From the NCBI RefSeq assembly GCF_021533835.1, contig NZ_JAKFYQ010000001.1, forward strand, positions 1,928,427 to 1,992,426: a DNA stretch of 64,000 bases, read 5' to 3'. A program made the translations under genes and the position numbers. Positions 1-64,000 of the stretch are shown here, one piece after another; positions within the stretch are counted from its first letter, which is position 1, and the number at the start of each line of letters is the position of its first letter. The DNA comes from Synechococcus sp. Nb3U1 (lineage in GTDB: Bacteria > Cyanobacteriota > Cyanobacteriia > Thermostichales > Thermostichaceae). Under the pieces are notes generated by a model. It saw nothing but the letters and a program-made list of their open reading frames with translations. It did not search any database and was not told where the DNA came from.

Positions 1-96
1 CAGGACTTGAGCAAACTGCGGCCCCAGCAGAGAGTTGACCGCGAGGGCAGCACTCAGTAGCAGCAGTGAGAGAGCTGTAATAACACGGCTATCCAT
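1..96 (-). CDS. Partial small membrane or secreted protein (N-terminus only)
   Basis: Only the first 32 codons lie in the window; the gene runs off the left edge. It starts at the ATG at 96-94, which overlaps the TAG stop of the upstream gene (ATGGATAG), so the two are probably translated together. The visible residues (MDSRVITALSLLLLSAALAV...) form one hydrophobic stretch typical of a signal peptide or membrane anchor. The family cannot be named from this fragment. Confidence 0.45.
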   Translation of the reverse strand, partial: MDSRVITALSLLLLSAALAVNSLLGPQFAQVL

Positions 97-1015
97 TGAG
101 AAGATGGGGTTTGACAATGGGGTGGTTGAGCAGGGTATCGAGGGTAATGAACTGGTTGAGGTGTCCTGCTCCAAGTGTGGGTAATCCCCGAATGGCAAGC
201 ACAGCTGTAGCACTGGCGATCGCAGCCGTGGTGCCATAGTCAGAATCTAGTTTCAGACAACGACCAGCCAGAACATTTCCATCTTGATCCAAGGCAACCG
301 CACCTACTTCAATCACCTCGGCTGCTGCCTTGTTCGCCTTTGCTTTGCTTTGGGCGATCGCCCGAGTTAGAAAGGAGTAGCCAGCCGGGAAAATCTGTCG
401 TACCCAGGCCAAGCCCCGAATCATGCGGTTCAGGTTGTCATTGTCAAAGCCGGTCACGAGACGAAGTTTGTCAGCAAAGGGTAAGAACACTAACTCCGGA
501 TTGGCAAAATCAAACAGTTCCCGACATGATGTCTGGGATTTCTGGGACTCGGGATAGGGGCGTTTGGCAAACTTACAGTCAGGGCTGGTCAGCAGATCCA
601 GCATCTCTAGGGTTCCCTGCTTACCCGACTTGCCAGACACACTCTGGAGCAAACTCACTTGTACACAGCTGGACTGGGGATATTCTTGCAATAGCTCACG
701 ACCCAGTAGTCCGGTTAGACCGGGCGCAAGTCCTGCCATCGCAATCAGGCAAAGGTTTTGCTGCCGGGCGACCTCATCTAGGGCCAGCATTGACCGAATC
801 AGATCAGGGTTAATCGTGACATCCACGACGTGACATCCATAACCCAGAGCCTCCCGATGTAAATGTACGTCGGTTAGAGGCGCGGTATTAATCACCGCAT
901 TCAAATCAGCGTCTGGAGTGTCAATAGCTACAGCCTCTACACCCTCTGCAACTTGCAATATTCCCACAATGGCCGAACCTAATCGACCGCGAGCGCCCAC
1001 AACCCCAATTTTCAT
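89..1015 (-). CDS. NAD(P)-binding saccharopine-dehydrogenase-like oxidoreductase
   Basis: A 308-residue protein beginning with a Rossmann dinucleotide-binding loop (GxxGxxG at residues 7-13). It resembles the saccharopine dehydrogenase / dihydrodipicolinate-reductase-like superfamily; the substrate is unknown. It lies just beyond the last visible attC, so it is either the first part of a thirteenth cassette whose own attC is off the window or the chromosomal gene flanking the array. It contains two GCGATCGC (HIP1) octamers (216-223 and 354-361) and no GGATCC, unlike the chromosome right of 16.7 kb, which hints at origin in another cyanobacterium. The ATG at 1015 is the natural start, about 70 bp left of the attC core. 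Confidence 0.6.
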   Translation of the reverse strand: MKIGVVGARGRLGSAIVGILQVAEGVEAVAIDTPDADLNAVINTAPLTDVHLHREALGYGCHVVDVTINPDLIRSMLALDEVARQQNLCLIAMAGLAPGLTGLLGRELLQEYPQSSCVQVSLLQSVSGKSGKQGTLEMLDLLTSPDCKFAKRPYPESQKSQTSCRELFDFANPELVFLPFADKLRLVTGFDNDNLNRMIRGLAWVRQIFPAGYSFLTRAIAQSKAKANKAAAEVIEVGAVALDQDGNVLAGRCLKLDSDYGTTAAIASATAVLAIRGLPTLGAGHLNQFITLDTLLNHPIVKPHLLNG

Positions 1016-1084
1016 GGTGGCTCAACAGAATGGTTTATGTTTCTAGTTTGTTCCATATAGCCCAACATGAGCAAAAAGTTAGCG

Positions 1085-1170
1085 GCATAACGGTGAAGTT
1101 GTGCGGCGGCAGATAAGCTTGAACTCTCACCAATAACCTCTGTACCGTCCGCACCAACGCAGTGTTAGCT
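1085..1170 (-). other. attC site of cassette 12 (restriction-modification)
   Basis: On the minus strand the site runs from R'' AGCTAAC (1170-1164) to R' GTTATGC (1091-1085), 86 bp. The inner arms are imperfectly complementary (GTTGTGCGGC near 1098 with GTCCGCACCAAC near 1147). It is the last attC visible before the left edge. Confidence 0.85.
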
Positions 1171-1200
1171 GGCTGGCGCTACGACCAAATTATGCTTAGT

Positions 1201-1894
1201 CTAATCACTATGATTGAGCCAAAATTCCCTTACTCTGCCAAAGTGGGTTAACCGCTCCTCGATCTTAGCAATCTCTCGCGGATAGAACTCTGCTAAGGTG
1301 TCGCACAGTTCTAGCATCCATTGCTTACGTGAGTACCCAGGGTTGACGGTTATCACATTTGAGTTAGCAATCTGAATTTGCCCCCATCCCAAGGCTCCAA
1401 TTGTTAAGCAGTCCCACCCTAGAAACTCTATTGGCGCAAACGTTACTCTTTCAACTTCAACGCGGGTTCCCTCAACATCATACGCAACCATTAGAACCGC
1501 AAAGACGTTCTTATCTGACTCGTAGAAACGAGTGAGCCGCTCTACAGAAGTTAAATTCGGCATATTAATCTACAGAAGTTAAATTCGGCATATTAAATTT
1601 TGTGCTCAGCCTGTGTGTTTTTACATCAATGACGTAATAAAAGCCGTTGTCATCCTCGAAAGCCAGATCAGCCATTGCTCTTCGGGCAAAGTTTGCTGAG
1701 TAGTTTTTACAAATTTCTTCGCCGAGCACTTGCTGTAGATTGCTGCCAAGAACATCCTGAATAGCATCACCAACTGCCCTTGGACTGTTTGCAGTAGATG
1801 CGGACAAGTAATCTTCTTGAGAATTCAGAAATTCTCTAATAGCTTCTTGGACTTCACCAAACTTGTCGCTGTAGAAAATCTGACTCTTTTCCAT
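1201..1894 (-). pseudogene. Type II restriction endonuclease, frameshifted by a 28-bp tandem duplication
   Basis: Two minus-strand reading frames, 1565-1894 (109 aa) and 1201-1563 (120 aa), are halves of one gene. The first ends ...NMPNLTSVD-stop and the second begins MPNLTSVERL; the repeated residues come from an exact 28-bp tandem duplication (1541-1568 and 1569-1596). Removing one copy restores an uninterrupted 221-residue protein. A PD-(D/E)xK-type nuclease pattern is visible: D76 followed by D90-V-K92. The gene follows the DNA methyltransferase with 5 bp between them, the usual layout of a type II restriction-modification pair. As read, the nuclease is split after its catalytic motif and is probably inactive. 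The recognition sequence cannot be inferred. Confidence 0.75.
1541..1596. repeat. 28-bp perfect tandem duplication inside the endonuclease gene
   Basis: Two adjacent identical copies (1541-1568, 1569-1596), each beginning TCTACAGAAG and ending GGCATATTAA. Because 28 is not a multiple of three, the duplication shifts the frame and brings in a TAA stop. It looks like a recent slippage event, since the copies have not diverged. Confidence 0.95.
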
Positions 1895-1899
1895 CAGGA

Positions 1900-2976
1900 T
1901 TACGGTTCCGCTAAAAGAAATAAATCTTGCTGCTGAGCTACTTTGCCATTGCGGGAATTACGCTTCTTGTCAATAGAGCGTACCTGTTCATTCAGCGTGT
2001 TTCTTTCCCAAAACACCCCTTCAGAGTAGCCCTGAATCGAAGACTCGATTTCAGCAATCTCAAGGCGCTTCTCAACTAAACAAGCGTACATTTCGTCAAG
2101 CTCTACACCAAAATATTGCCTGCCTAATTTCTTGGCAACTACAGATGTTGTTCCTGAGCCAAGAAAAGGATCAAAAACAACATCCCCAGGATTAGAACTT
2201 GCAAGAACGGCTTTAGCAACCAACTTTTCTAGCTTTTGAGTTGGATGATCTGTGTTCTCTGGCATTGACCAAAAAGGAATTGTTAAATCTGTCCACAGAT
2301 TAGAAGGATGAGTAAGACGATAGTTGCCTTTTTCTGTCATGTCCCAATCTTTCGGGGTGCCATTCACAGTGTAAGGAGCTATTACTTTCCGTTTTAGTTT
2401 GACTGCATCTACGTTAAAAGTATATGCATCAGAAACTGTGCAAAACCAGATATCCTCTGATGAGTTCTTCCAGTTTTTGCTGGCTCCTCGCCCTTTTTCC
2501 CGTTCCCATGTAATACGGTTACGAACCTGAAAACGATTTTTAACTGCCTCGAACACAGCGGGCGAAGACTGCCAATCACAGCATATATAAATCGAAGAGG
2601 TAGGCTTTAAAATTCCTTCAAGACCGGCTAAAAATGCATCTAGCCAATCTGTATAAGTCTCTAAATCTTTTTTCTTAAAACTGCTAGAGTTAAATGTTTT
2701 ATTGAGATTATAAGGTGGATCAATAAACAGCAAATCAACAGATTGCTTTGGCAGGAAATCCATTACTTGAAACAAGTCCTGGTTAATCGTGCGGTTGAGT
2801 ACTTCTTGCAAGCCCATAGGCTTATCTAACCGCAACAATCGCTGTTTATATTTTGCTTCTTCCCCGTCCTTCAGAGTAATTGTCCTATTTCGAGGGGCGC
2901 GTTCCTTATTTTCCAACATAGTTAACCATGAGTCAGGAGTAGAAACTATAAACGCACTAACCCAAGGATAGTACAT
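1900..2976 (-). CDS. Type II DNA methyltransferase (beta-class, N6-adenine or N4-cytosine)
   Basis: A 358-residue DNA methyltransferase of the N6_N4_Mtase family. The catalytic motif IV DPPYN (residues 86-90) precedes the SAM-binding motif I DPFLGSGTT (269-277), with HPTQK just before it; this order defines the beta class, and DPPY most often goes with N6-adenine methylation. It is the first gene of cassette 12 and stops 5 bp before the endonuclease start. With the nuclease broken, it may now act as a solitary methyltransferase. The ATG at 2976 gives the longest form; the ATG at 2919 (MLENKER...) is an alternative, and neither has a clear Shine-Dalgarno sequence. Confidence 0.88.
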   Translation of the reverse strand: MYYPWVSAFIVSTPDSWLTMLENKERAPRNRTITLKDGEEAKYKQRLLRLDKPMGLQEVLNRTINQDLFQVMDFLPKQSVDLLFIDPPYNLNKTFNSSSFKKKDLETYTDWLDAFLAGLEGILKPTSSIYICCDWQSSPAVFEAVKNRFQVRNRITWEREKGRGASKNWKNSSEDIWFCTVSDAYTFNVDAVKLKRKVIAPYTVNGTPKDWDMTEKGNYRLTHPSNLWTDLTIPFWSMPENTDHPTQKLEKLVAKAVLASSNPGDVVFDPFLGSGTTSVVAKKLGRQYFGVELDEMYACLVEKRLEIAEIESSIQGYSEGVFWERNTLNEQVRSIDKKRNSRNGKVAQQQDLFLLAEP

Positions 2977-3130
2977 TTGTAGGATTGAGCAATTGACCCC
3001 TTAGCTTACCAGATTTTGGAAATATGGCTTCATAGCCTTATAACTTTTTCGGTTTGAGTATGCCCGATACTTGTAACTTCTGATACCCGCAAGTGATTAT
3101 TCGGTAATGCCACCACCCAGGAACGAAGCC

Positions 3131-3217
3131 AGCTAACGTTCGCGCTCACCGGACGCAGATAAACTTTGCAACCAACCGACAGTACTGAGTCGTTCCGGTG
3201 CAGCGCGGTTGTTATGC
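3131..3217 (-). other. attC site of cassette 11 (NTF2-like)
   Basis: R'' GCATAAC (minus strand, 3217-3211) and R' GTTAGCT (3137-3131), 87 bp. The arms CGCGCTCACCGGA and TCCGGTGCAGCGCG pair imperfectly. It closely resembles the attC at 11771-11858. Confidence 0.9.
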
Positions 3218-3221
3218 GGCA

Positions 3222-3626
3222 CTAGGTCATTGAAATCACTGGGTAATTATAACTTTCCTTGACGACTAAACCATCTTTCCAATAACCGATCGAAAGTTGA
3301 TTGCTTTTGTTATCAATGATCTGTTCACCATATCTAATGGTGAAATCGTTGTACCAATTGGAAACTACAACGAAGTCATAACTGTGATCGGCTGAGACTG
3401 CAATATCTTGACTAATCAATCTAGACTCTCTAAACTCGACCAACATTTCGTTGAAAAAGATAGCTCTTCCTTGGCGGCAGGCTTCTTTCCCTGTGGTGAT
3501 CGTACCGTCGCCTTCAATCATCACAGTATCCTCAGCATAGTATTTTTCCAAGGCTACTGATGTTTGAAACGTAACAACTAAATTGTTAATGTCTGCCAAC
3601 GCGGCTTGTAGTTCTTCAATCGTCAT
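3222..3626 (-). CDS. NTF2/SnoaL-like small protein (integron cassette)
   Basis: A 134-residue soluble protein starting at the ATG at 3626 (MTIEELQAAL). The sequence pattern, an N-terminal helix followed by alternating beta-strand segments with GDGTITTGKEA, fits the NTF2-like / SnoaL / DUF4440 fold; no catalytic activity can be assigned. The same frame stays open far upstream into the next cassette, but that extension crosses the attC at 3733-3792 and is not coding. It is the only gene of cassette 11. Confidence 0.65.
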   Translation of the reverse strand: MTIEELQAALADINNLVVTFQTSVALEKYYAEDTVMIEGDGTITTGKEACRQGRAIFFNEMLVEFRESRLISQDIAVSADHSYDFVVVSNWYNDFTIRYGEQIIDNKSNQLSIGYWKDGLVVKESYNYPVISMT

Positions 3627-3732
3627 AAGTAAAATAGTAAGGTTTTGGGAATTCAGAGCAAATTTTAGCCTACTGTGTACAATCGCGTCCCACAAATAAT
3701 ACTCCGATTGCGCCCTAGCTGTAATCGAAGCT

Positions 3733-3792
3733 GCATAACGCTCAGCATCAGCGGCGGCGTGCAGCGCCGTCCGCTGCAACCGTTTGTTGGGC
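3733..3792 (-). other. attC site of cassette 10 (NurA-HerA-methyltransferase)
   Basis: A short 60-bp site: R'' GCCCAAC (3792-3786, minus strand) and R' GTTATGC (3739-3733), with strongly complementary arms (CAGCGGCGGC / GCCGTCCGCTG). Its R'' differs by one base from the complement of the cassette start core GTTAGGC at 8243-8237, the only mismatch in the array. Confidence 0.85.
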
Positions 3793-3831
3793 GTCGCTGT
3801 CCCGGATTTATGCCCACCGCACCGATGAGAG

Positions 3832-4938
3832 CTAGTGACGGATCGCCCATACGTCATACTCGACCATCGGTTTGGACTTGATGCGCAGGAAGGCATCCGC
3901 CTGGCGCTTGCCTTCTGTGGCAGACCCGGCCTCCCTGATGGTGGTGATGCGCCAGCCGCTGTCACTGAGGGAGCTCTTGATGAGGTCGAGCGGGTCGGCG
4001 CGCCTGCCTGTGATGCCGCCGAACCGGATGACCATCTTGGCATCTTCCGCGCACACGTTCTCCGCGTTGCGCCATACCTGACGCAGATCGGCCGCAAAGT
4101 CCTCAGGGCTCGAATGAACGACCTGATCGCGGTTGGTGTAGTCGACAGCGTCGGGGCCGCCGACGAACCAGTTGCGAAGCCACTGGTCGGGGATGTAGGT
4201 GCGCATACCATAGTACGGGGGTGAGGTGATCACCCAGTCGAACCGAGTGTCCGGGTTTTCAGGTTGGAGCGCCTCGGCCTCCCGGCTGTCCGCCAATCGC
4301 ACGGCTCCCGTGATGTCGAAAAACGTTCCGTAGTAGCGTTTCGCCCGCCGTTCAATCACGGCCAAGACATCGATAGGCTCAGGCACAAGCCCTCGCTCCT
4401 GCCAGAAGCGTGTCGCATAGGCAGGCTTAGGGGCGTAGGTGCGGGGGCATTGGTTGGAGAAGTAGCTCGGGAAGGTCTTCTGCTTCGGGCCATGCAGCGC
4501 ACCCAGGACGATGCCGCGGAGTGCGATGCGGGCGTCCGTGGTGCAGTCCTCCAGAAATGCCTCCCGGAATCGACACAGCGCGTCCAGCACTGTCGGGTGA
4601 AAGCACAAGCGCCAAAACTCACCCGTCGGGATATGACGCGCCTCACGTTCGGTCAGAATCTTGCGTGCTTCGGCAAGGATGTCATCAACGGTGGCCGTCG
4701 CGAGCTTGGATGCCGTAATAGCTACGGCAACGGGGCTGGAATCTACCCCAAGGGAGCGGAGGCCGACAAGTCGTGTAGTGAAATTGGTGGTGCCCCGGCC
4801 GCAGAATGGATCCAGCACGACCTGGCCAGCCCGAGCATGCTGCTTAAGAATGCCAAGCGGGAAATCCAGCGGGAACATCGTGAAGTACGGACAAATCCCA
4901 TTCAAGACAGCATCTATACGCTCGGGGTTAACGGTCAT
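3832..4938 (-). CDS. DNA methyltransferase of the NurA-HerA cassette
   Basis: A DNA methyltransferase of 368 residues if it starts at the ATG at 4938. That start overlaps the HerA stop as ATGA and is preferred to the GTG at 4992 or the ATG at 4956, both inside herA. The SAM-binding motif I DPFCGRGTT (residues 43-51) precedes the catalytic motif TSPPY (238-242). S-P-P-Y is most often seen in N4-cytosine enzymes, but adenine cannot be excluded. It is the third gene of a NurA-HerA-methyltransferase cassette and is GC-rich like its two partners. A self/non-self marking role for the linked HerA-NurA pair is an inference from context. Confidence 0.82.
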   Translation of the reverse strand: MTVNPERIDAVLNGICPYFTMFPLDFPLGILKQHARAGQVVLDPFCGRGTTNFTTRLVGLRSLGVDSSPVAVAITASKLATATVDDILAEARKILTEREARHIPTGEFWRLCFHPTVLDALCRFREAFLEDCTTDARIALRGIVLGALHGPKQKTFPSYFSNQCPRTYAPKPAYATRFWQERGLVPEPIDVLAVIERRAKRYYGTFFDITGAVRLADSREAEALQPENPDTRFDWVITSPPYYGMRTYIPDQWLRNWFVGGPDAVDYTNRDQVVHSSPEDFAADLRQVWRNAENVCAEDAKMVIRFGGITGRRADPLDLIKSSLSDSGWRITTIREAGSATEGKRQADAFLRIKSKPMVEYDVWAIRH

Positions 4939-7049
4939 TTCCTGACTCTTATCCATGTTTTCCCGGTACTCGGTTTCTTGAAAGTCTCCCACGCCGTAGA
5001 TTGTTGTCCGAACACAGCGCTCATCGCCTTCGACACCAGGTTGTAAGCAAACTGACGACGGTCATCCAAGTGTTCTGGCAAGTGATCCATTAGAAACTGC
5101 TGAACCCCATACCACGGTATGCCATTCTGCGCTTCGAGTTTCTGACGAAGATCGTCATTTTGCCTGAAAGCCTCAATGGCGGCCTGCTCGATGGCCGCCA
5201 TAACATCCATTGACTCGGTTTCTGTGGCTTCCGTTTCTTCGGGAAACAAACTGCTTACGTCCGGGGCTTCAGGAATTCTGGCTGTCGTCGTAGTCTGCCC
5301 CGCCATTGCAAATTTGCTGCACAGCGTTTGTGCGTAGGTGTGACCGGCGGGTTGGTTGTAGCCAGGGTCCCGCAACGAGAACATCTTCTCGAACGACAGG
5401 GCGCGAAGGCTGACCGGATAGGGCTTGCCTCCAACAGAACTCCAAAATACACCTTGCCCCGGGATGGGCTCGTTGAGCAGCGAGCTCAACAAGTCATCAC
5501 TGAAATGGGCATTGGCCCGCTTCAAGGACGTGAGATCCGCCGCTGACAGCAGGTGGAAGATGAACCAGTTGTCGCCCTGGCTGAGGATCTCGACAGGAAT
5601 ACTGCCCGGCTGCTGGGTAATCAGCAGCGCGCCGAGATCGTACTTGCGACCTTCCTTCACCCAGGCGATATAGGGCTCGGCCGCTGGTGCGTTCTCGTTC
5701 AGTACAGACTGCGCTTCTTCGACGACAGCGATCGTTGGGATCGTCTTTGGATCGGCTGCCGTGAATTCCTGCTGGTTGCGGTCGAAGATCCGGCGCAGGA
5801 TCAGGCCGGAGAGCACCAGGGATTGACCGCCACGCATCTGGGAGACGTCGATGACGCACAGTTTCCCTTCGGAGAGCGCATGAACCAGCATGTCCATGAG
5901 CTGACTGCTCTTGTCATGCAGCATCTTCACGATGGCCGTCATGTTGCCTCTGGCCGCTAGGGCCTCAGCCTCCTGCCGCTGAGGATTGAGATCGAGCAGT
6001 CGGCAAATATCGTCAAGCGGCGTAGTGTTGCCGTTGGTGTCGATCAGATTGACCAACGACTCCCACCGGTCTTGCGGAAGCCCGCGCAGCTTCCGAACGT
6101 TCTGCTGCTCCTGGCGTTCTGGTCCGAGCGCGATCGAAATCACGTCTCCTAGGCGTAGGCGGCGAATATCCAGCTTGATGCCGCCAGCCACGAACGATTG
6201 ATAGAAGGGGCTCGGATTTTTCCTGTCGGTGAAGACGACGAGCTTGTCCTCAAGAGCAGGGACGTCGCAAAGGCCGGGGCGACCCTTGTCGTCAGGCCAG
6301 AAATACTCGCCATCAGGGTCGAAGATCACCGTGCCCACGGGCACCTGCTTGCCGGCGCGCTTGGTGACGAAGGGCGTCGTCTCGTAGAGTTTCGAGAAGA
6401 GCAGCTTGTTGAGATTGGATTTGCCGAAGCCCGCTCTGGCAAAGATGAAGCTGCGGCGAGACACCAGCGACTCGATCGGAAAGCGGACCAAGACCTCCGG
6501 GGCAACCACCTGCATCCATTCCTGCGACTGGAATGACTTGCTGCCCGTGGCATAGATGTACTCGCCAAAGGCCAGATGGCCGATGGGAGCGCCGTCAATG
6601 TTGTGACCGGCGATCTCGCGCAGCACCTCGTCATTTGGAAAGGCTACCTTGCTACCGACATGGGGGAGCCGGCGATGCGAAGGGACGAAGGTCAGCCCCT
6701 TCCCATTCTTGCGCAACACGCCCAACACACGGATGTTGACCCGGTACTTGAGATACTGCTCGCGCAGGTCTTCGGGGATCGGCCGGTCTTCGCGGACCGC
6801 GCGGATGTTGAACTCCTCGCCGGAGCCGAAGGACAGCTTGCCCTCCGAGGAGAAAGAGGCGATGCGGCCCAACACCGCCTCATCGGGCGTCTCCAATTGG
6901 ACGAGGAGGAACTGCCCGTGCATCGGGATGTTCTGGAACTCGTTCCGGTACGGCAACACGAGGTCGGCGTGGAACTCCATGCCTCCTTGCTGGAAGCCCC
7001 GGAAGATGCCAACGACCTGTTCCCTGGGAAAGAGTTGGATTTCTGCCAT
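4935..7049 (-). CDS. HerA-family hexameric ATPase/DNA translocase
   Basis: A 704-residue HerA/FtsK-superfamily ATPase. An N-terminal region compatible with the HAS-barrel is followed by Walker A ARAGFGKS (residues 204-211), a DPDGEYFW segment (244-251) characteristic of HerA, and Walker B AVVEEAQ (441-447) with paired glutamates. HerA pumps DNA and acts with the nuclease NurA in archaeal end resection and in several bacterial anti-phage systems. Here nurA lies 11 bp upstream and a DNA methyltransferase overlaps the 3' end by 4 bp, so the three are probably co-expressed. Base composition is GC-rich compared with neighbouring cassettes, pointing to a different donor. Confidence 0.88.
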   Translation of the reverse strand: MAEIQLFPREQVVGIFRGFQQGGMEFHADLVLPYRNEFQNIPMHGQFLLVQLETPDEAVLGRIASFSSEGKLSFGSGEEFNIRAVREDRPIPEDLREQYLKYRVNIRVLGVLRKNGKGLTFVPSHRRLPHVGSKVAFPNDEVLREIAGHNIDGAPIGHLAFGEYIYATGSKSFQSQEWMQVVAPEVLVRFPIESLVSRRSFIFARAGFGKSNLNKLLFSKLYETTPFVTKRAGKQVPVGTVIFDPDGEYFWPDDKGRPGLCDVPALEDKLVVFTDRKNPSPFYQSFVAGGIKLDIRRLRLGDVISIALGPERQEQQNVRKLRGLPQDRWESLVNLIDTNGNTTPLDDICRLLDLNPQRQEAEALAARGNMTAIVKMLHDKSSQLMDMLVHALSEGKLCVIDVSQMRGGQSLVLSGLILRRIFDRNQQEFTAADPKTIPTIAVVEEAQSVLNENAPAAEPYIAWVKEGRKYDLGALLITQQPGSIPVEILSQGDNWFIFHLLSAADLTSLKRANAHFSDDLLSSLLNEPIPGQGVFWSSVGGKPYPVSLRALSFEKMFSLRDPGYNQPAGHTYAQTLCSKFAMAGQTTTTARIPEAPDVSSLFPEETEATETESMDVMAAIEQAAIEAFRQNDDLRQKLEAQNGIPWYGVQQFLMDHLPEHLDDRRQFAYNLVSKAMSAVFGQQSTAWETFKKPSTGKTWIRVRK

Positions 7050-7060
7050 GTTGTGCTCCC

Positions 7061-8203
7061 TTATCCGTACCGGCGTTGCGCCGGGTCGGCATCCTGAAGC
7101 TGAAATGCGTCCAAGGTCCCCGCGTCGCCGCCGAGACTTGATCGGACGCCTTCGTAGATGAAGTCCTGCAGGATGTCGAAATCGAAATCGACCAGGGCCG
7201 CGTTTTCATGTGCCTTTTGCAGGCAACGCGGATAGTGCGGCACCGGGAAGCCGTTGATCGCGTCGGCGAGCATCGAACCGAGGATGGCTTGAGCCTCGCT
7301 AACTTGTGGAACAAAGATATCCACCGGCCACACGGGGTCGCGTCGGTGCGACCCGAACTTCACTAAAAACATCTTGCCGCCGACGAACTTGTTGATCTCC
7401 CCACCCTCACCAGCGCGGTCATCGCCTCGGGCGAATTCCAACCACACGTAGGCTTTCTCCTCTACTTCGCGTGGCACCTCTACATAGGCGGGATAGTCGG
7501 TCTGAAGAACGCCTTCCAACGCCATTGCCAAGCGGTATCGGGACAGCACCTTGCTGTGCTTGGCCACACCAGCGAGATACACGCGACGACGGCTCTTGCT
7601 CCACTGTGCTTTGATGCGCTCCTCAATACCTTGGAGCAGTCGCTGGAACAGGTCCTTGGCGAAAACCTTGCTGCGCAGTAGGCCGTCACAAATGATGAGT
7701 GTGTCGGTACCGTAGTCCTTTCCGAGTATTTTGAACAAGATGGCCCACTCGACTAGCTCCCGGTAGACCTGCACCCAGCTGGGAGACACAGGCTTGTTTT
7801 TTTCTGGTCGTGGGAAGACGGGAGAAAGGTTTTGAAGGGATGCTACGTCCAAGTACGCCATCATCTCGCCCAGTGCCGTGCGAGGTGTTCCATCAGGCTC
7901 GAATTGGCGATTGTCGAGCTTGTCGATGGGTGTCGTCGGCGAGACCGCCTCCAGGCAGTACTCGTTGTTGCTGCTGTCCACCACCCTGACCAGCTGTATG
8001 AGGAAGGGATCGAACTGGAGCTGGTTGTTGCCGCCATCGGTGGCGACCAGCGAGATCGACGTCGTGGCACGTGGTTGGATGCGGCGTGTGGCGCTCTTCA
8101 GGGGGCGAATCTCTTCCCGCAGTGCATCCAGCACCCATTGGTCGGTGCCGATGCAGTCTGCGATTGCCTCCCTCAGTTGGGCTTGGCTTGCCGGGTCGAT
8201 CAT
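7061..8203 (-). CDS. NurA-domain nuclease
   Basis: A 380-residue protein with NurA-family features: an aspartate motif near the N-terminus (VATDGGNNQ, D56), a second one (TLIICDGLL, D173) and the downstream GVAKHSK segment (about 212-218). NurA is an RNase-H-like, metal-dependent 5'-3' exonuclease/endonuclease loaded on DNA by HerA. It is the first gene of cassette 10, starting about 35 bp after the attC core at 8237-8243. It probably forms a complex with the following HerA. Confidence 0.8.
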   Translation of the reverse strand: MIDPASQAQLREAIADCIGTDQWVLDALREEIRPLKSATRRIQPRATTSISLVATDGGNNQLQFDPFLIQLVRVVDSSNNEYCLEAVSPTTPIDKLDNRQFEPDGTPRTALGEMMAYLDVASLQNLSPVFPRPEKNKPVSPSWVQVYRELVEWAILFKILGKDYGTDTLIICDGLLRSKVFAKDLFQRLLQGIEERIKAQWSKSRRRVYLAGVAKHSKVLSRYRLAMALEGVLQTDYPAYVEVPREVEEKAYVWLEFARGDDRAGEGGEINKFVGGKMFLVKFGSHRRDPVWPVDIFVPQVSEAQAILGSMLADAINGFPVPHYPRCLQKAHENAALVDFDFDILQDFIYEGVRSSLGGDAGTLDAFQLQDADPAQRRYG

Positions 8204-8236
8204 CTTCCAAGACCTCTCGGTCGGTCAGATAGTGAC

Positions 8237-8323
8237 GCCTAACGGCTCAAATCAGCGGCAGCAGATAACTCTGAACTCAGCAGCAACGGCTTTCAACCGT
8301 CCGCTGCATTTGAATTGTTGTGC
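8237..8323 (-). other. attC site of cassette 9
   Basis: R'' GCACAAC (8323-8317, minus strand) and R' GTTAGGC (8243-8237), 87 bp, with arms CAGCGGCAGC / CCGTCCGCTG. The R'' is the exact complement of the cassette 9 start core at 8910-8916. Confidence 0.87.
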
Positions 8324-8334
8324 CGCTGTCGCTA

Positions 8335-8571
8335 CTAGCTCACTGACAACAACACCTCTTCTACAGGCTTTGGCACTTCGATCGGGTAAAACCGATTTGC
8401 AGAAAAAGCGTAATCCTCACCGCTTTCATCAATCACCCGAACTAACCCGTTTGCTTTTGCTTCCTCATCAGCAACCACTCGGTATATTTTGCCAACCTCC
8501 AATGAAGCTTCATAGCCCTCATTGTTCAGGCACACCGCAAACTGATTTGATTGGATTTGCTCGGCTTTCAT
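8335..8571 (-). CDS. Small hypothetical protein (integron cassette)
   Basis: A 78-residue acidic soluble protein (MKAEQIQSNQ...) taken from the ATG at 8571; a TTG at 8577 would overlap the preceding stop as TTGA. No domain is recognised. It is the second gene of cassette 9 and is probably translationally coupled to the gene before it. Confidence 0.6.
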   Translation of the reverse strand: MKAEQIQSNQFAVCLNNEGYEASLEVGKIYRVVADEEAKANGLVRVIDESGEDYAFSANRFYPIEVPKPVEEVLLSVS

Positions 8572-8573
8572 AG

Positions 8574-8825
8574 TCAATCCAGAAACGGTAGCTTGAGCTT
8601 GAACTCTTTTTTGCCGATCCCATGAGCTTCATACCAATGAATCTCGGCTAACCGTATCATACCGTTTGCAAGCTGAACCTGGGCAATGCCCTTCAACTTT
8701 CTCCACTTGCCTCGACCGTACTGCTTCTGTAGTCGTGCCCGATCGCGGATTCCCGTCCCTGTGGCAATTACCTCAATGTTTGTGATATTGCCAATAATCT
8801 CAAAGTCCACGCGAGAGCGATCCAA
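8574..8825 (-). CDS. Small hypothetical protein (integron cassette)
   Basis: Up to 83 residues, basic in the middle (IRDRARLQKQYGRGKWRKLK). The start is uncertain: TTG at 8825 or GTG at 8810, with no ATG upstream of the conserved-looking part. A plausible beta-rich fold with an internal basic loop; no function assigned. First gene of cassette 9. Confidence 0.55.
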   Translation of the reverse strand: MDRSRVDFEIIGNITNIEVIATGTGIRDRARLQKQYGRGKWRKLKGIAQVQLANGMIRLAEIHWYEAHGIGKKEFKLKLPFLD

Positions 8826-8909
8826 AAAGGTGCTGTTTGATACTAGCGTACTTTGATCTTTGCCATGACATCAATATCCCAACGACTGCCATCATTCGCA
8901 ACCAAAGCG

Positions 8910-8995
8910 GCACAACGGTGAAGCTCAACGGCGGCAGACAACCTTTGCATCACCACCAATGTCTCGGCTCCGTCCGTTGCAGCGCAGTGTTAGCC
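8910..8995 (-). other. attC site of cassette 8 (membrane protein + toxin-antitoxin)
   Basis: R'' GGCTAAC (8995-8989, minus strand) and R' GTTGTGC (8916-8910), 86 bp, with arms near GCTCAACGGCGGC and CCGTCCGTTGCAGC. R'' is the exact complement of the cassette start core at 10373-10379. Confidence 0.88.
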
Positions 8996-9040
8996 TGCTG
9001 ACAACTGCAACTACCTACGGCTTTTCCAGTACCCGGGTTC

Positions 9041-9301
9041 TCAGCTGCAATGCATCACCGCCAGAATAAGAATGTAGTCCGGCTCAATCGTATAGAGAAT
9101 TCCATACGGAAACCTGCGTGTCATACATTGTCGAACGTCCTCATCGATAGCAACGTAGCGAGTAGGAGATTCTCTAATACGATAAACTGCATCCTCAACA
9201 GCATCAATAAACGCCTGTGCCACCTCAGTCCGTTGTTCTGCATAATATTGAACAGCCTCAGCATATTCTGTGAGAGCTTCAGGATGAAAAACATACTTCA
9301 T
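9041..9301 (-). CDS. RelE/ParE-family toxin, C-terminally truncated by a TGA
   Basis: An 86-residue toxin of the RelE/ParE superfamily (MKYVFHPEALTEYAEAVQYY...), translationally coupled to its antitoxin by an ATGA overlap at 9298-9301. The conserved C-terminal strand ends ...VMHCS followed by TGA. Reading on in the same frame gives EPGYWKSRR before a TAG, which looks like the GYW-containing tail normal for this family. A single CGA-to-TGA (Arg-to-stop) change would explain it. Loss of the tail probably reduces or abolishes toxicity. Known members either cleave mRNA on the ribosome or poison gyrase; which applies here cannot be told. Confidence 0.8.
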   Translation of the reverse strand: MKYVFHPEALTEYAEAVQYYAEQRTEVAQAFIDAVEDAVYRIRESPTRYVAIDEDVRQCMTRRFPYGILYTIEPDYILILAVMHCS

Positions 9302-9528
9302 TGCCCTAGTAACCGTCTCACTTGAGCCAAAGCCTCTTCTCCTGGAATAGGTTGCGCAGAACCATCACGAACCTGATCTCGTCGTTTCTTGGCTTCAGTA
9401 ATCCAAGCCGCTCGGATGGTTGGGTCGGTATCAAATTCAAGGCTTTCAACTAGCTTTTCTGCTAGAAGTGCCCTTGACACACTAGGGAGAGCTAGAAGTT
9501 CCTCTGTTAGCTGCTCAATCGACCGCAT
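9298..9528 (-). CDS. Addiction-module antitoxin (Unstab_antitox-like)
   Basis: A 76-residue acidic protein with the segment LPSVSRALLAEKLVESL near its N-terminus, typical of the short antitoxins paired with RelE/ParE toxins. It precedes and overlaps the toxin gene by 4 bp, the normal order for type II toxin-antitoxin modules. Such modules are common in chromosomal integrons, where they are thought to stabilise the array. Confidence 0.82.
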   Translation of the reverse strand: MRSIEQLTEELLALPSVSRALLAEKLVESLEFDTDPTIRAAWITEAKKRRDQVRDGSAQPIPGEEALAQVRRLLGQ

Positions 9529-9667
9529 AAATCCTCGCAGGGTAATAAATCTTGATTACAATTTTAGCAAGATTCAACGTGCCAGAGTTGAAGTCATTTC
9601 ACTCGGCTCAGAGCTATTATTTAGCCTGTGAATTAAAATGGCACTCACGCTCAAAACCGGTTTGTAC
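9529..9667. other. Intergenic spacer within cassette 8, no attC
   Basis: No attC core pair is visible here, so the membrane protein gene and the toxin-antitoxin pair share one cassette. The spacer is AT-rich and could hold the toxin-antitoxin promoter; no clear operator was identified. Confidence 0.5.
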
Positions 9668-10279
9668 TTATCTATCCTGATCAGATGGCGTTTCGTCCTC
9701 TGGTGATTGTCGCTCCTTTCTTAGTCCAGTCACTACAGAATCTAATACATCAGGATGAGTTGCTGCAAGTTTAAGTAGAGACGATAGAACAGTAGTTGAT
9801 GTCTTTTGTGAAGTATCTTCAAGCGTGTCTGAAGTAGAAGATTTATCAGGCAAGAACCTATCAGTTATAGAAACCTCACTCGCCCGTTTAAGCATAGCGA
9901 CAAGAGGTTGATTATTATCGAGAAACTTCTCAAAGATCTCTTTCAATTCACTTATGGATTCTCGCTGTTCTTGCTGAGTTGCCTGAATCCTCTCCTGATT
10001 TTGCTTAATTTCATCCTGGCTTTGTTTGATCTCGTTTAATTCTAAACTGACTCCCTCTTTCCCAAACTGTAATTTGGATAACCGCTGCAAAGTTTCTGAA
10101 TTTAGTAGAAGGACTACTGTGAATACAATAACTTCGGGTATTTGAAATCTCTTACTTTGTTTATCGACTTGACCTAACAATACCAGTAATAAATAGACCA
10201 GGCCAAATAGTGTGATAACGATGGACAGGATTGAACGGAAGTTTGTATCAGCTTTTTTCTGGTAATGCTCAGTTTTCAT
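9668..10279 (-). CDS. Membrane-anchored coiled-coil protein (hypothetical)
   Basis: A 203-residue protein with two hydrophobic segments (about residues 16-36 and 48-58), then a long polar, Gln/Glu-rich coiled coil (about 80-120, IKQSQDEIKQNQERIQ) and an acidic, Ser/Thr-rich tail. The topology suggests an inner-membrane protein with a cytoplasmic coiled coil. No enzymatic domain is seen. It is the first gene of cassette 8, upstream of the toxin-antitoxin pair. Confidence 0.6.
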   Translation of the reverse strand: MKTEHYQKKADTNFRSILSIVITLFGLVYLLLVLLGQVDKQSKRFQIPEVIVFTVVLLLNSETLQRLSKLQFGKEGVSLELNEIKQSQDEIKQNQERIQATQQEQRESISELKEIFEKFLDNNQPLVAMLKRASEVSITDRFLPDKSSTSDTLEDTSQKTSTTVLSSLLKLAATHPDVLDSVVTGLRKERQSPEDETPSDQDR

Positions 10280-10372
10280 TTACACTCTTGTCCCAAATGC
10301 AAGCTCATGGCAACTTGAAACGGAATGCTAACAGATAATCTTCCTGCTACGTCCCAACTAAGAAACGAAGCA

Positions 10373-10498
10373 GGCTAACGACCAAGCTCAGCGACCGCCG
10401 TCGGAAACGCCCGGTCGGCTGCAACAGTCGCTGCCAAATTACCCAAACCGTCCAACTGCCCAGCGGGGCGGCGGTTCGCTGCAGCGCTCTGGTTAGGC
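10373..10498 (-). other. attC site of cassette 7 (126-bp type)
   Basis: R'' GCCTAAC (10498-10492, minus strand) and R' GTTAGCC (10379-10373). This is a long, GC-rich 126-bp site nearly identical over its interior to the 126-bp attC at 15431-15556. Confidence 0.9.
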
Positions 10499-10507
10499 GT
10501 CGTTCTA

Positions 10508-10753
10508 CTAGTCATGACACTCACCCTCCAAAACCCAATTGAGGCGCATCTCCTCAGCCAATGTGTCAGGAACAATAATGCCCGCCGTCATGCCGGGGGA
10601 GATCACGTCTATGTCGCGGTCATACGCTCGAACGGTGTGGAAGATAATCATCAGGTCTCGTCTCATGATCTCCTGAACGCCGTCTGACTTCGTAATCACT
10701 GTCGTGCGGTCACCGCGTCGAATCTCATCACCACAACAACGCCCGCCGACCAA
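10508..10753 (-). CDS. Small hypothetical protein (integron cassette 7)
   Basis: Up to 81 residues from a TTG at 10753, no ATG before MRRDLMII. A short in-frame-closed peptide frame (MRHIKFSIGRIEAIGN) sits just upstream in the same cassette in another frame, so the gene may be frameshifted or start internally. The middle (RAYDRDIDVISPGMTAGIIV) is compatible with a small alpha/beta protein. No function assigned. Confidence 0.4.
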   Translation of the reverse strand: MVGGRCCGDEIRRGDRTTVITKSDGVQEIMRRDLMIIFHTVRAYDRDIDVISPGMTAGIIVPDTLAEEMRLNWVLEGECHD

Positions 10754-10824
10754 GGCCTCTCAGTTACCAATGGCTTCGATACGACCGATGGAAAATTTGA
10801 TATGGCGCATGGGGTGTGCGAGAC

Positions 10825-10911
10825 GCCTAACGTTGCTGTTCAGCGGTTGCGGATCAATCTTGCTCCCCTACAGCCAGAACTCACCAATCCGTTGCAACAG
10901 CGTTGTTAGCT
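10825..10911 (-). other. attC site of cassette 6
   Basis: R'' AGCTAAC (10911-10905, minus strand) and R' GTTAGGC (10831-10825), 87 bp, with arms GTTGCTGTTCAGCGG and CCGTTGCAACAGCG. R'' is the exact complement of the cassette 6 start core at 11133-11139. Confidence 0.87.
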
Positions 10912-11132
10912 CAGCGACGCACCGATCGCCCCCTAACCACGCCTCACCCCCAATCTCCTGGGCGGTTTCGGGATCACCGATCGCCCCTCGCTATGGCCCT
11001 CACCGATAACCTGCTGGGCGCTTTCGCAACCACCAACAGGACTCAAATGACGGCCTCAACTGACAAGCTTCTGGGCGGTTTCGGGCTGACCGATCACGCT
11101 GAAGCACGAGTGTAAGGTCTGGATGCGGAGCT
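10912..11132. other. Cassette 6: short cassette without a leftward gene, with internal repeats
   Basis: About 220 bp between two attC sites. No convincing reading frame exists in the direction of the array. It holds imperfect repeats of TGGGCGGTTTCGGG followed by ACCGATCGCCC (around 10959, 11013 and 11073). On the plus strand an ATG at 10993 opens 40 codons in which TDNLLGAF and TDKLLGGF recur, ending at TAA 11113-11115. It could be a non-coding cassette, a promoter cassette or a gene in reverse orientation. Confidence 0.5.
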
Positions 11133-11196
11133 AGCTAACGGCTTGCCGCTCAGCCGCGCCGCCGAAGGCGGCGTCGGCTGGAGCGGCGGGTTGGGC
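11133..11196 (-). other. attC site of cassette 5 (GyrI-like)
   Basis: R'' GCCCAAC (11196-11190, minus strand) and R' GTTAGCT (11139-11133), 64 bp. It folds into an almost complete GC-rich hairpin around CGCCGCCGAAGGCGGCG. Confidence 0.9.
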
Positions 11197-11230
11197 GGCG
11201 CTTTGCGGTGCGAATTTATCCTTAGATTGC

Positions 11231-11701
11231 TTACTGCAGAGGAACACAATATTCCATAGTGTGCTCGTAGTAGACTTCAAAAATAGGGCGTTGCGAGTCT
11301 ATGATCAGTTGATGTTGCGGTATGTACTCCGTAAAGAAACGCCCGATAGTCTCTCCAATTGTAGCGGAGTTTTTGTCAAGCGATAGGACTGCATAACGTC
11401 CACCTGGTAGTTGCTTTGTTGAGATGTCTCCTGTGTTAGGGGATACTGCTGCAGTGAGCTCCAAGGCGCACTCATAACCGACCAATTGCGTATCATTTGT
11501 GTGTGGGATGCCAATCACCTTTAGTGCGGATGGATCATAACCGTGTTGTTGAACCCAATCTTTGATGCGTTGAAAACCGTCCCGAATTTTTTCGATGTAA
11601 TTGCCTGTAGTTTGCTGTATTTGGCAAGAAATATAAACAACGAAAACAGGTGGCAAATCTTGGAGAGTAACGTGTAATGATTGTCCAGAAAAAACGCTCA
11701 T
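11231..11701 (-). CDS. GyrI-like / AraC effector-binding domain protein
   Basis: A 156-residue soluble protein from the ATG at 11701 (MSVFSGQSL); an in-frame start at 11722 adds 7 residues. The pattern of paired beta-alpha-beta halves, ending with IFEVYYEHTMEYCVPL, fits the GyrI-like small-molecule-binding domain (SHS2 fold). Relatives bind hydrophobic ligands or gyrase; the ligand here is unknown. Sole gene of cassette 5. Confidence 0.65.
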   Translation of the reverse strand: MSVFSGQSLHVTLQDLPPVFVVYISCQIQQTTGNYIEKIRDGFQRIKDWVQQHGYDPSALKVIGIPHTNDTQLVGYECALELTAAVSPNTGDISTKQLPGGRYAVLSLDKNSATIGETIGRFFTEYIPQHQLIIDSQRPIFEVYYEHTMEYCVPLQ

Positions 11702-11770
11702 TAGAATCTCCTGTACTTGCAATTTGGTAGGTATCGCTCACAACTGTTAGCAATCGAATAGGGCACAGCC

Positions 11771-11858
11771 GCCCAACGTTCGCGCTCACCGGACACAGAT
11801 AACCTTTGCAACTCAACCAATTATGTTGACACGTTCCGGTGCAGCGCGGTTGTTAGCC
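11771..11858 (-). other. attC site of cassette 4
   Basis: R'' GGCTAAC (11858-11852, minus strand) and R' GTTGGGC (11777-11771), 88 bp. The interior nearly matches the attC at 3131-3217. Confidence 0.9.
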
Positions 11859-11874
11859 TGTATGGGAAGTGTGC

Positions 11875-12264
11875 TTACAGGTCTTCTAATAATGGGTTAC
11901 AAGCAAACATAAATTCTTCAACGGGTTTGCCTTCCAACAAATGCTCTTGAATAATGCGTTCACAAACCTCTGGTGTAACGTGACAATACCAAGTCCCTTC
12001 AGGGTAGACAACTGCAAGCGGGCCACCTCGACAAAACATCAAACATTCCACTTCTGTGCGATAAATGTTGTGTCCATCTTGAGTAAGTTGCTTCAGTCGT
12101 TTACCCAAATATTTCCAGGTTTTAGCACCTTCTTCAGCAGGGCAACAAGTATCTCCACTTTGGCGATGCCCTGTACACAATAAAATATGGCGTTCATAAC
12201 CACCTTGCCCATTAACAGCAATACCTCGTGATTTAGCCTTCTTTTGCAAGGGTTTGATATCCAT
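11875..12264 (-). CDS. Thioredoxin-like 2Fe-2S ferredoxin
   Basis: A 129-residue protein with the cysteine pattern of thioredoxin-like 2Fe-2S ferredoxins: [14 protein letters not shown] (first pair) and ECLMFCRGG (second pair, C-x3-C). Such proteins pass single electrons, often in cyanobacterial redox regulation or cofactor enzymes. It follows the SAM methyltransferase gene by 13 bp in the same cassette, so the two are likely co-transcribed. Confidence 0.78.
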
Positions 12265-12277
12265 AATAAGTGGTACT

Positions 12278-13099
12278 TTAACGATGGTTGGAAATTGCAG
12301 TATACAAGCGTGTGCGATAAATCAGTCTTACCAAACCTTGTCGATCGCAAGAGCGTTGATGGAATACGGCTAAGTCCGACATGAGTTTTTCTAAACCTTT
12401 TCCTTCAGATGGTGTAAATCCTTGACTTCGAGCTAAACCGATTAGTCCTGGAAGATCTAAGGATTGATTGGAGACGAACTCATGTCGCTGTAAGTTTGTA
12501 AAGTAAGGCAACCATAGCCCTTGCCAAAACAGTTGATAACGTATGCTCTTGAGCCATGTTTCCGGTTGCATTCCAGATCGGAATTGGTTCTCTTGATCTT
12601 GGGATACTGCAAAAACCAAGCGAGTGTATTCTTTGGAAACAAGGTCATCTTGATCCCAAAAACTCCATGTTAATGCTAAACGTCCACTGGGTTTGAGGAT
12701 ACGGCGAAACTCTTTGAGACTTTTATCAAAATCAAACCAATGAAATGCTTGAAATGAGGTGACTAAATCGACTGATGCACTATCCAGGGGAATTTGTTCA
12801 GCAGTGCCAACCAGAAACTCTACGTTTTCATGCGAGGTCGCTGATGTTCTCATGTCTTCGTTGGGTTCGATCGCCAGAACCTGAATCCCTCGATCTGCCA
12901 ACAATCTTGCTCCAATCCCTGTTCCTGCACCAACATCCGCAGCAACAATCTGACTTAAATATCCCAAATCTGACAAAATTGTGCCGATTGCTGAGGCAGG
13001 GTAAATCGGGCGATACTTTTCGTAATCTTCGCCTCGATCAGAAAAATAGCTCAATGGATTCGTGATCGAATCTGAGGCAGTGGAGAAATCAAAACTCAA
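12278..13099 (-). CDS. Class I SAM-dependent methyltransferase
   Basis: A 273-residue UbiE/COQ5-like methyltransferase. The glycine-rich SAM-binding motif I ([13 protein letters not shown]) lies at about residues 52-64, followed by the acidic residue in [10 protein letters not shown]. The substrate is not evident. First gene of cassette 4, about 55 bp from the cassette start, followed by the 2Fe-2S protein. Confidence 0.8.
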
Positions 13100-13154
13100 T
13101 TTTCAGCCTCGCTGCGAGTTGCATTTTTAGGTTAACACAGAACCCAAGATTGCA

Positions 13155-13211
13155 GGCTAACGAGAGCATCAGCCGCACGCGGAGCGTGCCGGCTGGATGC
13201 GCTGGTTATGC
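13155..13211 (-). other. attC site of cassette 3 (Argonaute)
   Basis: The shortest attC in the array, 57 bp: R'' GCATAAC (13211-13205, minus strand) and R' GTTAGCC (13161-13155). The arms (GCGCATCCAGCCGGCACGC and GCGTGCGGCTGATGC) fold into an almost full-length hairpin with unpaired bases on one strand, as needed for single-strand recognition by IntI. Confidence 0.93.
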
Positions 13212-13237
13212 CGCTTTTCTTTGAAGTTTACCTTCTT

Positions 13238-15382
13238 TTACAACCAGAATGGCACGTCCCCTTCTGAATCCTTTGGTTTGATGCCAAGCAGTGAAAATTC
13301 TCCAATCTTGTCGCTGTAATGAATCGTCACTGGCAAACGCGGCTCTCTAACCGAACCATAATGCAAGAGCGTCAGCGATAGCGCCGAATGAATAGCATTT
13401 TCGATTGAGAAGGATAGTTCTGTCCTGATTTGAAGCGGACATGGTGTGCTGCCTTTGAAAGGAGGCAGTGAAGAAACCAAGAATGCTTCCGTATCGCTTA
13501 TTTTAAATGCTGTCCCCTTCGGCGGTCTGTCTATAGCGGAGGCGGATGTGCTTTGATAAAGACGGGGGGCTCCAGATTTGATTACTTCAACCAGATGGAA
13601 CTCTGCACCAATCTGTTTTGCCCATTCCTTCAATGCCGATTTTTCTCCGCCACGAAATTGTCCGTCACGATGAATCACGACTCGTTTGCCTTGAAATTCC
13701 TTGAGAGGGAAAAGACTGCGCAGAATACTGCTTGGTATTGTTTCTCCTTCAATCGGTGCATCGTGGATAATGTATCGTAGAAATTGACCATCGCTGAAAT
13801 AGACTCTTGCCATGGCAGTCGCGTTCATGGTTCCCGATAACTTTTGTTTCGCTCTACGAGCAATATCAATCCCAACGACAATATCAGCGTAAGGAAGCGG
13901 TTTCGCTAAAACAAATGGAACGTTCCTTGTTTTTGCTAATATACCCAACACGATATTGTCCATCGCATATTTTTCAGAGAATGTATCTTCATAGACAACT
14001 TGGCTCGGGATACCAAGTCGCATTGTCAATGACTTGAAGACATGATACATGCTCGCTTCTTCGCCTTCTTCCCGCTCGTCGTGGTATGCACTTCCAGGGA
14101 ATAGAGCAAGAAAAATGTCAGGCTTTGCCGATTCGAAACAGTTTATTGCGTTTTCCAAATTTGCTCGCGAAAGTCTTTCGATCTTCTGTTGACGTTGTCC
14201 ATTGACTTCAACTGATTGAATAGAGAAATTCAATTTCTCCAACGCGGCTTTGAGCTTACGTAGGAACGTCATCAATGCTTGCTGCGCAACTTGCGATGAC
14301 GCGTTAATTACCCCAATTTTTATAGGGTGTTTTTTGTCAGGAAATGCATTTGAACGTTTAAATGCGCCATGCTTTTCCAAGCTCTCATAAATGCGTTGCC
14401 CTTGATGAATTTTATCGTCGCCAACACGCAATTTGGGCTCAAAGGCCACATCGTGCGGTCCCAAGAATGCTTGCGGCAATGATTCAGAATTGAAACTGTT
14501 GGCGAGAATTCCGTTGTTTTTACCAATAGCGGCAATTTCACGAACAAGAGTGTATCTTGTTTGTGGATCAAGCCGCAATGCTTCGGAAACTTGACGTGGC
14601 TTCACTTTAAATTTCTTGAGATCACCCATTCGAACGACAGGGCGTAACATACTTGCAATATAAATATATTGGCTTGTGCGAGTTTCAATTTTAACAGTCA
14701 GTTCATCATCAGGAGCGCGACTAATCAAATTGCGTGTCATCTCATCGCTGGATTTACTGAGAAGCCGTTCACGCATTTCGCGAACATTGCCAGTAATCTC
14801 GACGATTGTCCCTTTGAAATCCTTCGCTGTCACAGCGACCATCATTCCGACAAGTTCTTGCGGACTTTTCAGGGTGGCGGCAAACTCATGGAGTAATTGA
14901 GTATGAAAAATGTTGGACGAAACAGTGATGGAAATCGCTGGTTCGTTGTTCACTGCCCAACCGCGTAAAGCGTAGTCGCGGTCAACTCGGATTTTGCCGA
15001 AATTCTGTTTTTTCGGCTCAAGCACTCTCCGAATTTCTGCTTGGTGGTTTGCGAGCAAACCGCGAGCTGTGAATTCGCCCTGCTCCCAAGCCGAAGGTTC
15101 CCATTTTGTATTAAGAGTAACACTCAGCACATCATTTAATCGTTCTTCTGTCCATAATTGTTTCAGAAATTCTTCAATTGCTTCATCTTGGGGCGGCTTG
15201 TCTGTGATGATTTGACCACCGCACCATACCCAATTCCCACCAAACTTATTCCGCAAGCGATATGCTAACTTTCCGCCGATTGCCGATACATCATCGCTCA
15301 CCGCTTTGATTGTATAGGCAGACAGCTTGGGCAACGCCTGAGGAATAACAGGAAAGACATCAACGTAGATAATCATATCCAT
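13238..15382 (-). CDS. Prokaryotic Argonaute (long, catalytic-type)
   Basis: A 714-residue long pAgo. The C-terminal PIWI domain holds a full DEDX tetrad: D506 (GIDIARR), the glutamate finger in PIEGETIP (E545 or E547), D573 (HRDGQF) and D691 (HYSDKIGEF). The MID region (about 415-495) keeps residues typical of 5'-phosphate guide binding, including Q461, K471, N476 and K484. The N-terminal half (1-350) fits the N, linker and PAZ regions. Catalytic long pAgos use short DNA or RNA guides to cut invading or plasmid DNA. It is the only gene of cassette 3 and stops 27 bp before its attC core. An ATG two codons downstream is an alternative start. Confidence 0.9.
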   Translation of the reverse strand: MDMIIYVDVFPVIPQALPKLSAYTIKAVSDDVSAIGGKLAYRLRNKFGGNWVWCGGQIITDKPPQDEAIEEFLKQLWTEERLNDVLSVTLNTKWEPSAWEQGEFTARGLLANHQAEIRRVLEPKKQNFGKIRVDRDYALRGWAVNNEPAISITVSSNIFHTQLLHEFAATLKSPQELVGMMVAVTAKDFKGTIVEITGNVREMRERLLSKSSDEMTRNLISRAPDDELTVKIETRTSQYIYIASMLRPVVRMGDLKKFKVKPRQVSEALRLDPQTRYTLVREIAAIGKNNGILANSFNSESLPQAFLGPHDVAFEPKLRVGDDKIHQGQRIYESLEKHGAFKRSNAFPDKKHPIKIGVINASSQVAQQALMTFLRKLKAALEKLNFSIQSVEVNGQRQQKIERLSRANLENAINCFESAKPDIFLALFPGSAYHDEREEGEEASMYHVFKSLTMRLGIPSQVVYEDTFSEKYAMDNIVLGILAKTRNVPFVLAKPLPYADIVVGIDIARRAKQKLSGTMNATAMARVYFSDGQFLRYIIHDAPIEGETIPSSILRSLFPLKEFQGKRVVIHRDGQFRGGEKSALKEWAKQIGAEFHLVEVIKSGAPRLYQSTSASAIDRPPKGTAFKISDTEAFLVSSLPPFKGSTPCPLQIRTELSFSIENAIHSALSLTLLHYGSVREPRLPVTIHYSDKIGEFSLLGIKPKDSEGDVPFWL

Positions 15383-15430
15383 ATCGTAGTTTCTCCTTCT
15401 GGTGGGAACGCTTACACGGCGATATTAGCG

Positions 15431-15556
15431 GCATAACGATCAAGCTCAGCGACCGCCGCCGGAAACGCCCGGTCGGCTGTAACAGTCGCTGACAGATTAC
15501 CCGAACCGTCCGACTGCCCAGCGGGGCGGCGGTTCGCTGCAGCGCCCTGGTTAGGC
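15431..15556 (-). other. attC site of cassette 2 (126-bp type)
   Basis: R'' GCCTAAC (15556-15550, minus strand) and R' GTTATGC (15437-15431). The interior is nearly identical to the attC at 10373-10498 although the associated genes are unrelated. Confidence 0.9.
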
Positions 15557-15569
15557 CACGTCGTTGTCA

Positions 15570-16004
15570 TCACCAAAATCTCCACCAAGGCCGTGCCGCA
15601 GTCGGTTGCGATGTTGCCTTTTGGAGCGCTGCGGTATTGGTGAAGATGGAATCAACCAGCACTCTCATGTCCTCCTTCAGGGCGTGGGAATGCCCCACTC
15701 CAATCAGTCGGTTCTGCCACGATTGGTTGTTCTCGGTGATGAACTCTTGGTGCGCAGCTTCCACCAATCCCTCGACATATTTCCTGCCGATACCGAGGCC
15801 CGCAAGCTGATCAACGATAATCGCGTGAATGTCCCCGACATCCATGAAGCAATGCACTCTCCCAATCCCAAAGACGTAACCATAAAGCGTGAAGCCGAAG
15901 ACTTGGCACATCAACTCGTCCTCAAGCTTCCAACGCGGGTCGGATGTAACTTGGCGCGTGATCGCTTCCGACTTCCCTTTGGCGTGTTGTTTTAGGTCAG
16001 ACAT
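15570..16004 (-). CDS. Hypothetical protein (integron cassette 2)
   Basis: A 144-residue soluble protein (MSDLKQHAKGKSEAI...). It has a mixed composition with hydrophobic segments around residues 36-50 but no clear membrane span, and a Trp-rich end (RPWWRFW). No family is recognised. It begins 11 bp after the cassette start core and ends just before its attC, so it fills its cassette. Confidence 0.6.
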   Translation of the reverse strand: MSDLKQHAKGKSEAITRQVTSDPRWKLEDELMCQVFGFTLYGYVFGIGRVHCFMDVGDIHAIIVDQLAGLGIGRKYVEGLVEAAHQEFITENNQSWQNRLIGVGHSHALKEDMRVLVDSIFTNTAALQKATSQPTAARPWWRFW

Positions 16005-16014
16005 ACGTGGAGTG

Positions 16015-16111
16015 GCCTAACGACCAAGCTCAGCGGCGGCGGGGGCCGAGTGAGCTACATGGCACGAAAAGTCTACACGGCCCCGCCGTCGGCTGCAGCG
16101 CCTGGTTCGGC
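16015..16111 (-). other. attC site of cassette 1
   Basis: R'' GCCGAAC (16111-16105, minus strand) and R' GTTAGGC (16021-16015), 97 bp. R'' is the exact complement of the first core at 16541-16547. The C-terminal codons of the cassette 1 gene overlap the right part of this attC. Confidence 0.88.
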
Positions 16112-16501
16112 CTGCTTGGGCTTGCGGGGTTTGAAGACCTTGCTTTGCTTGACAACCCCGGCGCGGTCATACACGGTCCACTGACCGACCTTGTTGCCGC
16201 CCTCGTATGTCCCTTCGTCCCAAAGCTGACCGTTGTCGTAATACCGTTGCCAGTGGCCGACCTGGACGCCGAACAGGAACCCCCCGGCCTGGAGCGGCTG
16301 ACCATTCTCGCGCCACCACTGCCACAGTCCGTGAAGCTCTCCGTTTGCGTACTCGCCGACTGCCTTCCGCTGCCCGTTCTTATACCAGTACTCCCACCGC
16401 CCGTGCTTCCTTCCGCCCCGGTATGCCCCCTCGCCGGCAAGCGTGCCGTCGGAGAAGAGCTCGCGGTGTGGTCCGTCCTGCGGATGATCGTCTTGATTCA
16501 T
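16073..16501 (-). CDS. MORN-repeat / YwqK-like protein (integron cassette 1)
   Basis: A 142-residue protein from the ATG at 16501 (a TTG at 16522 would add 7). It carries about five repeats of the type G-x-W-x-x-Y/W-x-x-N-G-Q-x-x-x-x-G (GRWEYWYKNGQRKAVGEY, GLWQWWRENGQ, GHWQRYYDNGQ), as in MORN / YwqK-family proteins, some of which act as antitoxins or surface proteins. The lysine-rich tail overlaps the attC. It is the first cassette after attI and so probably the best expressed and most recently inserted. Confidence 0.72.
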   Translation of the reverse strand: MNQDDHPQDGPHRELFSDGTLAGEGAYRGGRKHGRWEYWYKNGQRKAVGEYANGELHGLWQWWRENGQPLQAGGFLFGVQVGHWQRYYDNGQLWDEGTYEGGNKVGQWTVYDRAGVVKQSKVFKPRKPKQAEPGAAADGGAV

Positions 16502-16540
16502 GGGGTTCCCGTTCTGCCTCAAACGTCAAGCCCTTCCGCC

Positions 16541-16763
16541 GCCGAACCAGTGATTAAACTGCACGATCAACCTACATCGGTAGTATATCCCCCAACTTGC
16601 AAGGATAAACGGCAAAACAGCCCATATCCAGCCCCTGCCAGCCATCTGAATACACAAGCTGTACCCGCCAGATCACAGTTTAGTCAACCTATGTTAAGTT
16701 TCGCTAAGTTCATAGAGGTGTTGGATAGCATGTAGATTGTAAGGATATACGGCATGGATCCTC
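16541..16763 (-). other. attI region between the first cassette and intI
   Basis: The core GTTCGGC (minus strand, 16547-16541) marks the junction with cassette 1. To its right about 215 bp separate it from the integrase frame. This holds a 16-bp direct repeat with two mismatches, G[C/T]AAGGATA[A/T]ACGGCA (16599-16614 and 16739-16754), and the close pair TTAAGTTTCGCTAAGTT (16694-16710), both possible IntI or regulator sites. The exact attI extent cannot be fixed by eye. Confidence 0.6.
16658..16687 (-). promoter_or_regulatory. Candidate cassette promoter (Pc)
   Basis: On the minus strand TTGACT (16687-16682) is followed after 18 bp by TACAGC (16663-16658), pointing toward the cassette array. 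The -35 match is good and the -10 is poor. It is placed where an integron promoter is expected, but the sequence support is weak. Confidence 0.25.
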
Positions 16764-16856
16764 ATGAGCGGTTTCCCAGAAGTTGACCCCAGGTTTGACG
16801 AAGTGGTGAGATCTGAGCAGATCCCACCAGCACGATGATCCGATTATCGGAAGTGG

Positions 16857-18122
16857 GTGCGCTTCTACCTGCATTTCTGTAACAAGTATGGGCATCAACC
16901 AGGGGATCCTGGGAGTCTGCCGCTTTTTATCGCAAAACTGGCATCCAAGGGACAGACGGTGGAACAACAGGCGGAAGCGCAGCGGGCAGTTAGCTCCCTC
17001 CTCTCGCCATCTATTGAACTAAGGGGGAAGGCCCAGGCCCAGTCCGAAACCATAGAACTAGTAGTCGCTGACGAGAACTCAGTCGCTCCCATCGCAAAAG
17101 TCATACCGACGGTGGCCAAGGGGGGCTTACTCCCCGACAAGAAAAAACCGGATCCGATACGGGATCCTTGGCAGGAAGTGGCTGACAAGCTCAAAGCACA
17201 GATTATGCTGCGCCATTACTCACCCAGAACTCTAAAGGCTTACTCAACCTGGATGTGGAAACTCTGTCGGTTTTTAGACAATCAGCTACCATCAGAGGTC
17301 ACAAGCCAAGATGTCCAGCGGTTCCTAACAGATTTGGCGGTACGGCAGCAGGTCTCTGCCTCAGCTCAGAATCAAGCCTTTAACGCCCTACTGTTTCTCT
17401 TTCGACACGTCTTCGAGCGTGAGCTTGGAAACTTTGCGGATACCCCCAGAGCCAAACGCAGGCAGTCGATACCCACAGTGCTTTCTCGCTCAGAAGTGGC
17501 TTCACTCATCGAACAGTTGCAGCCACCCTATCGATTGATGGGGAAGCTCCTTTATGGATGCGGTTTGCGTCTTTCCGAGGCGCTATCTTTGCGGTTGCAT
17601 AATTTCAACTTTGATACCGGTATGCTCTCGGTACAGTTTGGTAAGGGGAGGAAATCTCGGACAGTGCCATTACCAGAGAGTATTCAGGGTGAGATTCAAG
17701 CGCAAGTAGAGCGCATCAAAGCTCTCCATCAGGAGGATTTAGCCAGGGGGTATGCCGGAGTATTTATGCCAGGAAACTTTGAAAAGAAAGCCAAAGGAGC
17801 GGCGCGAGAGCTAGCCTGGCAATGGTTTTTCCCTGCTCCCAACCTGACAAGGGTTAAAGAAACAGGGGAACTGCGTCGCTACCATGTGCAAGAAACCGAT
17901 ATTCAGCGAGCCATCAAAGCCGCTGCCTTGAGGGCCGGGATCCTGAAGCGAGTTTCACCGCATACCTTACGCCACAGCTTCGCCACCCACCTGCTGCAAG
18001 CCAATTACGATATCCGTCAGATCCAGCAGATGTTGGGTCACAGTGATGTCCGCACCACGATGATTTATACCCACACCATCAAGTCCGACCTCAAGCCGCT
18101 AAGAAGCCCATTGGATCTGTGA
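16857..18122 (+). CDS. intI: Integron integrase IntI (N-terminal in-frame TGA upstream)
   Basis: Tyrosine recombinase of 421 residues from the GTG at 16857. The catalytic set is complete: R238 (GLRLSEAL), K263 region (GKGRKSR), H369-x-x-R372 (HTLRHSF), H395 (LGHSD) and Y404 (MIYTH). The extra IntI-specific patch absent from XerC/XerD is present (about 300-328, ending LAWQWFFPAP). The same frame continues upstream to an ATG at 16764 (MSGFPEVDPRFDEVV...), interrupted only by a TGA at 16836-16838. The upstream residues run straight into the SAM-like N-terminal domain, so the original gene probably started at 16764 and suffered an Arg-to-stop change; whether the shorter form works is unknown. There is also an unusually long segment (about 50-105) before the core-binding domain. 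It diverges from the cassettes, the canonical integron layout. Confidence 0.92.
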   Translation: MRFYLHFCNKYGHQPGDPGSLPLFIAKLASKGQTVEQQAEAQRAVSSLLSPSIELRGKAQAQSETIELVVADENSVAPIAKVIPTVAKGGLLPDKKKPDPIRDPWQEVADKLKAQIMLRHYSPRTLKAYSTWMWKLCRFLDNQLPSEVTSQDVQRFLTDLAVRQQVSASAQNQAFNALLFLFRHVFERELGNFADTPRAKRRQSIPTVLSRSEVASLIEQLQPPYRLMGKLLYGCGLRLSEALSLRLHNFNFDTGMLSVQFGKGRKSRTVPLPESIQGEIQAQVERIKALHQEDLARGYAGVFMPGNFEKKAKGAARELAWQWFFPAPNLTRVKETGELRRYHVQETDIQRAIKAAALRAGILKRVSPHTLRHSFATHLLQANYDIRQIQQMLGHSDVRTTMIYTHTIKSDLKPLRSPLDL

Positions 18123-18330
18123 CGGGTTACTCATCAAGCCCATCTTTCGCTCCGCGCCAAGCCCTTTTTGTTGCCTCCCTGACTCCAAAGATCCGCGCAA
18201 ATCAGGGATCCCCTGCCCAAACCCTCCAGCCCATGCTTGACATTGGGCCTTGACAGTCCTACTCAGACTCAATACACTGAGTCACATATTCAAAAAATTG
18301 AGTAGTAAACAGAGTTAAGGATTGGCAGGC
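18123..18330. other. Spacer between intI and the RND adaptor gene
   Basis: About 210 bp with no reading frame of note. GGGATCCC reappears at once (around 18208). A promoter for the efflux operon probably lies in the AT-rich stretch 18270-18320, but no clear -35/-10 pair was found. Confidence 0.4.
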
Positions 18331-19699
18331 ATGGACGGGAAGGCAAAAGGGATCCCTTGGCAACCCAGGCTGTGGGTGACGGGTGGTTTGATTTTGGGAT
18401 CCGTCCTGGGGTTGGTGTGGCGGGGGTTGCCCAGTTCTGAGGCCAGCAGGCAAGCTCTGGCGCAAGAAAGTTCTACGGCTCTGCCGGTCTCTACTCAGGA
18501 GGTTCAGCCCATTCAAGCCTACGAAGCCCAGCAGGCTTACACCGGTGAAATTCGGGCCAAACGCAGCAGTGAACTAGGGTTTGAACGCGGGGGCGAGGTA
18601 GTGCAGATCCTGGTGAGTGAGGGCATGACGGTCACAGCGGGATCCCCCTTGGCCTATTTGGATACCCGCACCCTAGAGGCAGAACGACAGGGGATCCTGG
18701 CCCAACTGGCCACAGCTCAGGCGCAACTACAGGAGCTCCAGGCCGACCCCCGTGTGGAGACCATTGCTGCTGCTGCCGCCGCCGTGGAAGATGTGCGTCA
18801 ACAACTGGCGCTGGCGGAACTCTCCCGACAACGGCGACAGGATCTCTTCAATGAAGGGGCGATCTCCCGTCAACAGCTGGATGAGGTGGCCTATCAGGTG
18901 GGATCCCTACAAGCTCGGCTCACCGCCGCCCAGCAACAACTCCAGGAATTGCAAACCGGCACCCGACCAGAACAGATCGCCGCCCAACAAGCGCGGGTAC
19001 AGCAGCTTCAGGCCAGTCTGGTCAGCCTGGATGTGGCCCTGAGCAAGAGCGTGATTCGGGCTCCCTTTGCTGGACGAGTAGGGCTGCGCTATGTGAATGA
19101 AGGCACGGTGGTGGGATCCGGTCAGCCGGTTTTGCGGCTGGTGGAAAGTGGCTCCTGGGAGGCCCGCATTGGTGTGCCGCCCCAGTTGTTGCCCCCAGTG
19201 GGATCCCGGCAAACTCTGGAGGTGGGCTCCCAATCCTACGGGGCGGAAGTGGTGGCGATTTTGCCGGAGGTGGATCCCGCTAGCCGCACAGTGACGGTGT
19301 TGCTTGCGGTGCAGGCAGACGGCACGACTCACCCTGACGGAGCGGATCCCGATGGAAGGTTTCTGGTTGCCGACAACAGCCTTGGTGCCGGGGGCACGGG
19401 GCTTGTGGACGGTGTATACGGTTGGCCCGACTGAGATGGGGCAAACTCAGGTGCAACGGCAAGAGGTGGAGATCCTGCACACCGAAACGGAGCAGGTGTT
19501 GGTGCGGGGCACGCTGCAGCCAGGGGATGCGGTGATCATCGAGGGATCTCAGCGGTTGGTACCCGGTCAGGTAGTGAGTGTGCGGCCTGTAACTGAACAC
19601 AGCAGGATCTTGCAACAGCAAGCTGAAGCCGTGCTTGAGCATTATCAACAGGATCCCGAATGGCGACAGTCGATGAGCAACGACATTTTTGACTATTGA
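18331..19699 (+). pseudogene. RND efflux adaptor (HlyD/MFP family), frameshifted
   Basis: Periplasmic membrane-fusion protein of a tripartite efflux pump. The first frame (18331 to about 19315) encodes an N-terminal membrane anchor (about residues 13-32), a lipoyl/biotinyl-like half (SELGFERGGEVVQILVSEG), a coiled-coil hairpin (about 110-230) and the second lipoyl half (APFAGRVGLRYVNEG). The remaining beta-barrel part (ARLTLTERIPMEGFW...) continues in the next frame (19304-19699). A 1-nt frame difference near 19295-19340 separates them. A mutation or a sequencing error is possible. The first frame alone would give a protein with a foreign tail ending at 19434. It is followed directly by the pump gene. 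Confidence 0.75.
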
Positions 19700-19722
19700 C
19701 TTGCCCTAGAGGATCCCCAATC

Positions 19723-22700
19723 ATGTCGAACTTGTTTTTTCGCAATGTGCAACTGCTGATCCTGACGCTGATTTTGATTCTAGTGTGGGGATTGAGCTCC
19801 TTTTTTGCCCTGCCACGATTAGAGGATCCGGAACTGACTCCCCGTAATGCCACGGTCACGACGTTTTTGCCGGGGGCTAGCCCCCAGCGGATGGAAACCC
19901 TGGTCACGGAGCCGATTGAGCAAAAGCTGCGGGAGCTAGAGGAGCTCGACACCCTCACCTCCACCTCGCGGCTAGGCATTTCGGTGATTCAGGTGCAGCT
20001 CAAGGACACCATCAGCAATGTGGATGCCGCCTGGTCGCGGGTGCGGGACAAAGCCTCAGATGCTATTCCTGAACTGCCGCCCGGGGCAACAGAGCCCGAG
20101 GTGGAGGTGGCCACTATCTCCGCCAATGCCCTGATTGCCGGGTTGGTGTGGAATTTGCCCGGGGATCCCAACTACGGCCTCTTGAGCCGACTGGCGGAAA
20201 CCCTGCAGGAGGATCTGCGCCGCCTGCCTGGTAGCAAAACTGTCGAACGCTTTGGGGAAGCAGAAGAAGAGATTCGGGTGGAGGTGGATCCCGTGCGCTT
20301 GGCGCAGTTGGGCTTGACCCCCCAGGCAGTGGCGGCTCAGTTGCAGGCCAGCGATGCACGGGTGGCGGCGGGGCAAGTGCGCGGCTTTGACAATCAGCTG
20401 TTGCTGGAAATTCAAGGGGAGCTGAACTCACTGGAGCGAATCCGGCGGATCCCCATCCAATTGGGATCCGGTGGGCAGGTGGCCTATGTGGGGGATATCG
20501 CCCGGGTGAGCCGGGGCATTCGCGAACCGCTGGCGACCAAAGCATTGCTAGATGGCAAGCCGGCAGTGGTAGTGTCGGCCCAGGTAGAATTCCAAGAGCA
20601 GGTGGATGAATGGGCCGTCCGTGCCCGGTCGGCGTTGCAGAATTTTGAAAACAGTTTGCCCCCCGGGATCCGCTTGCAGGTGGTGCTGGATCAAAGCCGC
20701 TATGTGCAGGCCCGCCTGCGCACGGTGCTGGGCAATTTGCTGATTGGGGCGGGATTGGTGATTGGGGTGACGCTGGTGATCATGGGCTGGCGGTCATCGC
20801 TGATTGTGGGTTTGGCCTTGCCCCTGTCCTGTTTGATGGTGTTTGGCAGCATGAAGGCGATGGGGATCCCCTTGCATCAGATCTCCATCACGGGGTTGAT
20901 CATCGCCTTGGGGTTACTGATCGACAACGCCATCATCATGGTGGATGAGGTGGGGATCCGTCTGCGGGCGGGATTGGACGGAGCGCAATCGGTGGGGCAG
21001 AGTGTGGGCCATATGGCGGTGCCCCTATTGGGATCCACCCTGACGACGGTGCTGGCCTTCTTGCCGATTGCCTTGGCCCCTGGGGCAGTAGGCGAGTTCA
21101 CGGGCACAATTGGCACCACGGTGATTTTGGCCTTGACCAGCTCGTTGATCTTGTCCTTGAGGGTGATCCCGGCTCTGGTGGGTCGCCTCGATGGTCTAAT
21201 GAATGCCCCTGGGCAGGCTTGGTGGCAGATTGGCTTTCATTCCGCAGCCCTAAGCCGCATTTATGAGCGCTCATTGGGTCTTACCTTTCGTCGTCCCTTG
21301 GTGGGGATCCTTTTGGGATTGGTGCTGCCCGTGGCCGGATTTGCCGTTGCGCCCCTGTTGCCACAGCAGTTTTTTCCGCCTGCCGGGCGGGATCAGTTTT
21401 ATCTCGAGTTGCGGCTGCCGATTCAGGCCTCTCTGGCGGCCACCGAAGCAGTCGTCTTGCAGGCGGAACAGCAGATTCTCACCCATGCTGATGTGCAGCA
21501 GGTAAGCTGGTTTTTGGGCCAAGCCGCCCCCCGCTTCTATTACAACGTCTTGAGCGGTCAACAAAACTCCCCCAACTATGCCCAGGCACTGGTGCAACTG
21601 ACAGAAGCCGCCAGTTCCGAGCTGATTCGTGACCTGCAGCAGGAGCTGGATCAGGCTCTGCCCCAGGCGCAAGTGTTGGTACGGCAACTGGAGCAAGGCC
21701 CCCCCTTCGAGGCTCCGATCGAGTTGCGGCTCTACGGCCCAGATCTGGAGCAGTTGCGGCAGTTGGGGGAACAGGTGCGCGGTCTGTTGGCCCAAACCCC
21801 GCAGGTGTTGCACACCCGCGCCACCCTCAGCGAAGCTCTGCCCAAGCTGGGCTTAACTCTGGATGAAGAAGAAACCCGCCGCGTCGGCCTCACCCAAGCG
21901 GAGGTGGCCACCCAACTGGATGCCTATCTAGAGGGGATAACGGGCGGATCTATTCTGGAGGATAACGAAGAGCTGCCGGTACGGGTGCGGCTGCCCGACA
22001 CACTGCGCTCCCAGGTGCAAGCGATGGGATCCCTGGATGTGGTGGGGCAGGAGCGGGTACCCCTCGCCACCTTAGGATCCGTGAACCTGATGGCTGAGCA
22101 AGCGGTGATCGCCCGCCGGCAGGGGCAACGGGTGAATACCATTCAGGCCTATACCACCGCCGGGATCCTGCCCTCCCAGGTGTTAGCGGATTTTCTGGAG
22201 CGCTTGGATCAAAGTGCCCTGGCTTTGCCGCTGGAGTATCGCTTCGAGTTGGGGGGTGAAGCGGATGCGCGGGGCTCCTCGATTGCCAACCTGCTCTCGA
22301 CAGTGGGGGTATTGTCGGTGCTGATGTTGGCCACCCTGGTGCTCTCGTTTAACTCCTTTGTGCCCGCCGGGATCATCCTGGTCATCGCCGCCTGTGCCGG
22401 AGGATTGGGGCAGGGGTCTTTGTATGTGTCGGGCTATCCTTTCGGCTTTACCGCCATTCTGGGCACCTTGGGTTTGGTGGGATTAGCCATCAACGACTCA
22501 ATCGTGGTGCTCTCGGCTCTGCGGGAGCATCCGCTGACCCGGTGGGGGGATCCTGTGGTCACCTTGCAAGTGGTGGGCCGTTCCACCCGACATGTGGTGG
22601 CGACTACCCTGACCACACTGGTGGGGTTCACGCCGTTGCTGTTTGATGCTACAGGGTTCTGGCCGCCCTTGGCCATCTGTATTGCCGGGGGCTTGGGGGG

Positions 22701-22848
22701 AACCACCCTTTTGGCCCTCTATGCCGTACCCAGTGCCCATCTGCTGTTGAATCGTTCAGGGAAACCCAGGCAAGAGCCAGCGCAAACCCATGAGTCTTTA
22801 TCGTCGCAAACTCGCCTCTCATCAGCTCAGACCCTAAGCCAGGACTGA
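19723..22848 (+). CDS. RND efflux transporter, inner-membrane pump
   Basis: A 1041-residue AcrB/CzcA-superfamily proton antiporter with the usual duplicated layout: TM1 at the N-terminus, a large periplasmic loop, TM2-TM6 (GLIIALGLLIDNAIIMVDEV in TM4 carries the proton-relay aspartate), a second loop and TM8-TM12 (LGLVGLAINDSIVVLSALRE). The ATG at 19723 is preferred; an in-frame TTG at 19696 overlaps the adaptor stop. Substrates cannot be told from sequence; the TM4 pattern is nearer to the general drug/lipid branch than to metal pumps. It needs the adjacent adaptor, which is frameshifted. Confidence 0.9.
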   Translation: MSNLFFRNVQLLILTLILILVWGLSSFFALPRLEDPELTPRNATVTTFLPGASPQRMETLVTEPIEQKLRELEELDTLTSTSRLGISVIQVQLKDTISNVDAAWSRVRDKASDAIPELPPGATEPEVEVATISANALIAGLVWNLPGDPNYGLLSRLAETLQEDLRRLPGSKTVERFGEAEEEIRVEVDPVRLAQLGLTPQAVAAQLQASDARVAAGQVRGFDNQLLLEIQGELNSLERIRRIPIQLGSGGQVAYVGDIARVSRGIREPLATKALLDGKPAVVVSAQVEFQEQVDEWAVRARSALQNFENSLPPGIRLQVVLDQSRYVQARLRTVLGNLLIGAGLVIGVTLVIMGWRSSLIVGLALPLSCLMVFGSMKAMGIPLHQISITGLIIALGLLIDNAIIMVDEVGIRLRAGLDGAQSVGQSVGHMAVPLLGSTLTTVLAFLPIALAPGAVGEFTGTIGTTVILALTSSLILSLRVIPALVGRLDGLMNAPGQAWWQIGFHSAALSRIYERSLGLTFRRPLVGILLGLVLPVAGFAVAPLLPQQFFPPAGRDQFYLELRLPIQASLAATEAVVLQAEQQILTHADVQQVSWFLGQAAPRFYYNVLSGQQNSPNYAQALVQLTEAASSELIRDLQQELDQALPQAQVLVRQLEQGPPFEAPIELRLYGPDLEQLRQLGEQVRGLLAQTPQVLHTRATLSEALPKLGLTLDEEETRRVGLTQAEVATQLDAYLEGITGGSILEDNEELPVRVRLPDTLRSQVQAMGSLDVVGQERVPLATLGSVNLMAEQAVIARRQGQRVNTIQAYTTAGILPSQVLADFLERLDQSALALPLEYRFELGGEADARGSSIANLLSTVGVLSVLMLATLVLSFNSFVPAGIILVIAACAGGLGQGSLYVSGYPFGFTAILGTLGLVGLAINDSIVVLSALREHPLTRWGDPVVTLQVVGRSTRHVVATTLTTLVGFTPLLFDATGFWPPLAICIAGGLGGTTLLALYAVPSAHLLLNRSGKPRQEPAQTHESLSSQTRLSSAQTLSQD

Positions 22849-22880
22849 GGCCCACTCTATGCAAATGAAGAGAGTGAGCC
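22849..22880 (+). terminator. Hairpin after the RND pump gene
   Basis: GGCCCACTCT (22849-22858) pairs with AGAGTGAGCC (22871-22880), ten positions with one mismatch and a 12-nt loop, starting directly after the stop codon. There is no strong T-run, so termination is plausible rather than certain. Confidence 0.4.
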
Positions 22881-22965
22881 ATAGTACTGACGAACCCAAG
22901 TAATTTACAAGTAACTTGCAACCGTAGAACCAGCCATCCCAGCCACAAGGGCTTCGAGCGAAGGC

Positions 22966-23082
22966 TCAACGACGACGAACCTTATCCTTTTGGCTGACGA
23001 AGACAATAGCGCCGAAGAGAGCACCCAGCACCACAGCACCAGCGACTAGGCTCCAGAGGAAGTTAGAAAGTGAGGCAGTCAT
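22966..23082 (-). CDS. psbX: Photosystem II protein PsbX
   Basis: A 38-residue single-span membrane protein, MTASLSNFLWSLVAGAVVLG then ALFGAIVFVSQKDKVRRR. The N-terminal TxSLSNF and the C-terminal SQKD-(K/R)-V are the recognised PsbX signature, and the length matches the family. PsbX sits next to cytochrome b559 in photosystem II and affects quinone exchange. It begins at the ATG at 23082 and has no close co-directional partner. Confidence 0.9.
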   Translation of the reverse strand: MTASLSNFLWSLVAGAVVLGALFGAIVFVSQKDKVRRR

Positions 23083-23244
23083 AAAAGAGTTTCCTTCTTG
23101 TGCGAGTCAATAGCCCCAAAGGGCTCCTCGATCATATCGAGCTTTGCAACCGTTCTGAATCTTCACTTGCTCCCTCGCTGCCAGATTTTGCCAGGGATCC
23201 CTTGTCAATCCACCTGCCAATCCATATTTCGCAATACTTCGGGG

Positions 23245-23589
23245 TCAATACTCCAGGTTCACCTCTTCCAGGGTTTGATTGCTGCCCGCAAAGGGATTCT
23301 CAGGGGTTAAGAATAACAAACAGTGGCACTCCTTCCGTTCCCGCATCGGGACACAGGGGCAGTTCCAGTAACCCGCTTTCGCCTCTGCCTCTTTATCCTC
23401 ATAAAAGCGACAGGGACACAGGGGCGCTCCCAACTGTTCTTTATGGAGGGCCAAACCCTCAATCACTGCCGTCGTAATCGAAGGATCCGAGCAAAAATAA
23501 GTGTCGGAACGTTTGGCGTAGGTCTCTGCGAAATTCCGCATCACCTCAAAATTTTTCTGCGAGGACTTATTATGGCCACGACTTTCCAT
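23245..23589 (-). CDS. ftrB: Ferredoxin-thioredoxin reductase, catalytic beta chain
   Basis: A 114-residue catalytic subunit of ferredoxin:thioredoxin reductase. It shows the cysteine pattern around the 4Fe-4S cluster and redox disulfide: YFCSD, LCPCRFYEDKEAE, NCPCVPMRERKECHC. It transfers electrons from photoreduced ferredoxin to thioredoxins. The ATG at 23589 (MESRGHNKSSQ) gives the normal family length; the frame stays open 43 codons further upstream, but that part does not resemble the family. Confidence 0.93.
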   Translation of the reverse strand: MESRGHNKSSQKNFEVMRNFAETYAKRSDTYFCSDPSITTAVIEGLALHKEQLGAPLCPCRFYEDKEAEAKAGYWNCPCVPMRERKECHCLLFLTPENPFAGSNQTLEEVNLEY

Positions 23590-23785
23590 GACAATCCCTA
23601 ACGGTGGAACTGAAACCCGCTGCATCACATCACGATGGGTCTTCTCTCGCTCTTCGTTGTACTGCAGCCTCTCTAGGGAGACAAATGACAGCAGCCTCGT
23701 CGTTACACAAGGCAACATTCAAGAACCCAGACAAGAACCAGCCTTGACGTACTCTTCAGAATACCGTCTATGGGATCCCTCCCAC

Positions 23786-24190
23786 CTAGGGCACCACCAA
23801 CACTGGGCAAGGGGAGAGGTTGATCACCCGGTTACTGACGGAGTCGTCCCGCCCTTGTCCAGACAGGCTGAGGCCCCGGCAGCCCATGATGATCAGGTCG
23901 ATCTCCAGCTCATCGGCCATATCACAAATCACAAAGGGCACCTTCCCCTCCCGATACTCACTCTTGACATTGCCAAGCCCAATTTGGTGCAGGCCCGACT
24001 CTGTCTGTTTGAGCAAAGTTTGGATGTTTTGTCGTGCCTGTTGTGCTTGCTCAGGGCCGAGTTCAGCATCATCCAAAACCGAAAGCAGATACACCTGGCT
24101 TTGGTAGCGCTGCGCCATATCCGCCACCAACGGCAAGGCATGACTGGTCTCACGCGAGTTATCAATGGGAAAGAGCAGTTTGTCGAACAT
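23786..24190 (-). CDS. Universal stress protein (UspA family)
   Basis: A 134-residue single-domain Usp starting MFDKLLFPIDNS at the ATG at 24190. The alpha/beta fold ends with the ATP-binding-type motif region LIIMGCRGLSLSGQ...SNRVINLSPCPVLVV, where the usual G-2x-G-9x-G-(S/T) pattern is only partly kept. Stress-related, often nucleotide-binding. The upstream open frame passes through a short tandem repeat and is unlikely to be translated. Confidence 0.82.
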   Translation of the reverse strand: MFDKLLFPIDNSRETSHALPLVADMAQRYQSQVYLLSVLDDAELGPEQAQQARQNIQTLLKQTESGLHQIGLGNVKSEYREGKVPFVICDMADELEIDLIIMGCRGLSLSGQGRDDSVSNRVINLSPCPVLVVP

Positions 24191-24258
24191 AGCCAAAGAT
24201 CCCACGGTCAACCCCAATCCAGATCCAACAGGGCAAGGGTTGGTTGGCCTTATTCTAT

Positions 24259-24303
24259 CTTGCTGGGCAAGGTGCGTAGCACTATCTTGCTGGGCAAGGT
24301 GCA
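24259..24303. repeat. Tandem repeat upstream of the Usp gene
   Basis: CTATCTTGCTGGGCAAGGTG occurs twice with an 8-nt gap, in the space between the divergent Usp and EI24 genes. It may hold promoter or operator elements; no known binding site was recognised. Confidence 0.8.
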
Positions 24304-24345
24304 ATTCTCAGTCAGGGTGACTAGGCAGAGTACCAAGAGAAACCA

Positions 24346-25158
24346 ATGGCCCTATCCCATCCTTCCCCAGATCCCCATTCCCCTGCTCTAAAAGGATCTC
24401 TGGGGATCCCTCCGACGCTGATCACCCAGTATCGCCGCCATGGGGGATCCCTGTACCAATTTTGGATGGGTATCCGCTTTTTCGTCTTTGGGTGGAGCTT
24501 ATTTTGGCGTTCTCGGCACCTGCAACTGTGGGGAGCCCTGCCCACGCTCATAACGGCGGCCACCTTTGGCGGATTGGCGTTCTTGGGTGCTTGGCTAACA
24601 CGGCATGGCCTCGAAGTCTTGGCCGTTCCTCTGTGGCTGTTGGGGTTAGCACAAGGGTTGGTGGCCCTATTGATTGTGCTGGGGCTAACTTATTTTCTGT
24701 TTTTTCCGTTGGTCACGCTGGTGGCCGGCCCGTTTCGGGAACACTTGGCAGCCCAAACCGAACAGCGGTTGATCGGTCAGGTCAAACGGGGGGAATTGAG
24801 CCTAGGGGCGGTGTTGGTAGACGTGTTGGGGTTGATCGGCTTGCAACTGGTGCTGGCCCTAATCGGGTTGGGGCTTAGTTGGTTACTGCCGGGGCTAGGA
24901 CACAGTATCGGGCTGGGGATTTGGATCTATTTGGCGGCCCTGGATATGGTGGATCCCGTCTTGGGGCTGTGGGGTTGGCGGCTAGGGGCAAAGCTCCGGT
25001 TTGTTTCCGAACATCGGGCCTTGATGGCAGGATTTGGCCTCATGTCGGCACTCCTGTTGGCGATTCCGCTGTTGAACCTGTTGATCCTGCCGCTTGGGAC
25101 GATTGGCGCGACGGCCCTAGCCTTGGCGGTGACTCAGGCTCAGCTCAAGGATTCTTGA
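24346..25158 (+). CDS. EI24-domain membrane protein (CysZ-like)
   Basis: A 270-residue polytopic membrane protein with four to six hydrophobic spans from about residue 40 to the C-terminus. The start of the domain (YRRHGGSLYQFWMGIRFF) and the FPLVTLVAGPFRE segment match the EI24 / CysZ family; E. coli CysZ imports sulfate. The function in cyanobacteria is not settled. The 3' end overlaps the convergent aminotransferase gene by 14 bp. Confidence 0.72.
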   Translation: MALSHPSPDPHSPALKGSLGIPPTLITQYRRHGGSLYQFWMGIRFFVFGWSLFWRSRHLQLWGALPTLITAATFGGLAFLGAWLTRHGLEVLAVPLWLLGLAQGLVALLIVLGLTYFLFFPLVTLVAGPFREHLAAQTEQRLIGQVKRGELSLGAVLVDVLGLIGLQLVLALIGLGLSWLLPGLGHSIGLGIWIYLAALDMVDPVLGLWGWRLGAKLRFVSEHRALMAGFGLMSALLLAIPLLNLLILPLGTIGATALALAVTQAQLKDS

Positions 25159-26347
25159 GGGCATCCCCCCTTCCTTTTGCCAGAAAGTGGCCGATCCGTC
25201 CGACGGCTTCCCACAAACGGGATCCCTCGACCACCAGAGCAAAACGCACGTAGCCCTCCCCACTGAGGCCAAAGCCAGAGCCGGGAGACAACGCTACCCC
25301 CGTTGTTTTCACCAAGTCCAGGCAGAACTGTCCAGAGGATCCCGCGTAGCCCGCCGGCAAAGGTGCCCATAGATACATCGTCGCTTCCGGCAGCGGCACG
25401 GGCCAACCGATGCCATGTAGTGCCGCCACTGCGATATCCCGCCGCTCACGATACACCTGCCGCCAATGGTGCAAAAAAGTTTCTGGAGCCGCCAAAGCCG
25501 CTGCTGCGCCGCGCAGAATACCCTGATATTGATGGAAGTCGATGGTGGATTTCACCAGTCGCAGCGCCCGAATCAGCTCCCGGTTGCCGATGGCATAGGC
25601 TACCCGAAACCCCCCCATGTGATAAGACTTGGACAAGGAAAAAAACTCGATCGTGCAGGTCTTATCCCGGTCCGCCTGTAAAGCTGAAGGGGCCACTTGG
25701 CCATCAAAACGCCAGTCCACATAGGGGAAATCGTGGGCCAAAACCAGTTGGTGCTGCCGGCAAAAGTGCAGCGCTTCCTGCCAAAACTCCGGTGTCACCG
25801 TTGCCGTGGTGGGGTTGTGGGGATAGCTCAACACCAGCAGCCGCGCCTGCCGACAGATCTCCTCCGGGATCCGGTTCCACTGGGGCAAAAAAGAATGCTC
25901 CGCCAGCAAGGGCAAATAGTAGGGGATCCCGCCCGCCAAATGGATCCCGCCCACATGGGAGGGGTAGCCCGGATCCGTAAGCAACGCCACATCGCCAGGG
26001 TTGAGCAGAGCCAAGGGCAACAGTGCCGTCCCCTGCTGGGATCCGATCAGCGGCAACACCTCCGTTTCTGGGTCAATCTCTAGGCCAAACTTTCCCTCAT
26101 ACCACTTGGCACAGGCAGCACGAAAAGCAACCGTATCGTGAAAGAGCGTGTACCCATAGGTGGTCGGATCCGAGAGGGCCGATTGCACTGTGGCCAACGC
26201 CTCGGGGGGCGGAAACAGATCGGAGGATCCCAGGGAAAGATCGATCAAATCTAGACCCGACTGCCGAGCCTCCCGCTTGGCTTGATCCATCTGGTCAAAC
26301 ACATTGGAGCCAAGGGGGTGCAGACGTTGGGCAAAAGGGGCAATCAT
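25145..26347 (-). CDS. Class I/II PLP-dependent aminotransferase
   Basis: A 400-residue fold-type I aminotransferase. The PLP lysine is in FFSLSKSYHMGGFRVAYAIG, with LLVLSYPHNPTTATV and the aspartate in LAHDFPYVDWRFDG as the cofactor pocket. It resembles LL-diaminopimelate aminotransferase / aspartate-type enzymes of cyanobacteria. The exact amino donor is uncertain. The ATG at 26347 gives a normal length. Confidence 0.85.
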   Translation of the reverse strand: MIAPFAQRLHPLGSNVFDQMDQAKREARQSGLDLIDLSLGSSDLFPPPEALATVQSALSDPTTYGYTLFHDTVAFRAACAKWYEGKFGLEIDPETEVLPLIGSQQGTALLPLALLNPGDVALLTDPGYPSHVGGIHLAGGIPYYLPLLAEHSFLPQWNRIPEEICRQARLLVLSYPHNPTTATVTPEFWQEALHFCRQHQLVLAHDFPYVDWRFDGQVAPSALQADRDKTCTIEFFSLSKSYHMGGFRVAYAIGNRELIRALRLVKSTIDFHQYQGILRGAAAALAAPETFLHHWRQVYRERRDIAVAALHGIGWPVPLPEATMYLWAPLPAGYAGSSGQFCLDLVKTTGVALSPGSGFGLSGEGYVRFALVVEGSRLWEAVGRIGHFLAKGRGDALKNP

Positions 26348-26409
26348 GCAGCAACTCTTCCAGGGCGGGGAAGTCTATCCTAGCCTGAGCCAGTCCGCCC
26401 CCAGCCTAT

Positions 26410-27018
26410 TCACGATCCGGAGCTGGGATTGGGGGAAGAGGGGGTAGTGGGGCGAGTGCTGGCGGCAGGGCCACGGTCGAAAATCTCGATGTGCCATTGT
26501 CCCTGGCCGTTGCTCTCAAAGGCGATAAACCGACCATCACCGCTAATGGTGGGGTTGCGCACATCCCCGGCTACCCGGCTGCTGATATTTTGTACATTAC
26601 GGGTTTGGCGGTCGTAGAGAAAAATCTCTGACTTGCCCAGCGCGTTTGATACATAGACGATGTAGCGGCCATCCGCACTGATGTCGGGGGAGGTGGTGGC
26701 CACATCGCTGGAGTTGAGGCCAGGCAATTCTACCAGGCGCCGCTCTTGGGTGTCATACAGAAAAATATCTTGGCTGCCACTGCGAGCCGAAGAAAACACT
26801 AAGTAACGGCCATCCCCACTAAAGGCAGGCTCCCCATCCGGGAAGATGCTGTTTAGGCCGCTGTTGGTGAGGTTGGGCTGTGGGGTGCGAAAGCCCTCGG
26901 GGGTACAGCCAAACAGCAGCAGGCTCAGGCCAGCCAAACACAGCCCCCCCGACCAGCGGGTTAAGCTGAAAAGGATCCCGTTCTGCTGACGCAAACGGGT
27001 CAGGCTATCGGTCAGCAT
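26410..27018 (-). CDS. Lipoprotein with TolB-like PD40 beta-propeller repeats
   Basis: A 202-residue predicted lipoprotein: signal sequence with lipobox LLLFGC (about residues 33-38), then three repeats of the WD40-like PD40 type (GEPAFSGDGRYLVFSSARSG, SPDISADGRYIVYVSNALG, NPTISGDGRFIAFESNGQG), then a low-complexity Ser/Pro tail. Too few blades for a full propeller, so it may pair with itself or a partner. Likely periplasmic and membrane-anchored. Confidence 0.78.
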   Translation of the reverse strand: MLTDSLTRLRQQNGILFSLTRWSGGLCLAGLSLLLFGCTPEGFRTPQPNLTNSGLNSIFPDGEPAFSGDGRYLVFSSARSGSQDIFLYDTQERRLVELPGLNSSDVATTSPDISADGRYIVYVSNALGKSEIFLYDRQTRNVQNISSRVAGDVRNPTISGDGRFIAFESNGQGQWHIEIFDRGPAASTRPTTPSSPNPSSGS

Positions 27019-27071
27019 TACTGCCCCTCCAGGTTTTTCTCTACTCCATCTTACTGAGTCAGCCAGGATGG

Positions 27072-27356
27072 CTAGGCTTCCACCTTAACCCCTTTCCAAA
27101 AGGCCACATAACCGCGGATGTTGGCGGCGGCAGGCTTGGGATCCGGGTAGTACCAGGCGGCATCTTTGTTCTCCTGCCCATTCACCACAATGCTGTAATA
27201 GCTAGCCAACCCCTTCCAGGGGCAGGTGGTGTGGGTGGAACTGGGTTGAAAATACTCCTGATGGAGGGATTCTGGCGGAAAATAGATATTGCCTTCTACG
27301 GTCTCGTAGCGCTCTGTCTCTGCCAATACCGCTCCGTTCCAAATCGCCTTGGGCAT
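27072..27356 (-). CDS. DUF427 domain protein
   Basis: A 94-residue protein that is almost entirely a DUF427 domain, with the motifs YFPPES, STHTTCPWKGLASYY and AAWYYPDPKPAA. The family is common in cyanobacteria; its biochemical role is unknown. Confidence 0.88.
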   Translation of the reverse strand: MPKAIWNGAVLAETERYETVEGNIYFPPESLHQEYFQPSSTHTTCPWKGLASYYSIVVNGQENKDAAWYYPDPKPAAANIRGYVAFWKGVKVEA

Positions 27357-27498
27357 GGTGAGTCTCCTCTTGAAAAGCCTTAAATGGGATCAGCCCGCCC
27401 CCACTGCTCCAGCCCGGGCCGAGGCTGTATTCCTCCATTATTTCCTGCAACTTTGGAAAACCGGCTGATTTTCGGATCCCCTATTTGTATTGGTCACC

Positions 27499-28929
27499 AT
27501 GGCCCGCCGCAATACCCTCCAAGATGATCTCAACTACCAGCAAGCCAAACGCAGCCTACGCCAGTGGGTGGCCCAACTGGATCTACAGCCCCAAGAAGCA
27601 GTGGGCTTGGAAGCGGAGTTGCACAGCCTGCAAACCCTCCTGGACAAGCTGGAAACGGAAGTGATTCACATCGCCGCCTTTGGCCTGGTGGGACGGGGCA
27701 AATCCTCTCTGCTCAATGCCCTGTTGGGAGAGTCGGTGTTTGAAACGGGGCCCACCCATGGCGTTACCCGCAGCCAGCAAGCCGCCGCCTGGAACGTCAG
27801 TTGGGAAACCCGCCCAAAAACCCGAGCGGAGCCGGTGACCGCCCAGGGATCCTACCTACCCCCGGCCTCGGTTCAATCGGTACAGGTAACCCGTTGGGAG
27901 GGATCCCGTCTGGAGCTGATCGACACCCCCGGCCTCGACGAAGTGGATGGAGAAACCCGAGCCCAACTGGCCCAGGAGGTTGCGCAGCGGGCGGATTTGA
28001 TCCTGTTTGTGATCTGTGGAGACTTGACACGGGTGGAGTTTGAGGCGTTGGCGGCCCTACGGGAGGCAGGTAAACCGATGCTGCTGGTGTTCAACAAAAT
28101 CGACCAGTACCCCGAGGCAGATCGGCAGGCTATCTACGACAAAATCCGCAATGAACGGGTGCGGCAGCTCCTTTCTGCCAACGAAATCGTGATGGTGGCG
28201 GCATCCCCCCGCATTCCTCGCTTGGTGCAAAAGCCGGATGGCAGCTTCGGGGCGCAGCTAGAGGTGGGATCCCCGCAGGTGGATGGGTTACGGCTGAAGA
28301 TCCTGGAAGTCTTGCACCGGGAGGGGCGTTCTCTGCTGGCTCTGAATGCTTTGCTGTTTGCGGATCGCTTGAATCAACAGGTGATCGAACGTAAGCTAGA
28401 AACCCGCTCTGAACAAGCGCAAGATCTGATTGGCTCAGCAGCACGCACCAAAGCGCTGGCGGTGGCCCTCAACCCGATCACCCTGTTGGATACGCTGGGG
28501 GGCTTGGCCATCGATGTCGCCCTCATCCTGCGCCTATCTCACTTGTACGGGTTACCCATGAGCACTCAGGGGGCGACTCAACTGCTACAAAAGATCATCC
28601 TCAGCATGCTCAGCCTGGGGGCCGGGGAATGGGTAGCCCTGTTGGGGTTAGGATCCCTGAAAACCTTGCTGGGGGGATCCGTTCCCTTCGGTGGGGGGTT
28701 CTCTTTGGGGGCCTACACCTCCGTGGCCCTCACCCAAGCGGTGTTGGCGGGGGTTTCCTGTTACGCGATTGGGGAATCGGCCCGCCGCTACCTCACCCAA
28801 GGAGCCAGTTGGGGACCCGAGGGGCCCAAAGCTGGCATTGCCCAGATTTTGGCCGACCTAGACGAAGCCTCGATCACCGCCCGCATCCGCGAAGAAATCC
28901 GCGACAAAATCGGATCTGCTCTCCCCTGA
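27499..28929 (+). CDS. Era-like GTPase with C-terminal membrane domain
   Basis: A 476-residue GTPase from the ATG at 27499 (a TTG lies 9 bp upstream). G motifs are clear: P-loop GLVGRGKSSLLNALLG, DTPGLDEVDG (G3) and NKIDQ (G4). The C-terminal third (about 320-420) is hydrophobic with several possible spans, as in the DUF697 group, placing the protein at a membrane. The Anbu-type protease gene follows after 37 bp and may share its transcript. Confidence 0.82.
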   Translation: MARRNTLQDDLNYQQAKRSLRQWVAQLDLQPQEAVGLEAELHSLQTLLDKLETEVIHIAAFGLVGRGKSSLLNALLGESVFETGPTHGVTRSQQAAAWNVSWETRPKTRAEPVTAQGSYLPPASVQSVQVTRWEGSRLELIDTPGLDEVDGETRAQLAQEVAQRADLILFVICGDLTRVEFEALAALREAGKPMLLVFNKIDQYPEADRQAIYDKIRNERVRQLLSANEIVMVAASPRIPRLVQKPDGSFGAQLEVGSPQVDGLRLKILEVLHREGRSLLALNALLFADRLNQQVIERKLETRSEQAQDLIGSAARTKALAVALNPITLLDTLGGLAIDVALILRLSHLYGLPMSTQGATQLLQKIILSMLSLGAGEWVALLGLGSLKTLLGGSVPFGGGFSLGAYTSVALTQAVLAGVSCYAIGESARRYLTQGASWGPEGPKAGIAQILADLDEASITARIREEIRDKIGSALP

Positions 28930-28966
28930 AGCACCCTACAATCAAAGGGCTGAGCCGGTTACTTCC

Positions 28967-29731
28967 ATGACCTACTGCCTTGGCATCATCACGCACTCCG
29001 GGTTGGTGATGGCCGCAGATTCCCGTACCAATGCAGGGGTTGATTACGTCTCCACCTATCAAAAATTGTTCGATTTCTCGTTGCCAGAAGAGCGGGTGAT
29101 CTTGATCTGCACCTCCGGCAACTTATCCATTACCCAGAGCGTCCTCACCGAGATTCAGCGGGATCTGCGCCAACAGGAAACCCTCAACCTGCACACCCTG
29201 CCCAATCTCTACGACATCGCCCGCTACCTGGGCTCCAAAATTCGCATCATTCAAGAGCAAGACCGCCCCTGGCTGGAAAAAGATGGCATCGATGCCCAAT
29301 GCAGCCTGCTGCTGGGGGGACAGATCCGCGGCGAAAATCCATCCCTCTACCTGATTTACAACCAGGGCAACTGCATTCAGGCCACCCCCGAAACCCCCTT
29401 TTTGCAGGTGGGGGAAACCAAATATGGCAAACCGATCCTAGATCGCACCCTCTCCTATGAAACCCCCCTGGAGGATGCCGCCAAATGTGCCCTCCTCTCC
29501 ATCGACTCCACCATGAAATCCAACATTTCCGTCGGGCCACCCATCGATCTGGTGATGGTTCAGGCGGATCAGCTCAAAGTGAGCCATCGCCTGCGCCTGC
29601 GCACCGGGGATCCCTATTTAGCCAAAATGCGCAAACTGTGGGAGAGTTCCCTCAAGCAGGCCTTTGACCAAATGCCACCGATCGAGTGGGCCTACCTGGA
29701 TCCCCAAGATCAAGAGGAGCTGATCGACTGA
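28967..29731 (+). CDS. Anbu-type proteasome-like peptidase
   Basis: A 254-residue Ntn-hydrolase of the T1 peptidase superfamily, matching the bacterial Anbu (ancestral beta-subunit) group: it begins MTYCLGI, so Thr2 becomes the catalytic N-terminal nucleophile after Met removal, and continues SGLVMAADSRTNAGVDYVST. Anbu assembles into open helical rings; its substrate is unknown. It lies between the GTPase and glyQ, all rightward. Confidence 0.85.
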   Translation: MTYCLGIITHSGLVMAADSRTNAGVDYVSTYQKLFDFSLPEERVILICTSGNLSITQSVLTEIQRDLRQQETLNLHTLPNLYDIARYLGSKIRIIQEQDRPWLEKDGIDAQCSLLLGGQIRGENPSLYLIYNQGNCIQATPETPFLQVGETKYGKPILDRTLSYETPLEDAAKCALLSIDSTMKSNISVGPPIDLVMVQADQLKVSHRLRLRTGDPYLAKMRKLWESSLKQAFDQMPPIEWAYLDPQDQEELID

Positions 29732-29791
29732 GGGGGGAAGGGCCTTGATAGGATGGGAGCTGCCCTGTGTCTACGCCCTTTTTCACTTGCC

Positions 29792-30778
29792 ATGTCAACC
29801 CATCATTTTCAAAATCTCATTTTTCAATTGCAACAGTTTTGGGGGGAACAAGGCTGCTTGATCCTGCAACCTTATGACACCGAAAAAGGGGCAGGCACCA
29901 TGAGTCCCCATACCTTTTTGCGAGCTTTGGGGCCGGATCCCTGGCGGGTGGCTTATGTGGAGCCCTGTCGTCGCCCTACCGATGGACGTTATGGGCAAAA
30001 CCCAAATCGCCTACAGCATTATTTTCAGTATCAAGTACTGATTAAGCCCTCCCCCGATGATATTCAGGATTTGTACCTGAATAGCTTGCGCGCTTTGGGG
30101 ATTGATCCAGCGGAGCACGACATTCGTTTTGTGGAAGATGACTGGGAGTCTCCCACCTTGGGGGCTTGGGGTGTGGGCTGGGAAGTCTGGTTAGATGGCA
30201 TGGAAGTGACCCAATTCACCTATTTTCAGCAGGTGGGCGGGCAAGATTGTCGACCTGTCTCTGTGGAAATCACCTATGGGTTGGAACGCCTAGCTATGTA
30301 CCTGCAAGGGGTGGATTCCGTTTTCGATCTCTGCTGGAATGAACATCCTTCCCTCGGGCGCATTACCTATGGACAAATTTATTTTCAAAACGAGGTGGAA
30401 CAGTCCCACTACAATTTTCATTACTCCGATCCAGAAATGCTGTTTGAATTGTTTCGTCGCTATGAAGCAGAAGTCAAACGGTTGATTGAAGTCACACAAC
30501 AAAAGCTTCAGGAACAAATTTTGCCTGATCGGTTGGCGGTTTCTTTGCTGCTACCCGCTTACGATTATGTGCTCAAATGTTCCCACAGCTTCAACCTGCT
30601 TGATGCCCGTGGCGTCATTGCCGTGGCAGAACGAACCCTCTACATTGGGCGCATTCGCAACCTAGCGCGACAACTGGCGGAACTCTACGTCAGTCAGGCG
30701 GGGCACCCAGGAGCCAACTATGCTTTGCGGCAGCCAGAACCCACCTTAGTCTACAGTGGCGCCGCCGTGATCAGCTAG
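29792..30778 (+). CDS. glyQ: Glycyl-tRNA synthetase alpha subunit
   Basis: The catalytic alpha chain of the bacterial heterotetrameric glycyl-tRNA synthetase, 328 residues from the ATG at 29792 ([17 protein letters not shown]). Family signatures are intact: [41 protein letters not shown]. The in-frame ATG at 29753 adds 13 residues not typical of GlyQ. The beta subunit glyS is not adjacent, as is usual in cyanobacteria. Confidence 0.96.
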
Positions 30779-30843
30779 CTTGTTAAGAAAGGGATCCCTC
30801 TATTGGTTATGATAAGAGATCGGCATCTCTCAGTCGCTGACGG

Positions 30844-30930
30844 ATGCAAGTGATGAACTTTTGGCTCATCTGTATGCCTGTTCTGTGGGTTCTCATTTTC
30901 TGGACATTCACCCTTAATTTTTGGAAATGA
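30844..30930 (+). CDS. Possible 28-residue membrane peptide
   Basis: An ATG at 30844 opens MQVMNFWLICMPVLWVLIF and ends at TGA 30928-30930, 4 bp before the NYN gene. It is almost wholly hydrophobic and could be a single-span peptide. It does not match any photosystem or cytochrome b6f small subunit that I recognise, and the ribosome-binding site is poor. Confidence 0.25.
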   Translation: MQVMNFWLICMPVLWVLIFWTFTLNFWK

Positions 30931-30934
30931 CTCT

Positions 30935-31459
30935 ATGTTTCAAGCTCCCGTCACTCGGGTTTCCATCTTTATTGACGGCAACAATATGTTTTATGCCCAA
31001 CAAAAGAATGGCTGGTTTTTTGATCCACGCCGCGTCCTAGAGTATTTTGCCAAATCACAGCCTAATGTCGAACTGATCAATGCATTTTGGTATACCGGAA
31101 TCAAGGATTCCCATGACCAAAGAGCCTTTCGAGATGCCCTGATTAGTTTAGGCTTTACAGTACGTACCAAATTTCTCAAAGAATATCGAGATGATGATTC
31201 TGGACGTTATTCCCAAAAGGCGAACTTGGATATCGAAATCGTCATCGATATGTTTAATACGGTCGAACAATACAACAAGATTGTTTTGTTCAGCGGCGAT
31301 GGCGACTTCGAGCGGGCTGTTGAGTTGTTGCGCTCTAAGAATACCCTGATCACTGTGGTCTCCACCGAAGGAATGATCGCCCGTGAGTTACGTAATGCTA
31401 CCGACCGCTACATCGACCTGAACGAGATTCGCCACCACATTGAGAAGCTGGACAAGTAG
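30935..31459 (+). CDS. LabA-like NYN-domain protein
   Basis: A 174-residue protein with the NYN (PIN-like) RNase fold: VSIFIDGNNMFYAQ near the N-terminus and VLFSGDGDFERAVELL (about 115-130) supply the acidic metal-binding residues, with KANLDIEIVIDMFN between. Cyanobacterial LabA relatives act in circadian output in Synechococcus elongatus; others are RNases. Which role applies here is not evident. Confidence 0.83.
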   Translation: MFQAPVTRVSIFIDGNNMFYAQQKNGWFFDPRRVLEYFAKSQPNVELINAFWYTGIKDSHDQRAFRDALISLGFTVRTKFLKEYRDDDSGRYSQKANLDIEIVIDMFNTVEQYNKIVLFSGDGDFERAVELLRSKNTLITVVSTEGMIARELRNATDRYIDLNEIRHHIEKLDK

Positions 31460-31597
31460 GGATAGGGACAGCAGTACAGAGATCCTCTGCCGAGGTTGGG
31501 CCAACTCAGCACGGCCTCAGTACCTTGGCATGGGATCGAGCCGTAGGAGTCTGGAGGGGTTACGATCGTAAAAAATCTTTGCCCTTCTCAGGTTTTT

Positions 31598-33409
31598 ATG
31601 ACCGACGTTCCCGTCTCCCGCATTCGCAACTTCTCGATCATCGCCCACATTGACCACGGCAAATCCACCCTGGCGGATCGACTTCTGCAAGATACAGGCA
31701 CGGTGGCTGCTCGGGAAATGAAGCCCCAACTGTTGGACAACATGGAGCTAGAACGGGAACGGGGTATCACCATCAAGTTGCAAGCAGCCCGCATGAACTA
31801 CCGCGCCCAGGATGGTCAGGACTATGTTTTGAACCTGATCGACACCCCAGGCCATGTGGATTTCACTTACGAAGTGTCCCGTTCTCTGGCGGCCTGTGAG
31901 GGGGCTTTGTTGGTGGTGGATGCCTCGCAGGGGGTGGAGGCCCAAACCCTGGCTAATGTCTATCTGGCGCTGGAAAATGATCTGGAAATCATTCCGGTGA
32001 TCAACAAAATCGATCTGCCGGGGGCCGAGCCGGAGCGAGTGATCGAAGAAATTGAGCAGGTGATCGGTCTGGATTGCAGCGGGGCGATTCTGGCTTCTGC
32101 CAAAGTCGGCATCGGTATCGACGAAATCCTAGAAGCGATCGTGCAGCGGGTGCCCCCTCCCCGAGACACTGTGGTGGATCCCTTGCGGGCCTTGATTTTT
32201 GATAGTTATTACGACCCCTATCGCGGTGTGATCGTCTATGTGCGGGTCATGGATGGGGAGGTGAAAACCGGCGACAAAATCCGCTTTATGGCTTCCGGGC
32301 GGGAGTATGAAATTGCTGAAGTGGGGGTAATGCGCCCCATACAAGAGCCGGTTACCGCTCTCCATGCAGGGGAAGTGGGTTACATTGCTGCTGCCATTAA
32401 AAGTGTCGAACATGCCCGCGTTGGGGATACTATCACCCTGGTCAGTCGCAAGGCCCCGGAGCCACTACCGGGCTACAAAGAAGCCAAGCCGATGGTGTTT
32501 TGCGGCTTATTCCCCAGCAGTTCGGATCAATATGCGGAACTGAAAGAAGCCTTAGAAAAGCTGAAGCTCAACGATGCTGCCCTCAACTTTGAGCCAGAAG
32601 TCTCTAGTGCCATGGGGTTTGGGTTCCGCTGTGGCTTTTTGGGCCTGCTGCATATGGAGGTGGTACAGGAGCGTCTAGAGCGGGAATACAACCTGGATTT
32701 GGTGATCACGGCCCCGACGGTGGTGTATCGGGTCACCCTGAACGATGGATCCGTCATTCGGGTGGATAACCCCAGCGAATTGCCCTCCCCCAACGAGCGC
32801 ACTAGTATTGAGGAGCCGATCGTCAAAGTTGAGGTCATTTTGCCCGAGGAATTTGTCGGCACGGTGATGGAATTGTGTGAGACCAAGCGGGGCACCTTTA
32901 AGGATATGAAATACCTGACCCAGGGCCGCACGACGCTAGTGTACGAGTTGCCCCTAGCAGAAGTAGTCACTGACTTTTTTGATCAGATGAAATCCCGCAC
33001 CCGTGGCTATGCCAGCATGGATTATCAAATTATTGGCTACCGACAGGATGATCTGGTGCGACTGGATATTTTGATCAACGGGGATCCAGTGGATTCATTA
33101 TCCACGATTGTGCATCGAGATAAAGCCTTTTATGTGGGCCGTTCATTGGTGGCGAAGTTGCGGGAATTGATCCCGCGTCATCAGTTTGAGGTGCCGATTC
33201 AAGCGGCGATTGGCTCCAAAATCGTTGCTCGAGAAACTATCCCTGCCCTGCGCAAAAATGTTTTAGCTAAGTGTTATGGAGGGGATGTGAGCCGCAAGCG
33301 AAAACTGTTGGAGAAGCAAAAAGAAGGGAAGAAACGGATGAAATCGGTGGGCACGGTGGATGTGCCGCAGGAGGCATTCATGGCGGTGTTAAAGTTGCAG
33401 AATGAGTAG
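31598..33409 (+). CDS. lepA: Elongation factor 4 (LepA)
   Basis: A 603-residue translational GTPase that back-translocates or remodels ribosomes. Domain I has [24 protein letters not shown] and [11 protein letters not shown]; the rest matches LepA including the C-terminal basic segment ([18 protein letters not shown]) specific to the family. Length is standard. Its stop overlaps the start of the next gene by 8 bp, and rsfS follows, giving a translation-related operon. Confidence 0.97.
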
Positions 33410-34055
33410 TGTGATGGGATCCCAACTGCGACGAGAAGAGGTGCTGGACTGGCTAGAGCAGCAGGTGCCTGCCCCTCGCCTCCGCCATATTTTGGGAGTA
33501 GAAGCCACGGCACAGGAGCTGGCGGCTCACTATGGTTTGGATAAGCAAAAGGCCGCCTGGGCGGGATTAATGCACGACTTGGCCAAGTATTTCCCGCCTG
33601 AGAAACTGTTGGAGATGGTGGCTCAAGAGCGAGAGCTGGATGAAATCGAACGGGCAGAACCCCATATTCTCCACGCAGAAGCGGGATCCCTGGTGGCGCG
33701 GGATCACTTTCAGGTGCAGGATCCCGAAATTTTGGCGGCCATTGCCAACCACACCTTGGGGCAGCCCGGCATGGATCCGTTAAGTTGTGTGATTTTTGTT
33801 GCCGATGCCCTAGAACCGAATCGGGGCCACAACCCAGATTTAGCGCAGTTGCGGCAATTAGCTCTCACCGATTTGGCCCAAACAGTGGTGGGGGTATGTG
33901 ACCTCAGCCTCAAATTTTTGCTAAACCGGAGTCAGGTGATCCATCCGCGCACGCTCATGACGCGCAATCATTTTCTGTTACATCCCTTAGGAATTCCGGT
34001 GTTCCGATCCCAGGCCAATCAACCTGTAAATCCAGTTGTTTTAGGAGGTTTTTAG
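33402..34055 (+). CDS. yqeK: YqeK-type HD-domain hydrolase
   Basis: A 217-residue HD-superfamily phosphohydrolase, probably a symmetrical diadenosine-tetraphosphate hydrolase. The metal-binding set is H (RLRHILGVE), HD ([10 protein letters not shown]), H ([12 protein letters not shown]) and H...D (IANHTLG...VADALEP). It overlaps lepA and is followed directly by rsfS; the yqeK-rsfS pair is widely conserved. Confidence 0.88.
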
Positions 34056-34439
34056 TTGCTACATCTCATGCCTGACCCTGCTGGGGATCCCATCTATCGC
34101 ATGGCGTTGAGCGCAGCCCGCGCCGCAGAAGACAAAAAAGGTGGCGATATCGTTCTGCTGGAAGTATCCCAAGTTTCGACGTTGGCAGATTACTTTCTTC
34201 TGGTCAGTGGCTATTCCCTTACACAAGTCCGCGCCATTGCTCGAGCGATCGAAGAACAGGTCTGGGAAGAGTGGCAGCAAGCCCCACGCCGTATTGAGGG
34301 ACAAGAATCAGGCTCTTGGATCCTGATCGATTATGCGGATCTAATCGTGCATGTGCTGATGCAAGAGGAAAGGGATTATTACGATCTGGAATCTTTTTGG
34401 GCTCAGGCCCACCGAGTTAATTTGCCGATAGCGGGCTAA
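34056..34439 (+). CDS. rsfS: Ribosomal silencing factor RsfS
   Basis: A 127-residue RsfS/DUF143 protein that binds ribosomal protein L14 and blocks subunit joining. Signatures: DIVLLEVSQVSTLADYFLLVSGYS and SWILIDYADLIVHVL. The TTG at 34056 is preferred over the ATG at 34068 because AGGAGG (34043-34048) sits 7 nt before the TTG. It starts directly after the yqeK stop. Confidence 0.93.
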   Translation: MLHLMPDPAGDPIYRMALSAARAAEDKKGGDIVLLEVSQVSTLADYFLLVSGYSLTQVRAIARAIEEQVWEEWQQAPRRIEGQESGSWILIDYADLIVHVLMQEERDYYDLESFWAQAHRVNLPIAG

Positions 34440-35229
34440 GTCTTCTGGGCTTACGCCAAGACAAAAGTATTTCTCTACACAAGTATTCTTTTACACGTCG
34501 TTGCTCGATCTTAAAAGTGACTCCAAAGTAACCCCATCTCGTGGAGGTTTTACTTGGTCAAGAAATATGTACAGATCGCAACAAATCCATAAGGTACTAC
34601 GCAATTGCATGTTAGATTGATTGATAGACAGGAGGTCGATGAACAAAATACTCATCTTCTTCTCATCAGATTCTCATTTGGTTGATCTTTTATTCTCTCC
34701 ACAGAAGCTTGGAATGTTTTTCTCAAATGCTGGTGATCTTACCTAACTTACAGTCCTTTTACAGTCCTTTGGCAAGCCACATACTACAGTGTGAGCAGTC
34801 TACAGTGTGAGCAGTGCAAATTGAGCTTGATCTGTTGAGTGGGCATGAGTGAGCAGTAGAAGCACAAGCTTTACTGTGAACCTGTGAAAAGGCTGTGCAA
34901 GCCCTGTAGTACCGATGCTAGGTACCAATGGCTTGGGCTTCAGGTTTGCTGATTGTTGGTATCGATAGGATCTTAGGACTTGACAGATGGAACTGATGGA
35001 GTTGAATTGGAAACCTGCCATTCGTTCTGGCGGAAGCTTTGGTGACGTTGGGTTTTCTATTGTGTGAAGGTTTGTGTGAGGGTTGAACCAAGTTGGGGTT
35101 TGTTCCTTACTGCTTACAGCCAAGAGTCAGGTGTGAGCAGGGGTTCAGCCAAAGCAAGGTTCTGTCAGGATATCTTCGTTTCAGAACACCTCTTGAAGAG
35201 CTGCCAAGGATTATTTTGGGAGATTTATC
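34440..35229. other. 790-bp intergenic region with a short repeat and one small frame
   Basis: No conserved gene is seen. TACAGTGTGAGCAGT occurs twice in tandem (about 34785-34816). A 35-codon frame at 34639-34746 is listed separately. The remainder is low-GC relative to the surroundings and may hold the promoter of the ComFB-like gene. Confidence 0.5.
34639..34746 (+). CDS. Possible 35-residue peptide
   Basis: AGGAGG ends 3 nt before an ATG at 34639, a short but usable spacing. The peptide (MNKILIFFSSDSHLVDLLFS...) has a hydrophobic N-terminal part and ends at TAA 34744-34746. No family match is known to me. Confidence 0.25.
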   Translation: MNKILIFFSSDSHLVDLLFSPQKLGMFFSNAGDLT

Positions 35230-35550
35230 ATGGAAAAGATGTTGGTCAATATCATCGAGTACCTGGCATTGGGAGAATTAGAGGACTGCCTCTGTAGAGA
35301 GCATCCTCACCAGCAGGTGTTCCATGATGCGATGGAGCGGGAATCGATGATGCAGCAGGTATTAAACCGGATCCCTGCCATTTACATGTGGTTGGCTGCT
35401 GATGAGTGCCCCAACCGCAATCAACTCAATCCTGCCGAGCAGGAACTGTTACGCTCAGTCGTGCGGGATGTGGTCAATCAAAAGTTGCAGCAAGCTTCCT
35501 TTGGTGCTGATCCCTACGCGGGATCCATGTCGGAAGCCTTCTACGGCTAA
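35230..35550 (+). CDS. ComFB-like protein
   Basis: A 106-residue protein resembling the late-competence ComFB family: a helical N-terminus (NIIEYLALGELEDCL), the central motif VLNRIPAIYMW equivalent to the usual A-L-N-R-L-P-P-x-Y, and a C-terminal helix (VVRDVVNQKLQQ). ComFB proteins have been reported as cyclic-dinucleotide receptors in cyanobacteria. The tail (DPYAGSMSEAFYG) is extra. Confidence 0.6.
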   Translation: MEKMLVNIIEYLALGELEDCLCREHPHQQVFHDAMERESMMQQVLNRIPAIYMWLAADECPNRNQLNPAEQELLRSVVRDVVNQKLQQASFGADPYAGSMSEAFYG

Positions 35551-35630
35551 AAGCCTTGGGGCCGAACCTGGGGCAGCGTTAAGAGGCTGGGCTAGACTGC
35601 AAAACATCGCTTCAGCTTGCTCATTCTGTT

Positions 35631-37726
<2,096 letters not shown>

Positions 37727-37799
37727 CTATCAAGTTATGGGATCAAAGACAAACTCCTGCGGGATCCCGTTTTTGCGGCCAAGAATTGAGGAAATTAGC

Positions 37800-38732
37800 T
37801 TATTCGATGTGGGGAAGGGTGTCTAGGGTATAAACCGTGGTTTCTTCGGCAATAGCTCGCCGTAGATGGGCAGGAACTTGGTAAAGACCCAAAAGGGTGG
37901 TGCCGTCGATGAATCGCAAGGTTCCTCGACCGGGATCCAACTGTTGGCCCAGGATCTGGTCAATCGAGCCTGGGTCTGGTCGAGAGGGAATGGGCTGACT
38001 GGCACAGAGGGCAAACCCCAGTGGTCCGCCATAGGTAGGGGTGTAGATGGCATAGGGCTGTACAGCAGAGAAGACCGTTTTTAGGGTGTGAACGATACGG
38101 GTGTGCTGCTGAAATTCCACCGGCCCCACTGGCCCTGCTTGTACCACGAAGGCCCCATCCGGTTGCAACTTGGAGCGGATCTGCCGGAAAAACTCTTGGG
38201 TAAACAGGCGGTAGGCAGGGCCAGACTCGATCGGGTCAGACAAATCCGAAAGGATGACATCCCAGATCGGGCCAGTGTGATGGAGAAAGTCCAAAGCATC
38301 GGCAATCACCACCTGCACCCGCGGATCCTCAAGCGCCCCCTGATGCATTTCCGGCAAGTGTTCTCGGCAGGCCTCTACCACCTCCCCGTCGATATCCACC
38401 ATCACCACCTGTTCAACAGAGCGCCAGCGCAGCACCTCTCGCACCGTCGCTCCTTCTGCGCCACCCAAAACCAGGACTCGCTTCGGGATCCCACCCGCCT
38501 GGTGAACCTGCAACAGAGCCGGATACACCAAGGCCTCGTGGTAAAGAAACTCATCCGCCGTGGTCGATTGCCAGCGCCCGTCCAATACCAACCCTTTGCC
38601 GTAGGCCCCCGTCTCGACAATCAGCATCTGTTGGAAGAGGGTTTGTCGGTAGGCCAAAATGCGGGTGATGCCGCGAACGCTGTAGTCCCAGGGGGTGGAG
38701 TATTCCTGTACCCAAATCCTAGGCGTATCCAT
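37800..38732 (-). CDS. speE: Spermidine synthase (polyamine aminopropyltransferase)
   Basis: A 310-residue aminopropyltransferase that joins decarboxylated SAM to putrescine. Motifs: YHEALVYPALLQVH, VLVLGGAEGATVREVL (a GGAEG variant of the usual GGGDG) and VILSDLSDPIESGPA with the catalytic aspartate. It starts 3 bp after the speD stop, so the two form an operon. Confidence 0.93.
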   Translation of the reverse strand: MDTPRIWVQEYSTPWDYSVRGITRILAYRQTLFQQMLIVETGAYGKGLVLDGRWQSTTADEFLYHEALVYPALLQVHQAGGIPKRVLVLGGAEGATVREVLRWRSVEQVVMVDIDGEVVEACREHLPEMHQGALEDPRVQVVIADALDFLHHTGPIWDVILSDLSDPIESGPAYRLFTQEFFRQIRSKLQPDGAFVVQAGPVGPVEFQQHTRIVHTLKTVFSAVQPYAIYTPTYGGPLGFALCASQPIPSRPDPGSIDQILGQQLDPGRGTLRFIDGTTLLGLYQVPAHLRRAIAEETTVYTLDTLPHIE

Positions 38733-38735
38733 GCC

Positions 38736-39185
38736 CTAGCGTCCTCGCCGAGGGGCAGCTTCCCAGCTAGGGTTAAGGGAGTCTACAGGGTCGGTGATCC
38801 CCATCGGGCGGCGAGGTACCTTGCGCAGAGAATGTCCACGGGCTTGAAACACCCTGATCAAATACTCACAGGCTACCTCCGGCTGGGTATGCCGACCACA
38901 GGTGAACACGTCCACCGCCGCATAGCCCGCCTCCGGCCAGGTGTGAATAGAAATGTGAGATTCCCCCAAAAGCGCGAGGGCCGTAATCCCCTGGGGCTCA
39001 AACTGATGACACAGTTCCCCTAAAAAAGTGGAGTTGGAGCGTCTCGCTGCCTCCCGCAATGCCTGTTGCACAAGAGAGACATCATCCAAAAGATTGGCCG
39101 GGCAGTCGTATAGCTCTAGGATGCAGTGGAGCCCGACTAGAGCCAGAGACCTATCCCCTAATTGGCCAGATAGTGTGTGAGCCAT
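38736..39185 (-). CDS. speD: S-adenosylmethionine decarboxylase proenzyme
   Basis: A prokaryotic-type SpeD of 149 residues from the ATG at 39185. The self-cleavage site is in LLGESHISIHTWPEAGYAAVD, where the Ser of E-S-H becomes the pyruvoyl group, with the catalytic Cys in VDVFTCGRH. It supplies decarboxylated SAM to speE, 3 bp downstream. An in-frame ATG at 39215 would add ten residues (MFLSGQLGDS) that come from a 23-bp repeat, so it is less likely. Confidence 0.93.
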   Translation of the reverse strand: MAHTLSGQLGDRSLALVGLHCILELYDCPANLLDDVSLVQQALREAARRSNSTFLGELCHQFEPQGITALALLGESHISIHTWPEAGYAAVDVFTCGRHTQPEVACEYLIRVFQARGHSLRKVPRRPMGITDPVDSLNPSWEAAPRRGR

Positions 39186-39209
39186 ACTATCCCCTAATTG
39201 GCCAGATAG
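39151..39209. repeat. 23-bp direct repeat across the speD start
   Basis: Two exact copies at 39151-39173 and 39187-39209, each beginning CTATCCCCTAATTGG and ending CCAGATAG. Start-to-start distance is 36 bp, so both copies encode LSGQLGD in frame. Each copy has inverted ends (CTATC...GATAG) around TGGCCA, suggesting either an operator duplicated by slippage or a neutral duplication. Confidence 0.9.
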
Positions 39210-39323
39210 AAACACAAGACTATGCCAAAGGGCACAGCTTTGCCATTATCTCATAGGTTTGTCTCATAGGTTGAGGAGGATTCACCAACTTTCAGGGCAA
39301 CCGCATACTCAGGTAGACAGGAG

Positions 39324-39989
39324 TCATGAGAGATCAGGGTTATCCCATCCCGTCCTGAGGCGTTTAGCCTTGATGCCTCTATTGGAAGACGTATCTTGAC
39401 CGGAAAATCGGGGAACGAGGCGGAGGGCCATGATACCGATCAGATCCACTCCCTCGCCAAAGGGAGATGTGCCAATAGAACTATCCTTAGGATCAAGGAT
39501 TATCGTTCCCGGTAGGGTGGGAGGTGCTTCTGGCAGAGGGAAGCTAGGTAGAGGGAGGGCCACAGGGATCCTGTTTTGGAACGCATCGGTGAGTTCATAT
39601 TCTGGTAAGGGCAAAAACAACGGCTCATCCGGCGGAACCGCCAAGCGGGTGGTGACCAGCCCAACATTCAACTCCACTCCCTGCCGAGCGGCCTGCACAT
39701 TCAATTCCCGAATCGAATCCGTGTAGATGTACACCACCGTCACCCCAGCTGTCGCCAGCGCTACCACCCCTACCCCTGGCAATAAGGACAGCAAGAGCGG
39801 CACAAACTTAGCTGAAATAGCAATCTGCCGCTGACTGATCACTTTCAGCCTCCCCGCCAAGCCAGCCTGGGATCCACGCCGCTGCTGGTGATGTTGCACG
39901 GGATCGGCGGGGGTTGGGCTGACTTCCCCCAGTGCATCAGACGTATCTGCCAAGCTCGCTGCGGCAAACCTATGGGAGGCTACAGGCAT
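39324..39989 (-). CDS. Hypothetical membrane-anchored protein
   Basis: A 221-residue protein: polar N-terminus of about 60 residues, one hydrophobic span (about 62-88, FVPLLLSLLPGVGVVALATAGVT split by a Pro-Gly), then a proline-rich, probably extracytoplasmic part. Composition suggests an envelope or thylakoid-associated protein. No family recognised. Confidence 0.55.
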   Translation of the reverse strand: MPVASHRFAAASLADTSDALGEVSPTPADPVQHHQQRRGSQAGLAGRLKVISQRQIAISAKFVPLLLSLLPGVGVVALATAGVTVVYIYTDSIRELNVQAARQGVELNVGLVTTRLAVPPDEPLFLPLPEYELTDAFQNRIPVALPLPSFPLPEAPPTLPGTIILDPKDSSIGTSPFGEGVDLIGIMALRLVPRFSGQDTSSNRGIKAKRLRTGWDNPDLS

Positions 39990-40039
39990 GGATTCTGTTT
40001 GGCTTCCCAGCCGTCATCTAGGGGTACCAAACCCAACTC

Positions 40040-40774
40040 CTAACCCTTATTGTCCATGCTCTTCGCCGCCAACTGCACTTGGGTAATGGCGATCCGGCCT
40101 GAAAAACAGACGTCTGTATCGGTTTGCGGATCCCGGACTCGATCCGCGTAGCGGGCTTGGTAACGAAACCACAGAGACTCATTGCCTTCGGCTTCAACGG
40201 CATAGTCAAGGGGCAAGGGCTGGGTACACAACGGGCAATACACTCGCTCCGGGAGAGGGGATCCCGAAGGCAAATGGGGCAGGTTCACATTCCAAAAAGC
40301 TCCGGTGGGCAGGGGTTGTTCCATCAATTCCGCTAAGATTTTGCCCGTCCAGCGGCGTGCCTGTTCCCAGTCGATGGGCTTGCCGCCAGCCCGATATTGA
40401 GAAATGGCAATCGCCGGGATCCGTCGCATCGCTGCCTCCCGCACTGCCGCCACTGTTCCCGACAAGTACACATCCGACCCGAGATTGCCCCCTTCGTTAA
40501 TGCCGGAAAGTACCCAATCCACGGCTGGGGCCAACTTATACAAGCCCACCCGCACACAGTCGGCAGGGGATCCCTCCACCGCAAAGGCACGTTCCCCCCG
40601 AGCTTCCACTCGAAAAGGTCGCCCCGTCGTCACCTGGTGGCTACAACCGGAAAATTGTTGGTAGGGTGCCACGATCCAGCATTGCTCTTCCGGGATCAGG
40701 GGCTGTAGGGCCAGCTTCAAATTGGCGAGGCCAGCAGCGTCGATGCCATCGTCATTGGTCAACAACACCCTCAT
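40040..40774 (-). CDS. surE: 5'/3'-nucleotidase SurE
   Basis: A 244-residue SurE phosphatase. The N-terminal LLTNDDGIDAAGL holds the Asp pair that binds the metal; FSGCSHQVT and VLSGINEGGNLGSDVYLSGTVAAVREA complete the active site. It dephosphorylates nucleoside monophosphates. It is divergent from gap with about 160 bp between start codons. Confidence 0.94.
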   Translation of the reverse strand: MRVLLTNDDGIDAAGLANLKLALQPLIPEEQCWIVAPYQQFSGCSHQVTTGRPFRVEARGERAFAVEGSPADCVRVGLYKLAPAVDWVLSGINEGGNLGSDVYLSGTVAAVREAAMRRIPAIAISQYRAGGKPIDWEQARRWTGKILAELMEQPLPTGAFWNVNLPHLPSGSPLPERVYCPLCTQPLPLDYAVEAEGNESLWFRYQARYADRVRDPQTDTDVCFSGRIAITQVQLAAKSMDNKG

Positions 40775-40933
40775 CCCTTGGTTTTTTCCTTTGCTGGCAG
40801 CTCCTTCAGCTTATCCTGGCTGCAAATCTGGAGACTTTGGGTGGAAAAGTCTCTCGGGCTCCTGATTCCCCTTACCCTATCGCTTGTGAAGATAACCTAT
40901 CCATCGCAACAGTGTTTACGCGGGAGGATAACG

Positions 40934-41950
40934 ATGACAACACGGGTAGCCATCAACGGATTTGGTCGTATTGGGCGGGCTTTCTTGCGGATACTGCTGT
41001 CTCAGCCGGCCTTGGATCTGGAGGTGGTGGCAGTAAACGATTTGACCGAACCGGACAATCTGGCCTACCTGCTCCAGTTCGATTCTGCCTATGGACGATT
41101 GGCCCAGGGGGTGAGTGCTGCAGAAGGACATTTACACGTTGGCGAGCAGAAGGTACGGGTTTTGGCAGAACGGGATCCCGCCCAACTGCCCTGGAAGGAT
41201 CTGGGAATTGATTTGGTGGTGGAATCAACGGGCTTTTTCACCAAGCGGGAAGGGGCCGTAAAACATCTGGAAGCTGGGGCCAAAAAGGTGATTATTTCGG
41301 CTCCTGCCAAAGGCCCCGATCTGACGGTGGTGATGGGGGTGAACGATGACCAGTATGAGCCCGACCGCCACCATATTGTCTCCAATGCCTCTTGTACCAC
41401 CAATTGTCTGGCTCCGGTGGCCAAGGTTTTGCTGGATCGCTTCGGCATTGAGACAGGTTTTCTCACCACCTGCCATGCCTATACCGCCACCCAGGCAATT
41501 GTGGATCGTCCGGATCCCAAAGATTTTCGTCGGGGTCGCTCAGCAGCCGTGTCGATTGTGCCCTCTAGCACAGGGGCTGCCACTGCCGTTGCGGAAGTTT
41601 TGCCCGCTCTGAAAGGGAAGATGGACGGTCTGGCTTTGCGAGTGCCAACGCTAACCGGTTCGATTGTGGACTTTGTGGTGCGCACCGAACAGCCCGTGAC
41701 TAAAGAGACCGTTAATCAGGCATTTGTGGAGGCATCAGAAGGCCGGATGCGGGGGGTATTGGGGATTGCGCCGCCGGAGATTGTTTCAGCAGATATTGTC
41801 GGGGATCCCCATTCTTCGATTGTCGATTTGGGATCCACCATGACCTTGGGAGATCGCACGGTGAAGGTGCTCTCTTGGTATGACAACGAGTATGGCTATG
41901 CCTCACGGGTGGTGGATTTGGCGGCCAAGATCGGGGCGGCGCTAGGATGA
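40934..41950 (+). CDS. gap: Glyceraldehyde-3-phosphate dehydrogenase (type I)
   Basis: A 338-residue GAPDH. N-terminal INGFGRIGR binds NAD(P), SNASCTTNCLAP holds the catalytic Cys, and SWYDNEYGYASRV closes the active site. The start at 40934 is preferred (GGGAGG nearby; MTTRVAINGFGR); the frame is open 52 codons further upstream. Which cyanobacterial paralog it is (glycolytic or Calvin-cycle) is not decided here, although AVNDLTEPDNLAYLLQFD differs from typical Gap2. Confidence 0.93.
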   Translation: MTTRVAINGFGRIGRAFLRILLSQPALDLEVVAVNDLTEPDNLAYLLQFDSAYGRLAQGVSAAEGHLHVGEQKVRVLAERDPAQLPWKDLGIDLVVESTGFFTKREGAVKHLEAGAKKVIISAPAKGPDLTVVMGVNDDQYEPDRHHIVSNASCTTNCLAPVAKVLLDRFGIETGFLTTCHAYTATQAIVDRPDPKDFRRGRSAAVSIVPSSTGAATAVAEVLPALKGKMDGLALRVPTLTGSIVDFVVRTEQPVTKETVNQAFVEASEGRMRGVLGIAPPEIVSADIVGDPHSSIVDLGSTMTLGDRTVKVLSWYDNEYGYASRVVDLAAKIGAALG

Positions 41951-41956
41951 CCTACC

Positions 41957-42484
41957 ATGACGCTGGAAACGTTTTTGATCGGGTTGAATAACAACAGCTT
42001 GCCTATCGCTCTGTTGGTTTTGGCCGCCCCTTGGCTGATTTGGATCCTTTGTCATTGGATCCCGGGACAGTGGGAAGAGCCCTTTTTGCTCAGCCTGAAT
42101 ATCGGCTTGGCAACGGTCAGTGTGGTGCTCTGGGCTGGGTATTTGGCCTATGCTTCCAACACCGGAGGCTGGCAAGCGGTGGTGAAACAGGCGGATATCC
42201 TCCTGCTGTTGCTGCCCCCCTACTACATCATCAGCTCCATTTGGGTGGCGCGACAGCGGATGCCCCTCTCTCGGGTACCGGCCTTTCGCACGCTACAGGG
42301 GATCGGCCTTTTGGCAGGGGTATACCTGATCCTGTCTTGGCTTAGCCGTCGGGTTTATATTGTTCTTTTTTCGTATATACCCTTCTCGACGTTCCTGTGG
42401 ATCCTGGCAGGACTGCTAGTGGTAGCATACATTGGCTACCGCCTTATGTTTGGGGATCCCCCCGAATATCCTCCCGAGACTTGA
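41957..42484 (+). CDS. Hypothetical polytopic membrane protein
   Basis: A 175-residue protein with about five hydrophobic segments (around 14-32, 46-66, 82-98, 115-130 and 140-160) and a short charged tail. It begins 6 bp after gap and is probably co-transcribed. No family known to me. Confidence 0.65.
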   Translation: MTLETFLIGLNNNSLPIALLVLAAPWLIWILCHWIPGQWEEPFLLSLNIGLATVSVVLWAGYLAYASNTGGWQAVVKQADILLLLLPPYYIISSIWVARQRMPLSRVPAFRTLQGIGLLAGVYLILSWLSRRVYIVLFSYIPFSTFLWILAGLLVVAYIGYRLMFGDPPEYPPET

Positions 42485-42569
42485 GTGGCAATGATTTGTC
42501 TAGGGATCCCGGCCAACAGCGACTAAAATCCTGGGGGGTACCCTAGTAGTATTAGCAATTGATGGGGCA

Positions 42570-43028
42570 ATGGCGGCAGTCTCTCTCACATCGATGTTGG
42601 ATATTGATTACCGTCCCTTGCAGACATTGCTGGAGTCAGGTTCTTGGCTAGAGGCGGATCGGCTGACCTTGCAGCTGCTCTGTCGGGCGGCAGGGGAAGG
42701 AGCGATGCGGCGGGGCTGGCTGTATTTTTCCGAGGTGAGTCGGATCCCGGTTGAAGATCTGCGTACCATCGATCAACTGTGGCGGGTGGCCTCTTCAGGT
42801 CGCTTCGGGTACTCAATTCAGCGGCAACTGTGGCTGGGAGTGAATCGCAAGTGGGAACGCCTCTGGCCGCTCATCGGCTGGAAACAGGGCTACCACTGGA
42901 CCCGCTACCCGGATGAGTTCACCTGGGAGCCCTCGGCTCCTAAGGGCCATTTACCCCTCTCCAACCAATTGCGTGGGGCGCGGGTTCTGGAGGAATTACT
43001 CACCCACAAGGCTTGGGAAGACTCTTGA
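42570..43028 (+). CDS. GUN4-domain protein
   Basis: A 152-residue protein with a GUN4-like domain: a helical start (DYRPLQTLLESGSWLEADRL), then the porphyrin-binding greasy-pocket region (RFGYSIQRQLWLG and GYHWTRYPDEFTWEPSAPKG). True GUN4 binds protoporphyrin and stimulates Mg-chelatase; cyanobacteria also have regulatory paralogs. Whether this is the chelatase cofactor or a paralog is not resolved, as it is shorter than full-length Gun4. Confidence 0.85.
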   Translation: MAAVSLTSMLDIDYRPLQTLLESGSWLEADRLTLQLLCRAAGEGAMRRGWLYFSEVSRIPVEDLRTIDQLWRVASSGRFGYSIQRQLWLGVNRKWERLWPLIGWKQGYHWTRYPDEFTWEPSAPKGHLPLSNQLRGARVLEELLTHKAWEDS

Positions 43029-43050
43029 AACGCTTGAACATGATGAACTG

Positions 43051-43815
43051 TTGTTGGGATCCCTGGCTGTGGTAGAGCCACTGCAACTGACCCAGTTTCC
43101 AGATCTGCCCATTGATCTGGCCCAAGCCTGTGAACAAGCGATCCAGGCGACTCGATTGGCGATGCAAGCTGGGTATCGTCGCTTGCTAGTCGAGATCATC
43201 GCTCCTGACCTGAAGCCGGAGGTGTTGGCGCGTCCTTTCCTAGATCTGGTGCAGCCACCGGCGTTGGTGTTGTTTAGCGATGCGGGAGGGGCGGCCCTGG
43301 CGCAACGGGAATGGGACTCTACACCAGAGGGATTGCAACTGCAAAGCCTCAGCCCCCGCACTCAGCCCAGCCCGGAGCAAAGTGTCTTGTTGGTGATGCC
43401 GGCAGTGTATGGCCTGGATCAGGTGGAACGAGTTTGCCAGCTAGTCAGTGGTGGGGATCCCTCCGGGTTGGCTCAGAAAGGGCGGGATCCCAAGCCGGTG
43501 ATTTTGCTCAACCCGCAATTGCAGGATGCGGCCACTGTGGGGGTGGGCTTGGCCGGTCGCCGCTTGCGTCAGCGCTTCTTGAGTACCTTTGAAACCAGCT
43601 ACTACCTGCGCTCGTTGGTGGAAGGGGCGTTGTTTCGGGCGTATCCGGATCCCTGGAGTGTTTGGCAACAGGAAGAGCCAGGCCTGTATGGCGTCTTGCA
43701 AACCCTGCCTGCCCAGCCGACGGGAGAAGAAGTTGCTGAGTTGTTCAGGGCCACTGCCGCAGCAAGAAGGGATCCCTGGTGGGGCTGGCGGCGGTGGTTT
43801 GGATCCCGGCGTTGA
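43051..43815 (+). CDS. DUF1995-like protein
   Basis: About 254 residues if it starts at one of the TTG codons near 43051; the frame is open back to 42913 inside the GUN4-domain gene but lacks a good start after it ends. The pattern (PIDLAQACEQAIQATRLAMQAGYRRLLVEII, then P-x-LVLFSDAGGAAL and AYPDPW) fits the DUF1995 / LPA3-like family linked to photosystem assembly in plants. The start is uncertain. Confidence 0.6.
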   Translation: MLGSLAVVEPLQLTQFPDLPIDLAQACEQAIQATRLAMQAGYRRLLVEIIAPDLKPEVLARPFLDLVQPPALVLFSDAGGAALAQREWDSTPEGLQLQSLSPRTQPSPEQSVLLVMPAVYGLDQVERVCQLVSGGDPSGLAQKGRDPKPVILLNPQLQDAATVGVGLAGRRLRQRFLSTFETSYYLRSLVEGALFRAYPDPWSVWQQEEPGLYGVLQTLPAQPTGEEVAELFRATAAARRDPWWGWRRWFGSRR

Positions 43816-43864
43816 ATAATGATAATCATTTGGGCTCGGCTCTTCTTTCAGCAGCCTCGATGCC

Positions 43865-45157
43865 TCAATCCCGCACAACAGCCCGCCGCACCTTCAGGGG
43901 GACAGGCTCCCTCATCAAGCGTTTCCACTCTTGCCAATAGGCTCGAATGGGCGCTTCGCTGGCAATAGAGCCTGTGACCCGGCCCCAATCATCCTGTCGA
44001 TCACCCGCTTGCTCCCCCCGGCTGATATCCAACCACTCCTCCTCAGGGATCCCCAACCCCTCCTGGATGCGCTCAAAAATCGCCAAATCATCCGGGGTGC
44101 CAAAGCTGACAAAATCCTCGTCCACCCGTAATCGCAGCAGATTGATCTCCTCGGGTACATCCGTCGCCACTGCGAGGTATAGGTTGATGCGGGTGCGATC
44201 CACCGCTAGAGGTTCTATTACCATCAGTTGGTTACCCACAAGAATCAAATTGGGAAAGAGGCTGAGGTTGACCATGTTGCCGGTAGCCAGATCCAGCAGT
44301 TCGGGAGGATACTGAGCCCGTAGGGATCCCTCCAATTCCTCGCAAGTCGGCAGTTGTCGCATGGTTGACCACGGGCCGCCCGGGATCCCAGGCCGTTGAT
44401 CCACCACACAATGCCCATGGCCAAGGGTTTGGCTGACCATCGGGGTGCTGGCTGGATTGCGGGCCAGAACAGTCTTCGTCTTAGCTTGGTGGCCGAGTTG
44501 GTTGTAGGAGCGATGGGCAAAGGTGGCATGGATCCCATCGGCAGCATTGTCCCAAAGCAGCTTCCAGTTGCCAGCAAACTCCAGCCGAACCGGAGAGTCC
44601 AACAGCCGGATGGTACCCTTGGGATGACGATTGAGATGCTCATCCAGCCACGGCAACGCTGCTCCTAACCAGTTCGCCAGCTTCGGGGGGTCTGCGGCCA
44701 AGGTGCCAAAGATCAAGCCCCGATAGGTCTCCACCCGCAGCTGGCCCAAATGAAACGACGCCTTGTGGGGGTTGGCGTAGCTTTCGGCTACAGGCAAGGT
44801 GTGCAGGTGACCGTCCAAGTCAAAACACCAGCCATGATAGGGGCAGGTCAGGCGCTGGCTGCATCCCCTGTCCGCCGTGACCAGGAGGGTGCCACGGTGG
44901 GTACAACGGTTGAAGAGGCCATGAATCTGGCCATCCCGCCCCCAGGTCAGCAAAATGGGGCGCCGACCCAGGGTTCGACGGACGAAGGAGCCTGGTTGAG
45001 GGAGCTCGCTGTCGTGCCCCAAGTAGTTCCAAGTCCCGCCAAAAATGCGCTCCATCTCCAGCTCGAATAGGGCGGGATCCGTGTAGAGACAGCGATGCAC
45101 TCGGTCTGACTGGATGAGCCAGTCAAAATTAGGTGAGTCGGTGGTGGGAAAGACCAT
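43865..45157 (-). CDS. Rieske non-heme iron dioxygenase, alpha subunit
   Basis: A 430-residue aromatic-ring-hydroxylating dioxygenase large subunit from the ATG at 45157 (MVFPTTDSPNF); an earlier start at 45190 overlaps the beta gene. The Rieske centre is CTHRG (C-x-H) then CPYHGW (C-x-x-H). The mononuclear iron site follows in NWKLLWDNAADGIHATFAHRS. It catalyses O2-dependent hydroxylation of an unknown substrate using an external ferredoxin/reductase, not encoded here. Last gene of a seven-gene leftward operon. Confidence 0.9.
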   Translation of the reverse strand: MVFPTTDSPNFDWLIQSDRVHRCLYTDPALFELEMERIFGGTWNYLGHDSELPQPGSFVRRTLGRRPILLTWGRDGQIHGLFNRCTHRGTLLVTADRGCSQRLTCPYHGWCFDLDGHLHTLPVAESYANPHKASFHLGQLRVETYRGLIFGTLAADPPKLANWLGAALPWLDEHLNRHPKGTIRLLDSPVRLEFAGNWKLLWDNAADGIHATFAHRSYNQLGHQAKTKTVLARNPASTPMVSQTLGHGHCVVDQRPGIPGGPWSTMRQLPTCEELEGSLRAQYPPELLDLATGNMVNLSLFPNLILVGNQLMVIEPLAVDRTRINLYLAVATDVPEEINLLRLRVDEDFVSFGTPDDLAIFERIQEGLGIPEEEWLDISRGEQAGDRQDDWGRVTGSIASEAPIRAYWQEWKRLMREPVPLKVRRAVVRD

Positions 45158-45177
45158 AGCCAGACTCCGTTCAAAAC

Positions 45178-45786
45178 CTATAGCAACCAACCCATCTGCC
45201 GGGATCCCTGGGCTAGGTCTGGAATCAGCAGGGTTTTGCGAACCATCTCAAACCCAAACCCCTCCACTTTAGGCCCCTCAGGGCGCAAGCGGTGGATCTG
45301 ACGGGCCACCACCCGGCAGGGCTGGGATCCCACACCCCCGTGAAGTATCAGGGCACTGCTGGCCACTACCATCCTTTCGCCCTCCTCTGTGCGGGGGTGT
45401 TCCCAGGCTTCAACACTGGTGATCGCTCGCACCGTTTCTGGCAGGGGTTGGATCCCCCAGGCATAGGGATCCCTCAGACGCCAGACTCGCTCCTGCAATC
45501 GCCGCCGATCATCCAAAAACAGTGCCTGATCCGCTCCCGGATGACTGTCCCGCCGCAATGGGATCCAGTACCACCCCTGGGGATCCCAGAGCTGGAGCCA
45601 CCGCTCAAAATGTCCCGCATCCAACAGACGGGCTTCTAGGGCCAAAAAACGGGCCACATCTGCCACAAGAGCCTGATTGGTGGCCAGAGGGGCAGCCAGC
45701 ACCCAATCGCGATCCGCGGCCAAATCATCGTAAAGGGCTTTAACCCGTTCCACCCCCCCTTGAGGAGAGAGTTGTACAGAACTCAT
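45178..45786 (-). CDS. Ring-hydroxylating dioxygenase, beta subunit
   Basis: A 202-residue NTF2-fold small subunit with the family features (ARFLALEARLLDAGHFERWLQLWDPQGWYWIPLRR and TSVEAWEHPR). It stabilises the alpha trimer. The start overlaps the permease stop as ATGA, and its end meets the alpha gene, so subunits are made together. Presence of a beta subunit points to the classical alpha3-beta3 aromatic dioxygenases. Confidence 0.85.
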   Translation of the reverse strand: MSSVQLSPQGGVERVKALYDDLAADRDWVLAAPLATNQALVADVARFLALEARLLDAGHFERWLQLWDPQGWYWIPLRRDSHPGADQALFLDDRRRLQERVWRLRDPYAWGIQPLPETVRAITSVEAWEHPRTEEGERMVVASSALILHGGVGSQPCRVVARQIHRLRPEGPKVEGFGFEMVRKTLLIPDLAQGSRQMGWLL

Positions 45787-47366
45787 CCCACCACCTGCTC
45801 AGGGGCCACCTGCGACAATACCAACCGTTCTAACCCCACCACCAAGCCATACCCCACCACCGATACCAACGTCAGCACCACCACCGCACTCCACAACAAA
45901 CCGTAGTTGCTGGTGGAGTAGGTGAGGGCCATCAGGTTGCCGATGCCGGTGCCGGTAGCCAGCCATTCTGCCACCGTTGTTGCTAGCACTGCGGTGGGCA
46001 CGGCGATGCGAGCGCTGGCAAAGAAGGCGGGTAACGCCGCCGGTAGACGGGCCAACATCAGGATTCTCAGTCGGTGGGCGGCGAAGGTGTTGAACACATC
46101 AACCACCTGCCCCGGCACCTGCCGCAACCCCTGGGCGCAGGCGATCAAGGTGGGGAAGAAGGTCATCACCGCCACCAGCGTGATCAGGCTGGCGCCACCC
46201 CGCCCCAGAATGATGATCACCAGTGGGGCAGTGGTGATGATGGGCACTGAACGCAGGGCAATAGCCACCGGCATCGCCCCTTGCCGCACCATTGGAAACA
46301 GCTCAAATACACAGGCTGTGAGTAAGCCCGCCATCAGGCCGACAAAATAGCCCGGCACCATCACCCGCAGCGTGGATCCCAGGGCCTGAAATACTTGTTC
46401 TCGATGGGATCCCGCGTTGGCATGGGTAACCAAAAACTCCCACACATCCCCCGGCCGCTTGGCAAAAAAGCGGTTGAGGTTGAGCCAATCCATGCTCGTC
46501 TGCCACGCCAGTAGGATCAGCAGCCCCGTCAACAGTGCCATCCCCAAAGAGATCCACCCTGGTGCTGGCTTGCGGTTGGAGCGGGCCGTCAGCAAGAGAG
46601 GGGGGGCCCCCGGAGATAGGCACTGCCCGAACGCCACCGCCAGAAGATAAACCGCGATGGAAGCCACCGTCGCTAGGCTGGCCACCGTCCAAGTGGCCAC
46701 CACATCCAGCGACCGAATCCCCTGAATCACCAGCACCCCCAGGCCCCGTTCGGCACCGGTAAATTCCCCCACCATCGCCCCCAAGACCGCTGCTGGTGCC
46801 GCCACCTGCAACCCGGCCACCAGATAGGGCACAGCAGCACGCGCCCGCACATACCGCAGCATCGCCAGTCGACTACGACCATAGCTGGCCACCAGATCCG
46901 CCCAACTGGCGGGAATAGCCCGCAGCCCCACCACCAGGGGCACAAAGGTAGTGTAATAGACTGCCAGGGCCGCCAGGGTAATTTGCGGGCCATCGGAGGT
47001 GCCAAATATCACCCGCAGCACCGGCCCTGTGGCCACCAGCGGCAGACAGAACACCACTAGAGCCAGGTTTTGGATCAATCCCTCGCTCACTGGAAACAAG
47101 GCCACCACCACAGCCAACAGCATGGCCGCCCCATTGCCATATAGGAAACCCCAAGCCGCCTCCCGCAGGGTCACCAGTAGGGCACGAGCATACAGATCGG
47201 GACGACTGGCCAACCGTTCCCCGATAGCGCTGGGGGCCGCCAAAATATAGCGTTCCGATAGCAGCAGCCGCACCAGCAGCTCCCAAGCCAATAGCAAGCC
47301 CCCAACCATAAGTAGGCTGTTGGCCCCTAGCAGTATCCCTTGTGGCCCAGCCCTGAGCCGGCTCAC
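45783..47366 (-). CDS. ABC transporter permease, two fused domains (SsuC/ThiX-like)
   Basis: A 527-residue protein made of two BPD_transp_1 permease domains in tandem (about residues 15-255 and 270-515), each with about six membrane spans and an EAA-type loop (AIPASWADLVASYG; GLRQVPGQVVDVFNTF). In most taurine/nitrate/thiamine-precursor importers these are two copies of one chain; here they are fused. It overlaps the ATPase gene and the beta-subunit gene by 4 bp on each side. Confidence 0.88.
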   Translation of the reverse strand: MSRLRAGPQGILLGANSLLMVGGLLLAWELLVRLLLSERYILAAPSAIGERLASRPDLYARALLVTLREAAWGFLYGNGAAMLLAVVVALFPVSEGLIQNLALVVFCLPLVATGPVLRVIFGTSDGPQITLAALAVYYTTFVPLVVGLRAIPASWADLVASYGRSRLAMLRYVRARAAVPYLVAGLQVAAPAAVLGAMVGEFTGAERGLGVLVIQGIRSLDVVATWTVASLATVASIAVYLLAVAFGQCLSPGAPPLLLTARSNRKPAPGWISLGMALLTGLLILLAWQTSMDWLNLNRFFAKRPGDVWEFLVTHANAGSHREQVFQALGSTLRVMVPGYFVGLMAGLLTACVFELFPMVRQGAMPVAIALRSVPIITTAPLVIIILGRGGASLITLVAVMTFFPTLIACAQGLRQVPGQVVDVFNTFAAHRLRILMLARLPAALPAFFASARIAVPTAVLATTVAEWLATGTGIGNLMALTYSTSNYGLLWSAVVVLTLVSVVGYGLVVGLERLVLSQVAPEQVVG

Positions 47367-48193
47367 CGCTGCACCTCCAACATCTGCTCCAGTCCCAATG
47401 CCTCTGAGACTTGAGCGACCAGGTGATGAAATTCTGGGGAGCGCAAGATCTGAGCTGAGCGAGGTCGGGGCAGCCTTACCGGGATTCGGGCCACGATTTG
47501 GCCTGGCCTCGCGCTCATGACCACGATCTCATCAGCCAGCAGCACCGCCTCGTCGATGGAGTGGGTGACCAACAGAGCCGTCGCCCCTCGGTTTTCCCAG
47601 AGGCTGGGCAACTCCAGATTGAGCCGCCGTCGCGTCAGCTCATCCACCGCCCCAAACGGCTCATCTAGCAGCAGCAGTCGGGGCTGGGTGATGAGACAGC
47701 GGGCGATAGCCGCCCGTTGCCGCATGCCCCCCGACAGCTCGGCCGGTTTGGCCCGTTCAAACCCCTCAAGACCTATCCGCGCCAACAGATCTCGAATCAC
47801 CTGCCGATCCACCGACTGCCGGGCCAGGGTTTGGGCCAGAGCCACATTCGACTCCACGCTGCGCCAGGGCAGCAATGAGGGATCCTGAAAGGCGACGGCG
47901 ATCTCCCCCCGCTTCTTCAGCACCACGGGCGGTAGGCCGTCGATCAGCACCTGGCCAGAGGACAACTGCTCCAACCCCGCGATCGCCCGTAGTAGGGTGG
48001 ATTTGCCACAGCCCGATGGCCCCACCAGCGCCGTCAGGGATCCCGGTTGCAACCGCAGGTTGATATTGGCCAGGGCTGGCACCTGAGATCGCCCCCAGCC
48101 GAAGATCTTGCTGCCCTCCACCACCCGCACCTCTGGGGGCTGGATGGCTCTGGGATCCCTTAGGTTGGCTCTAGATGGTAGATCGACCGTCAT
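47363..48193 (-). CDS. ABC transporter ATPase (SsuB/TauB/ThiZ-like)
   Basis: A 276-residue ATPase: Walker A GPSGCGKST, Q-loop AVAFQDPSLLPW, signature LSGGMRQRAAIAR, Walker B LLLLDEPFGAVDE, H-loop VTHSIDEAV. The set matches the NitT/TauT family. It overlaps the substrate-binding gene by about 23 bp and the permease by 4 bp. Confidence 0.92.
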   Translation of the reverse strand: MTVDLPSRANLRDPRAIQPPEVRVVEGSKIFGWGRSQVPALANINLRLQPGSLTALVGPSGCGKSTLLRAIAGLEQLSSGQVLIDGLPPVVLKKRGEIAVAFQDPSLLPWRSVESNVALAQTLARQSVDRQVIRDLLARIGLEGFERAKPAELSGGMRQRAAIARCLITQPRLLLLDEPFGAVDELTRRRLNLELPSLWENRGATALLVTHSIDEAVLLADEIVVMSARPGQIVARIPVRLPRPRSAQILRSPEFHHLVAQVSEALGLEQMLEVQR

Positions 48194-49190
48194 AGATCTC
48201 TTCTAAGATTGAGCGATCCCAAAGAGCAGGGGTGACCTCCTCTCCTAGGAGGTTGAGGGTTTCCACATTGGCAGCCACTGTGTCATCGGTAAACCAGCCA
48301 AATCCGTTCTGGTCAGTCAAATCCGAGAACATCAGCTTCAGCTGCTCCCTGGCCTGTAGTTTCTGGGTCTCCAGATCCAGGCCAGCATCCGGGAACATCG
48401 CTAGGGTCAGCTCAGCAGCCGCGTCGGTATCGGCTTTGTAGTCTTGCCAGCCCCTGATCTCCCCGCGCAGGAGGCCGATCACCTCCTCTCGGCGGGTTTC
48501 TAGGCTCTTTTCTAGGACAATGTAGGTCTGGCTATGAACGGTGTAGCCATAGTCCGCCATCAACAGGGTGACGTTGTCGATCCCCTGGACGGTCATAGCT
48601 ACGGGCAAGTCGGTGAGCCAACATAACAGACAGTCCACTTCGCCATTCACCAACGGGGCGGCATCGTACTGGGTAGGGATGATGGTGATCTGGTCGATAT
48701 CCACATCGTTGAGGGTGCAGAGGGTCTGCAACACAGGGGTGTTGGCGGTGGCCATGCCGATGCTCTTACCCTCCAGATCTTTGGGCTCGTTCACCGGGTT
48801 AGCCGGCAAAGAGGCGATAGCAAAGGGGTTTTTCTGCATCGCCACCGCGATGATCTTGAAGGGAGCCCCTTGCGAGACGGCAGCCGCCGTGTAGTCTGCC
48901 GCCGAGATGCCCATCAAGGCGGTGCCACTCACCACGGGCGGCTCGACGGGCGCGTTGGGGCCGCCGGGTACTAAGCTCACCTCCAACCCCTCTTCAGTCC
49001 AGTACCCTTTATTCTGGGCAATGTAGCTGCCCCCGAACTGCACCGAGTGCAACCAGGAAAGCTGAAAGCCCACCGATGTAGCGGCACGGACATAGGAAGA
49101 CCGCAGCAATGAGGAGCCAGCCACAAAGGCCCCACCAGCCCCCAAGAGTTTGATGGCGCTACGACGAGAAAAAACATGAGATCCAGACAT
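48171..49190 (-). CDS. NMT1/THI5-like ABC substrate-binding protein, Tat-exported
   Basis: A 339-residue solute-binding protein from the ATG at 49190 (MSGSHVF). It has a twin-arginine-type signal (SRRSAIKLLGAGGAFVAG) followed by the NMT1/SsuA-like fold (FQLSWLHSVQFGGSYIAQNKGYWTEEGLEVSLVPGG). Family members carry pyrimidine thiamine precursors, sulfonates, nitrate or aromatics. The linked ring-hydroxylating dioxygenase makes an aromatic or heterocyclic ligand plausible; this is inference. Confidence 0.85.
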   Translation of the reverse strand: MSGSHVFSRRSAIKLLGAGGAFVAGSSLLRSSYVRAATSVGFQLSWLHSVQFGGSYIAQNKGYWTEEGLEVSLVPGGPNAPVEPPVVSGTALMGISAADYTAAAVSQGAPFKIIAVAMQKNPFAIASLPANPVNEPKDLEGKSIGMATANTPVLQTLCTLNDVDIDQITIIPTQYDAAPLVNGEVDCLLCWLTDLPVAMTVQGIDNVTLLMADYGYTVHSQTYIVLEKSLETRREEVIGLLRGEIRGWQDYKADTDAAAELTLAMFPDAGLDLETQKLQAREQLKLMFSDLTDQNGFGWFTDDTVAANVETLNLLGEEVTPALWDRSILEEIYDGRSTI

Positions 49191-49271
49191 CAAACCCTCT
49201 TGAGACAGAGAGAAAAACAGCTCGCTGCCCCAAAAGTGCCCCAACTGTTGAGGTAGATTCTGTACCTATAG

Positions 49272-50111
49272 CTACTGCTCTTGCCAAAAGGCCGCAACAG
49301 GCCACGCTCGCTCCACAACAGAAGTCTCGGGGTGAGCATAGCGAATGGAAATCCGCCGGAAGGGATGGGGACAGGCCTGGCCACCAGCGTGGAGGGTGCG
49401 GGAATCCAGAATCATGACATCCCCAGGCTGGAAACTGGGGGCAAGAATCCGGAACTTAGGATCCAGTCTTTTCCCTTGCATTGCCCCATCAATATCAGGA
49501 ACGGGAGCAAGAATATGCCCCCCCTCAGCCAGAGTGGCCTCCGCCGCAGAAAATTCAACAGGGGCGTAGAGCGGCCCGTGATGGGATCCCACCACAGCCC
49601 GTAATCCTTGCCCTTCCAGAACCCTGTCCAATGGAATCCAAAAGGTTAGAAACCAGGGCTCAAGAGGGTGATAGGGGTGATCCTGATGCCAGGGGCTGAG
49701 GGTTTGGGATCCAGCCTCCGAGTAAAAAAACTGATCTTCTAGCAAGAGAACCGAATGGGTGCCAAAGACACTTGCTGCTAGCTCGGGCAGGATCCCTTGA
49801 GTTGCAACCCCAGCCAGGGTTTCATCCTCGAGCCAGCGAAACAAGTCGCTTTGAGTAACGGGCTCGCCGGGTGGGGAGAGCGTCCGAAAATGAGGCCCTG
49901 GCTTAGCCCGTAAACGATCGATCGTCCGAATCAATGCAGCGCACAAATTGGGCTCAAGGATCCCTGGCAGCACAGCCACTCCATCTTGCCCAATCTGCTC
50001 AGACAGCAGGGAGCGGGGGCGGGAGGGAACCTCCAGCAACTTCATGCCCAATTTGAGCTGTAGTCTAGTTGGTAAGGCCATCCGCAAGACATCTTCAATA
50101 ACTTTCAACAA
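49272..50111 (-). CDS. Phytanoyl-CoA dioxygenase (PhyH)-like oxygenase
   Basis: A 279-residue Fe(II)/2-oxoglutarate oxygenase of the PhyH family. The iron facial triad appears as H-x-D in SPWHQDHPYHPLEPW and a distal His in SRTLHAGGQACPHPFRRISIR, whose Arg would bind 2-oxoglutarate. Its place at the head of the dioxygenase/ABC operon suggests it acts on the same imported compound. Confidence 0.82.
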   Translation of the reverse strand: MLKVIEDVLRMALPTRLQLKLGMKLLEVPSRPRSLLSEQIGQDGVAVLPGILEPNLCAALIRTIDRLRAKPGPHFRTLSPPGEPVTQSDLFRWLEDETLAGVATQGILPELAASVFGTHSVLLLEDQFFYSEAGSQTLSPWHQDHPYHPLEPWFLTFWIPLDRVLEGQGLRAVVGSHHGPLYAPVEFSAAEATLAEGGHILAPVPDIDGAMQGKRLDPKFRILAPSFQPGDVMILDSRTLHAGGQACPHPFRRISIRYAHPETSVVERAWPVAAFWQEQ

Positions 50112-50126
50112 GTTTCAATAAATAGC

Positions 50127-50555
50127 CTATTGAGGGGGGCACTTCCGCTCAAGTTTCAATACCCCCAGTTGCTCGTAGACTGACAGACCATCCCAGATAG
50201 ACCAACATTGCGCAAAGCGCCCCCCCGACAACCGCAGCAGATCAATGCCCGTCATGGTAATTCGCTTTTGGGTGGCGGGAATGTCATCGTAGGTATCTAC
50301 GTGTAGGCCACTTGTGGTCCAGTGCAGCACCACCATATCTCCTTCCGTAACGAGATGATCGATCCGGGTTTCCACCTCCTTAAACGCTTTGAAATAGCGT
50401 TCCACATCCGCTTTAACCACATCGATGCCATTGCCATCAAAGCCGGTCATGTGAACTACAGCTGTGGGTAGCCAGTAGTCCTCTACTGCGCTGAGATCCC
50501 CTTGGGCCCAGAGGCGGGTGTGGTACTCGCGAACAATATCAGCATTGGTGCTCAT
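50127..50555 (-). CDS. SnoaL-like ester cyclase / NTF2-like protein
   Basis: A 142-residue NTF2-fold protein from the ATG at 50555 (MSTNADIVREYH); an open extension to 50594 is not needed. Features of SnoaL-like polyketide/ester cyclases: VVHMTGFDGNGID, VLHWTTSGLHVD and ITMTGIDLLRLSGGRF. First gene of the leftward operon, 16 bp before the PhyH gene. Substrate unknown. Confidence 0.75.
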   Translation of the reverse strand: MSTNADIVREYHTRLWAQGDLSAVEDYWLPTAVVHMTGFDGNGIDVVKADVERYFKAFKEVETRIDHLVTEGDMVVLHWTTSGLHVDTYDDIPATQKRITMTGIDLLRLSGGRFAQCWSIWDGLSVYEQLGVLKLERKCPPQ

Positions 50556-50782
50556 CAGGGATCCCTTTACTGGCTTGCATGAGTAGGGCGGCACAACCCC
50601 AAGTTTGACGTGGCCACCCCCGAGTCGCCAAGTCTAAGGTCTCAAGACTATGCCCACAATTGCTCGGCTATTCCGGCTATTCCAGTATCGATAGACCTTT
50701 ACAATTGAGATCGGCTGAGATCGGCATTCCAGGGATGTCAGGGTGGGAGCGGATGCGCTGGCCAGAGAGAGGAGAAAAGCGT

Positions 50783-51030
50783 ATGGGCTTGCTACCAGCA
50801 GGAGATATGGGTGGCACCAAGACCAGCCTTAGCCTTGCCGATGTAGGATCCCAGCCGCTGGCGCTGCTGCTATCTCAGTCAAGATTACCCCAGCCTTGCC
50901 CCGATCCTGCAGGAGTTGCTGCCATGAGCTCAGCAGAATGACCAACCAGTACATTCAGGGGCAAGGGAAGCCGTCCTAGAACAATGGGGCTTGTATCCCA
51001 TTGATTTGGCCAAGGAGCTGAAGCTGAAAC
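50783..51030 (+). pseudogene. glk: Glucokinase remnant
   Basis: An ATG at 50783 opens MGLLPAGDMGGTKTSLSLAD, which matches the phosphate-binding N-terminus of cyanobacterial glucokinase (usually D-I-G-G-T-K-T). After about 30 codons the homology moves to another frame (SQDYPSLAPILQELLP then TGA, near 50876-50926), and a trace continues near 50980-51030 (PIDLAKELKL). Only the N-terminal part is left, with at least one frameshift and stops, so it is a decayed gene. The rest is absent because the thiC riboswitch begins at about 51088. Confidence 0.65.
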
Positions 51031-51087
51031 GAACAAATTGTGAAGCTCCCCGCCCTACTTCAACTCAGGTGATAACATTACACCACG

Positions 51088-52566
<1,479 letters not shown>

Positions 52567-52767
52567 GCTTGATTCTTTGCGGTTCTCCTGACTCTATGGT
52601 GACAACACTAGGTGTTCCACATGTCAACGCCTTACGGAGTAAGGATCTCAAGGCACAGAAGGCTCCTGCTCCACCACATTTTCAAGAGAGCCTTCTTTAC
52701 AATGAAATTCAGCAGAAACTGAAGAAAAAGCTGCTAGAAAAGATAGGTGTAACGTGGTGGCCAGCCA

Positions 52768-53115
52768 ATGGGGAAGTTGCTTGGAGTCGTGGGCCTGACT
52801 TTTCTCTGGGCGATCCTTTCCACCTTTGTCCCCCCTTGGCTGGGGCTAAAGTTGACAGAGTTCTACCTGTGGTTATTCCAGCGGCAATTCCCCCCTAGCC
52901 TAGAGTTGGGGGCTTTGGCCATAGCCTTCATGATGAGCCTGGGCTATGCCTTTGGCCTGTTGTGGGGCTATGTGTCGGGCTTTGTCCTCTTGCCTCGCCT
53001 ATGGGTTGGAGGGGGGATCCTGGCCAAGGTGCTGGTGGGTCTCGTCACCTATATCCTTTGGACACTGCTGGTATTCGAGGTTCTGTACCGAAGTGCCCTG
53101 CGTCAAGTGCCATAA
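52768..53115 (+). CDS. Hypothetical small membrane protein
   Basis: A 115-residue protein with three hydrophobic spans (about 5-22, 44-75 and 85-105). No family recognised. About 200 bp lie between thiC and this gene; that gap has no conserved frame. Confidence 0.55.
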   Translation: MGKLLGVVGLTFLWAILSTFVPPWLGLKLTEFYLWLFQRQFPPSLELGALAIAFMMSLGYAFGLLWGYVSGFVLLPRLWVGGGILAKVLVGLVTYILWTLLVFEVLYRSALRQVP

Positions 53116-53200
53116 GTTCGGGATCCAGATCACAGAAGCCAAGCTGCTGAAGTGCTAGTTTTCAACTGTCTACTGTCGATCATCACTGTGGGGCAAGGTC

Positions 53201-53599
53201 GTGAGAAGACTGCTGTGGATCGCGGGTTTTGTGGTGGTTACCGTCCATTGGCCAGGAGTAGCCGCCTTCGCCGACCAAGCCAGCTACATTAGCCGAGCCG
53301 ATGCCATTCGAGCCGGTAACCGCATTGATCTGGATCAAGAGGTGCGCTTTTTCTGTCAGCCTTGTGGAGATACACAGTCCGAATCTCTGACGGTGGATGC
53401 AATTGCTGTGTACTACACCGGTTTGGATGATTATTATTCTTTATATTTGAATGATTTTCCGGTAGATTTGGCCTACACTTACATCCTCCATGAGGGGAAG
53501 TGGAACAATATGGCCATGTTGCTCGAGCTTGAGGTGACAGATGTGCCTCAAATCTTGCCAGATCTACCCATGGTAAAAAGAGAAGTGGACGTTCCTTAA
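53201..53599 (+). CDS. Hypothetical secreted protein
   Basis: A 132-residue protein starting at the GTG at 53201, with a cleavable signal peptide (LLWIAGFVVVTVHWPGVAAFA, about residues 4-24). The mature part has a C-x-x-C pair (FFCQPCGD) that could form a disulfide or bind metal, and is acidic and Tyr-rich. No family known. Confidence 0.55.
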   Translation: MRRLLWIAGFVVVTVHWPGVAAFADQASYISRADAIRAGNRIDLDQEVRFFCQPCGDTQSESLTVDAIAVYYTGLDDYYSLYLNDFPVDLAYTYILHEGKWNNMAMLLELEVTDVPQILPDLPMVKREVDVP

Positions 53600-53717
53600 A
53601 CTCCCGTTGAATTGATTGGCCGGGTTGGCGATGGCTCCCCCACCCTTCTTGGCCGCAAGTTATGCTGAATGATAAGAGAAACAATTGCAGTAAGCTCAAT
53701 TGAGCACAGAGGATGAC

Positions 53718-54113
53718 ATGGCACTCAAGCAACTCGGGCATGTCGCTGTTCGAGTCGAAGACATTCCTAAGGCGGTGGAGTTTTACCGTCAGTTGGGTAT
53801 GGTCAATGTTTGGCAAGATGCAGACTGGGCCTACATGAAGGCGGGAGAGGATGGCTTAGCACTGTTGGGGCCAGGATATCGCTCGGCAGGGCCTCACTTT
53901 GGCTTTGTCTTCGATAACTTGCAGGAACTGGAGCAAGAGCACCAGCGCTTGAAATCCCAAGGGATCCCCGTAGGAGCCATTCACGAACATCGGGATGGCA
54001 CGGCCTCTTTTTATGGCAAGGATCCCGACGGCAACCTATTTGAGTTTTTGTATGAGCCTGCCGGAACCTTTGCTCAAACCGTGGCAGGCCAAGCCGTTGC
54101 TTCAGGCACTTAG
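53718..54113 (+). CDS. VOC / glyoxalase-fold protein
   Basis: A 131-residue vicinal-oxygen-chelate domain from the ATG at 53718 (AGAGGA 6 nt upstream); a TTG at 53700 is in frame. Typical pattern: LGHVAVRVEDIPKAVEFYRQLG, PHFGFVFDN and the C-terminal ASFYGKDPDGNLFEFLYEP with the usual metal-ligand Glu. It may be a glyoxalase I-like lyase or a resistance/dioxygenase relative. Confidence 0.8.
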   Translation: MALKQLGHVAVRVEDIPKAVEFYRQLGMVNVWQDADWAYMKAGEDGLALLGPGYRSAGPHFGFVFDNLQELEQEHQRLKSQGIPVGAIHEHRDGTASFYGKDPDGNLFEFLYEPAGTFAQTVAGQAVASGT

Positions 54114-54171
54114 GCGGTATGGCTCAAGAGGTATGGCTCAAGAGTAGATACAACATCTCCCGTCCAAACAA

Positions 54172-54204
54172 AAGGGATCCCTTGACTCAGAACAGGGATC
54201 CCTT
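54172..54204. terminator. Double GGGATCCC hairpin between convergent genes
   Basis: AAGGGATCCC (54172-54181) and GGGATCCCTT (54195-54204) can pair as a 10-bp stem with a 13-nt loop. It lies between the VOC gene (+) and psbM (-), as expected for a bidirectional terminator, but there is no strong T-run, and each half is itself palindromic. Confidence 0.4.
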
Positions 54205-54303
54205 CTGCTTCGTAACTTTACTTTCCTAAGTTTCCTTTCTTTCTGAGTCCAGCCCAGACGTAGCATCAGCAACCAGACCCAAACTAGACCCAGATGAAAA
54301 GAC

Positions 54304-54411
54304 TCAGTCGCTGGACTTGCTAGAGGTTTGCACGTACAGGATCACCAAGAAAATAGCGGGCACCAAAATCGCCAACATCGTACCCAGGAGGCCCAAGTAG
54401 TTTGTTTCCAT
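54304..54411 (-). CDS. psbM: Photosystem II protein PsbM
   Basis: A 35-residue single-span protein: METNYLGLLGTMLAILVPAI then FLVILYVQTSSKSSD. The pattern N-x-LG at the start and V-P-x-x-F-L-x-I-L-Y-x-Q-T near the end is the PsbM signature, and length fits. PsbM lies at the photosystem II dimer interface. ATG at 54411; ferredoxin lies upstream on the same strand, about 80 bp away. Confidence 0.85.
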   Translation of the reverse strand: METNYLGLLGTMLAILVPAIFLVILYVQTSSKSSD

Positions 54412-54492
54412 AACTCCACATGCCGCGAACCCAACTGGCAGTCAGCATATCATTCTCAGGTACGGCTTGCGCAAAGGGCGGGAGGACTCATC

Positions 54493-54789
54493 TTAGGGTT
54501 TGGTCTTGACGGAAACATCTCCTAGCACTTTGGTCTGGCAGGCAAGGCGGTAGTTGTCGGATTTGCGCTTGAGCTTGCGGTTTTCGGCTTCGGTACGCGG
54601 CGAGAGGTTTTCCAACCCTTCCAGGATTTCCACCACACAGGTGCCACATTGGCCATTGCCGCCGCAGTTCATCAGCTTGGCCATCATTTTGTAGAGATCA
54701 ATCTGGTTTTCCAGCGCCTTCAACCTCAAGTTGGCGCCATCAGCGACGAAGATCTCCTGGTTTTCGTTGACGAAGCGGATCGTTGCCAT
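54493..54789 (-). CDS. 2Fe-2S ferredoxin
   Basis: A 98-residue plant-type-fold ferredoxin, cluster ligands C42, C48, C51 ([11 protein letters not shown]) and C84 (LACQT). The Lys/Arg-rich C-terminal half and the N-terminal sequence differ from photosynthetic PetF and look closer to the thermally stable, chlorosome/FdxH-unlike cyanobacterial ferredoxins of unknown partner. It is co-directional with psbM. Confidence 0.85.
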
Positions 54790-55165
54790 AGAGCAGCAGG
54801 GGACGACGACACCTTTCAGCCTGAGCTAGGAAAGCGCTCACTTTTACCAAATATTGTTACATTTTAAGTCACAATTTTAATCTCTGTCGAGAGATCTGGG
54901 AGGATGATGCCAAACCAGACGGCATCCTGCCTGAAACCGCTCAGGTCGGTTGCGTTTCGTTATACTGTTTGATGCCCGTGATGAAGATTCTGAGAGCGAT
55001 ATCCTTACTGGGTGCGCTTAGGGGTTCAGGCGGGTGCGGCACCCCTCGACACTGATAGAGACTGACTGAAGAGACTGCTCAGGTCAGGATCCCAGGTGAA
55101 GATGTCGGCTTAATTTTTTTACTGGATATCGCGCAATTGTTGGAGAACGTGGAGGACCGAACTTT
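54790..55165. other. psbB upstream region
   Basis: 376 bp with no gene. TATACT at 54961-54966 could be a -10 element, without a matching -35. AGGGGT...ACCCCT (about 55019-55046) can form a short leader hairpin. Long untranslated leaders are common for psbB. Confidence 0.4.
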
Positions 55166-56698
55166 ATGGGACTACCGTGGTATCGGGTCCATACGGTTGT
55201 ACTGAATGACCCAGGTCGTCTGATCTCGGTGCACCTCATGCATACCGCTCTGGTAGCAGGGTGGGCCGGATCGATGGCGCTTTATGAAACAGCCATTTTT
55301 GATCCGTCGGATCCCGTCCTGAACCCGATGTGGCGTCAGGGCATGTTTGTAATGCCATTTATGGCTCGCCTTGGGGTGGAAAACTCCTGGGGTGGCTGGA
55401 ATATCTATGGTGAGAGCGTGGCCAATGCAGGCTTCTGGACGTTTGAAGGGGTAGCCACTGCCCACATCGTCTTGTCTGGGCTGCTCTTTTTGGCCGCCTG
55501 CTGGCACTGGGTGTACTGGGATCTGGAGCTGTTCCGGGATCCCCGCACCGGTGAGCCGGCTCTAGATTTGCCGAAAATGTTTGGGATCCACCTGCTGTTG
55601 GCCGGGATCCTCTGTTTTGGATTTGGTGCTTTTCACCTGACCGGGGTATTCGGCCCTGGAATGTGGGTGAGCGATCCCTACGCAACCACAGGCCATGTGC
55701 AGCCGGTAGCACCGGAATGGGGTCCCGCTGGGTTTAACCCCTACAACGCAGGCGGTGTAGTCGCCCACCACATTGCTGCTGGCATCGTCGGTATTATCGC
55801 TGGCCTATTCCACCTGACGGTTCGTCCGCCCCAGCGCCTCTATCGCGCCCTGCGCATGGGGAATATCGAGACGGTGCTCTCGAGTTCGATTGCGGCGGTG
55901 TTTTTCGCAGCCTTTGTGGTGGCTGGTACCATGTGGTACGGCAGTGCCACGACCCCGGTGGAGCTGTTTGGCCCCACCCGCTATCAGTGGGATTCCGGTT
56001 ACTACAGTCAGGAGATCAATCGGCGAGTGAATGCGGCCATGGAAGCCGGTATGACCCGTAATGAGGCTTATGAGTCCCTGCCGGGATCCCTGCTGTTCTA
56101 CGACTATGTGGGCAATAGCCCGGCCAAGGGGGGTTTGTTCCGCGCTGGCCCCATGAACAAAGGGGATGGCTTGGCGACCGAGTGGCTGGGTTACCCCGTC
56201 TTCCGTGACCAAGAAGGGCGGGAACTGACGGTACAACGGTTGCCCAACTTCTTCGAGACCTTCCCCGTCATTTTGCGGGATGCGGATGGGGTGGTACGGG
56301 CGGATATTCCCTTCCGTCGGGCGGAATCTCGCTACAGCTTTGAGCAGGTGGGGGTGACGGTTGAGTTCTTTGGCGGTAAGTTGGACGGCCAAGTCTTCAC
56401 CGATCCCGCAACCGTTAAGAAGTACGCCCGAAAAGCGCAGTTGGGTCAGTTGTTTGAGTTCGACCGCGAAACCCCGAAAGCGGATGGTACTTTCCACACC
56501 AGCCCCCGGGGATGGTTCACTTTTGGACATGCGGTCTTTGCGTTGCTGTTCTTCTTTGGCCACATCTGGCACGGCTCTCGCACTCTGTTCCGGGATGTGT
56601 TTGCCGGTATTGACCCGGATATGAGCGAAGAAATGGTGGAATTTGGTGTCTTCCAAAAGTTGGGGGATCCCACCACTCGCAAAGCCCAAGAAGCCTAA
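55166..56698 (+). CDS. psbB: Photosystem II CP47 chlorophyll apoprotein
   Basis: A 510-residue core antenna of photosystem II with six membrane spans and a large lumenal loop between spans five and six. It begins [20 protein letters not shown] and shows the family's repeated H-x-x-H chlorophyll ligands ([36 protein letters not shown]). Full normal length. psbT follows after 114 bp, separated by a hairpin. Confidence 0.98.
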
Positions 56699-56715
56699 GG
56701 CCCTATTGGCCGCTG

Positions 56716-56758
56716 CCGTCAGCACTCTGTTCTGATATTAAGGATGGGGTGCTGACGG
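56716..56758 (+). terminator. Hairpin between psbB and psbT
   Basis: CCGTCAGCAC (56716-56725) pairs perfectly with GTGCTGACGG (56749-56758), loop 23 nt. No T-run follows, so it may act as a processing or stability element that sets the psbB:psbT ratio rather than as a strong terminator. Confidence 0.5.
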
Positions 56759-56812
56759 TTCCGAGTTAATCTGAAATCAAGCCATCTTAAAAATCCAGTT
56801 CGGAGGTTTCGT

Positions 56813-56911
56813 ATGGAAGCCATTGCCTACACCTTTATCCTGTTCCTGACGCTGGGCGTTCTGTTCTTTGCCATCGCCTTTCGGGAAACCCCCAAAATCA
56901 CCAAAAAGTAA
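56813..56911 (+). CDS. psbT: Photosystem II protein PsbT
   Basis: A 32-residue single-span protein, [20 protein letters not shown] then [12 protein letters not shown], exactly the PsbT pattern (MEA-x-x-Y-T-F and FREPP-like end). It has a good ribosome-binding site (GGAGG at 56802-56806). PsbT stabilises the photosystem II dimer and QA site; linkage to psbB is conserved in cyanobacteria and plastids. Confidence 0.95.
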
Positions 56912-56991
56912 CCCAAGAGTCATCTGAGAATCGTTTGAGGGAGCTGAGGCCACGGCCCAATGGGGCATCGGGTCGTATATTCTCTTGCCAG

Positions 56992-57028
56992 CAAGGCCGG
57001 CGGGGATCCCTCCGGCTTTGTTGTATTT
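56992..57028 (+). terminator. Intrinsic terminator after psbT
   Basis: CAAGGCCGG (56992-57000) pairs with CCGGCTTTG (57012-57020) with one G-U wobble; the 11-nt loop contains GGGATCCC. The stem is followed by the T-rich TTGTATTT. Confidence 0.55.
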
Positions 57029-57148
57029 AGGAGTGTATTAGGGGTGCAGATTTTCTAGCGCTTCGGTTGAAATTCTCAGCATTTTGGCGGAGAACCCTTG
57101 CACCTTGACCTTCTAAGATCACAGTGAAAGTCCACAGTCAAATGAACC

Positions 57149-57559
57149 ATGGCAACAGTGCTGCTAGTGGAAGATGATCCCGTCAATGCCCGTGTTTTCG
57201 ACAAGGTATTGCGGCGGCGGGGTGGGTTCGAGGTCTTCCACAGCCAGAATGTGGAGCAAATTTTGCAGTTGGCCCAAGGGCATGAGGTGGATGTGATTCT
57301 GCTGGATGTTTCCCTTTCCCAAAGCACCTTTCGGGGTGAGGCGGTAGACGGGATCCGCATTGCTCAACTGTTGAAAGAGGATCCCAAAAGCAACCCTATC
57401 CCCATCATTTTGGTGACGGCCCATGCCATGCGGGGTGACCGGGAGGCGTTTTTGGCCCAGAGCGGAGCAGATGGTTATATTGCCAAGCCGGTTGTCGATC
57501 ACGAAGACATGGTGAACCAGGTGCGTAAGGTATTGCCACAGTCCTCCCAGAAACCGTAG
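57149..57559 (+). CDS. Single-domain response regulator (receiver only)
   Basis: A 136-residue CheY-like receiver: acidic pair in LLVEDDPVNARVF, phospho-acceptor Asp in DVILLDVSLSQ (about residue 52), conserved Thr in IILVTAHAMRGD and Lys in GYIAKPV. No output domain, as in DivK/CheY types, so it acts through protein contacts. A cognate histidine kinase is not adjacent. Confidence 0.9.
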   Translation: MATVLLVEDDPVNARVFDKVLRRRGGFEVFHSQNVEQILQLAQGHEVDVILLDVSLSQSTFRGEAVDGIRIAQLLKEDPKSNPIPIILVTAHAMRGDREAFLAQSGADGYIAKPVVDHEDMVNQVRKVLPQSSQKP

Positions 57560-57591
57560 CAGGCTTGAAACCCAGTTGGTTCTCCACCTAC

Positions 57592-58269
57592 CTAAGCTGC
57601 CAAGCTCTGCACAATCGACTGCCAAAAAGGGATCCCGTCTTGTCCCGGCAACGCTGGATCGGCGGCCCGTTCCGGGTGGGGCATCAGCCCTAACACTCGA
57701 CCGGAGGGGCTACAAAGGCCGGCAATCTGATCAAGGGATCCATTGGGAGCCACTGGATCATAGCGAAAGACGATCTGACCCTGATCCTGAAGCTGCTTGA
57801 GGGTCTCTGGATCGCAGGTGTAGCGCCCCTCCCCATGAGCAATTGGCAGGGTAAGGGTGGATCCCTGGGGATAGGCACTTGTCCAGATTAAATCCTGTCG
57901 CTCGATGCGAATGCCCACTCGGTCGCAGATGAAATGCAGATTGGCATTGCGCACCAGGGCTCCCGGCAGCAGGCCCGCCTCCGTCAAGATCTGAAAGCCA
58001 TTGCAAATGCCCAGCACATAGCCCCCCCGCGCCACATGGTCTTGCAGGGATCCCATCACCGGGGCAAAGCGAGCGATGGCCCCACAGCGGAGGTAATCCC
58101 CATAGCTGAAGCCCCCCGGTAGCACCACCACATCCAACCCTGATAGATCTGGCTCCGAATGCCAAATCAGGCGGGTAGGACAGCCCAGCAATCCCCGCGT
58201 TACCCAGGCTACATCCCGATCGCAATTAGATCCTGGAAAGACAACGATACCGAACTTCACACTGGACAT
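57592..58269 (-). CDS. purQ: Phosphoribosylformylglycinamidine synthase subunit PurQ
   Basis: The 225-residue glutaminase subunit of FGAM synthase (purine step 4). Class I amidotransferase triad: Cys in [11 protein letters not shown], His and Glu in [11 protein letters not shown]. Starts [19 protein letters not shown] at the ATG at 58269; the longer open frame overlaps purS and is not used. It follows purS by about 35 bp on the same strand. Confidence 0.96.
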
Positions 58270-58304
58270 AGGGATCCTTGAAAAAAGACAACCGAGAGGA
58301 TCCA

Positions 58305-58562
58305 TCAAGAACCGATGGGATCCACCTGGATGTGATAGGTCTCGATCACCGGATTGGCCAGGAGTTGATCGCACAGTTGCCCCACCCGTTTTTGCGCCGT
58401 TTCGGCATCTGGGGCTTCTAGTTGAAGTTGAATGTGCTTGCCGATGCGCACCTGCTGCACCTGGGTATGGCCCAACTGATGCAGGCTGGACTGCACCGCC
58501 ACACCGGCGGGGTCAAGCACAGAGGGGCGCAGGTGAATCTGGATCTGGGCCTGGAACTGCAT
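58305..58562 (-). CDS. purS: Phosphoribosylformylglycinamidine synthase subunit PurS
   Basis: An 85-residue PurS, the small subunit that bridges PurQ and PurL. Signature: [21 protein letters not shown] and [13 protein letters not shown]...[12 protein letters not shown]. Operon with purQ. Divergent from the ABC-2 permease gene. Confidence 0.94.
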
Positions 58563-58612
58563 AGAATGAATGTTGGATCTGCTACGAGTGTATCAGCCAG
58601 ACCGTTACGGCT

Positions 58613-59398
58613 TTGGATCAAATCATGGATACGTTGCGAGTGGTGGCCATTGCCCATAACGTTTTCCGAGAGACGATTCGGGATCGGATTCTCTACCTGG
58701 TAATGGTGTTTGCGGTGGTCATGCTGGGGGCCATTGTTTTGATTCCGGAAGTGGCCAACCAAGCCCACAACAAAGTCATTGCCGATCTGGGGCTGGCGGC
58801 GATTCATTTCCTCGGCTTGATTGTGGCAATTTTCGTCGGCACAGGGTTGGTCAACAAAGAAATTGAAAAGCGTACCGTCTACGTGTTGATCGCCAAACCC
58901 ATGAGTCGGGCGGAGTTTATCGTCGGTAAGCATCTGGGGCTGGCGGCCTTGTTGTCGGTGCTGCTGGCGATCATGACGGCGATTTTTCTGCTGGGCCTGT
59001 TGCTGGTGCAGGCGGAAATCCCTCTGTTCGCCCTTCTCTGGGCGGCGGTGTTTATCTTCCTAGAGCTGGTGTTGATCGTGGCGGCAGCGTTGCTGTTTGG
59101 GGTGTTTACCTCCTCGATTTTGGCCACCCTCTACACGATTGCCCTGTTCCTCATGGGCCATGCCAGCCGCGCCCTGCTGCAACTGAGCAGGTTGGTGGAG
59201 GATGCCGGGTTTGGCAAGGTGTTCGAGGTGATCTATCTGGTTTTGCCCGACCTGGAACGTCTTAATCTGAGAGATGCCGCCGTTTACGGCCAGATTCCAT
59301 CGGCAGGAGAGCTGCTGGGGGATGCCCTCTATGGCTTGGTCTATACGACTCTGCTGCTCATCCTAGCGGTGTTGGTGTTTGCACGGCGTCAATTTTGA
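58613..59398 (+). CDS. ABC-2 type transporter permease
   Basis: A 261-residue membrane protein with six predicted spans. The segment LVNKEIEKRTVYVLIAKPMSRAEFI is the hallmark of ABC-2 permeases (E-x-E-x-x-T...L-x-K-P-I/M-S-R). The partner ATPase is not adjacent. The ATG at 58628 (fifth residue) is an alternative start. Function unknown; such permeases often export lipids or polysaccharides. Confidence 0.8.
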   Translation: MDQIMDTLRVVAIAHNVFRETIRDRILYLVMVFAVVMLGAIVLIPEVANQAHNKVIADLGLAAIHFLGLIVAIFVGTGLVNKEIEKRTVYVLIAKPMSRAEFIVGKHLGLAALLSVLLAIMTAIFLLGLLLVQAEIPLFALLWAAVFIFLELVLIVAAALLFGVFTSSILATLYTIALFLMGHASRALLQLSRLVEDAGFGKVFEVIYLVLPDLERLNLRDAAVYGQIPSAGELLGDALYGLVYTTLLLILAVLVFARRQF

Positions 59399-59454
59399 TT
59401 TGATCCTAGTTGAATCCCAGATCTTGAAATTTTGCTCCACTATTCCCTCCCCTC

Positions 59455-60189
59455 ATGCGTTTTTTCCATTTCCATACCCCTGAACAGGTGCCTCTGTCCG
59501 GGATCCCCGAATGTGCGGTGGTCATCGATGTGTTGCGAGCCACCACCACCATTGCCACGGCGCTGGCAGCGGGAGCAGAAGCGGTACAGGTGTTTGCCCA
59601 TTTGCAGCAGCTGCAGGAGGTGAGCCAAGCTTGGCCAGCCCCCAAGCGGCTCTTGGCCGGAGAACGGGGGGGTAAAACAGTGGTGGGATTCGATCTGGGC
59701 AATTCTCCCCTGGACTACACACCGGAACGGGTTCAGGATAAGCGCATTTTTATGAGCACCACCAACGGCACCCGCAGCCTACAGCGCGTTGAAGGGATCC
59801 CTGTGGTGATTACGGCAGCGCTGGTGAACTTGGGAGCGGTGGTGGATTTTCTCAAGGCGGGGGCCTTTGAGGAGGTGTGGCTGGTGGGATCCGGCTGGGA
59901 GGGAGCTTTTGCTTTGGAAGATACCGTGTGTGCCGGGGCCATTTTGCATCGTCTGGGGTGTCAAACCCATCTGGAGCAGCTGGGCAACGACGAGGCGCTT
60001 GCGGCCTTGGCTTTGTATCACACTTGGCAGGGGGCTCTGCTGGAACTAGTGCGGCGCTCCAGTCATGGGCAGCGGCTTTTGGGGCTTGGGCCAGAGAATG
60101 AGACGGATCTGGCCTACTGTGCCGATGTGGATCGCTTGGCAGTCGTACCTCGACAGCTGCAGCCTGGGATCCTGGCCAGTGCCAGCTAG
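59455..60189 (+). CDS. comB: 2-phosphosulfolactate phosphatase (ComB family)
   Basis: A 244-residue ComB-type phosphatase: [36 protein letters not shown] and [11 protein letters not shown] are characteristic. In methanogens the enzyme makes sulfolactate for coenzyme M; cyanobacteria lack CoM, so the substrate here is probably another phosphorylated sulfonate or related acid. Confidence 0.9.
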
Positions 60190-60225
60190 GCTGGGTTACA
60201 GCTCTTGCGCGGGGTTTTCTCCAAC

Positions 60226-60891
60226 ATGGATCCCTTTCGGAAACTGCCCGCCCAAACAGGGTGCTTGGCGAATTTTTCTTGGCGCTGGTGCTTGGCCAGT
60301 GGGTTGGGGGGGGCTGTGGCAGGGTGGCTAGAAGGATCCGGCTGGCAGTTTTCGGCCACACTGCTGCTGTTGGGGTTTTCTGTCGGCTTGGCTCAAAGTC
60401 TTGGCCTGGCTGGTTTCCGCCTACCGCAGGTCATGGGATCCTGTCGCACCTTCGGTTGGGGGTGGGTGGCCGTGACGGGCTTGGCTTGGATCCTGGCAGG
60501 ATGGGTGCGGCTGGGGATGCAGCCGGGGTTGACCCTTCTAATCGAGGGCCTGAACCCGCTTTTTAGCTTTGCCGGGGTAGTCTGGCTAAATTTCGTCAAT
60601 GAGGCGGCGCAGGGCTTGGGGCTGTCGCTGCTGCAGTGGGGGCTGTACCTACGGCGATTTCCTCTACCTATTTTGAGTTGGGTTGGGGTCAACCTGTTGG
60701 CGGGGGCCCTCAGAGGCGGGATCAGCGCCTATGCCTGTGAGTTGCTCTGTGCGGGGCCGGCCTTGGGATCCAGCGGGTCTACGGCGGTGGTCTATGGGTT
60801 GGGGTGGCTGGCCTACGGCGGGGTGACCGGTTTCTGGCTGGCTCGCTGGGTCTCGGGGGATCCTTCTACACCCAAACCAGCCCCCGACTAA
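60226..60891 (+). CDS. Hypothetical polytopic membrane protein
   Basis: A 221-residue protein from the ATG at 60226 (a TTG at 60205 is in frame). Rich in Gly/Leu/Trp with five or six hydrophobic segments and a short charged C-terminus. No family recognised. The 3' end overlaps the convergent 94-residue gene by 4 bp. Confidence 0.55.
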
Positions 60892-61172
60892 CCCGCTTGG
60901 GCCGTATCGGGGGCAATGCCCAAAGCCTTCTGCTGGAGCCACACCTGCCAGTCACCAGGAATCAGCTTACTGTTAAAAGCATCGCCCGAAACAAACACAT
61001 CCCGCTGATTTTGCGCCAAGACAAAAATGGAGCGACGGTCGAAGTGGGAAGTGAGCTTGTAGAGGGTGTAGGGGCCTTCTGCGTAGAGAGTGAGGGTTTC
61101 CTGATCCAGGCCATGACGGCTGCTTTGGCCATAGGCCCTCAAAACAATGTTGATCAGTCGCTCATACTGCAT
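60888..61172 (-). CDS. Conserved-looking hypothetical protein
   Basis: A 94-residue soluble protein ([22 protein letters not shown]...), mixed alpha/beta with [26 protein letters not shown] in the middle. It starts at the ATG at 61172, divergent from argC. No domain is known to me. Confidence 0.55.
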
Positions 61173-61295
61173 AGCCTGTCAGGATTCAGAGCCGCTCCAA
61201 GTGAATTCAGCATAACAAACTCCACTTTTGACCAAGACGGGATCCGGACAAATGCGATAAAAGTAAGGCAATCTCTTTTGCGCAGGCACCCTATC

Positions 61296-62408
61296 ATGTC
61301 CAACAGCGCCGCAGCGCCCCGTCCTTCTCACCCCACAGAAGCCGTTCGTGTCGGGATCATCGGTGCCTCTGGCTACGGGGGGGTACAGCTGGTGCGGTTG
61401 CTGAGCGAACATCCCGGCGTGCAAATGACTTATCTAGCTGGGCAAGACAGCGTCGGTAAACGATACGGAGATCTCTACCCCCAATTGGCCCATATGGTGG
61501 ATCTGTCGATTCAGCCGGTGGATGTGGATCGAATTGCCGCCAGCAGCGATGTAGTGTTTTTGTCCTTACCCAATGGATTGGCCGCGGATCTGGCCCCACC
61601 TCTCTTGGCCAAAGGCTGCAAAGTTTTGGATTTGTCGGCAGATTACCGCTTTCGCAACCTGGCCACCTATCAGTCTTGGTACCGCATGGGCCAAGCGGAT
61701 CCCAACTGGCCCAGCCCCGAATATCGTCAAGCCAATGAGGGATCCGTCTATGGGTTGCCGGAACTATACCGGGAGTCGATCGCTCAAGCGCAATTGGTGG
61801 GGTGCCCTGGCTGCTATCCGACGGCCTCGTTGTTGGCCGTGGCCCCCCTCTTGCGGCAAGGGTTGGTAGAGCTAGACAGCCTCATTTTCGATGCCAAATC
61901 TGGCGTTTCTGGGGCAGGGCGAGCCGCTAAAGTGGGATCTTTGTTTGCGGAGGTGGATGGCTCTTTTGCCGCTTATGGGGTGGCACAACACCGCCATACC
62001 CCCGAGATCGAGCAAGCCTGTTCTGATTTGGCCCACACCCCGATCACGGTGCAATTTACCCCCCATTTGGTGCCAATGGTGCGAGGCATTCATGTCACCC
62101 TGTATGCCACCCTGCGGGATCCCGGCCTGGTGGGGGAAGACCTGCTCACCATCTACAACGCCTTTTATCGCCAATCGGCTTGGGTGAGGGTTCTACCCCG
62201 GGGCGTTTACCCGCAAACCAAATGGGTCTCGGGGACGAACAGCTGCATGATCGGGGTGGAGGTGGATAGCCGCACCAACCGTGTCATCGTCCTTTCAGTG
62301 ATCGACAACCTAATGAAGGGCCAAGCGGGACAGGCGGTGCAGTGCCTAAATGTGATGATGGGTTGGCCAGAAACTCTGGGCTTGCCCCGGCTGGCCTTTT
62401 ACCCCTAG
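61296..62408 (+). CDS. argC: N-acetyl-gamma-glutamyl-phosphate reductase
   Basis: A 370-residue ArgC (arginine synthesis, third step). NADP loop [18 protein letters not shown], catalytic Cys in [13 protein letters not shown], and the family segment [13 protein letters not shown]-like [12 protein letters not shown]. The ATG at 61296 ([11 protein letters not shown]) adds about 17 residues before the Rossmann fold; the frame is open far upstream through the divergent gene and that part is not coding. Confidence 0.95.
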
Positions 62409-62409
62409 C

Positions 62410-62415
62410 TATAAT
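62410..62415 (+). promoter_or_regulatory. Possible -10 element TATAAT
   Basis: A perfect TATAAT lies just after the argC stop, about 32 bp before the ATG at 62447 of the next gene. No convincing -35 (the region is argC coding). Supports use of the ATG at 62447 over the one at 62414. Confidence 0.35.
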
Positions 62416-62446
62416 GCCGATAGCCCCTCTGAGGCCGATTTTGCCC

Positions 62447-63904
62447 ATGTCTAAGCCCCTGGATCCCCAGTCTGACTCTTCTTCATCTTCATCCACTGCA
62501 ACTGCTGCCGACCCGGCTGCGTCGGAATCCGCTAATGGATCGGCCACATCCCCTGCTGCGGGCCTGAACTGGGAGGAGTTGTTGCGGCAACTGGAGGCAA
62601 GCTGGCAGGAACTCCCACAACGCTCCGAAGAAACAGTGCAACAAACCCTAGCTCGGTTGCAACTGGAGTGGGGCGGGTTGTGTCGAGAAGCGCGGGATCG
62701 CTTACAAAAAGCTTTGGAAGCCGCCGAAGCCACAGGATCCCTGCAGCCCATTCCGGCGGAGATCCGGGCTTTGTTGCCGCTACTGAACCCCAGCCAATGG
62801 GAAGTGGTGATCGCCTCCTTGGCGCGTGCTTCCGACCGGGCGTTGGTGGCCAGCCTGCTATTCCACTGGGGGCAAGAGCAACCACATCCAGAGACCCCAA
62901 CAGACGGGATCCCGTCTGTCTTATCCCCTGATCAGTGCTCCTCTTTGGAGACTATGAGCGCCCGCGCCTATGGCAACAGCCGCATGCCCCTGGTGATGGA
63001 CAAGTCGGGTCAGATCCAAGTGAAAGCCTCAGCTGCCCTGTTGGCCACCCTGATCGCCATCGAGATCGGCAGCGTGGGTTCGGCAGGTGCCTTGTCTTTG
63101 CTGGGCACACCGGAGCTGCGCAAACTCTTGAGTGCCGATGGCAAATTGCGGCAGACGGGCCTGAAACAGGGGCGCACCGCTCTCACAGAAGAGGAATGGC
63201 AAACCCTGCGTCGTTGGTTGGATCCCAAGGGATCCCCCCCTAGCAACGACTGGTATCTCAACCTCACCCAACTGGGGATCCAAACCACCCAAGTGGGGGA
63301 TTATGTGGCGCGGCGACTACGGGAATTTTTCCAGAGCGAGTGGATTAAGCTCCTCATTCCCCCGCTGTATCACCTGGTGATCGACGCGATGCGGCTGTTG
63401 ACGGGGGAAGTGTTTCTCAGCGTTGGCACCACCCTGGAGTCCGCCTTAGAATCCGCCGAAGCAGGACGTCGGCTGGAGTTGGTGTTACAAGCCTTGCCCC
63501 AAGCGCGGAATATCCCTACCCCAGAACGGATCCAGGCGGCCATTCCCGCTGTCACCGAAGCTGCCGAGAAAACCCTGAAGCCCCTGTTGGCACGGCAGTT
63601 GATGGCGGTGGCCGATACCTTCGATCCACCCATCCGTAACGAAGGCTTGAACGAATTGGGGCGGCAACTAAACCTTTGGAACCCCTTTCAGTTTTTGCTC
63701 ACCTGGAGCAGTGCCGGTTGGTTGGAGGCGCTTCTGGATCAGATCCAGCAACTGCAAACCACCTACCCAGAAATGCCCCTATGGGAGAGCTATGGCCAGG
63801 GCATTGAAGCGGCAGCAGAAGCCTCACGGGTCATGGATCAGGCAGAAGCCCTGCGCCTGACGGCTAAGAGTCTGGATCCGAAGTTGGAGCAGCCGGACGA
63901 TTAA
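62447..63904 (+). CDS. Hypothetical protein with low-complexity N-terminus
   Basis: A 485-residue protein from the ATG at 62447 (MSKPLDPQSD). A Ser/Ala-rich linker of about 40 residues is followed by amphipathic helices (about 45-90), a short hydrophobic segment (ALLATLIAIEIGSVGSAGAL, about 200-220) and a mostly helical C-terminal half. It may be membrane-associated. No family recognised. Confidence 0.55.
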   Translation: MSKPLDPQSDSSSSSSTATAADPAASESANGSATSPAAGLNWEELLRQLEASWQELPQRSEETVQQTLARLQLEWGGLCREARDRLQKALEAAEATGSLQPIPAEIRALLPLLNPSQWEVVIASLARASDRALVASLLFHWGQEQPHPETPTDGIPSVLSPDQCSSLETMSARAYGNSRMPLVMDKSGQIQVKASAALLATLIAIEIGSVGSAGALSLLGTPELRKLLSADGKLRQTGLKQGRTALTEEEWQTLRRWLDPKGSPPSNDWYLNLTQLGIQTTQVGDYVARRLREFFQSEWIKLLIPPLYHLVIDAMRLLTGEVFLSVGTTLESALESAEAGRRLELVLQALPQARNIPTPERIQAAIPAVTEAAEKTLKPLLARQLMAVADTFDPPIRNEGLNELGRQLNLWNPFQFLLTWSSAGWLEALLDQIQQLQTTYPEMPLWESYGQGIEAAAEASRVMDQAEALRLTAKSLDPKLEQPDD

Positions 63905-63957
63905 ACCCCTCTGGTATGCTGTTGAGGTTCACCGGAGCCTACCGCTTGTGAGCCGTT

Positions 63958-64000
63958 ATGATCACCGTTCGCACCGCTGCCGATCTGCTGGAGCACTATG
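63958..64000 (+). CDS. Partial gene at the right edge
   Basis: Only 14 codons (MITVRTAADLLEHY) lie in the window after the ATG at 63958. Too short to identify. A GTG at 63949 in another frame is an alternative. Confidence 0.3.
   Translation, partial: MITVRTAADLLEHY

Follow-up and report, generated by a model that had tools for sequence, protein, structure and literature searches.

Genes for a NurA-like nuclease, a HerA-like translocase and a DNA methyltransferase (MTase) lie packed together in the cyanobacterium Synechococcus sp. Nb3U1, in a stretch of 64,000 nucleotides (the window, to which coordinates refer unless a locus is named). This raises the question of whether the three form one unit in which the MTase marks self DNA and the other two proteins degrade DNA that lacks the mark. 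By analogy, the unit is probably a methylation-marked, Tdp-like DNA-degrading defence module that has spread horizontally and is carried here as one integron cassette. The three genes are:

7061-8203, minus strand: nurA-like nuclease gene, 380 aa; closest fold TdpB (AlphaFold model)
4935-7049, minus strand: herA-like translocase gene, 704 aa; FtsK/HerA ATPase and a possible C-terminal winged-helix-like domain (about residues 612-704)
3832-4938, minus strand: DNA methyltransferase gene, 368 aa; motif I DPFCGRGTT, motif IV TSPPY; PF01555

A sequence-only reading had placed three packed genes with 11-bp and 4-bp junctions at 3733-8243; coordinates and junctions were confirmed, as were the strands of the genes. 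The NurA-HerA gap is 11 bp (7060-7050) and the 4-bp HerA-MTase junction is an ATGA overlap (4938-4935), the ATG at 4938 (368 aa) being preferred as MTase start over the mechanically chosen GTG at 4992. In Pfam, HerA matches DUF87 (65 bits, cut-off 23.2) and the MTase PF01555 (46 bits, cut-off 26.7), while NurA stays below threshold (16.1 bits, cut-off 21). Its identity is nonetheless confirmed by the fold of its AlphaFold model (pLDDT 79.6), for which TdpB is the closest solved structure (Z 22.8), ahead of the NurA proteins of Pfu (3taz, Z 13.6) and Sulfolobus (2ygk, Z 12.5), and by a profile search that matched TdpB at E 5e-4. For HerA, the model is poor except in the C-terminal half of the ATPase and the last domain (mean pLDDT 57.6); the C-terminal block itself is modelled at pLDDT of about 90 and gives weak winged-helix matches (Z about 5), on the basis of which residues 612-704 may be winged-helix-like. 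Residues D56, D173, D289, D295, H332 and E333 of NurA are invariant in 26 sequences, as are the Walker A motif GxGKS (207-211) and Walker B residues E444/E445 of HerA in 24 sequences and the PYFTMFP, DPFCGRGTT and TSPPY motifs of the MTase in 22 relatives. All three genes read as intact, catalytic motifs included. The MTase, the sole member of its family in the genome, carries an m4C-type signature, which hints at its target base. An open reading frame at 3222-4211 was rejected as a single gene, being a shadow frame that runs through an attC site into a small downstream cassette gene.

The limits of the unit are those of an integron gene cassette. In integrons, attC sites are cut at G^TT, and the two ends of the roughly 4.4-kb cassette put forward from sequence alone, 3733 and 8243, turned out to coincide with the R' boxes of two attC sites (GTTATGC, 3739-3733, and GTTAGGC, 8243-8237), which bound a cassette of 4.5 kb. 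The elements of the array in the window are:

3739-8242, minus strand: integron gene cassette, about 4.5 kb long, delimited by the cut points of the preceding attC and of its own attC, as set by the R' boxes
3733-3792, minus strand: attC of the NurA-HerA-MTase cassette, 60 bp, downstream of the MTase gene (48.9 bits and E 3e-10 by a model in which this site is included)
8237-8323, minus strand: attC of the preceding cassette, upstream of NurA (73.2 bits); left boundary in reading direction
16857-18122, plus strand: ORF of the IntI integron integrase (TIGR02249, 374.5 bits against a cut-off of 265), divergent from the array
16015-16111, minus strand: attC nearest the integrase (covariance model)
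15431-15556, minus strand: attC upstream of the Argonaute cassette (covariance model)
11771-11858, minus strand: attC closing the Argonaute-containing stretch (covariance model)
10825-10911, minus strand: attC (covariance model)
10373-10498, minus strand: attC (covariance model)
8910-8995, minus strand: attC (covariance model)
3131-3217, minus strand: attC (covariance model)
1085-1170, minus strand: attC (covariance model); the array extends about 11.3 kb further left, beyond the edge of the window

With attC sites on both sides, the orientation of the array and an integrase at its head, the cassette fits an integron gene cassette. The integrase has no internal stop, its profile match spans 17184-18116 and Pfam assigns it to the tyrosine recombinases. 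The covariance model was built from ten sites of the array in the window, where it finds 10 attC and one weak site, all on the minus strand. A further six minus-strand sites (40-71 bits), none of them in the training set, were found left of the window, as far as position 1917149 of contig C1; the array spans about 28 kb. When single attC strands were folded, the z-scores were modest (-1.1 to -2.1). Between attC sites the array also carries an Argonaute (13238-15382; PADLOC pAgo, 915 bits), and further members are a ParE toxin (9041-9301), a Cass2/GyrI-like protein (11231-11722) and, beyond the window and at or close to the left extreme of the array (locus L072, 4208-6451), a C5 DNA methylase with a helix-turn-helix and a SinI-type endonuclease. 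NurA has an attC and two ORFs (80 aa and 83 aa) upstream of it. Promoter and terminator scans gave results at chance level only, and the cassette has no evident promoter of its own. Defence cassettes of chromosomal (sedentary) integrons are likewise bounded by attC, belong to an IntI-driven array and share their orientation with their neighbours, the difference here being an oversized cassette of three genes and 4.5 kb in a cyanobacterium. Five congeneric genomes hold no intact integron integrase, one having a copy with an internal stop and two having fragments.

Two other observations were made in the window. Beside a type II MTase (1900-2976), a presumed restriction endonuclease (1201-1894) is split into two ORFs at an exact 28-bp tandem duplication (1541-1568 and 1569-1596), so that this type II restriction-modification (R-M) cassette may be reduced to its MTase. 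A TPP riboswitch (58 bits) lies at 51080-51181.

The origin of the unit is best read from its relatives. The NurA-HerA-MTase block (3839-8204) is 89% identical in DNA to a locus of Thermomonas flagellata, to which nothing else in the window's first 19 kb aligns, and in a NurA tree the window protein pairs with that of Thermomonas (100/100) inside Pseudomonadota. The dN/dS values against Thermomonas are 0.04 for NurA, 0.06 for HerA and 0.18 for the MTase, and the unit is, as judged from these sequences, under purifying selection. An 89%-identical block with dN/dS of 0.04-0.18 also means that the three-gene unit is not a chance assembly, and dS of 0.4-0.5 suggests that the transfer, or the divergence of the donor, is not very recent. 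The GC-rich composition had been taken as a sign of a distant donor, which proved a weak argument: GC content is 58-61% in the cassette, 47% in the remaining array and 56% in the chromosome beyond it. It is the NurA tree and the DNA identity, not GC, that indicate a foreign origin, and the best explanation of the sequences appears to be capture from a pseudomonadote lineage as one integron cassette. In 53 relatives the covariance model found no attC, although, having been trained on this array, it may miss other attC types.

A NurA scan of genome contigs gave 53 loci spread over many phyla, which show that the synteny is not unique to this genome. A MTase of the same family lies directly downstream of HerA in 25 of the 40 evaluable loci (those with complete NurA-HerA and enough downstream sequence), in Pseudomonadota, Verrucomicrobiota, Bacillota, Acidobacteriota, Armatimonadota, Chloroflexota and Sumerlaeota among others. 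The association extends to presence in genomes: in a sample of 369 genomes from the class of a Methylococcus genome, unselected for the unit except for this seed, NurA occurs in three and a full-length MTase (at least 445 bits) in the same three, one of which has the order MTase-NurA-HerA; without the seed both stand at 2 of 368 (Fisher p 1.5e-5). Divergence of NurA, HerA and MTase is correlated, with Mantel r of 0.85-0.89 for the MTase (0 of 2000 permutations). The distribution is patchy throughout (3/292 cyanobacterial genomes, 2/247 in the Acidobacteriota sample, 3/369 in the class), and records of plasmids and phages gave distant HerA matches only.

Such a pattern bears on the possibility that the genes encode a housekeeping pair for double-strand-break repair, in which HerA-NurA resects DNA ends next to an unrelated MTase. 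Studies of repair in archaea and bacteria have indeed dealt with HerA-NurA (PMC9960219), and the archaeal and Deinococcus pairs share the combination of nuclease and translocase, but they have been studied as repair complexes with no MTase and their structural match to the window NurA reaches at most Z 13.6, against 22.8 for TdpB. No Mre11/Rad50 or SbcCD gene adjoins the unit in the window; for the relatives the listing covers the commonest 25 families of neighbours. With its patchy distribution, horizontal transfer and tight co-occurrence with the MTase all speaking against it, a repair role is highly improbable.

The loci that depart from the common arrangement are informative about the MTase. 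Six of the 15 exceptions tested have a divergent MTase of the same family (about 45% identical) elsewhere in the genome, in several cases no more than 16 kb away from NurA. In two Nostocales, HerA is adjoined by a convergent MTase of the D12, Dam-like type. Seven NurA-HerA loci have no adjoining MTase of the family and none genome-wide either, several of these genomes being incomplete. At two loci that lack the MTase, HerA is followed by a DUF3223 gene (L012, 3549-4295; L014, 7073-7819). In a relative from the Acidobacteriota sample, DruA (DUF4338, E 1e-87) lies directly upstream of NurA instead of the MTase, forming a DruA-NurA-HerA row on one strand (L081, 6754-11200) whose NurA and HerA are 34% and 47% identical to those of the window. 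In a metagenome-assembled genome (MAG) of Cellvibrionaceae, the divergent MTase and HerA are both frame-shifted (L023, 6101-7183 and 11154-13266), as if the system had decayed jointly, or possibly through assembly error. The NurA tree requires 9 changes of partner type against a shuffled mean of 15, so partners are inherited but also switched. An exchangeable DNA-modifying partner of this kind would fit self-marking.

The same loci give some room to a defence nuclease that is independent of methylation, in which NurA-HerA would be directed at DNA ends or at some structure specific to infection, and the MTase carried in the same cassette would do something else. Some loci lack a linked MTase, the methylase of the similar Thermus operon is nearly dispensable for transfer (PMC7767461), and HerA-SIR2 and HerA-DUF4297, to judge by the abstracts of two reports, work without a modification enzyme (PMC11291478, PMC12198126). 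However, roughly half of the exceptions show a replacement of the MTase and not its loss, and both the correlated divergence and the perfect co-occurrence of NurA and MTase in one unselected sample are at odds with an unconnected MTase, which makes this reading unlikely.

Marking followed by degradation has its closest parallel in the TdpABC system. The best PDB sequence match of HerA is TdpA (E 1.6e-22 with a single sequence, 2.9e-24 with a profile), the next being an archaeal HerA at 1e-14, and TdpB holds the same place for NurA, by sequence as well as by structure. PDB entries 8wet, 8wfd and 8y1k belong to the TdpABC system, and Thermus antranikianii is presumably the source of TdpAB. TdpABC reportedly protects against phages: TdpC introduces phosphorothioate marks, and DNA that lacks them is degraded by TdpAB. 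TdpC we assume to be a member of the DUF4338 family. What is shared is a modification enzyme together with a HerA-NurA nuclease, TdpA and TdpB being the best PDB matches of the two window proteins. The mark, however, is phosphorothioate in TdpABC and would be methylation here, HerA is 118 aa longer than TdpA, with the winged-helix-like domain at its C-terminus, and NurA is only 18% identical to TdpB in the structure alignment. No match to DruA/DUF4338 (PF14236) was found in the genome, the cassette carrying the MTase instead. The reference for TdpABC is An et al. (2025, Nat Chem Biol, doi 10.1038/s41589-024-01832-w), whose title and DOI are also given in PMC13251355. HerA-SIR2 (Nezha) and HerA-DUF4297 likewise use a HerA-family hexameric ATPase that drives a partner nuclease or effector, but here the partner is NurA, with a MTase in addition, and HerA matches them far more weakly than TdpA; the ten neighbouring ORFs scanned gave no match to a SIR2 or DUF4297 partner.

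A second parallel comes from Thermus. In T. thermophilus HB27, an operon of the element ICETh1 encodes a type IIG enzyme, NurA (377 aa), TdtA (TTC1879) and an N4/N6 methylase (410 aa) (PMC5365140). This tdtA operon (TTC1877-1880) shares with the window the order NurA - HerA/FtsK - N4/N6 methylase, similar sizes of NurA and methylase and a mobile-element context, a likeness of layout and setting; T. antranikianii is among the best TdtA homologues (PMC5365140). Since the same gene order has been described there, the unit is not categorically new. That the combination could not be matched to any named system, as the sequence-only reading had it, is therefore not upheld: the order is that of the Thermus operon (PMC5365140) and the NurA-HerA pair is closest to TdpAB in the PDB. 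What stands of that reading is a compact conserved unit, present in many other genomes and among defence genes, to which the relatives add an exchangeable partner. The literature covered, from which most subscription papers are missing so that absence proves little, names no defence system of HerA, NurA and methyltransferase.

The gene order is thus already known but the role reported for it in Thermus differs, namely DNA donation, and a donation module is a main rival, along with the methyl-independent nuclease. On that account, HerA, like TdtA, would export chromosomal DNA with the help of NurA, the MTase being accessory. The shared gene order in ICETh1 supports it, as do knock-outs of tdtA, nurA and the type IIG gene, which abolish donation or reduce it by orders of magnitude (PMC5365140; PMC7767461), whereas loss of the methylase is tolerated with minor effects on transfer (PMC7767461). 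However, the first gene of the Thermus operon encodes the type IIG enzyme Tth111II, and the operon is part of an ICE located at a tRNA gene, while at the window locus there is no type IIG enzyme upstream of nurA or elsewhere beside the unit, no ICE was seen and the window has no tRNA. Moreover, relatives have restriction, BREX and DISARM genes as neighbours, one copy being set within a phage structural module, and the effect in Thermus could itself be a by-product of a defence nuclease. Donation is quite unlikely as the function of the window unit.

The surroundings of the relatives point to defence. Matches of neighbouring genes include BrxC, BrxH, DrmD, DrmMI, HsdM, GajB-like UvrD helicases, WYL regulators and DUF3223, and neighbours are often of BREX, DISARM, type I R-M or Gabija-like kind, which describes occurrence at the loci and not enrichment over background. 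DUF6079/BrxC genes are divergent from NurA in Methylococcus (L010, 5452-9771) and in a Burkholderiaceae MAG (L022, 5456-9181). A BREX-related capture system with HerA reported in 2026 (PMC12839542) was considered and set aside; its description mentions no NurA and most loci are without its other genes, although DUF6079/BrxC adjoins the unit in two loci. On a viral contig (L082, 1079-9672) the NurA-HerA-MTase row lies between genes whose sequences read as terminase-like and portal-like, and this copy is apparently phage-borne defence cargo.

The mechanism proposed for the methylation-marked module, self-marking by the MTase and shredding by HerA-NurA, is drawn by analogy with TdpABC and archaeal HerA-NurA. 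The MTase would methylate a short motif in the host chromosome. A hexameric HerA ring would translocate on double-stranded DNA and feed it to a NurA dimer that cuts both strands, as HerA-NurA of Thermococcus kodakarensis does (PMC12977600). Methylated self DNA would be spared, either because it is not threaded or because it is not cut; invading DNA that lacks the methylation would be degraded. The module itself spreads horizontally. We infer complex formation, DNA degradation, a methylated motif, inhibition by methylation, an anti-phage effect and expression from the integron. Some observations sit uneasily with this scheme. Strict self-protection is poorly matched by the tolerated loss of the Thermus methylase (PMC7767461), the simple version of methylation marking is weakened by the loci that have no MTase, and a single effector that reads different marks is hard to explain when NurA-HerA stays more than 80% identical across a change of MTase subfamily.

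A wider proposal is a general NurA-HerA 'shredder' class in which one core would work with interchangeable marks (TSPPY-type methylation, Dam-like methylation, and a DruA-family partner or phosphorothioation), the mark being sensed independently of any single motif and the whole travelling as integron cassette or phage cargo. This is possible, though we lean slightly against it.

If the methylation-marked reading is true, the TdpAB nuclease, the puzzling methylase of the Thermus operon and the NurA-HerA pairs that look like orphans would be members of one family of marked-self DNA-degrading systems, and whether different DNA marks can govern the same HerA-NurA core would become a testable question. 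A second point of interest is the packaging: one 4.5-kb cassette holds the whole unit, in a cyanobacterial integron whose other cargo includes an Argonaute and R-M genes. It appears that a complete unit of several genes can be packed into one integron cassette and pass from Pseudomonadota to Cyanobacteriota.

Follow-up and report, generated by a model that had tools for sequence, protein, structure and literature searches.

A probable recent nonsense mutation in the only integron integrase gene of a cyanobacterial chromosomal integron

Results and Discussion

An interrupted integrase gene with a complete core

Does a chromosomal integron whose integrase gene is interrupted by a stop codon still have a working integrase and, if not, when was it lost? 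The question is raised by a window of 64,000 nucleotides, the whole stretch of DNA analysed here, at positions 1928427 to 1992426 of contig C1 in a cyanobacterial genome (3.49 Mb in 4 contigs, 99.89% complete, with phycobilisome genes present). The intI reading frame occupies positions 16764 to 18122 on the + strand and comprises 452 codons when the internal stop is counted as one residue. Counted from the ATG at 16764, the frame has 24 open codons, a TGA at 16836 to 16838 (codon 25, + strand), and then, with no shift, 427 open codons that run to 18119, with the terminal TGA at 18120 to 18122. Translation of 16764 to 17900, which reads MSGFPEVDPRFDEVVRSEQIPPAR, a stop, and then SDYRKWVRFYLHFCNKYG and onward, confirmed the original prediction of an in-frame TGA in the N-terminal region of the integrase with no change of frame. 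A frameshift in place of a nonsense change is ruled out, as codons around the TGA pair one to one with those of the closest orthologue (CGA TGA TCC in the window gene versus TCC TGG GCC in the orthologue, L053).

In a profile search, the frame after the TGA matched the integron integrase model TIGR02249 at 376.7 bits; because this exceeds the curated cut-off of 265, the frame is not a chance one. A canonical core-binding domain (Phage_int_SAM_4, Pfam PF13495, 91.1 bits; 17166 to 17411, + strand; helices 135 to 216) precedes the catalytic domain (Phage_integrase, PF00589, 122 bits; 17475 to 18107, + strand). Translation and alignment place the tyrosine recombinase catalytic residues (R269, H400, R403, H426, and Y435) and the IntI-specific additional segment GYAGVFMPGNFEKKAKGAARELAWQWFFP, and a Foldseek comparison gave 37% identity to the solved integron integrase 2a3v. 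As judged from its sequence, then, the catalytic core of the interrupted intI is complete. No second intI was found elsewhere in the genome, where the single candidate was a distant tyrosine recombinase at 992075, ruling out another intI acting in trans.

The stop lies in an extra N-terminal domain of a long-form clade

About 130 residues stand before the canonical IntI core in the window gene. The first 80 of these (16764 to 17003, + strand) form an extra domain of four confident helices (mean pLDDT of 85.7 when the extension was folded alone in AlphaFold), and the TGA, at residue 25, is predicted to fall within the second helix (residues 22 to 42). We read this extra domain as a second core-binding (SAM-like) domain, probably the product of a duplication. 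A profile built from the extension could be aligned over 71 columns to the core-binding domain that these proteins also carry (P of 8e-5 for a single comparison, probability 61%), and the best Foldseek matches to the extension were tyrosine recombinases (integron, Xer, and Cre) over their core-binding part, with weak E-values; for the extra domain alone the top match was again 2a3v at an E-value of 0.32, which leaves the structural assignment only suggestive. Three codons that every aligned relative possesses are also missing from the window gene, where the final helix of this domain ends (approximate site, 16992 to 16997, + strand).

In a tree of 47 IntI rows, 16 carried the extension, and 15 of these fell with the window gene in one supported clade that stands apart from ordinary cyanobacterial IntI (100/100 support). 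Together with the alignments, this placement indicates that the extra domain of the window gene is homologous to that of the group, and the long-form intI likely came into cyanobacteria by transfer. Long IntI forms have been reported as a shared fusion of clade 15, found mainly in Deltaproteobacteria (Nemergut et al. 2008, PMC2426708). Like those proteins, which combine an IntI core with about 120 extra residues throughout the group, the window gene clusters in its supported clade with long forms from Desulfobacterota-type genomes, and we equate the two clades tentatively, by length and host group only. The window gene differs from clade 15 in being cyanobacterial and in bearing a nonsense codon. 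Copies with the extra domain were found neither on phages or plasmids among the best matches, all of which began after query residue 100, nor in a scan of viral_contigs.

In L097 and L089, which both group within the long-form clade, no extension could be detected in the 1.5 kb of upstream DNA retrieved, suggesting that the extra domain can be lost and that natural IntI of this clade may include core-only forms. Other intI genes found in the same family as the window genome (L047, L048, L049, L050, and L051, in G003, G004, G002, and G006) all belong to the ordinary type that has no extension, and every one of them is interrupted or truncated, a pattern of repeated decay in the family.

Orthologues identify the native start and a tryptophan codon

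Among 388 genomes of the class, one long orthologue was found, L053, in another cyanobacterium (G095). It is 75% identical to the window gene, has the same start and the same extra domain, and differs in being uninterrupted over its 440 codons. L053 begins MNKFPEVDPRFDQVLAAQQIPPASWANYRKWVRFYLDFC and a Desulfobacteraceae relative, L001, begins MGSFPQVDPKYGKVLASRQVPREEWHEHQKWVRYYLHFC; both starts correspond to ATG 16764, and both genes have TGG at the position of the TGA. Before the stop, 16 of 24 residues in L053 and 10 of 24 in L001 are identical to those of the window gene. Furthermore, DNA likeness to the G095 orthologue starts upstream of the ATG, at 16737 (blastn), so that the block at 16737 to 16763 (+ strand) resembles that before the orthologous intI. 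The original prediction took the codons before the TGA for a genuine IntI N-terminus unless orthologues proved to begin at the equivalent of 16857; the alignment rules out that later start, and the upstream codons are indeed integrase sequence.

Its suggestion of CGA as the original codon fared less well, since the two closest relatives have TGG; arginine occurs at this position in more distant relatives (L003 and L005). Given TGG in both L053 and L001, with the same start and frame, we take the TGA to be a Trp codon turned into a stop (TGG to TGA), the simplest reading of the aligned sequences. Relative to its intact orthologues the window gene thus carries the kind of lesion, TGA versus TGG, that marks a pseudogene. 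G095 itself holds a second, near-identical long-form copy (L077, 9211 to 9915) whose match ends after about 210 residues, so that an intact and a broken long-form intI coexist in one genome.

A probably young lesion and its predicted consequences

We asked whether the window gene has evolved as a gene long released from selection would. With L001 as the outgroup, unique amino acid changes numbered 25 in the window gene and 28 in the intact L053 (P = 0.78), or 12 and 18 when only the core was counted (P = 0.36), and the branch leading to the window gene is the shorter of the two (0.10 versus 0.17). A gene that had long been neutral would have more changes, and the absence of rate acceleration fits either a young lesion or continued use; the stop would therefore be recent, or the core still expressed. 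If dN/dS under selection is taken as 0.2 to 0.3, neutral evolution accounts for no more than about 11 to 20% of the window branch over all sites, a bound that the measured pair dN/dS of about 0.08 (YN00, with dS near saturation) would tighten.

We consider it probable that the TGA arose by recent nonsense mutation of the sole intI in this cyanobacterial chromosomal integron, the similar change counts (25 versus 28; core, 12 versus 18) and the shorter branch being our grounds for calling the break young. Two further observations count toward loss of function: the three-codon deletion lies within the same extra domain as the TGA, and the other intI genes of the same family of genomes are all broken or truncated. 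On the other side, the 427-codon core frame is fully open and conserved, as it would be for a shorter protein still in use, and the lack of the extra domain in L097 and L089 means that the domain may be dispensable. Among the outcomes listed in the original prediction, loss of integrase activity is the likeliest, the genome having no second intI. Initiation at the native ATG would yield a 24-residue peptide and no full-length integrase. If intI is dead, cassette capture and excision should, without another intI, cease or all but cease, and the array would still be carried. Such a mutation may have been tolerated because an active integrase brought no benefit or imposed a cost, an idea put forward for other integrons.

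A core-only product is the first alternative to be weighed. Translation could restart after the TGA from one of the in-frame GTG or ATG codons, giving an integrase in which the extra domain is partly or wholly missing but the full core is kept, with some activity. In-frame starts are at hand (GTG at 16857, 16959, 17112, and 17178; ATG at 17205 and 17253), of which three lie clearly upstream of the core, which begins near 17166 and is intact and conserved; ordinary IntI proteins do without the extra domain, as L097 and L089, inside the long-form clade, appear to do. However, no convincing ribosome-binding motif precedes the starts that lie ahead of the core, and no orthologue bearing the extra domain begins at the equivalent of 16857. 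The GTG at 16857 to 16859 (+ strand; residue 32), which is the first ATG, GTG, or TTG past the TGA and had been put forward as the restart, is a weak candidate: it has no Shine-Dalgarno match and falls in the middle of a predicted helix, which would be halved. A restart further down may shed the whole extra domain, and the GTG at 17112 to 17114 (+ strand) would give an IntI of ordinary length. A search for a promoter of the short form returned one sigma-70-like match, at 17182 to 17209, not clearly above shuffled sequences. Altogether, we regard restart as unlikely. We give still less credence to a stop that serves as a working split, in which a 24-codon leader would be translated and dropped and an internal start would supply an integrase minus its second core-binding domain. 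Were that so, enzyme level or site preference would be altered, the extra domain would be a dispensable recognition module, and L097 and L089 may have lost theirs independently in a like manner.

In favor of an assembly or sequencing error, with TGG as the true codon and the gene intact, the TGA differs by just one base (G to A) from the codon of the orthologues, and the rest of the gene is intact and evolves like a functional one. However, the codons flanking the TGA also differ from those of L053, as real divergence predicts, and the assembly is of few contigs and nearly complete, so we consider error improbable. Regulated or leaky readthrough is the least credible of these explanations: UGA is the leakiest stop codon and Trp the usual misreading residue, so that a near-cognate tRNA Trp could restore the orthologous residue and, with the downstream frame intact, yield a little full-length integrase, but the TGA occurs in no aligned relative, it is followed by T rather than the leakier C, and a profile search of the genome recovered prfB (RF2; 435.6 bits, above cut-off) and no match to selA, so that neither a missing RF2 nor Sec machinery points to recoding. 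Nothing, then, favors the control by readthrough that had also been proposed.

The adjacent cassette array

The array expected beside intI is real, as about ten attC-like elements accompanied by cassette ORFs on the - strand occupy 1081 to 16111. The elements start near 1081, 3127, 3729, 8233, 8906, 10369, 10821, 11767, 15427, and 16011, and were delimited by repeat families D1 to D4, core positions, and ORFs; a strict scan for RYYYAAC...GTTRRRY did not recover the array, whereas the repeat families did. A GTTAG-type 3' core lies downstream of six of the elements, and a GTTCGGC downstream of the one near 16011. The cassette ORF nearest intI was called at 16073 to 16522 (- strand). Between 16560 and 16764, no match to the cyanobacterial LexA-like box GTACNNNNGTWC was found with up to one mismatch.

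Several cassettes merit description. A long prokaryotic Argonaute of 714 residues (13238 to 15382, - strand; PADLOC pAgo, 915 bits, and Pfam Piwi) sits between the attC-like elements at 11767 and 15427; a narrow text search turned up no paper that clearly reports a pAgo carried as an integron cassette. Also between attC-like elements, the region from 3832 to 8203 (- strand) encodes a methyltransferase, a HerA-type ATPase (4935 to 7049), and a 380-residue protein with no family match (7061 to 8203), and this group looks like a multigene defence unit inside the array. A ParE-type toxin gene (9041 to 9301, - strand; PF05016, 41.3 bits) is a usual array-stabilizing cassette. Finally, an exact 28-bp tandem duplication at 1541 to 1596 breaks an ORF running from 1894 to 1201 (- strand) into two frames. 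This split ORF, which had no family match, comes after a type II DNA methyltransferase (1900 to 2976) and, by position, may be the partner restriction enzyme; the duplication is possibly a second recent loss in the same array.

Implications for integron decay

Predicted inactivity is common among intI genes, with published estimates of nearly one third (PMC2426708) and 43 to 46% (PMC3108266), and about 20 integrase sequences among the matches listed across the class also contain stops. The interrupted gene is thus a new and otherwise ordinary example of a known phenomenon, the common fate of such genes. Its nearest known counterpart is intI2 of class 2 integrons, which has an internal TAA at codon 179 (PMC8876359, PMC2426708). 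In both, a single internal stop interrupts an integrase gene that is otherwise whole and is accompanied by a stable array, and in intI2 activity returns on suppression of its stop. The intI2 stop lies in the core, whereas that of the window gene lies in the extra N-terminal domain, where a core-only product is conceivable.

The literature searched held no answer to whether recombination by long-form IntI needs the second core-binding domain. The window allele, with its stop, and the uninterrupted L053 offer a natural pair with which to ask that question. With a gene left whole but for one nonsense change, this locus would represent an integron silenced via its integrase and caught early, next to an array that carries defence genes.

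Follow-up and report, generated by a model that had tools for sequence, protein, structure and literature searches.

A mobile importer-oxygenase cassette in Synechococcus sp. Nb3U1, possibly for the uptake and oxidation of a pyrimidine-like N-heterocycle

In our analysis of the window (the whole stretch of 64,000 nucleotides of Synechococcus sp. Nb3U1 DNA), a set of seven genes was found at 43865-50555, with all seven ORFs on the minus strand and each scoring above the Pfam gathering score for the family that a sequence-only reading had named for it. The genes, and the approximate inserted segment that holds them, are as follows.

50127..50555, minus strand: SnoaL-like protein, 142 aa (PF07366, 85.5 bits)
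49272..50081, minus strand: PhyH-type Fe(II)/2-oxoglutarate oxygenase, 269 aa from ATG (PF05721, 56.7 bits; gathering 22)
48171..49190, minus strand: NMT1/ThiY-type substrate-binding protein with twin-arginine signal, 339 aa (PF09084, 137.3 bits; gathering 20.5)
47363..48193, minus strand: ABC importer ATPase, 276 aa (PF00005, 120.6 bits)
45783..47366, minus strand: fused permease, 527 aa, two transmembrane modules in one chain (PF00528, two stretches)
45178..45786, minus strand: Rieske oxygenase beta subunit, 202 aa (PF00866, 57.3 bits)
43865..45157, minus strand: Rieske oxygenase alpha subunit, 430 aa from ATG (Rieske PF00355 and Ring_hydroxyl_A PF00848)
43808..51028, no strand: approximate inserted segment relative to congeners without the operon, from flanking aligned blocks

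The earlier statement that nearly all of the genes are coupled by overlaps was an overstatement: with ATG/GTG starts, overlaps occur at three of the six junctions (23, 4 and 4 nt), and the remaining three are gaps of 45, 81 and 20 nt. Alternative TTG starts are possible for PhyH (50111) and alpha (45190), the latter of which would raise the overlapping junctions to four of six. The proposed Tat export of the binding protein agrees with a twin-arginine signal that was recognised by eye in the translation started at 49190. The congener G005 carries all seven genes in conserved order with 77-91% identity to the window, and dN/dS values of 0.07-0.19 across the seven genes (SnoaL 0.098, PhyH 0.170, binding protein 0.071, ATPase 0.121, permease 0.134, beta 0.193) are indicative of purifying selection. 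The complete gene set in G005 and the low dN/dS together indicate that the operon is more than a chance assembly. PADLOC gave no defence-gene match for alpha, PhyH or SnoaL.

The core of the cassette (binding protein, ATPase, fused permease, beta, alpha, SnoaL and an Fe/2-oxoglutarate oxygenase) is present in at least six genomes, namely those of the window, G005, Harenicola, Pacificibacter, G631 (Rhodobacterales) and Pseudonocardia; this is a minimum, as the contig scan covered the best 80 matches and the order and phylum searches were samples. The hosts outside the cyanobacteria are three alphaproteobacteria and one actinobacterium, and a core common to all these genomes agrees with the proposal that uptake and oxidation form one unit. 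Among 386 sampled cyanobacterial genomes, alpha (E up to 1e-50) was found in two, one of which is the aniline-type copy of Nostoc, and the binding protein (E up to 1e-40) in one, so the set is indeed unusual for a phototroph. The alpha scan of the order containing G419 (0 of 249 genomes) is uninformative, since G419 itself went unreported at the threshold used; the split of its alpha into two segments is the presumed cause. Four congeners (G001-G004) are without the operon and the G005 copy lies at a different locus. The flanking blocks end at window positions 43793-43807 and resume at 51023-51068; in G001-G004 they are about 65 to 940 bp apart (80 bp in G004). The cassette is mobile, with differing insertion sites, and was probably acquired horizontally.

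By family, motif and predicted fold, alpha and beta are assigned to the alpha/beta Rieske ring-hydroxylating oxygenases. The alpha motifs are intact (Rieske CxH/CxxH pair, D207/H210/H215), the predicted model (pLDDT 90.8) matches biphenyl and toluene dioxygenases with a fold Z of about 40, and the scores stay under the NCBIfam equivalog cut-offs of BenA (195.9 vs 780.95 bits), AntA (178.5 vs 671.9) and HcaE (155.8 vs 830). The alpha tree was built with a quick method and midpoint root; five duplicate loci were omitted, and an alpha match was admitted only if a single segment spanned 60% or more of the query. On it the six cassette alphas form one clade (SH-aLRT 100), which joins (SH-aLRT 99) the 41 alphas whose loci contain a glutamine-synthetase (GS)-like gene (GS-linked clade 89). 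The three locus labels need a minimum of two changes on this tree, against a shuffled mean of 34.9, with none of 200 shuffles as low. A GS-like match was found in 41 of 41 sister-clade loci vs none of the six cassette loci, and the Nostoc GS-like protein finds nothing over 33% identity in the window's genome (best matches 32-33%). Eleven alpha positions share one residue in five cassette rows and are fixed, in 90% or more of the 41 GS rows, to a different one; six of these positions, at 209-236, surround the Fe ligands. In the sixth cassette row (L058), 8 of the 11 agree and the remaining three fall in an out-of-frame stretch. Judged by sequence, the six cassette alphas are relatives of the aniline-degrading oxygenases but separate from them.

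These comparisons bear on a route for an aromatic amine or aryl amide, in which import of an aniline-like compound or its amide conjugate takes the place of the intracellular glutamylation of the sister aniline systems, and the Rieske enzyme releases a catechol and ammonium. Such a route would suit an alpha whose clade is sister to the GS-linked one and whose nearest relatives are aniline-type; an oxygenase of that type is reported to use the gamma-glutamylated amine as its substrate rather than the amine itself (available portion of PMC11335346). We nevertheless consider it unlikely, in view of the GS-like matches missing from the cassette loci and, above 33% identity, from the window's genome, the residues fixed differently around the Fe ligands, the thiamin-type proteins that come closest to the binding protein in fold and sequence, and the intradiol dioxygenase (PF00775), which was not found in G000 or G005 (both cyanobacteria) and is present in all four non-cyanobacterial hosts.

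The binding protein, on its profile and predicted model, is of the NMT1/THI5 type, its nearest solved relatives being thiamin, FAMP and Thi5 proteins ahead of taurine or sulfonate binders. The profile search returned 4nmy (3.4e-27), 3ix1 (FAMP; 1.5e-16), THI13/THI5 (3.5e-12 to 3.4e-10) and taurine (2.5e-4), and in the fold comparison of the predicted model (pLDDT 88.8), thiamin-bound 4nmy (Z 31.0), the FAMP protein 3ix1 (Z 30.2) and Thi5 (Z 27.5) ranked above the sulfonate-type binders SsuA (Z 23.3) and TauA (Z 19.0). A shared fold alone gives no substrate. An importer of the sulfonate, phosphonate or nitrate type, with oxygenases releasing sulfite, phosphonate or ammonium, would be in line with the broad SsuA/TauA/NrtA superfamily membership and with the best NCBIfam matches of the ATPase and permease (taurine, nitrate and SaoA/SaoP models). 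However, these scores lie well under the curated cut-offs, the binding protein likewise misses those for SsuA_fam (19.4 vs 163.5 bits) and taurine (17 vs 304.25 bits), and SsuA and TauA stand behind the thiamin-type proteins by both profile and fold, which leaves this importer type very improbable.

The binding-protein tree, which left out duplicate loci, short segments and proteins under 33% identity, does not place the six cassette proteins together on the best tree (four label changes); the AU test does not reject a single clade (p 0.317), and L058 and L130 are long branches. On Rhodobacterales plasmids, relatives of the permease align over both modules. The sequence-only reading had named in advance, as counting against it, an importer conserved without the oxygenase and an alpha subunit grouping with a known biosynthetic oxygenase; the former was seen in 36 of 38 Rhodobacterales matches and the latter was not, the alpha being sister to the aniline-type clade on a tree carrying no biosynthetic oxygenase. 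The importer in these 36 loci stands beside a glycosyltransferase (35/36) and a CDP-alcohol phosphotransferase (32/36), counted from matches above 60 bits only within about 9 kb on each side, with some stretches ending at contig ends. Such neighbours do not suggest a pyrimidine ligand and speak against one.

The relatives of the PhyH protein are 80% (L046), 50% (L164) and 42% (L058) identical; by eye, the HxD motif is seen in four of four aligned rows and the distal His and Arg in three; the remaining row, L058, runs out of frame in that part. SnoaL orthologues of 50-61% occur in L047, L048, L058 and L164. SnoaL cyclases and PhyH hydroxylases act as tailoring enzymes in natural-product clusters, and a biosynthetic or lipid-modifying cassette, in which an imported precursor of a surface lipid or natural product is tailored by the oxygenases and SnoaL, would account for the importer relatives in a conserved glycolipid-like cluster of Rhodobacterales, for the nearest solved relatives of SnoaL (a predicted ester cyclase and a putative polyketide cyclase) and for MysH as the nearest solved chain to PhyH (E 2.6e-10). 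It is nonetheless a distinctly unlikely account, as a reading by eye of the ORFs listed for the cassette loci showed no assembly-line gene and the clade closest to the Rieske alpha is the aniline-type one.

To return to an N-heterocycle as the ligand, the neighbouring genes of two relatives are informative. The Harenicola cassette holds a cytosine deaminase (NF005759, 621 bits; cut-off 403) with members of the creatininase and RidA families, and Pacificibacter has partners 72-79% identical to these cytosine-deaminase-, creatininase- and RidA-family genes, together with a 2OG oxygenase that matches thymine dioxygenase 5c3p at 2.3e-39, ranked second after ethylene-forming enzyme. Nucleobase-type partners occur in only two of the six cassettes; no such partner lies inside the operon of the cyanobacterial copies, G631 has instead tartrate dehydrogenase, aldehyde dehydrogenase, M19 peptidase and a BCCT transporter, and Pseudonocardia has a luciferase-like flavin enzyme and GH38. 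Among the substrates first suggested (aromatic, heterocyclic or sulfonate), heterocyclic fits better because of the thiamin/FAMP/Thi5 likeness of the binding protein and the nucleobase-type enzymes in two relatives; sulfonate and plain aromatic compounds fit less well.

Thiamin control of the operon was considered and rejected: the sole TPP riboswitch match in the window (51080-51181, plus strand) precedes thiC, none precedes the operon or matches in L046, and the G005 operon is located elsewhere, so the adjacency to thiC is probably incidental. Nitrogen control was also rejected, since the GTA-N8-TAC site at 49262-49275, although retained in G005, is one of four in the window vs 3.16 expected, a count reached by 38 of 100 shuffles, and is thus at chance level. 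No riboswitch at gathering score was found in the operon, L046, L047, L048, L058 or L164, and a looser limit (E up to 2) still gave none in L047, L048 or L164; the promoter scan found none and the terminator scan gave nothing above shuffles. Photosynthetic ferredoxin had been put forward as the electron source, a suggestion now weakened: three ferredoxin/reductase queries matched none of the six cassette loci, non-cyanobacterial hosts included, though this is a weak test, as only 19 of 41 sister-clade loci matched. The missing reductase therefore looks like a clade trait and offers no sign that photosynthetic ferredoxin is the donor.

Taken as a whole, the locus is tentatively read as a horizontally acquired, mobile importer-oxygenase cassette that takes up and oxidises an N-heterocycle resembling a pyrimidine, a reading to which we give somewhat less than an even chance; in broader terms, the cassette probably brings in a small nitrogen compound with a ring structure and oxidises it. 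The exported ThiY/NMT1-type protein would capture a small N-heterocycle, for which a substituted pyrimidine or a ring like it is the likeliest candidate, and the ATPase and fused permease would bring it inside. The alpha/beta Rieske oxygenase may then hydroxylate the ring or an N-substituent with electrons from a general host ferredoxin and reductase, the PhyH enzyme may perform a second hydroxylation or a dealkylation, and SnoaL, as a putative isomerase, hydrolase or dehydratase, would isomerise, dehydrate or hydrolyse the oxygenated product. The cyanobacterial gain would probably be nitrogen (or detoxification) and not carbon, nitrogen use being likelier as no intradiol ring-cleavage enzyme was found in either cyanobacterium.

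A more specific form, rather unlikely in our estimate, is an oxidative route for an imported aminopyrimidine or thiamin-derived ring through a recruited sister of aniline dioxygenase, where import of the ready substrate replaces intracellular glutamylation, the Rieske, Fe/2OG and SnoaL proteins take the ring apart with release of nitrogen, and the cassette moves among alphaproteobacteria, an actinobacterium and a phototroph. The titles and abstract openings of the open-access literature searched described neither such a route nor this gene set. In essence, the cassette defines a compact and testable subfamily of six Rieske alphas, spread over three phyla, that have fixed Fe-centre differences and are coupled to a ThiY-like importer. 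Should the ligand prove to be a pyrimidine or a fragment of a vitamin, the cassette would add an oxygen-dependent route for such rings and a phototroph that scavenges them; if the ligand is otherwise, it still divides importer-linked from ligase-linked Rieske systems, and the presence or absence of a GS-like gene offers an annotation rule for aniline-dioxygenase-like genes.

Among known systems, the xanthine/urate (NMT1-motif) riboswitch is associated with a mix of pcbC-like 2OG oxygenase, NMT1, Rieske hcaE and amidohydrolase genes (available portion of PMC7373994), which resembles L047, L048 and L164 and counts in favour of the N-heterocycle reading; the riboswitch itself had no match there or at the other cassettes, in a search of Rfam 15 where the presence of the family is not established. 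The ThiXYZ/ThiY pyrimidine-precursor importer shares the NMT1/THI5 domain and gives the nearest solved sequences and folds, whereas the cassette has a fused permease, oxygenases in the operon and no TPP riboswitch in front, and its binding protein differs from the FAMP protein at residues near the N-terminus (alignment, by eye). The iad operon of Variovorax (indole-3-acetate; IadD/IadE) likewise combines ABC-type binding proteins with an alpha/beta Rieske oxygenase, those binding proteins belonging to the aromatic B-III subclass and the operon having its own reductase IadC (available portion of PMC10374108); the cassette has instead a ThiY/NMT1-like binding protein and an operon without a reductase gene. 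The best phmmer match of the window's alpha, 7yls, has the same sequence as 8h2t, which is IadD/E; in the fold comparison, however, biphenyl dioxygenases (Z 40.2) come ahead of IadD (Z 35.9). The aniline dioxygenase systems (tdn/atd/npa, gamma-glutamylanilide type) share the alpha/beta Rieske oxygenase, their alpha standing in the nearest sister clade, whereas the cassette differs in its fixed alpha residues around the Fe ligands and carries, in place of the GS-like gene, an ABC importer, SnoaL and an Fe/2OG oxygenase.

The seven-gene operon of Synechococcus sp. Nb3U1 is a genuine, constrained and mobile unit, which agrees in part with its first description from the sequence. The operon lies as follows:

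43865-50555 (SnoaL end at 50555, alpha end at 43865), minus strand: SnoaL, PhyH, NMT1 binding protein, ATPase, permease, Rieske beta, Rieske alpha

The NMT1 binding protein carries a twin-arginine signal and the fused permease is of 527 aa. The genes had been described as nearly all coupled by overlaps; this holds for three of the six junctions (23, 4 and 4 nt), whereas the other three are gaps of 45, 81 and 20 nt. All seven genes share 80-91% amino-acid identity over aligned residues with the copy in G005, another genome of the genus, and are constrained as proteins; dN/dS of thiC, the sole host gene compared, is 0.038.

dN/dS of the operon genes, window versus G005
SnoaL: 0.098
PhyH: 0.170
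Binding protein: 0.071
ATPase: 0.121
Permease: 0.134
Beta: 0.193
Alpha: 0.126

A GTA-N8-TAC palindrome, NtcA-like in form, occurs at 49262-49275 between PhyH and the binding protein and is kept in G005, its frequency being at chance level. A TPP riboswitch (51080-51181, 58 bits) lies ahead of thiC.

Within the genus, both the alpha (at high identity) and the binding protein were found in the same two of six genomes, the window's own and G005. DUF1995, the gene to the left of the operon in the window, is close to thiC in G001-G004, the flanking aligned blocks being spaced by ∼939, 594, 65 and 80 bp, respectively, against ∼7.2 kb in the window. In G005, the operon and thiC are on separate contigs, and two direct repeats enclose the operon at what, by eye, reads as a hisZ-like locus. 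Because the G005 assembly is a draft (120 contigs), an assembly fault is possible at this locus (L046):

L046:6662-7580 and 15700-16621: 922-bp direct repeats at 96.9% identity, hisZ-like 3' end (by eye)
L046:7612-8449: transposase-like ORFs beside one repeat (by eye)

An ORF resembling the start of glucokinase (window 50660-50941, by eye) is perhaps a remnant at the insertion edge. The gene order in Harenicola, Pacificibacter and G631 (Rhodobacterales) is binding protein, ATPase, permease, beta, alpha, SnoaL and 2OG oxygenase, and Pseudonocardia has the same order with one PhyH ahead and one behind; SnoaL and PhyH come first in both cyanobacterial operons. Such a rotated order would fit passage via a circular or tandem form.

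The palindrome GGGATCCC, typical of the host, is strongly over-represented in the window (61 against 2.1 expected), spanning 18205-63236 with none in 1-18000. It occurs 11 times in each of the two operon copies, near host density, which indicates that the cassette did not arrive very recently. Between the window and G005, the operon's synonymous divergence (0.39-0.75) is of the same order as that of thiC (0.72). Window 1-18122 has the look of a defence island acquired recently; besides two type II-like DNA methyltransferases, it holds:

4935-7049: HerA/DUF87 protein
13238-15382: Argonaute (pAgo), 915 bits
16857-18122: phage-type integrase

The rarity of the system in cyanobacteria was borne out: among 386 sampled cyanobacterial genomes, the alpha was found in two (E up to 1e-50; the window's own and Nostoc, at 46-48% identity) and the binding protein in the window's own only (E up to 1e-40), G005 evidently lying outside this sample. 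The Nostoc sp. UHCC 0926 plasmid pn1 (L031:9122-12802) carries an aniline-type Rieske alpha/beta set linked to a glutamine-synthetase-like (GS-like) gene. Scanning genome contigs with an alpha alignment, we found alpha and binding protein together in at least three of the best 80 loci among the matches listed, namely in Harenicola maris (alpha identity 62%), Pacificibacter marinus (61%) and Pseudonocardia sp. CNS-139 (59%); the remaining 77 alphas are at most 45% identical by best segment. The Pseudonocardia copy may be broken or mis-sequenced, since its alpha and permease are each split between frames. In the order of Harenicola, 2 of 292 genomes have the alpha (E up to 1e-120), Harenicola and G631, the latter with all seven families together plus an extra 2OG oxygenase. 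SnoaL is present in all six cassettes. The Fe/2OG partner varies: the cyanobacteria have PhyH, Harenicola and Pacificibacter a protein of another family (DIOX_N/2OG-FeII_Oxy), G631 both families, and Pseudonocardia two copies of PhyH.

The binding protein is in 37 of 292 Rhodobacterales genomes (38 matches, E up to 1e-80), and 36 of the 38 stretches fetched had no alpha, SnoaL or 2OG partner above 60 bits. Conservation of the transporter elsewhere without the oxygenase, one half of the outcome named beforehand as refuting the sequence-only reading, was thus observed; the importer is an independent module that became joined to the oxygenase. On the best tree the oxygenase-joined importers lie apart, but a single clade is not rejected (AU p 0.317). 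The 36 oxygenase-less loci represent a conserved Rhodobacterales cluster of importer, GT4 glycosyltransferase (downstream of and co-oriented with the permease in 35), CDP-alcohol phosphotransferase (32), sulfatase-like (32) and LPG-synthase-like genes.

A profile of 43 binding proteins matched 4nmy (3.4e-27) and the FAMP-binding 3ix1 (1.5e-16), then THI13 and THI5, with the taurine-binding TauA below these (2.5e-4). The predicted structure (pLDDT 88.8) ranked thiamin-bound 4nmy first (Z 31.0, rmsd 3.3, 287 aligned), followed by 3ix1 (30.2, 3.6, 291), Thi5 (27.5, 3.5, 289) and SsuA (23.3, 3.0, 273). Divergent from the Harenicola cassette are a cytosine-deaminase-family protein (NF005759, 621 bits against a cut-off of 403) and creatininase- and RidA-family proteins, with Pacificibacter partners at 72-79% identity. 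The closest solved relatives of the Pacificibacter 2OG oxygenase are ethylene-forming enzyme (6.4e-46) and, second, thymine dioxygenase (2.3e-39). Taken together, profile, fold, neighbours and 2OG relative favour a pyrimidine-like ring as the leading guess for the ligand. Further downstream, Pacificibacter has PyrD-, PyrE- and hydantoinase/carbamoylase-family genes, none of which was seen in the Harenicola stretch (ORF list read by eye). Against a pyrimidine-like ligand count the neighbours in G631 (tartrate dehydrogenase, aldehyde dehydrogenase, M19 peptidase, BCCT) and Pseudonocardia (luciferase-like flavin enzyme, GH38) and the lack of a nucleobase-type partner in the cyanobacterial operons; nor would such a ligand explain the glycolipid-like neighbourhood of the importer at loci without the oxygenase.

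The intradiol dioxygenase family PF00775 is present in the four non-cyanobacterial cassette hosts (G417, G418, G419, G631) and was not found in Nb3U1 or G005, where catechol, if formed, could not be opened by the intradiol route. The cassette would thus more probably serve nitrogen salvage or detoxification than growth on carbon.

The sequence-only reading had the ferredoxin/reductase coming from elsewhere, perhaps as photosynthetic ferredoxin. Ferredoxin, reductase and PDR queries matched none of the six cassette loci, non-cyanobacterial hosts included, so that the missing donor looks like a clade trait and gives no pointer to photosynthetic ferredoxin, yet the miss says little as just 19 of 41 GS-linked loci matched. 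A PyrK-like protein lies several kilobases downstream of the Pacificibacter cassette.

In a tree of 91 alphas (quick method without bootstrap, midpoint root, long branches flagged, including that of Pseudonocardia), the six cassette alphas form one clade (SH-aLRT 100), joined (99) with a clade of 41 alphas (89). Three locus labels required two changes on this tree, the minimum, against a shuffled mean of 34.9 (0 of 200 shuffles as low). At eleven alpha positions the five full-length cassette sequences agree on one residue and at least 90% of the 41 GS-linked sequences share a different one; six of these positions are at 209-236, beside D207, H210 and H215, and the Pseudonocardia alpha matches the cassette residue at eight of the eleven. 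The simplest reading of these residues would be a changed substrate relative to the GS-linked alphas. For one member of the sister type, PMC11335346 describes the oxygenase substrate as the gamma-glutamylated amine and not the amine directly. A GS-like gene is present in all 41 loci of the aniline type and had no hit in the six cassette loci. The cassette adds a new variant to the Rieske systems coupled to an importer, with the aniline type as its sister group.
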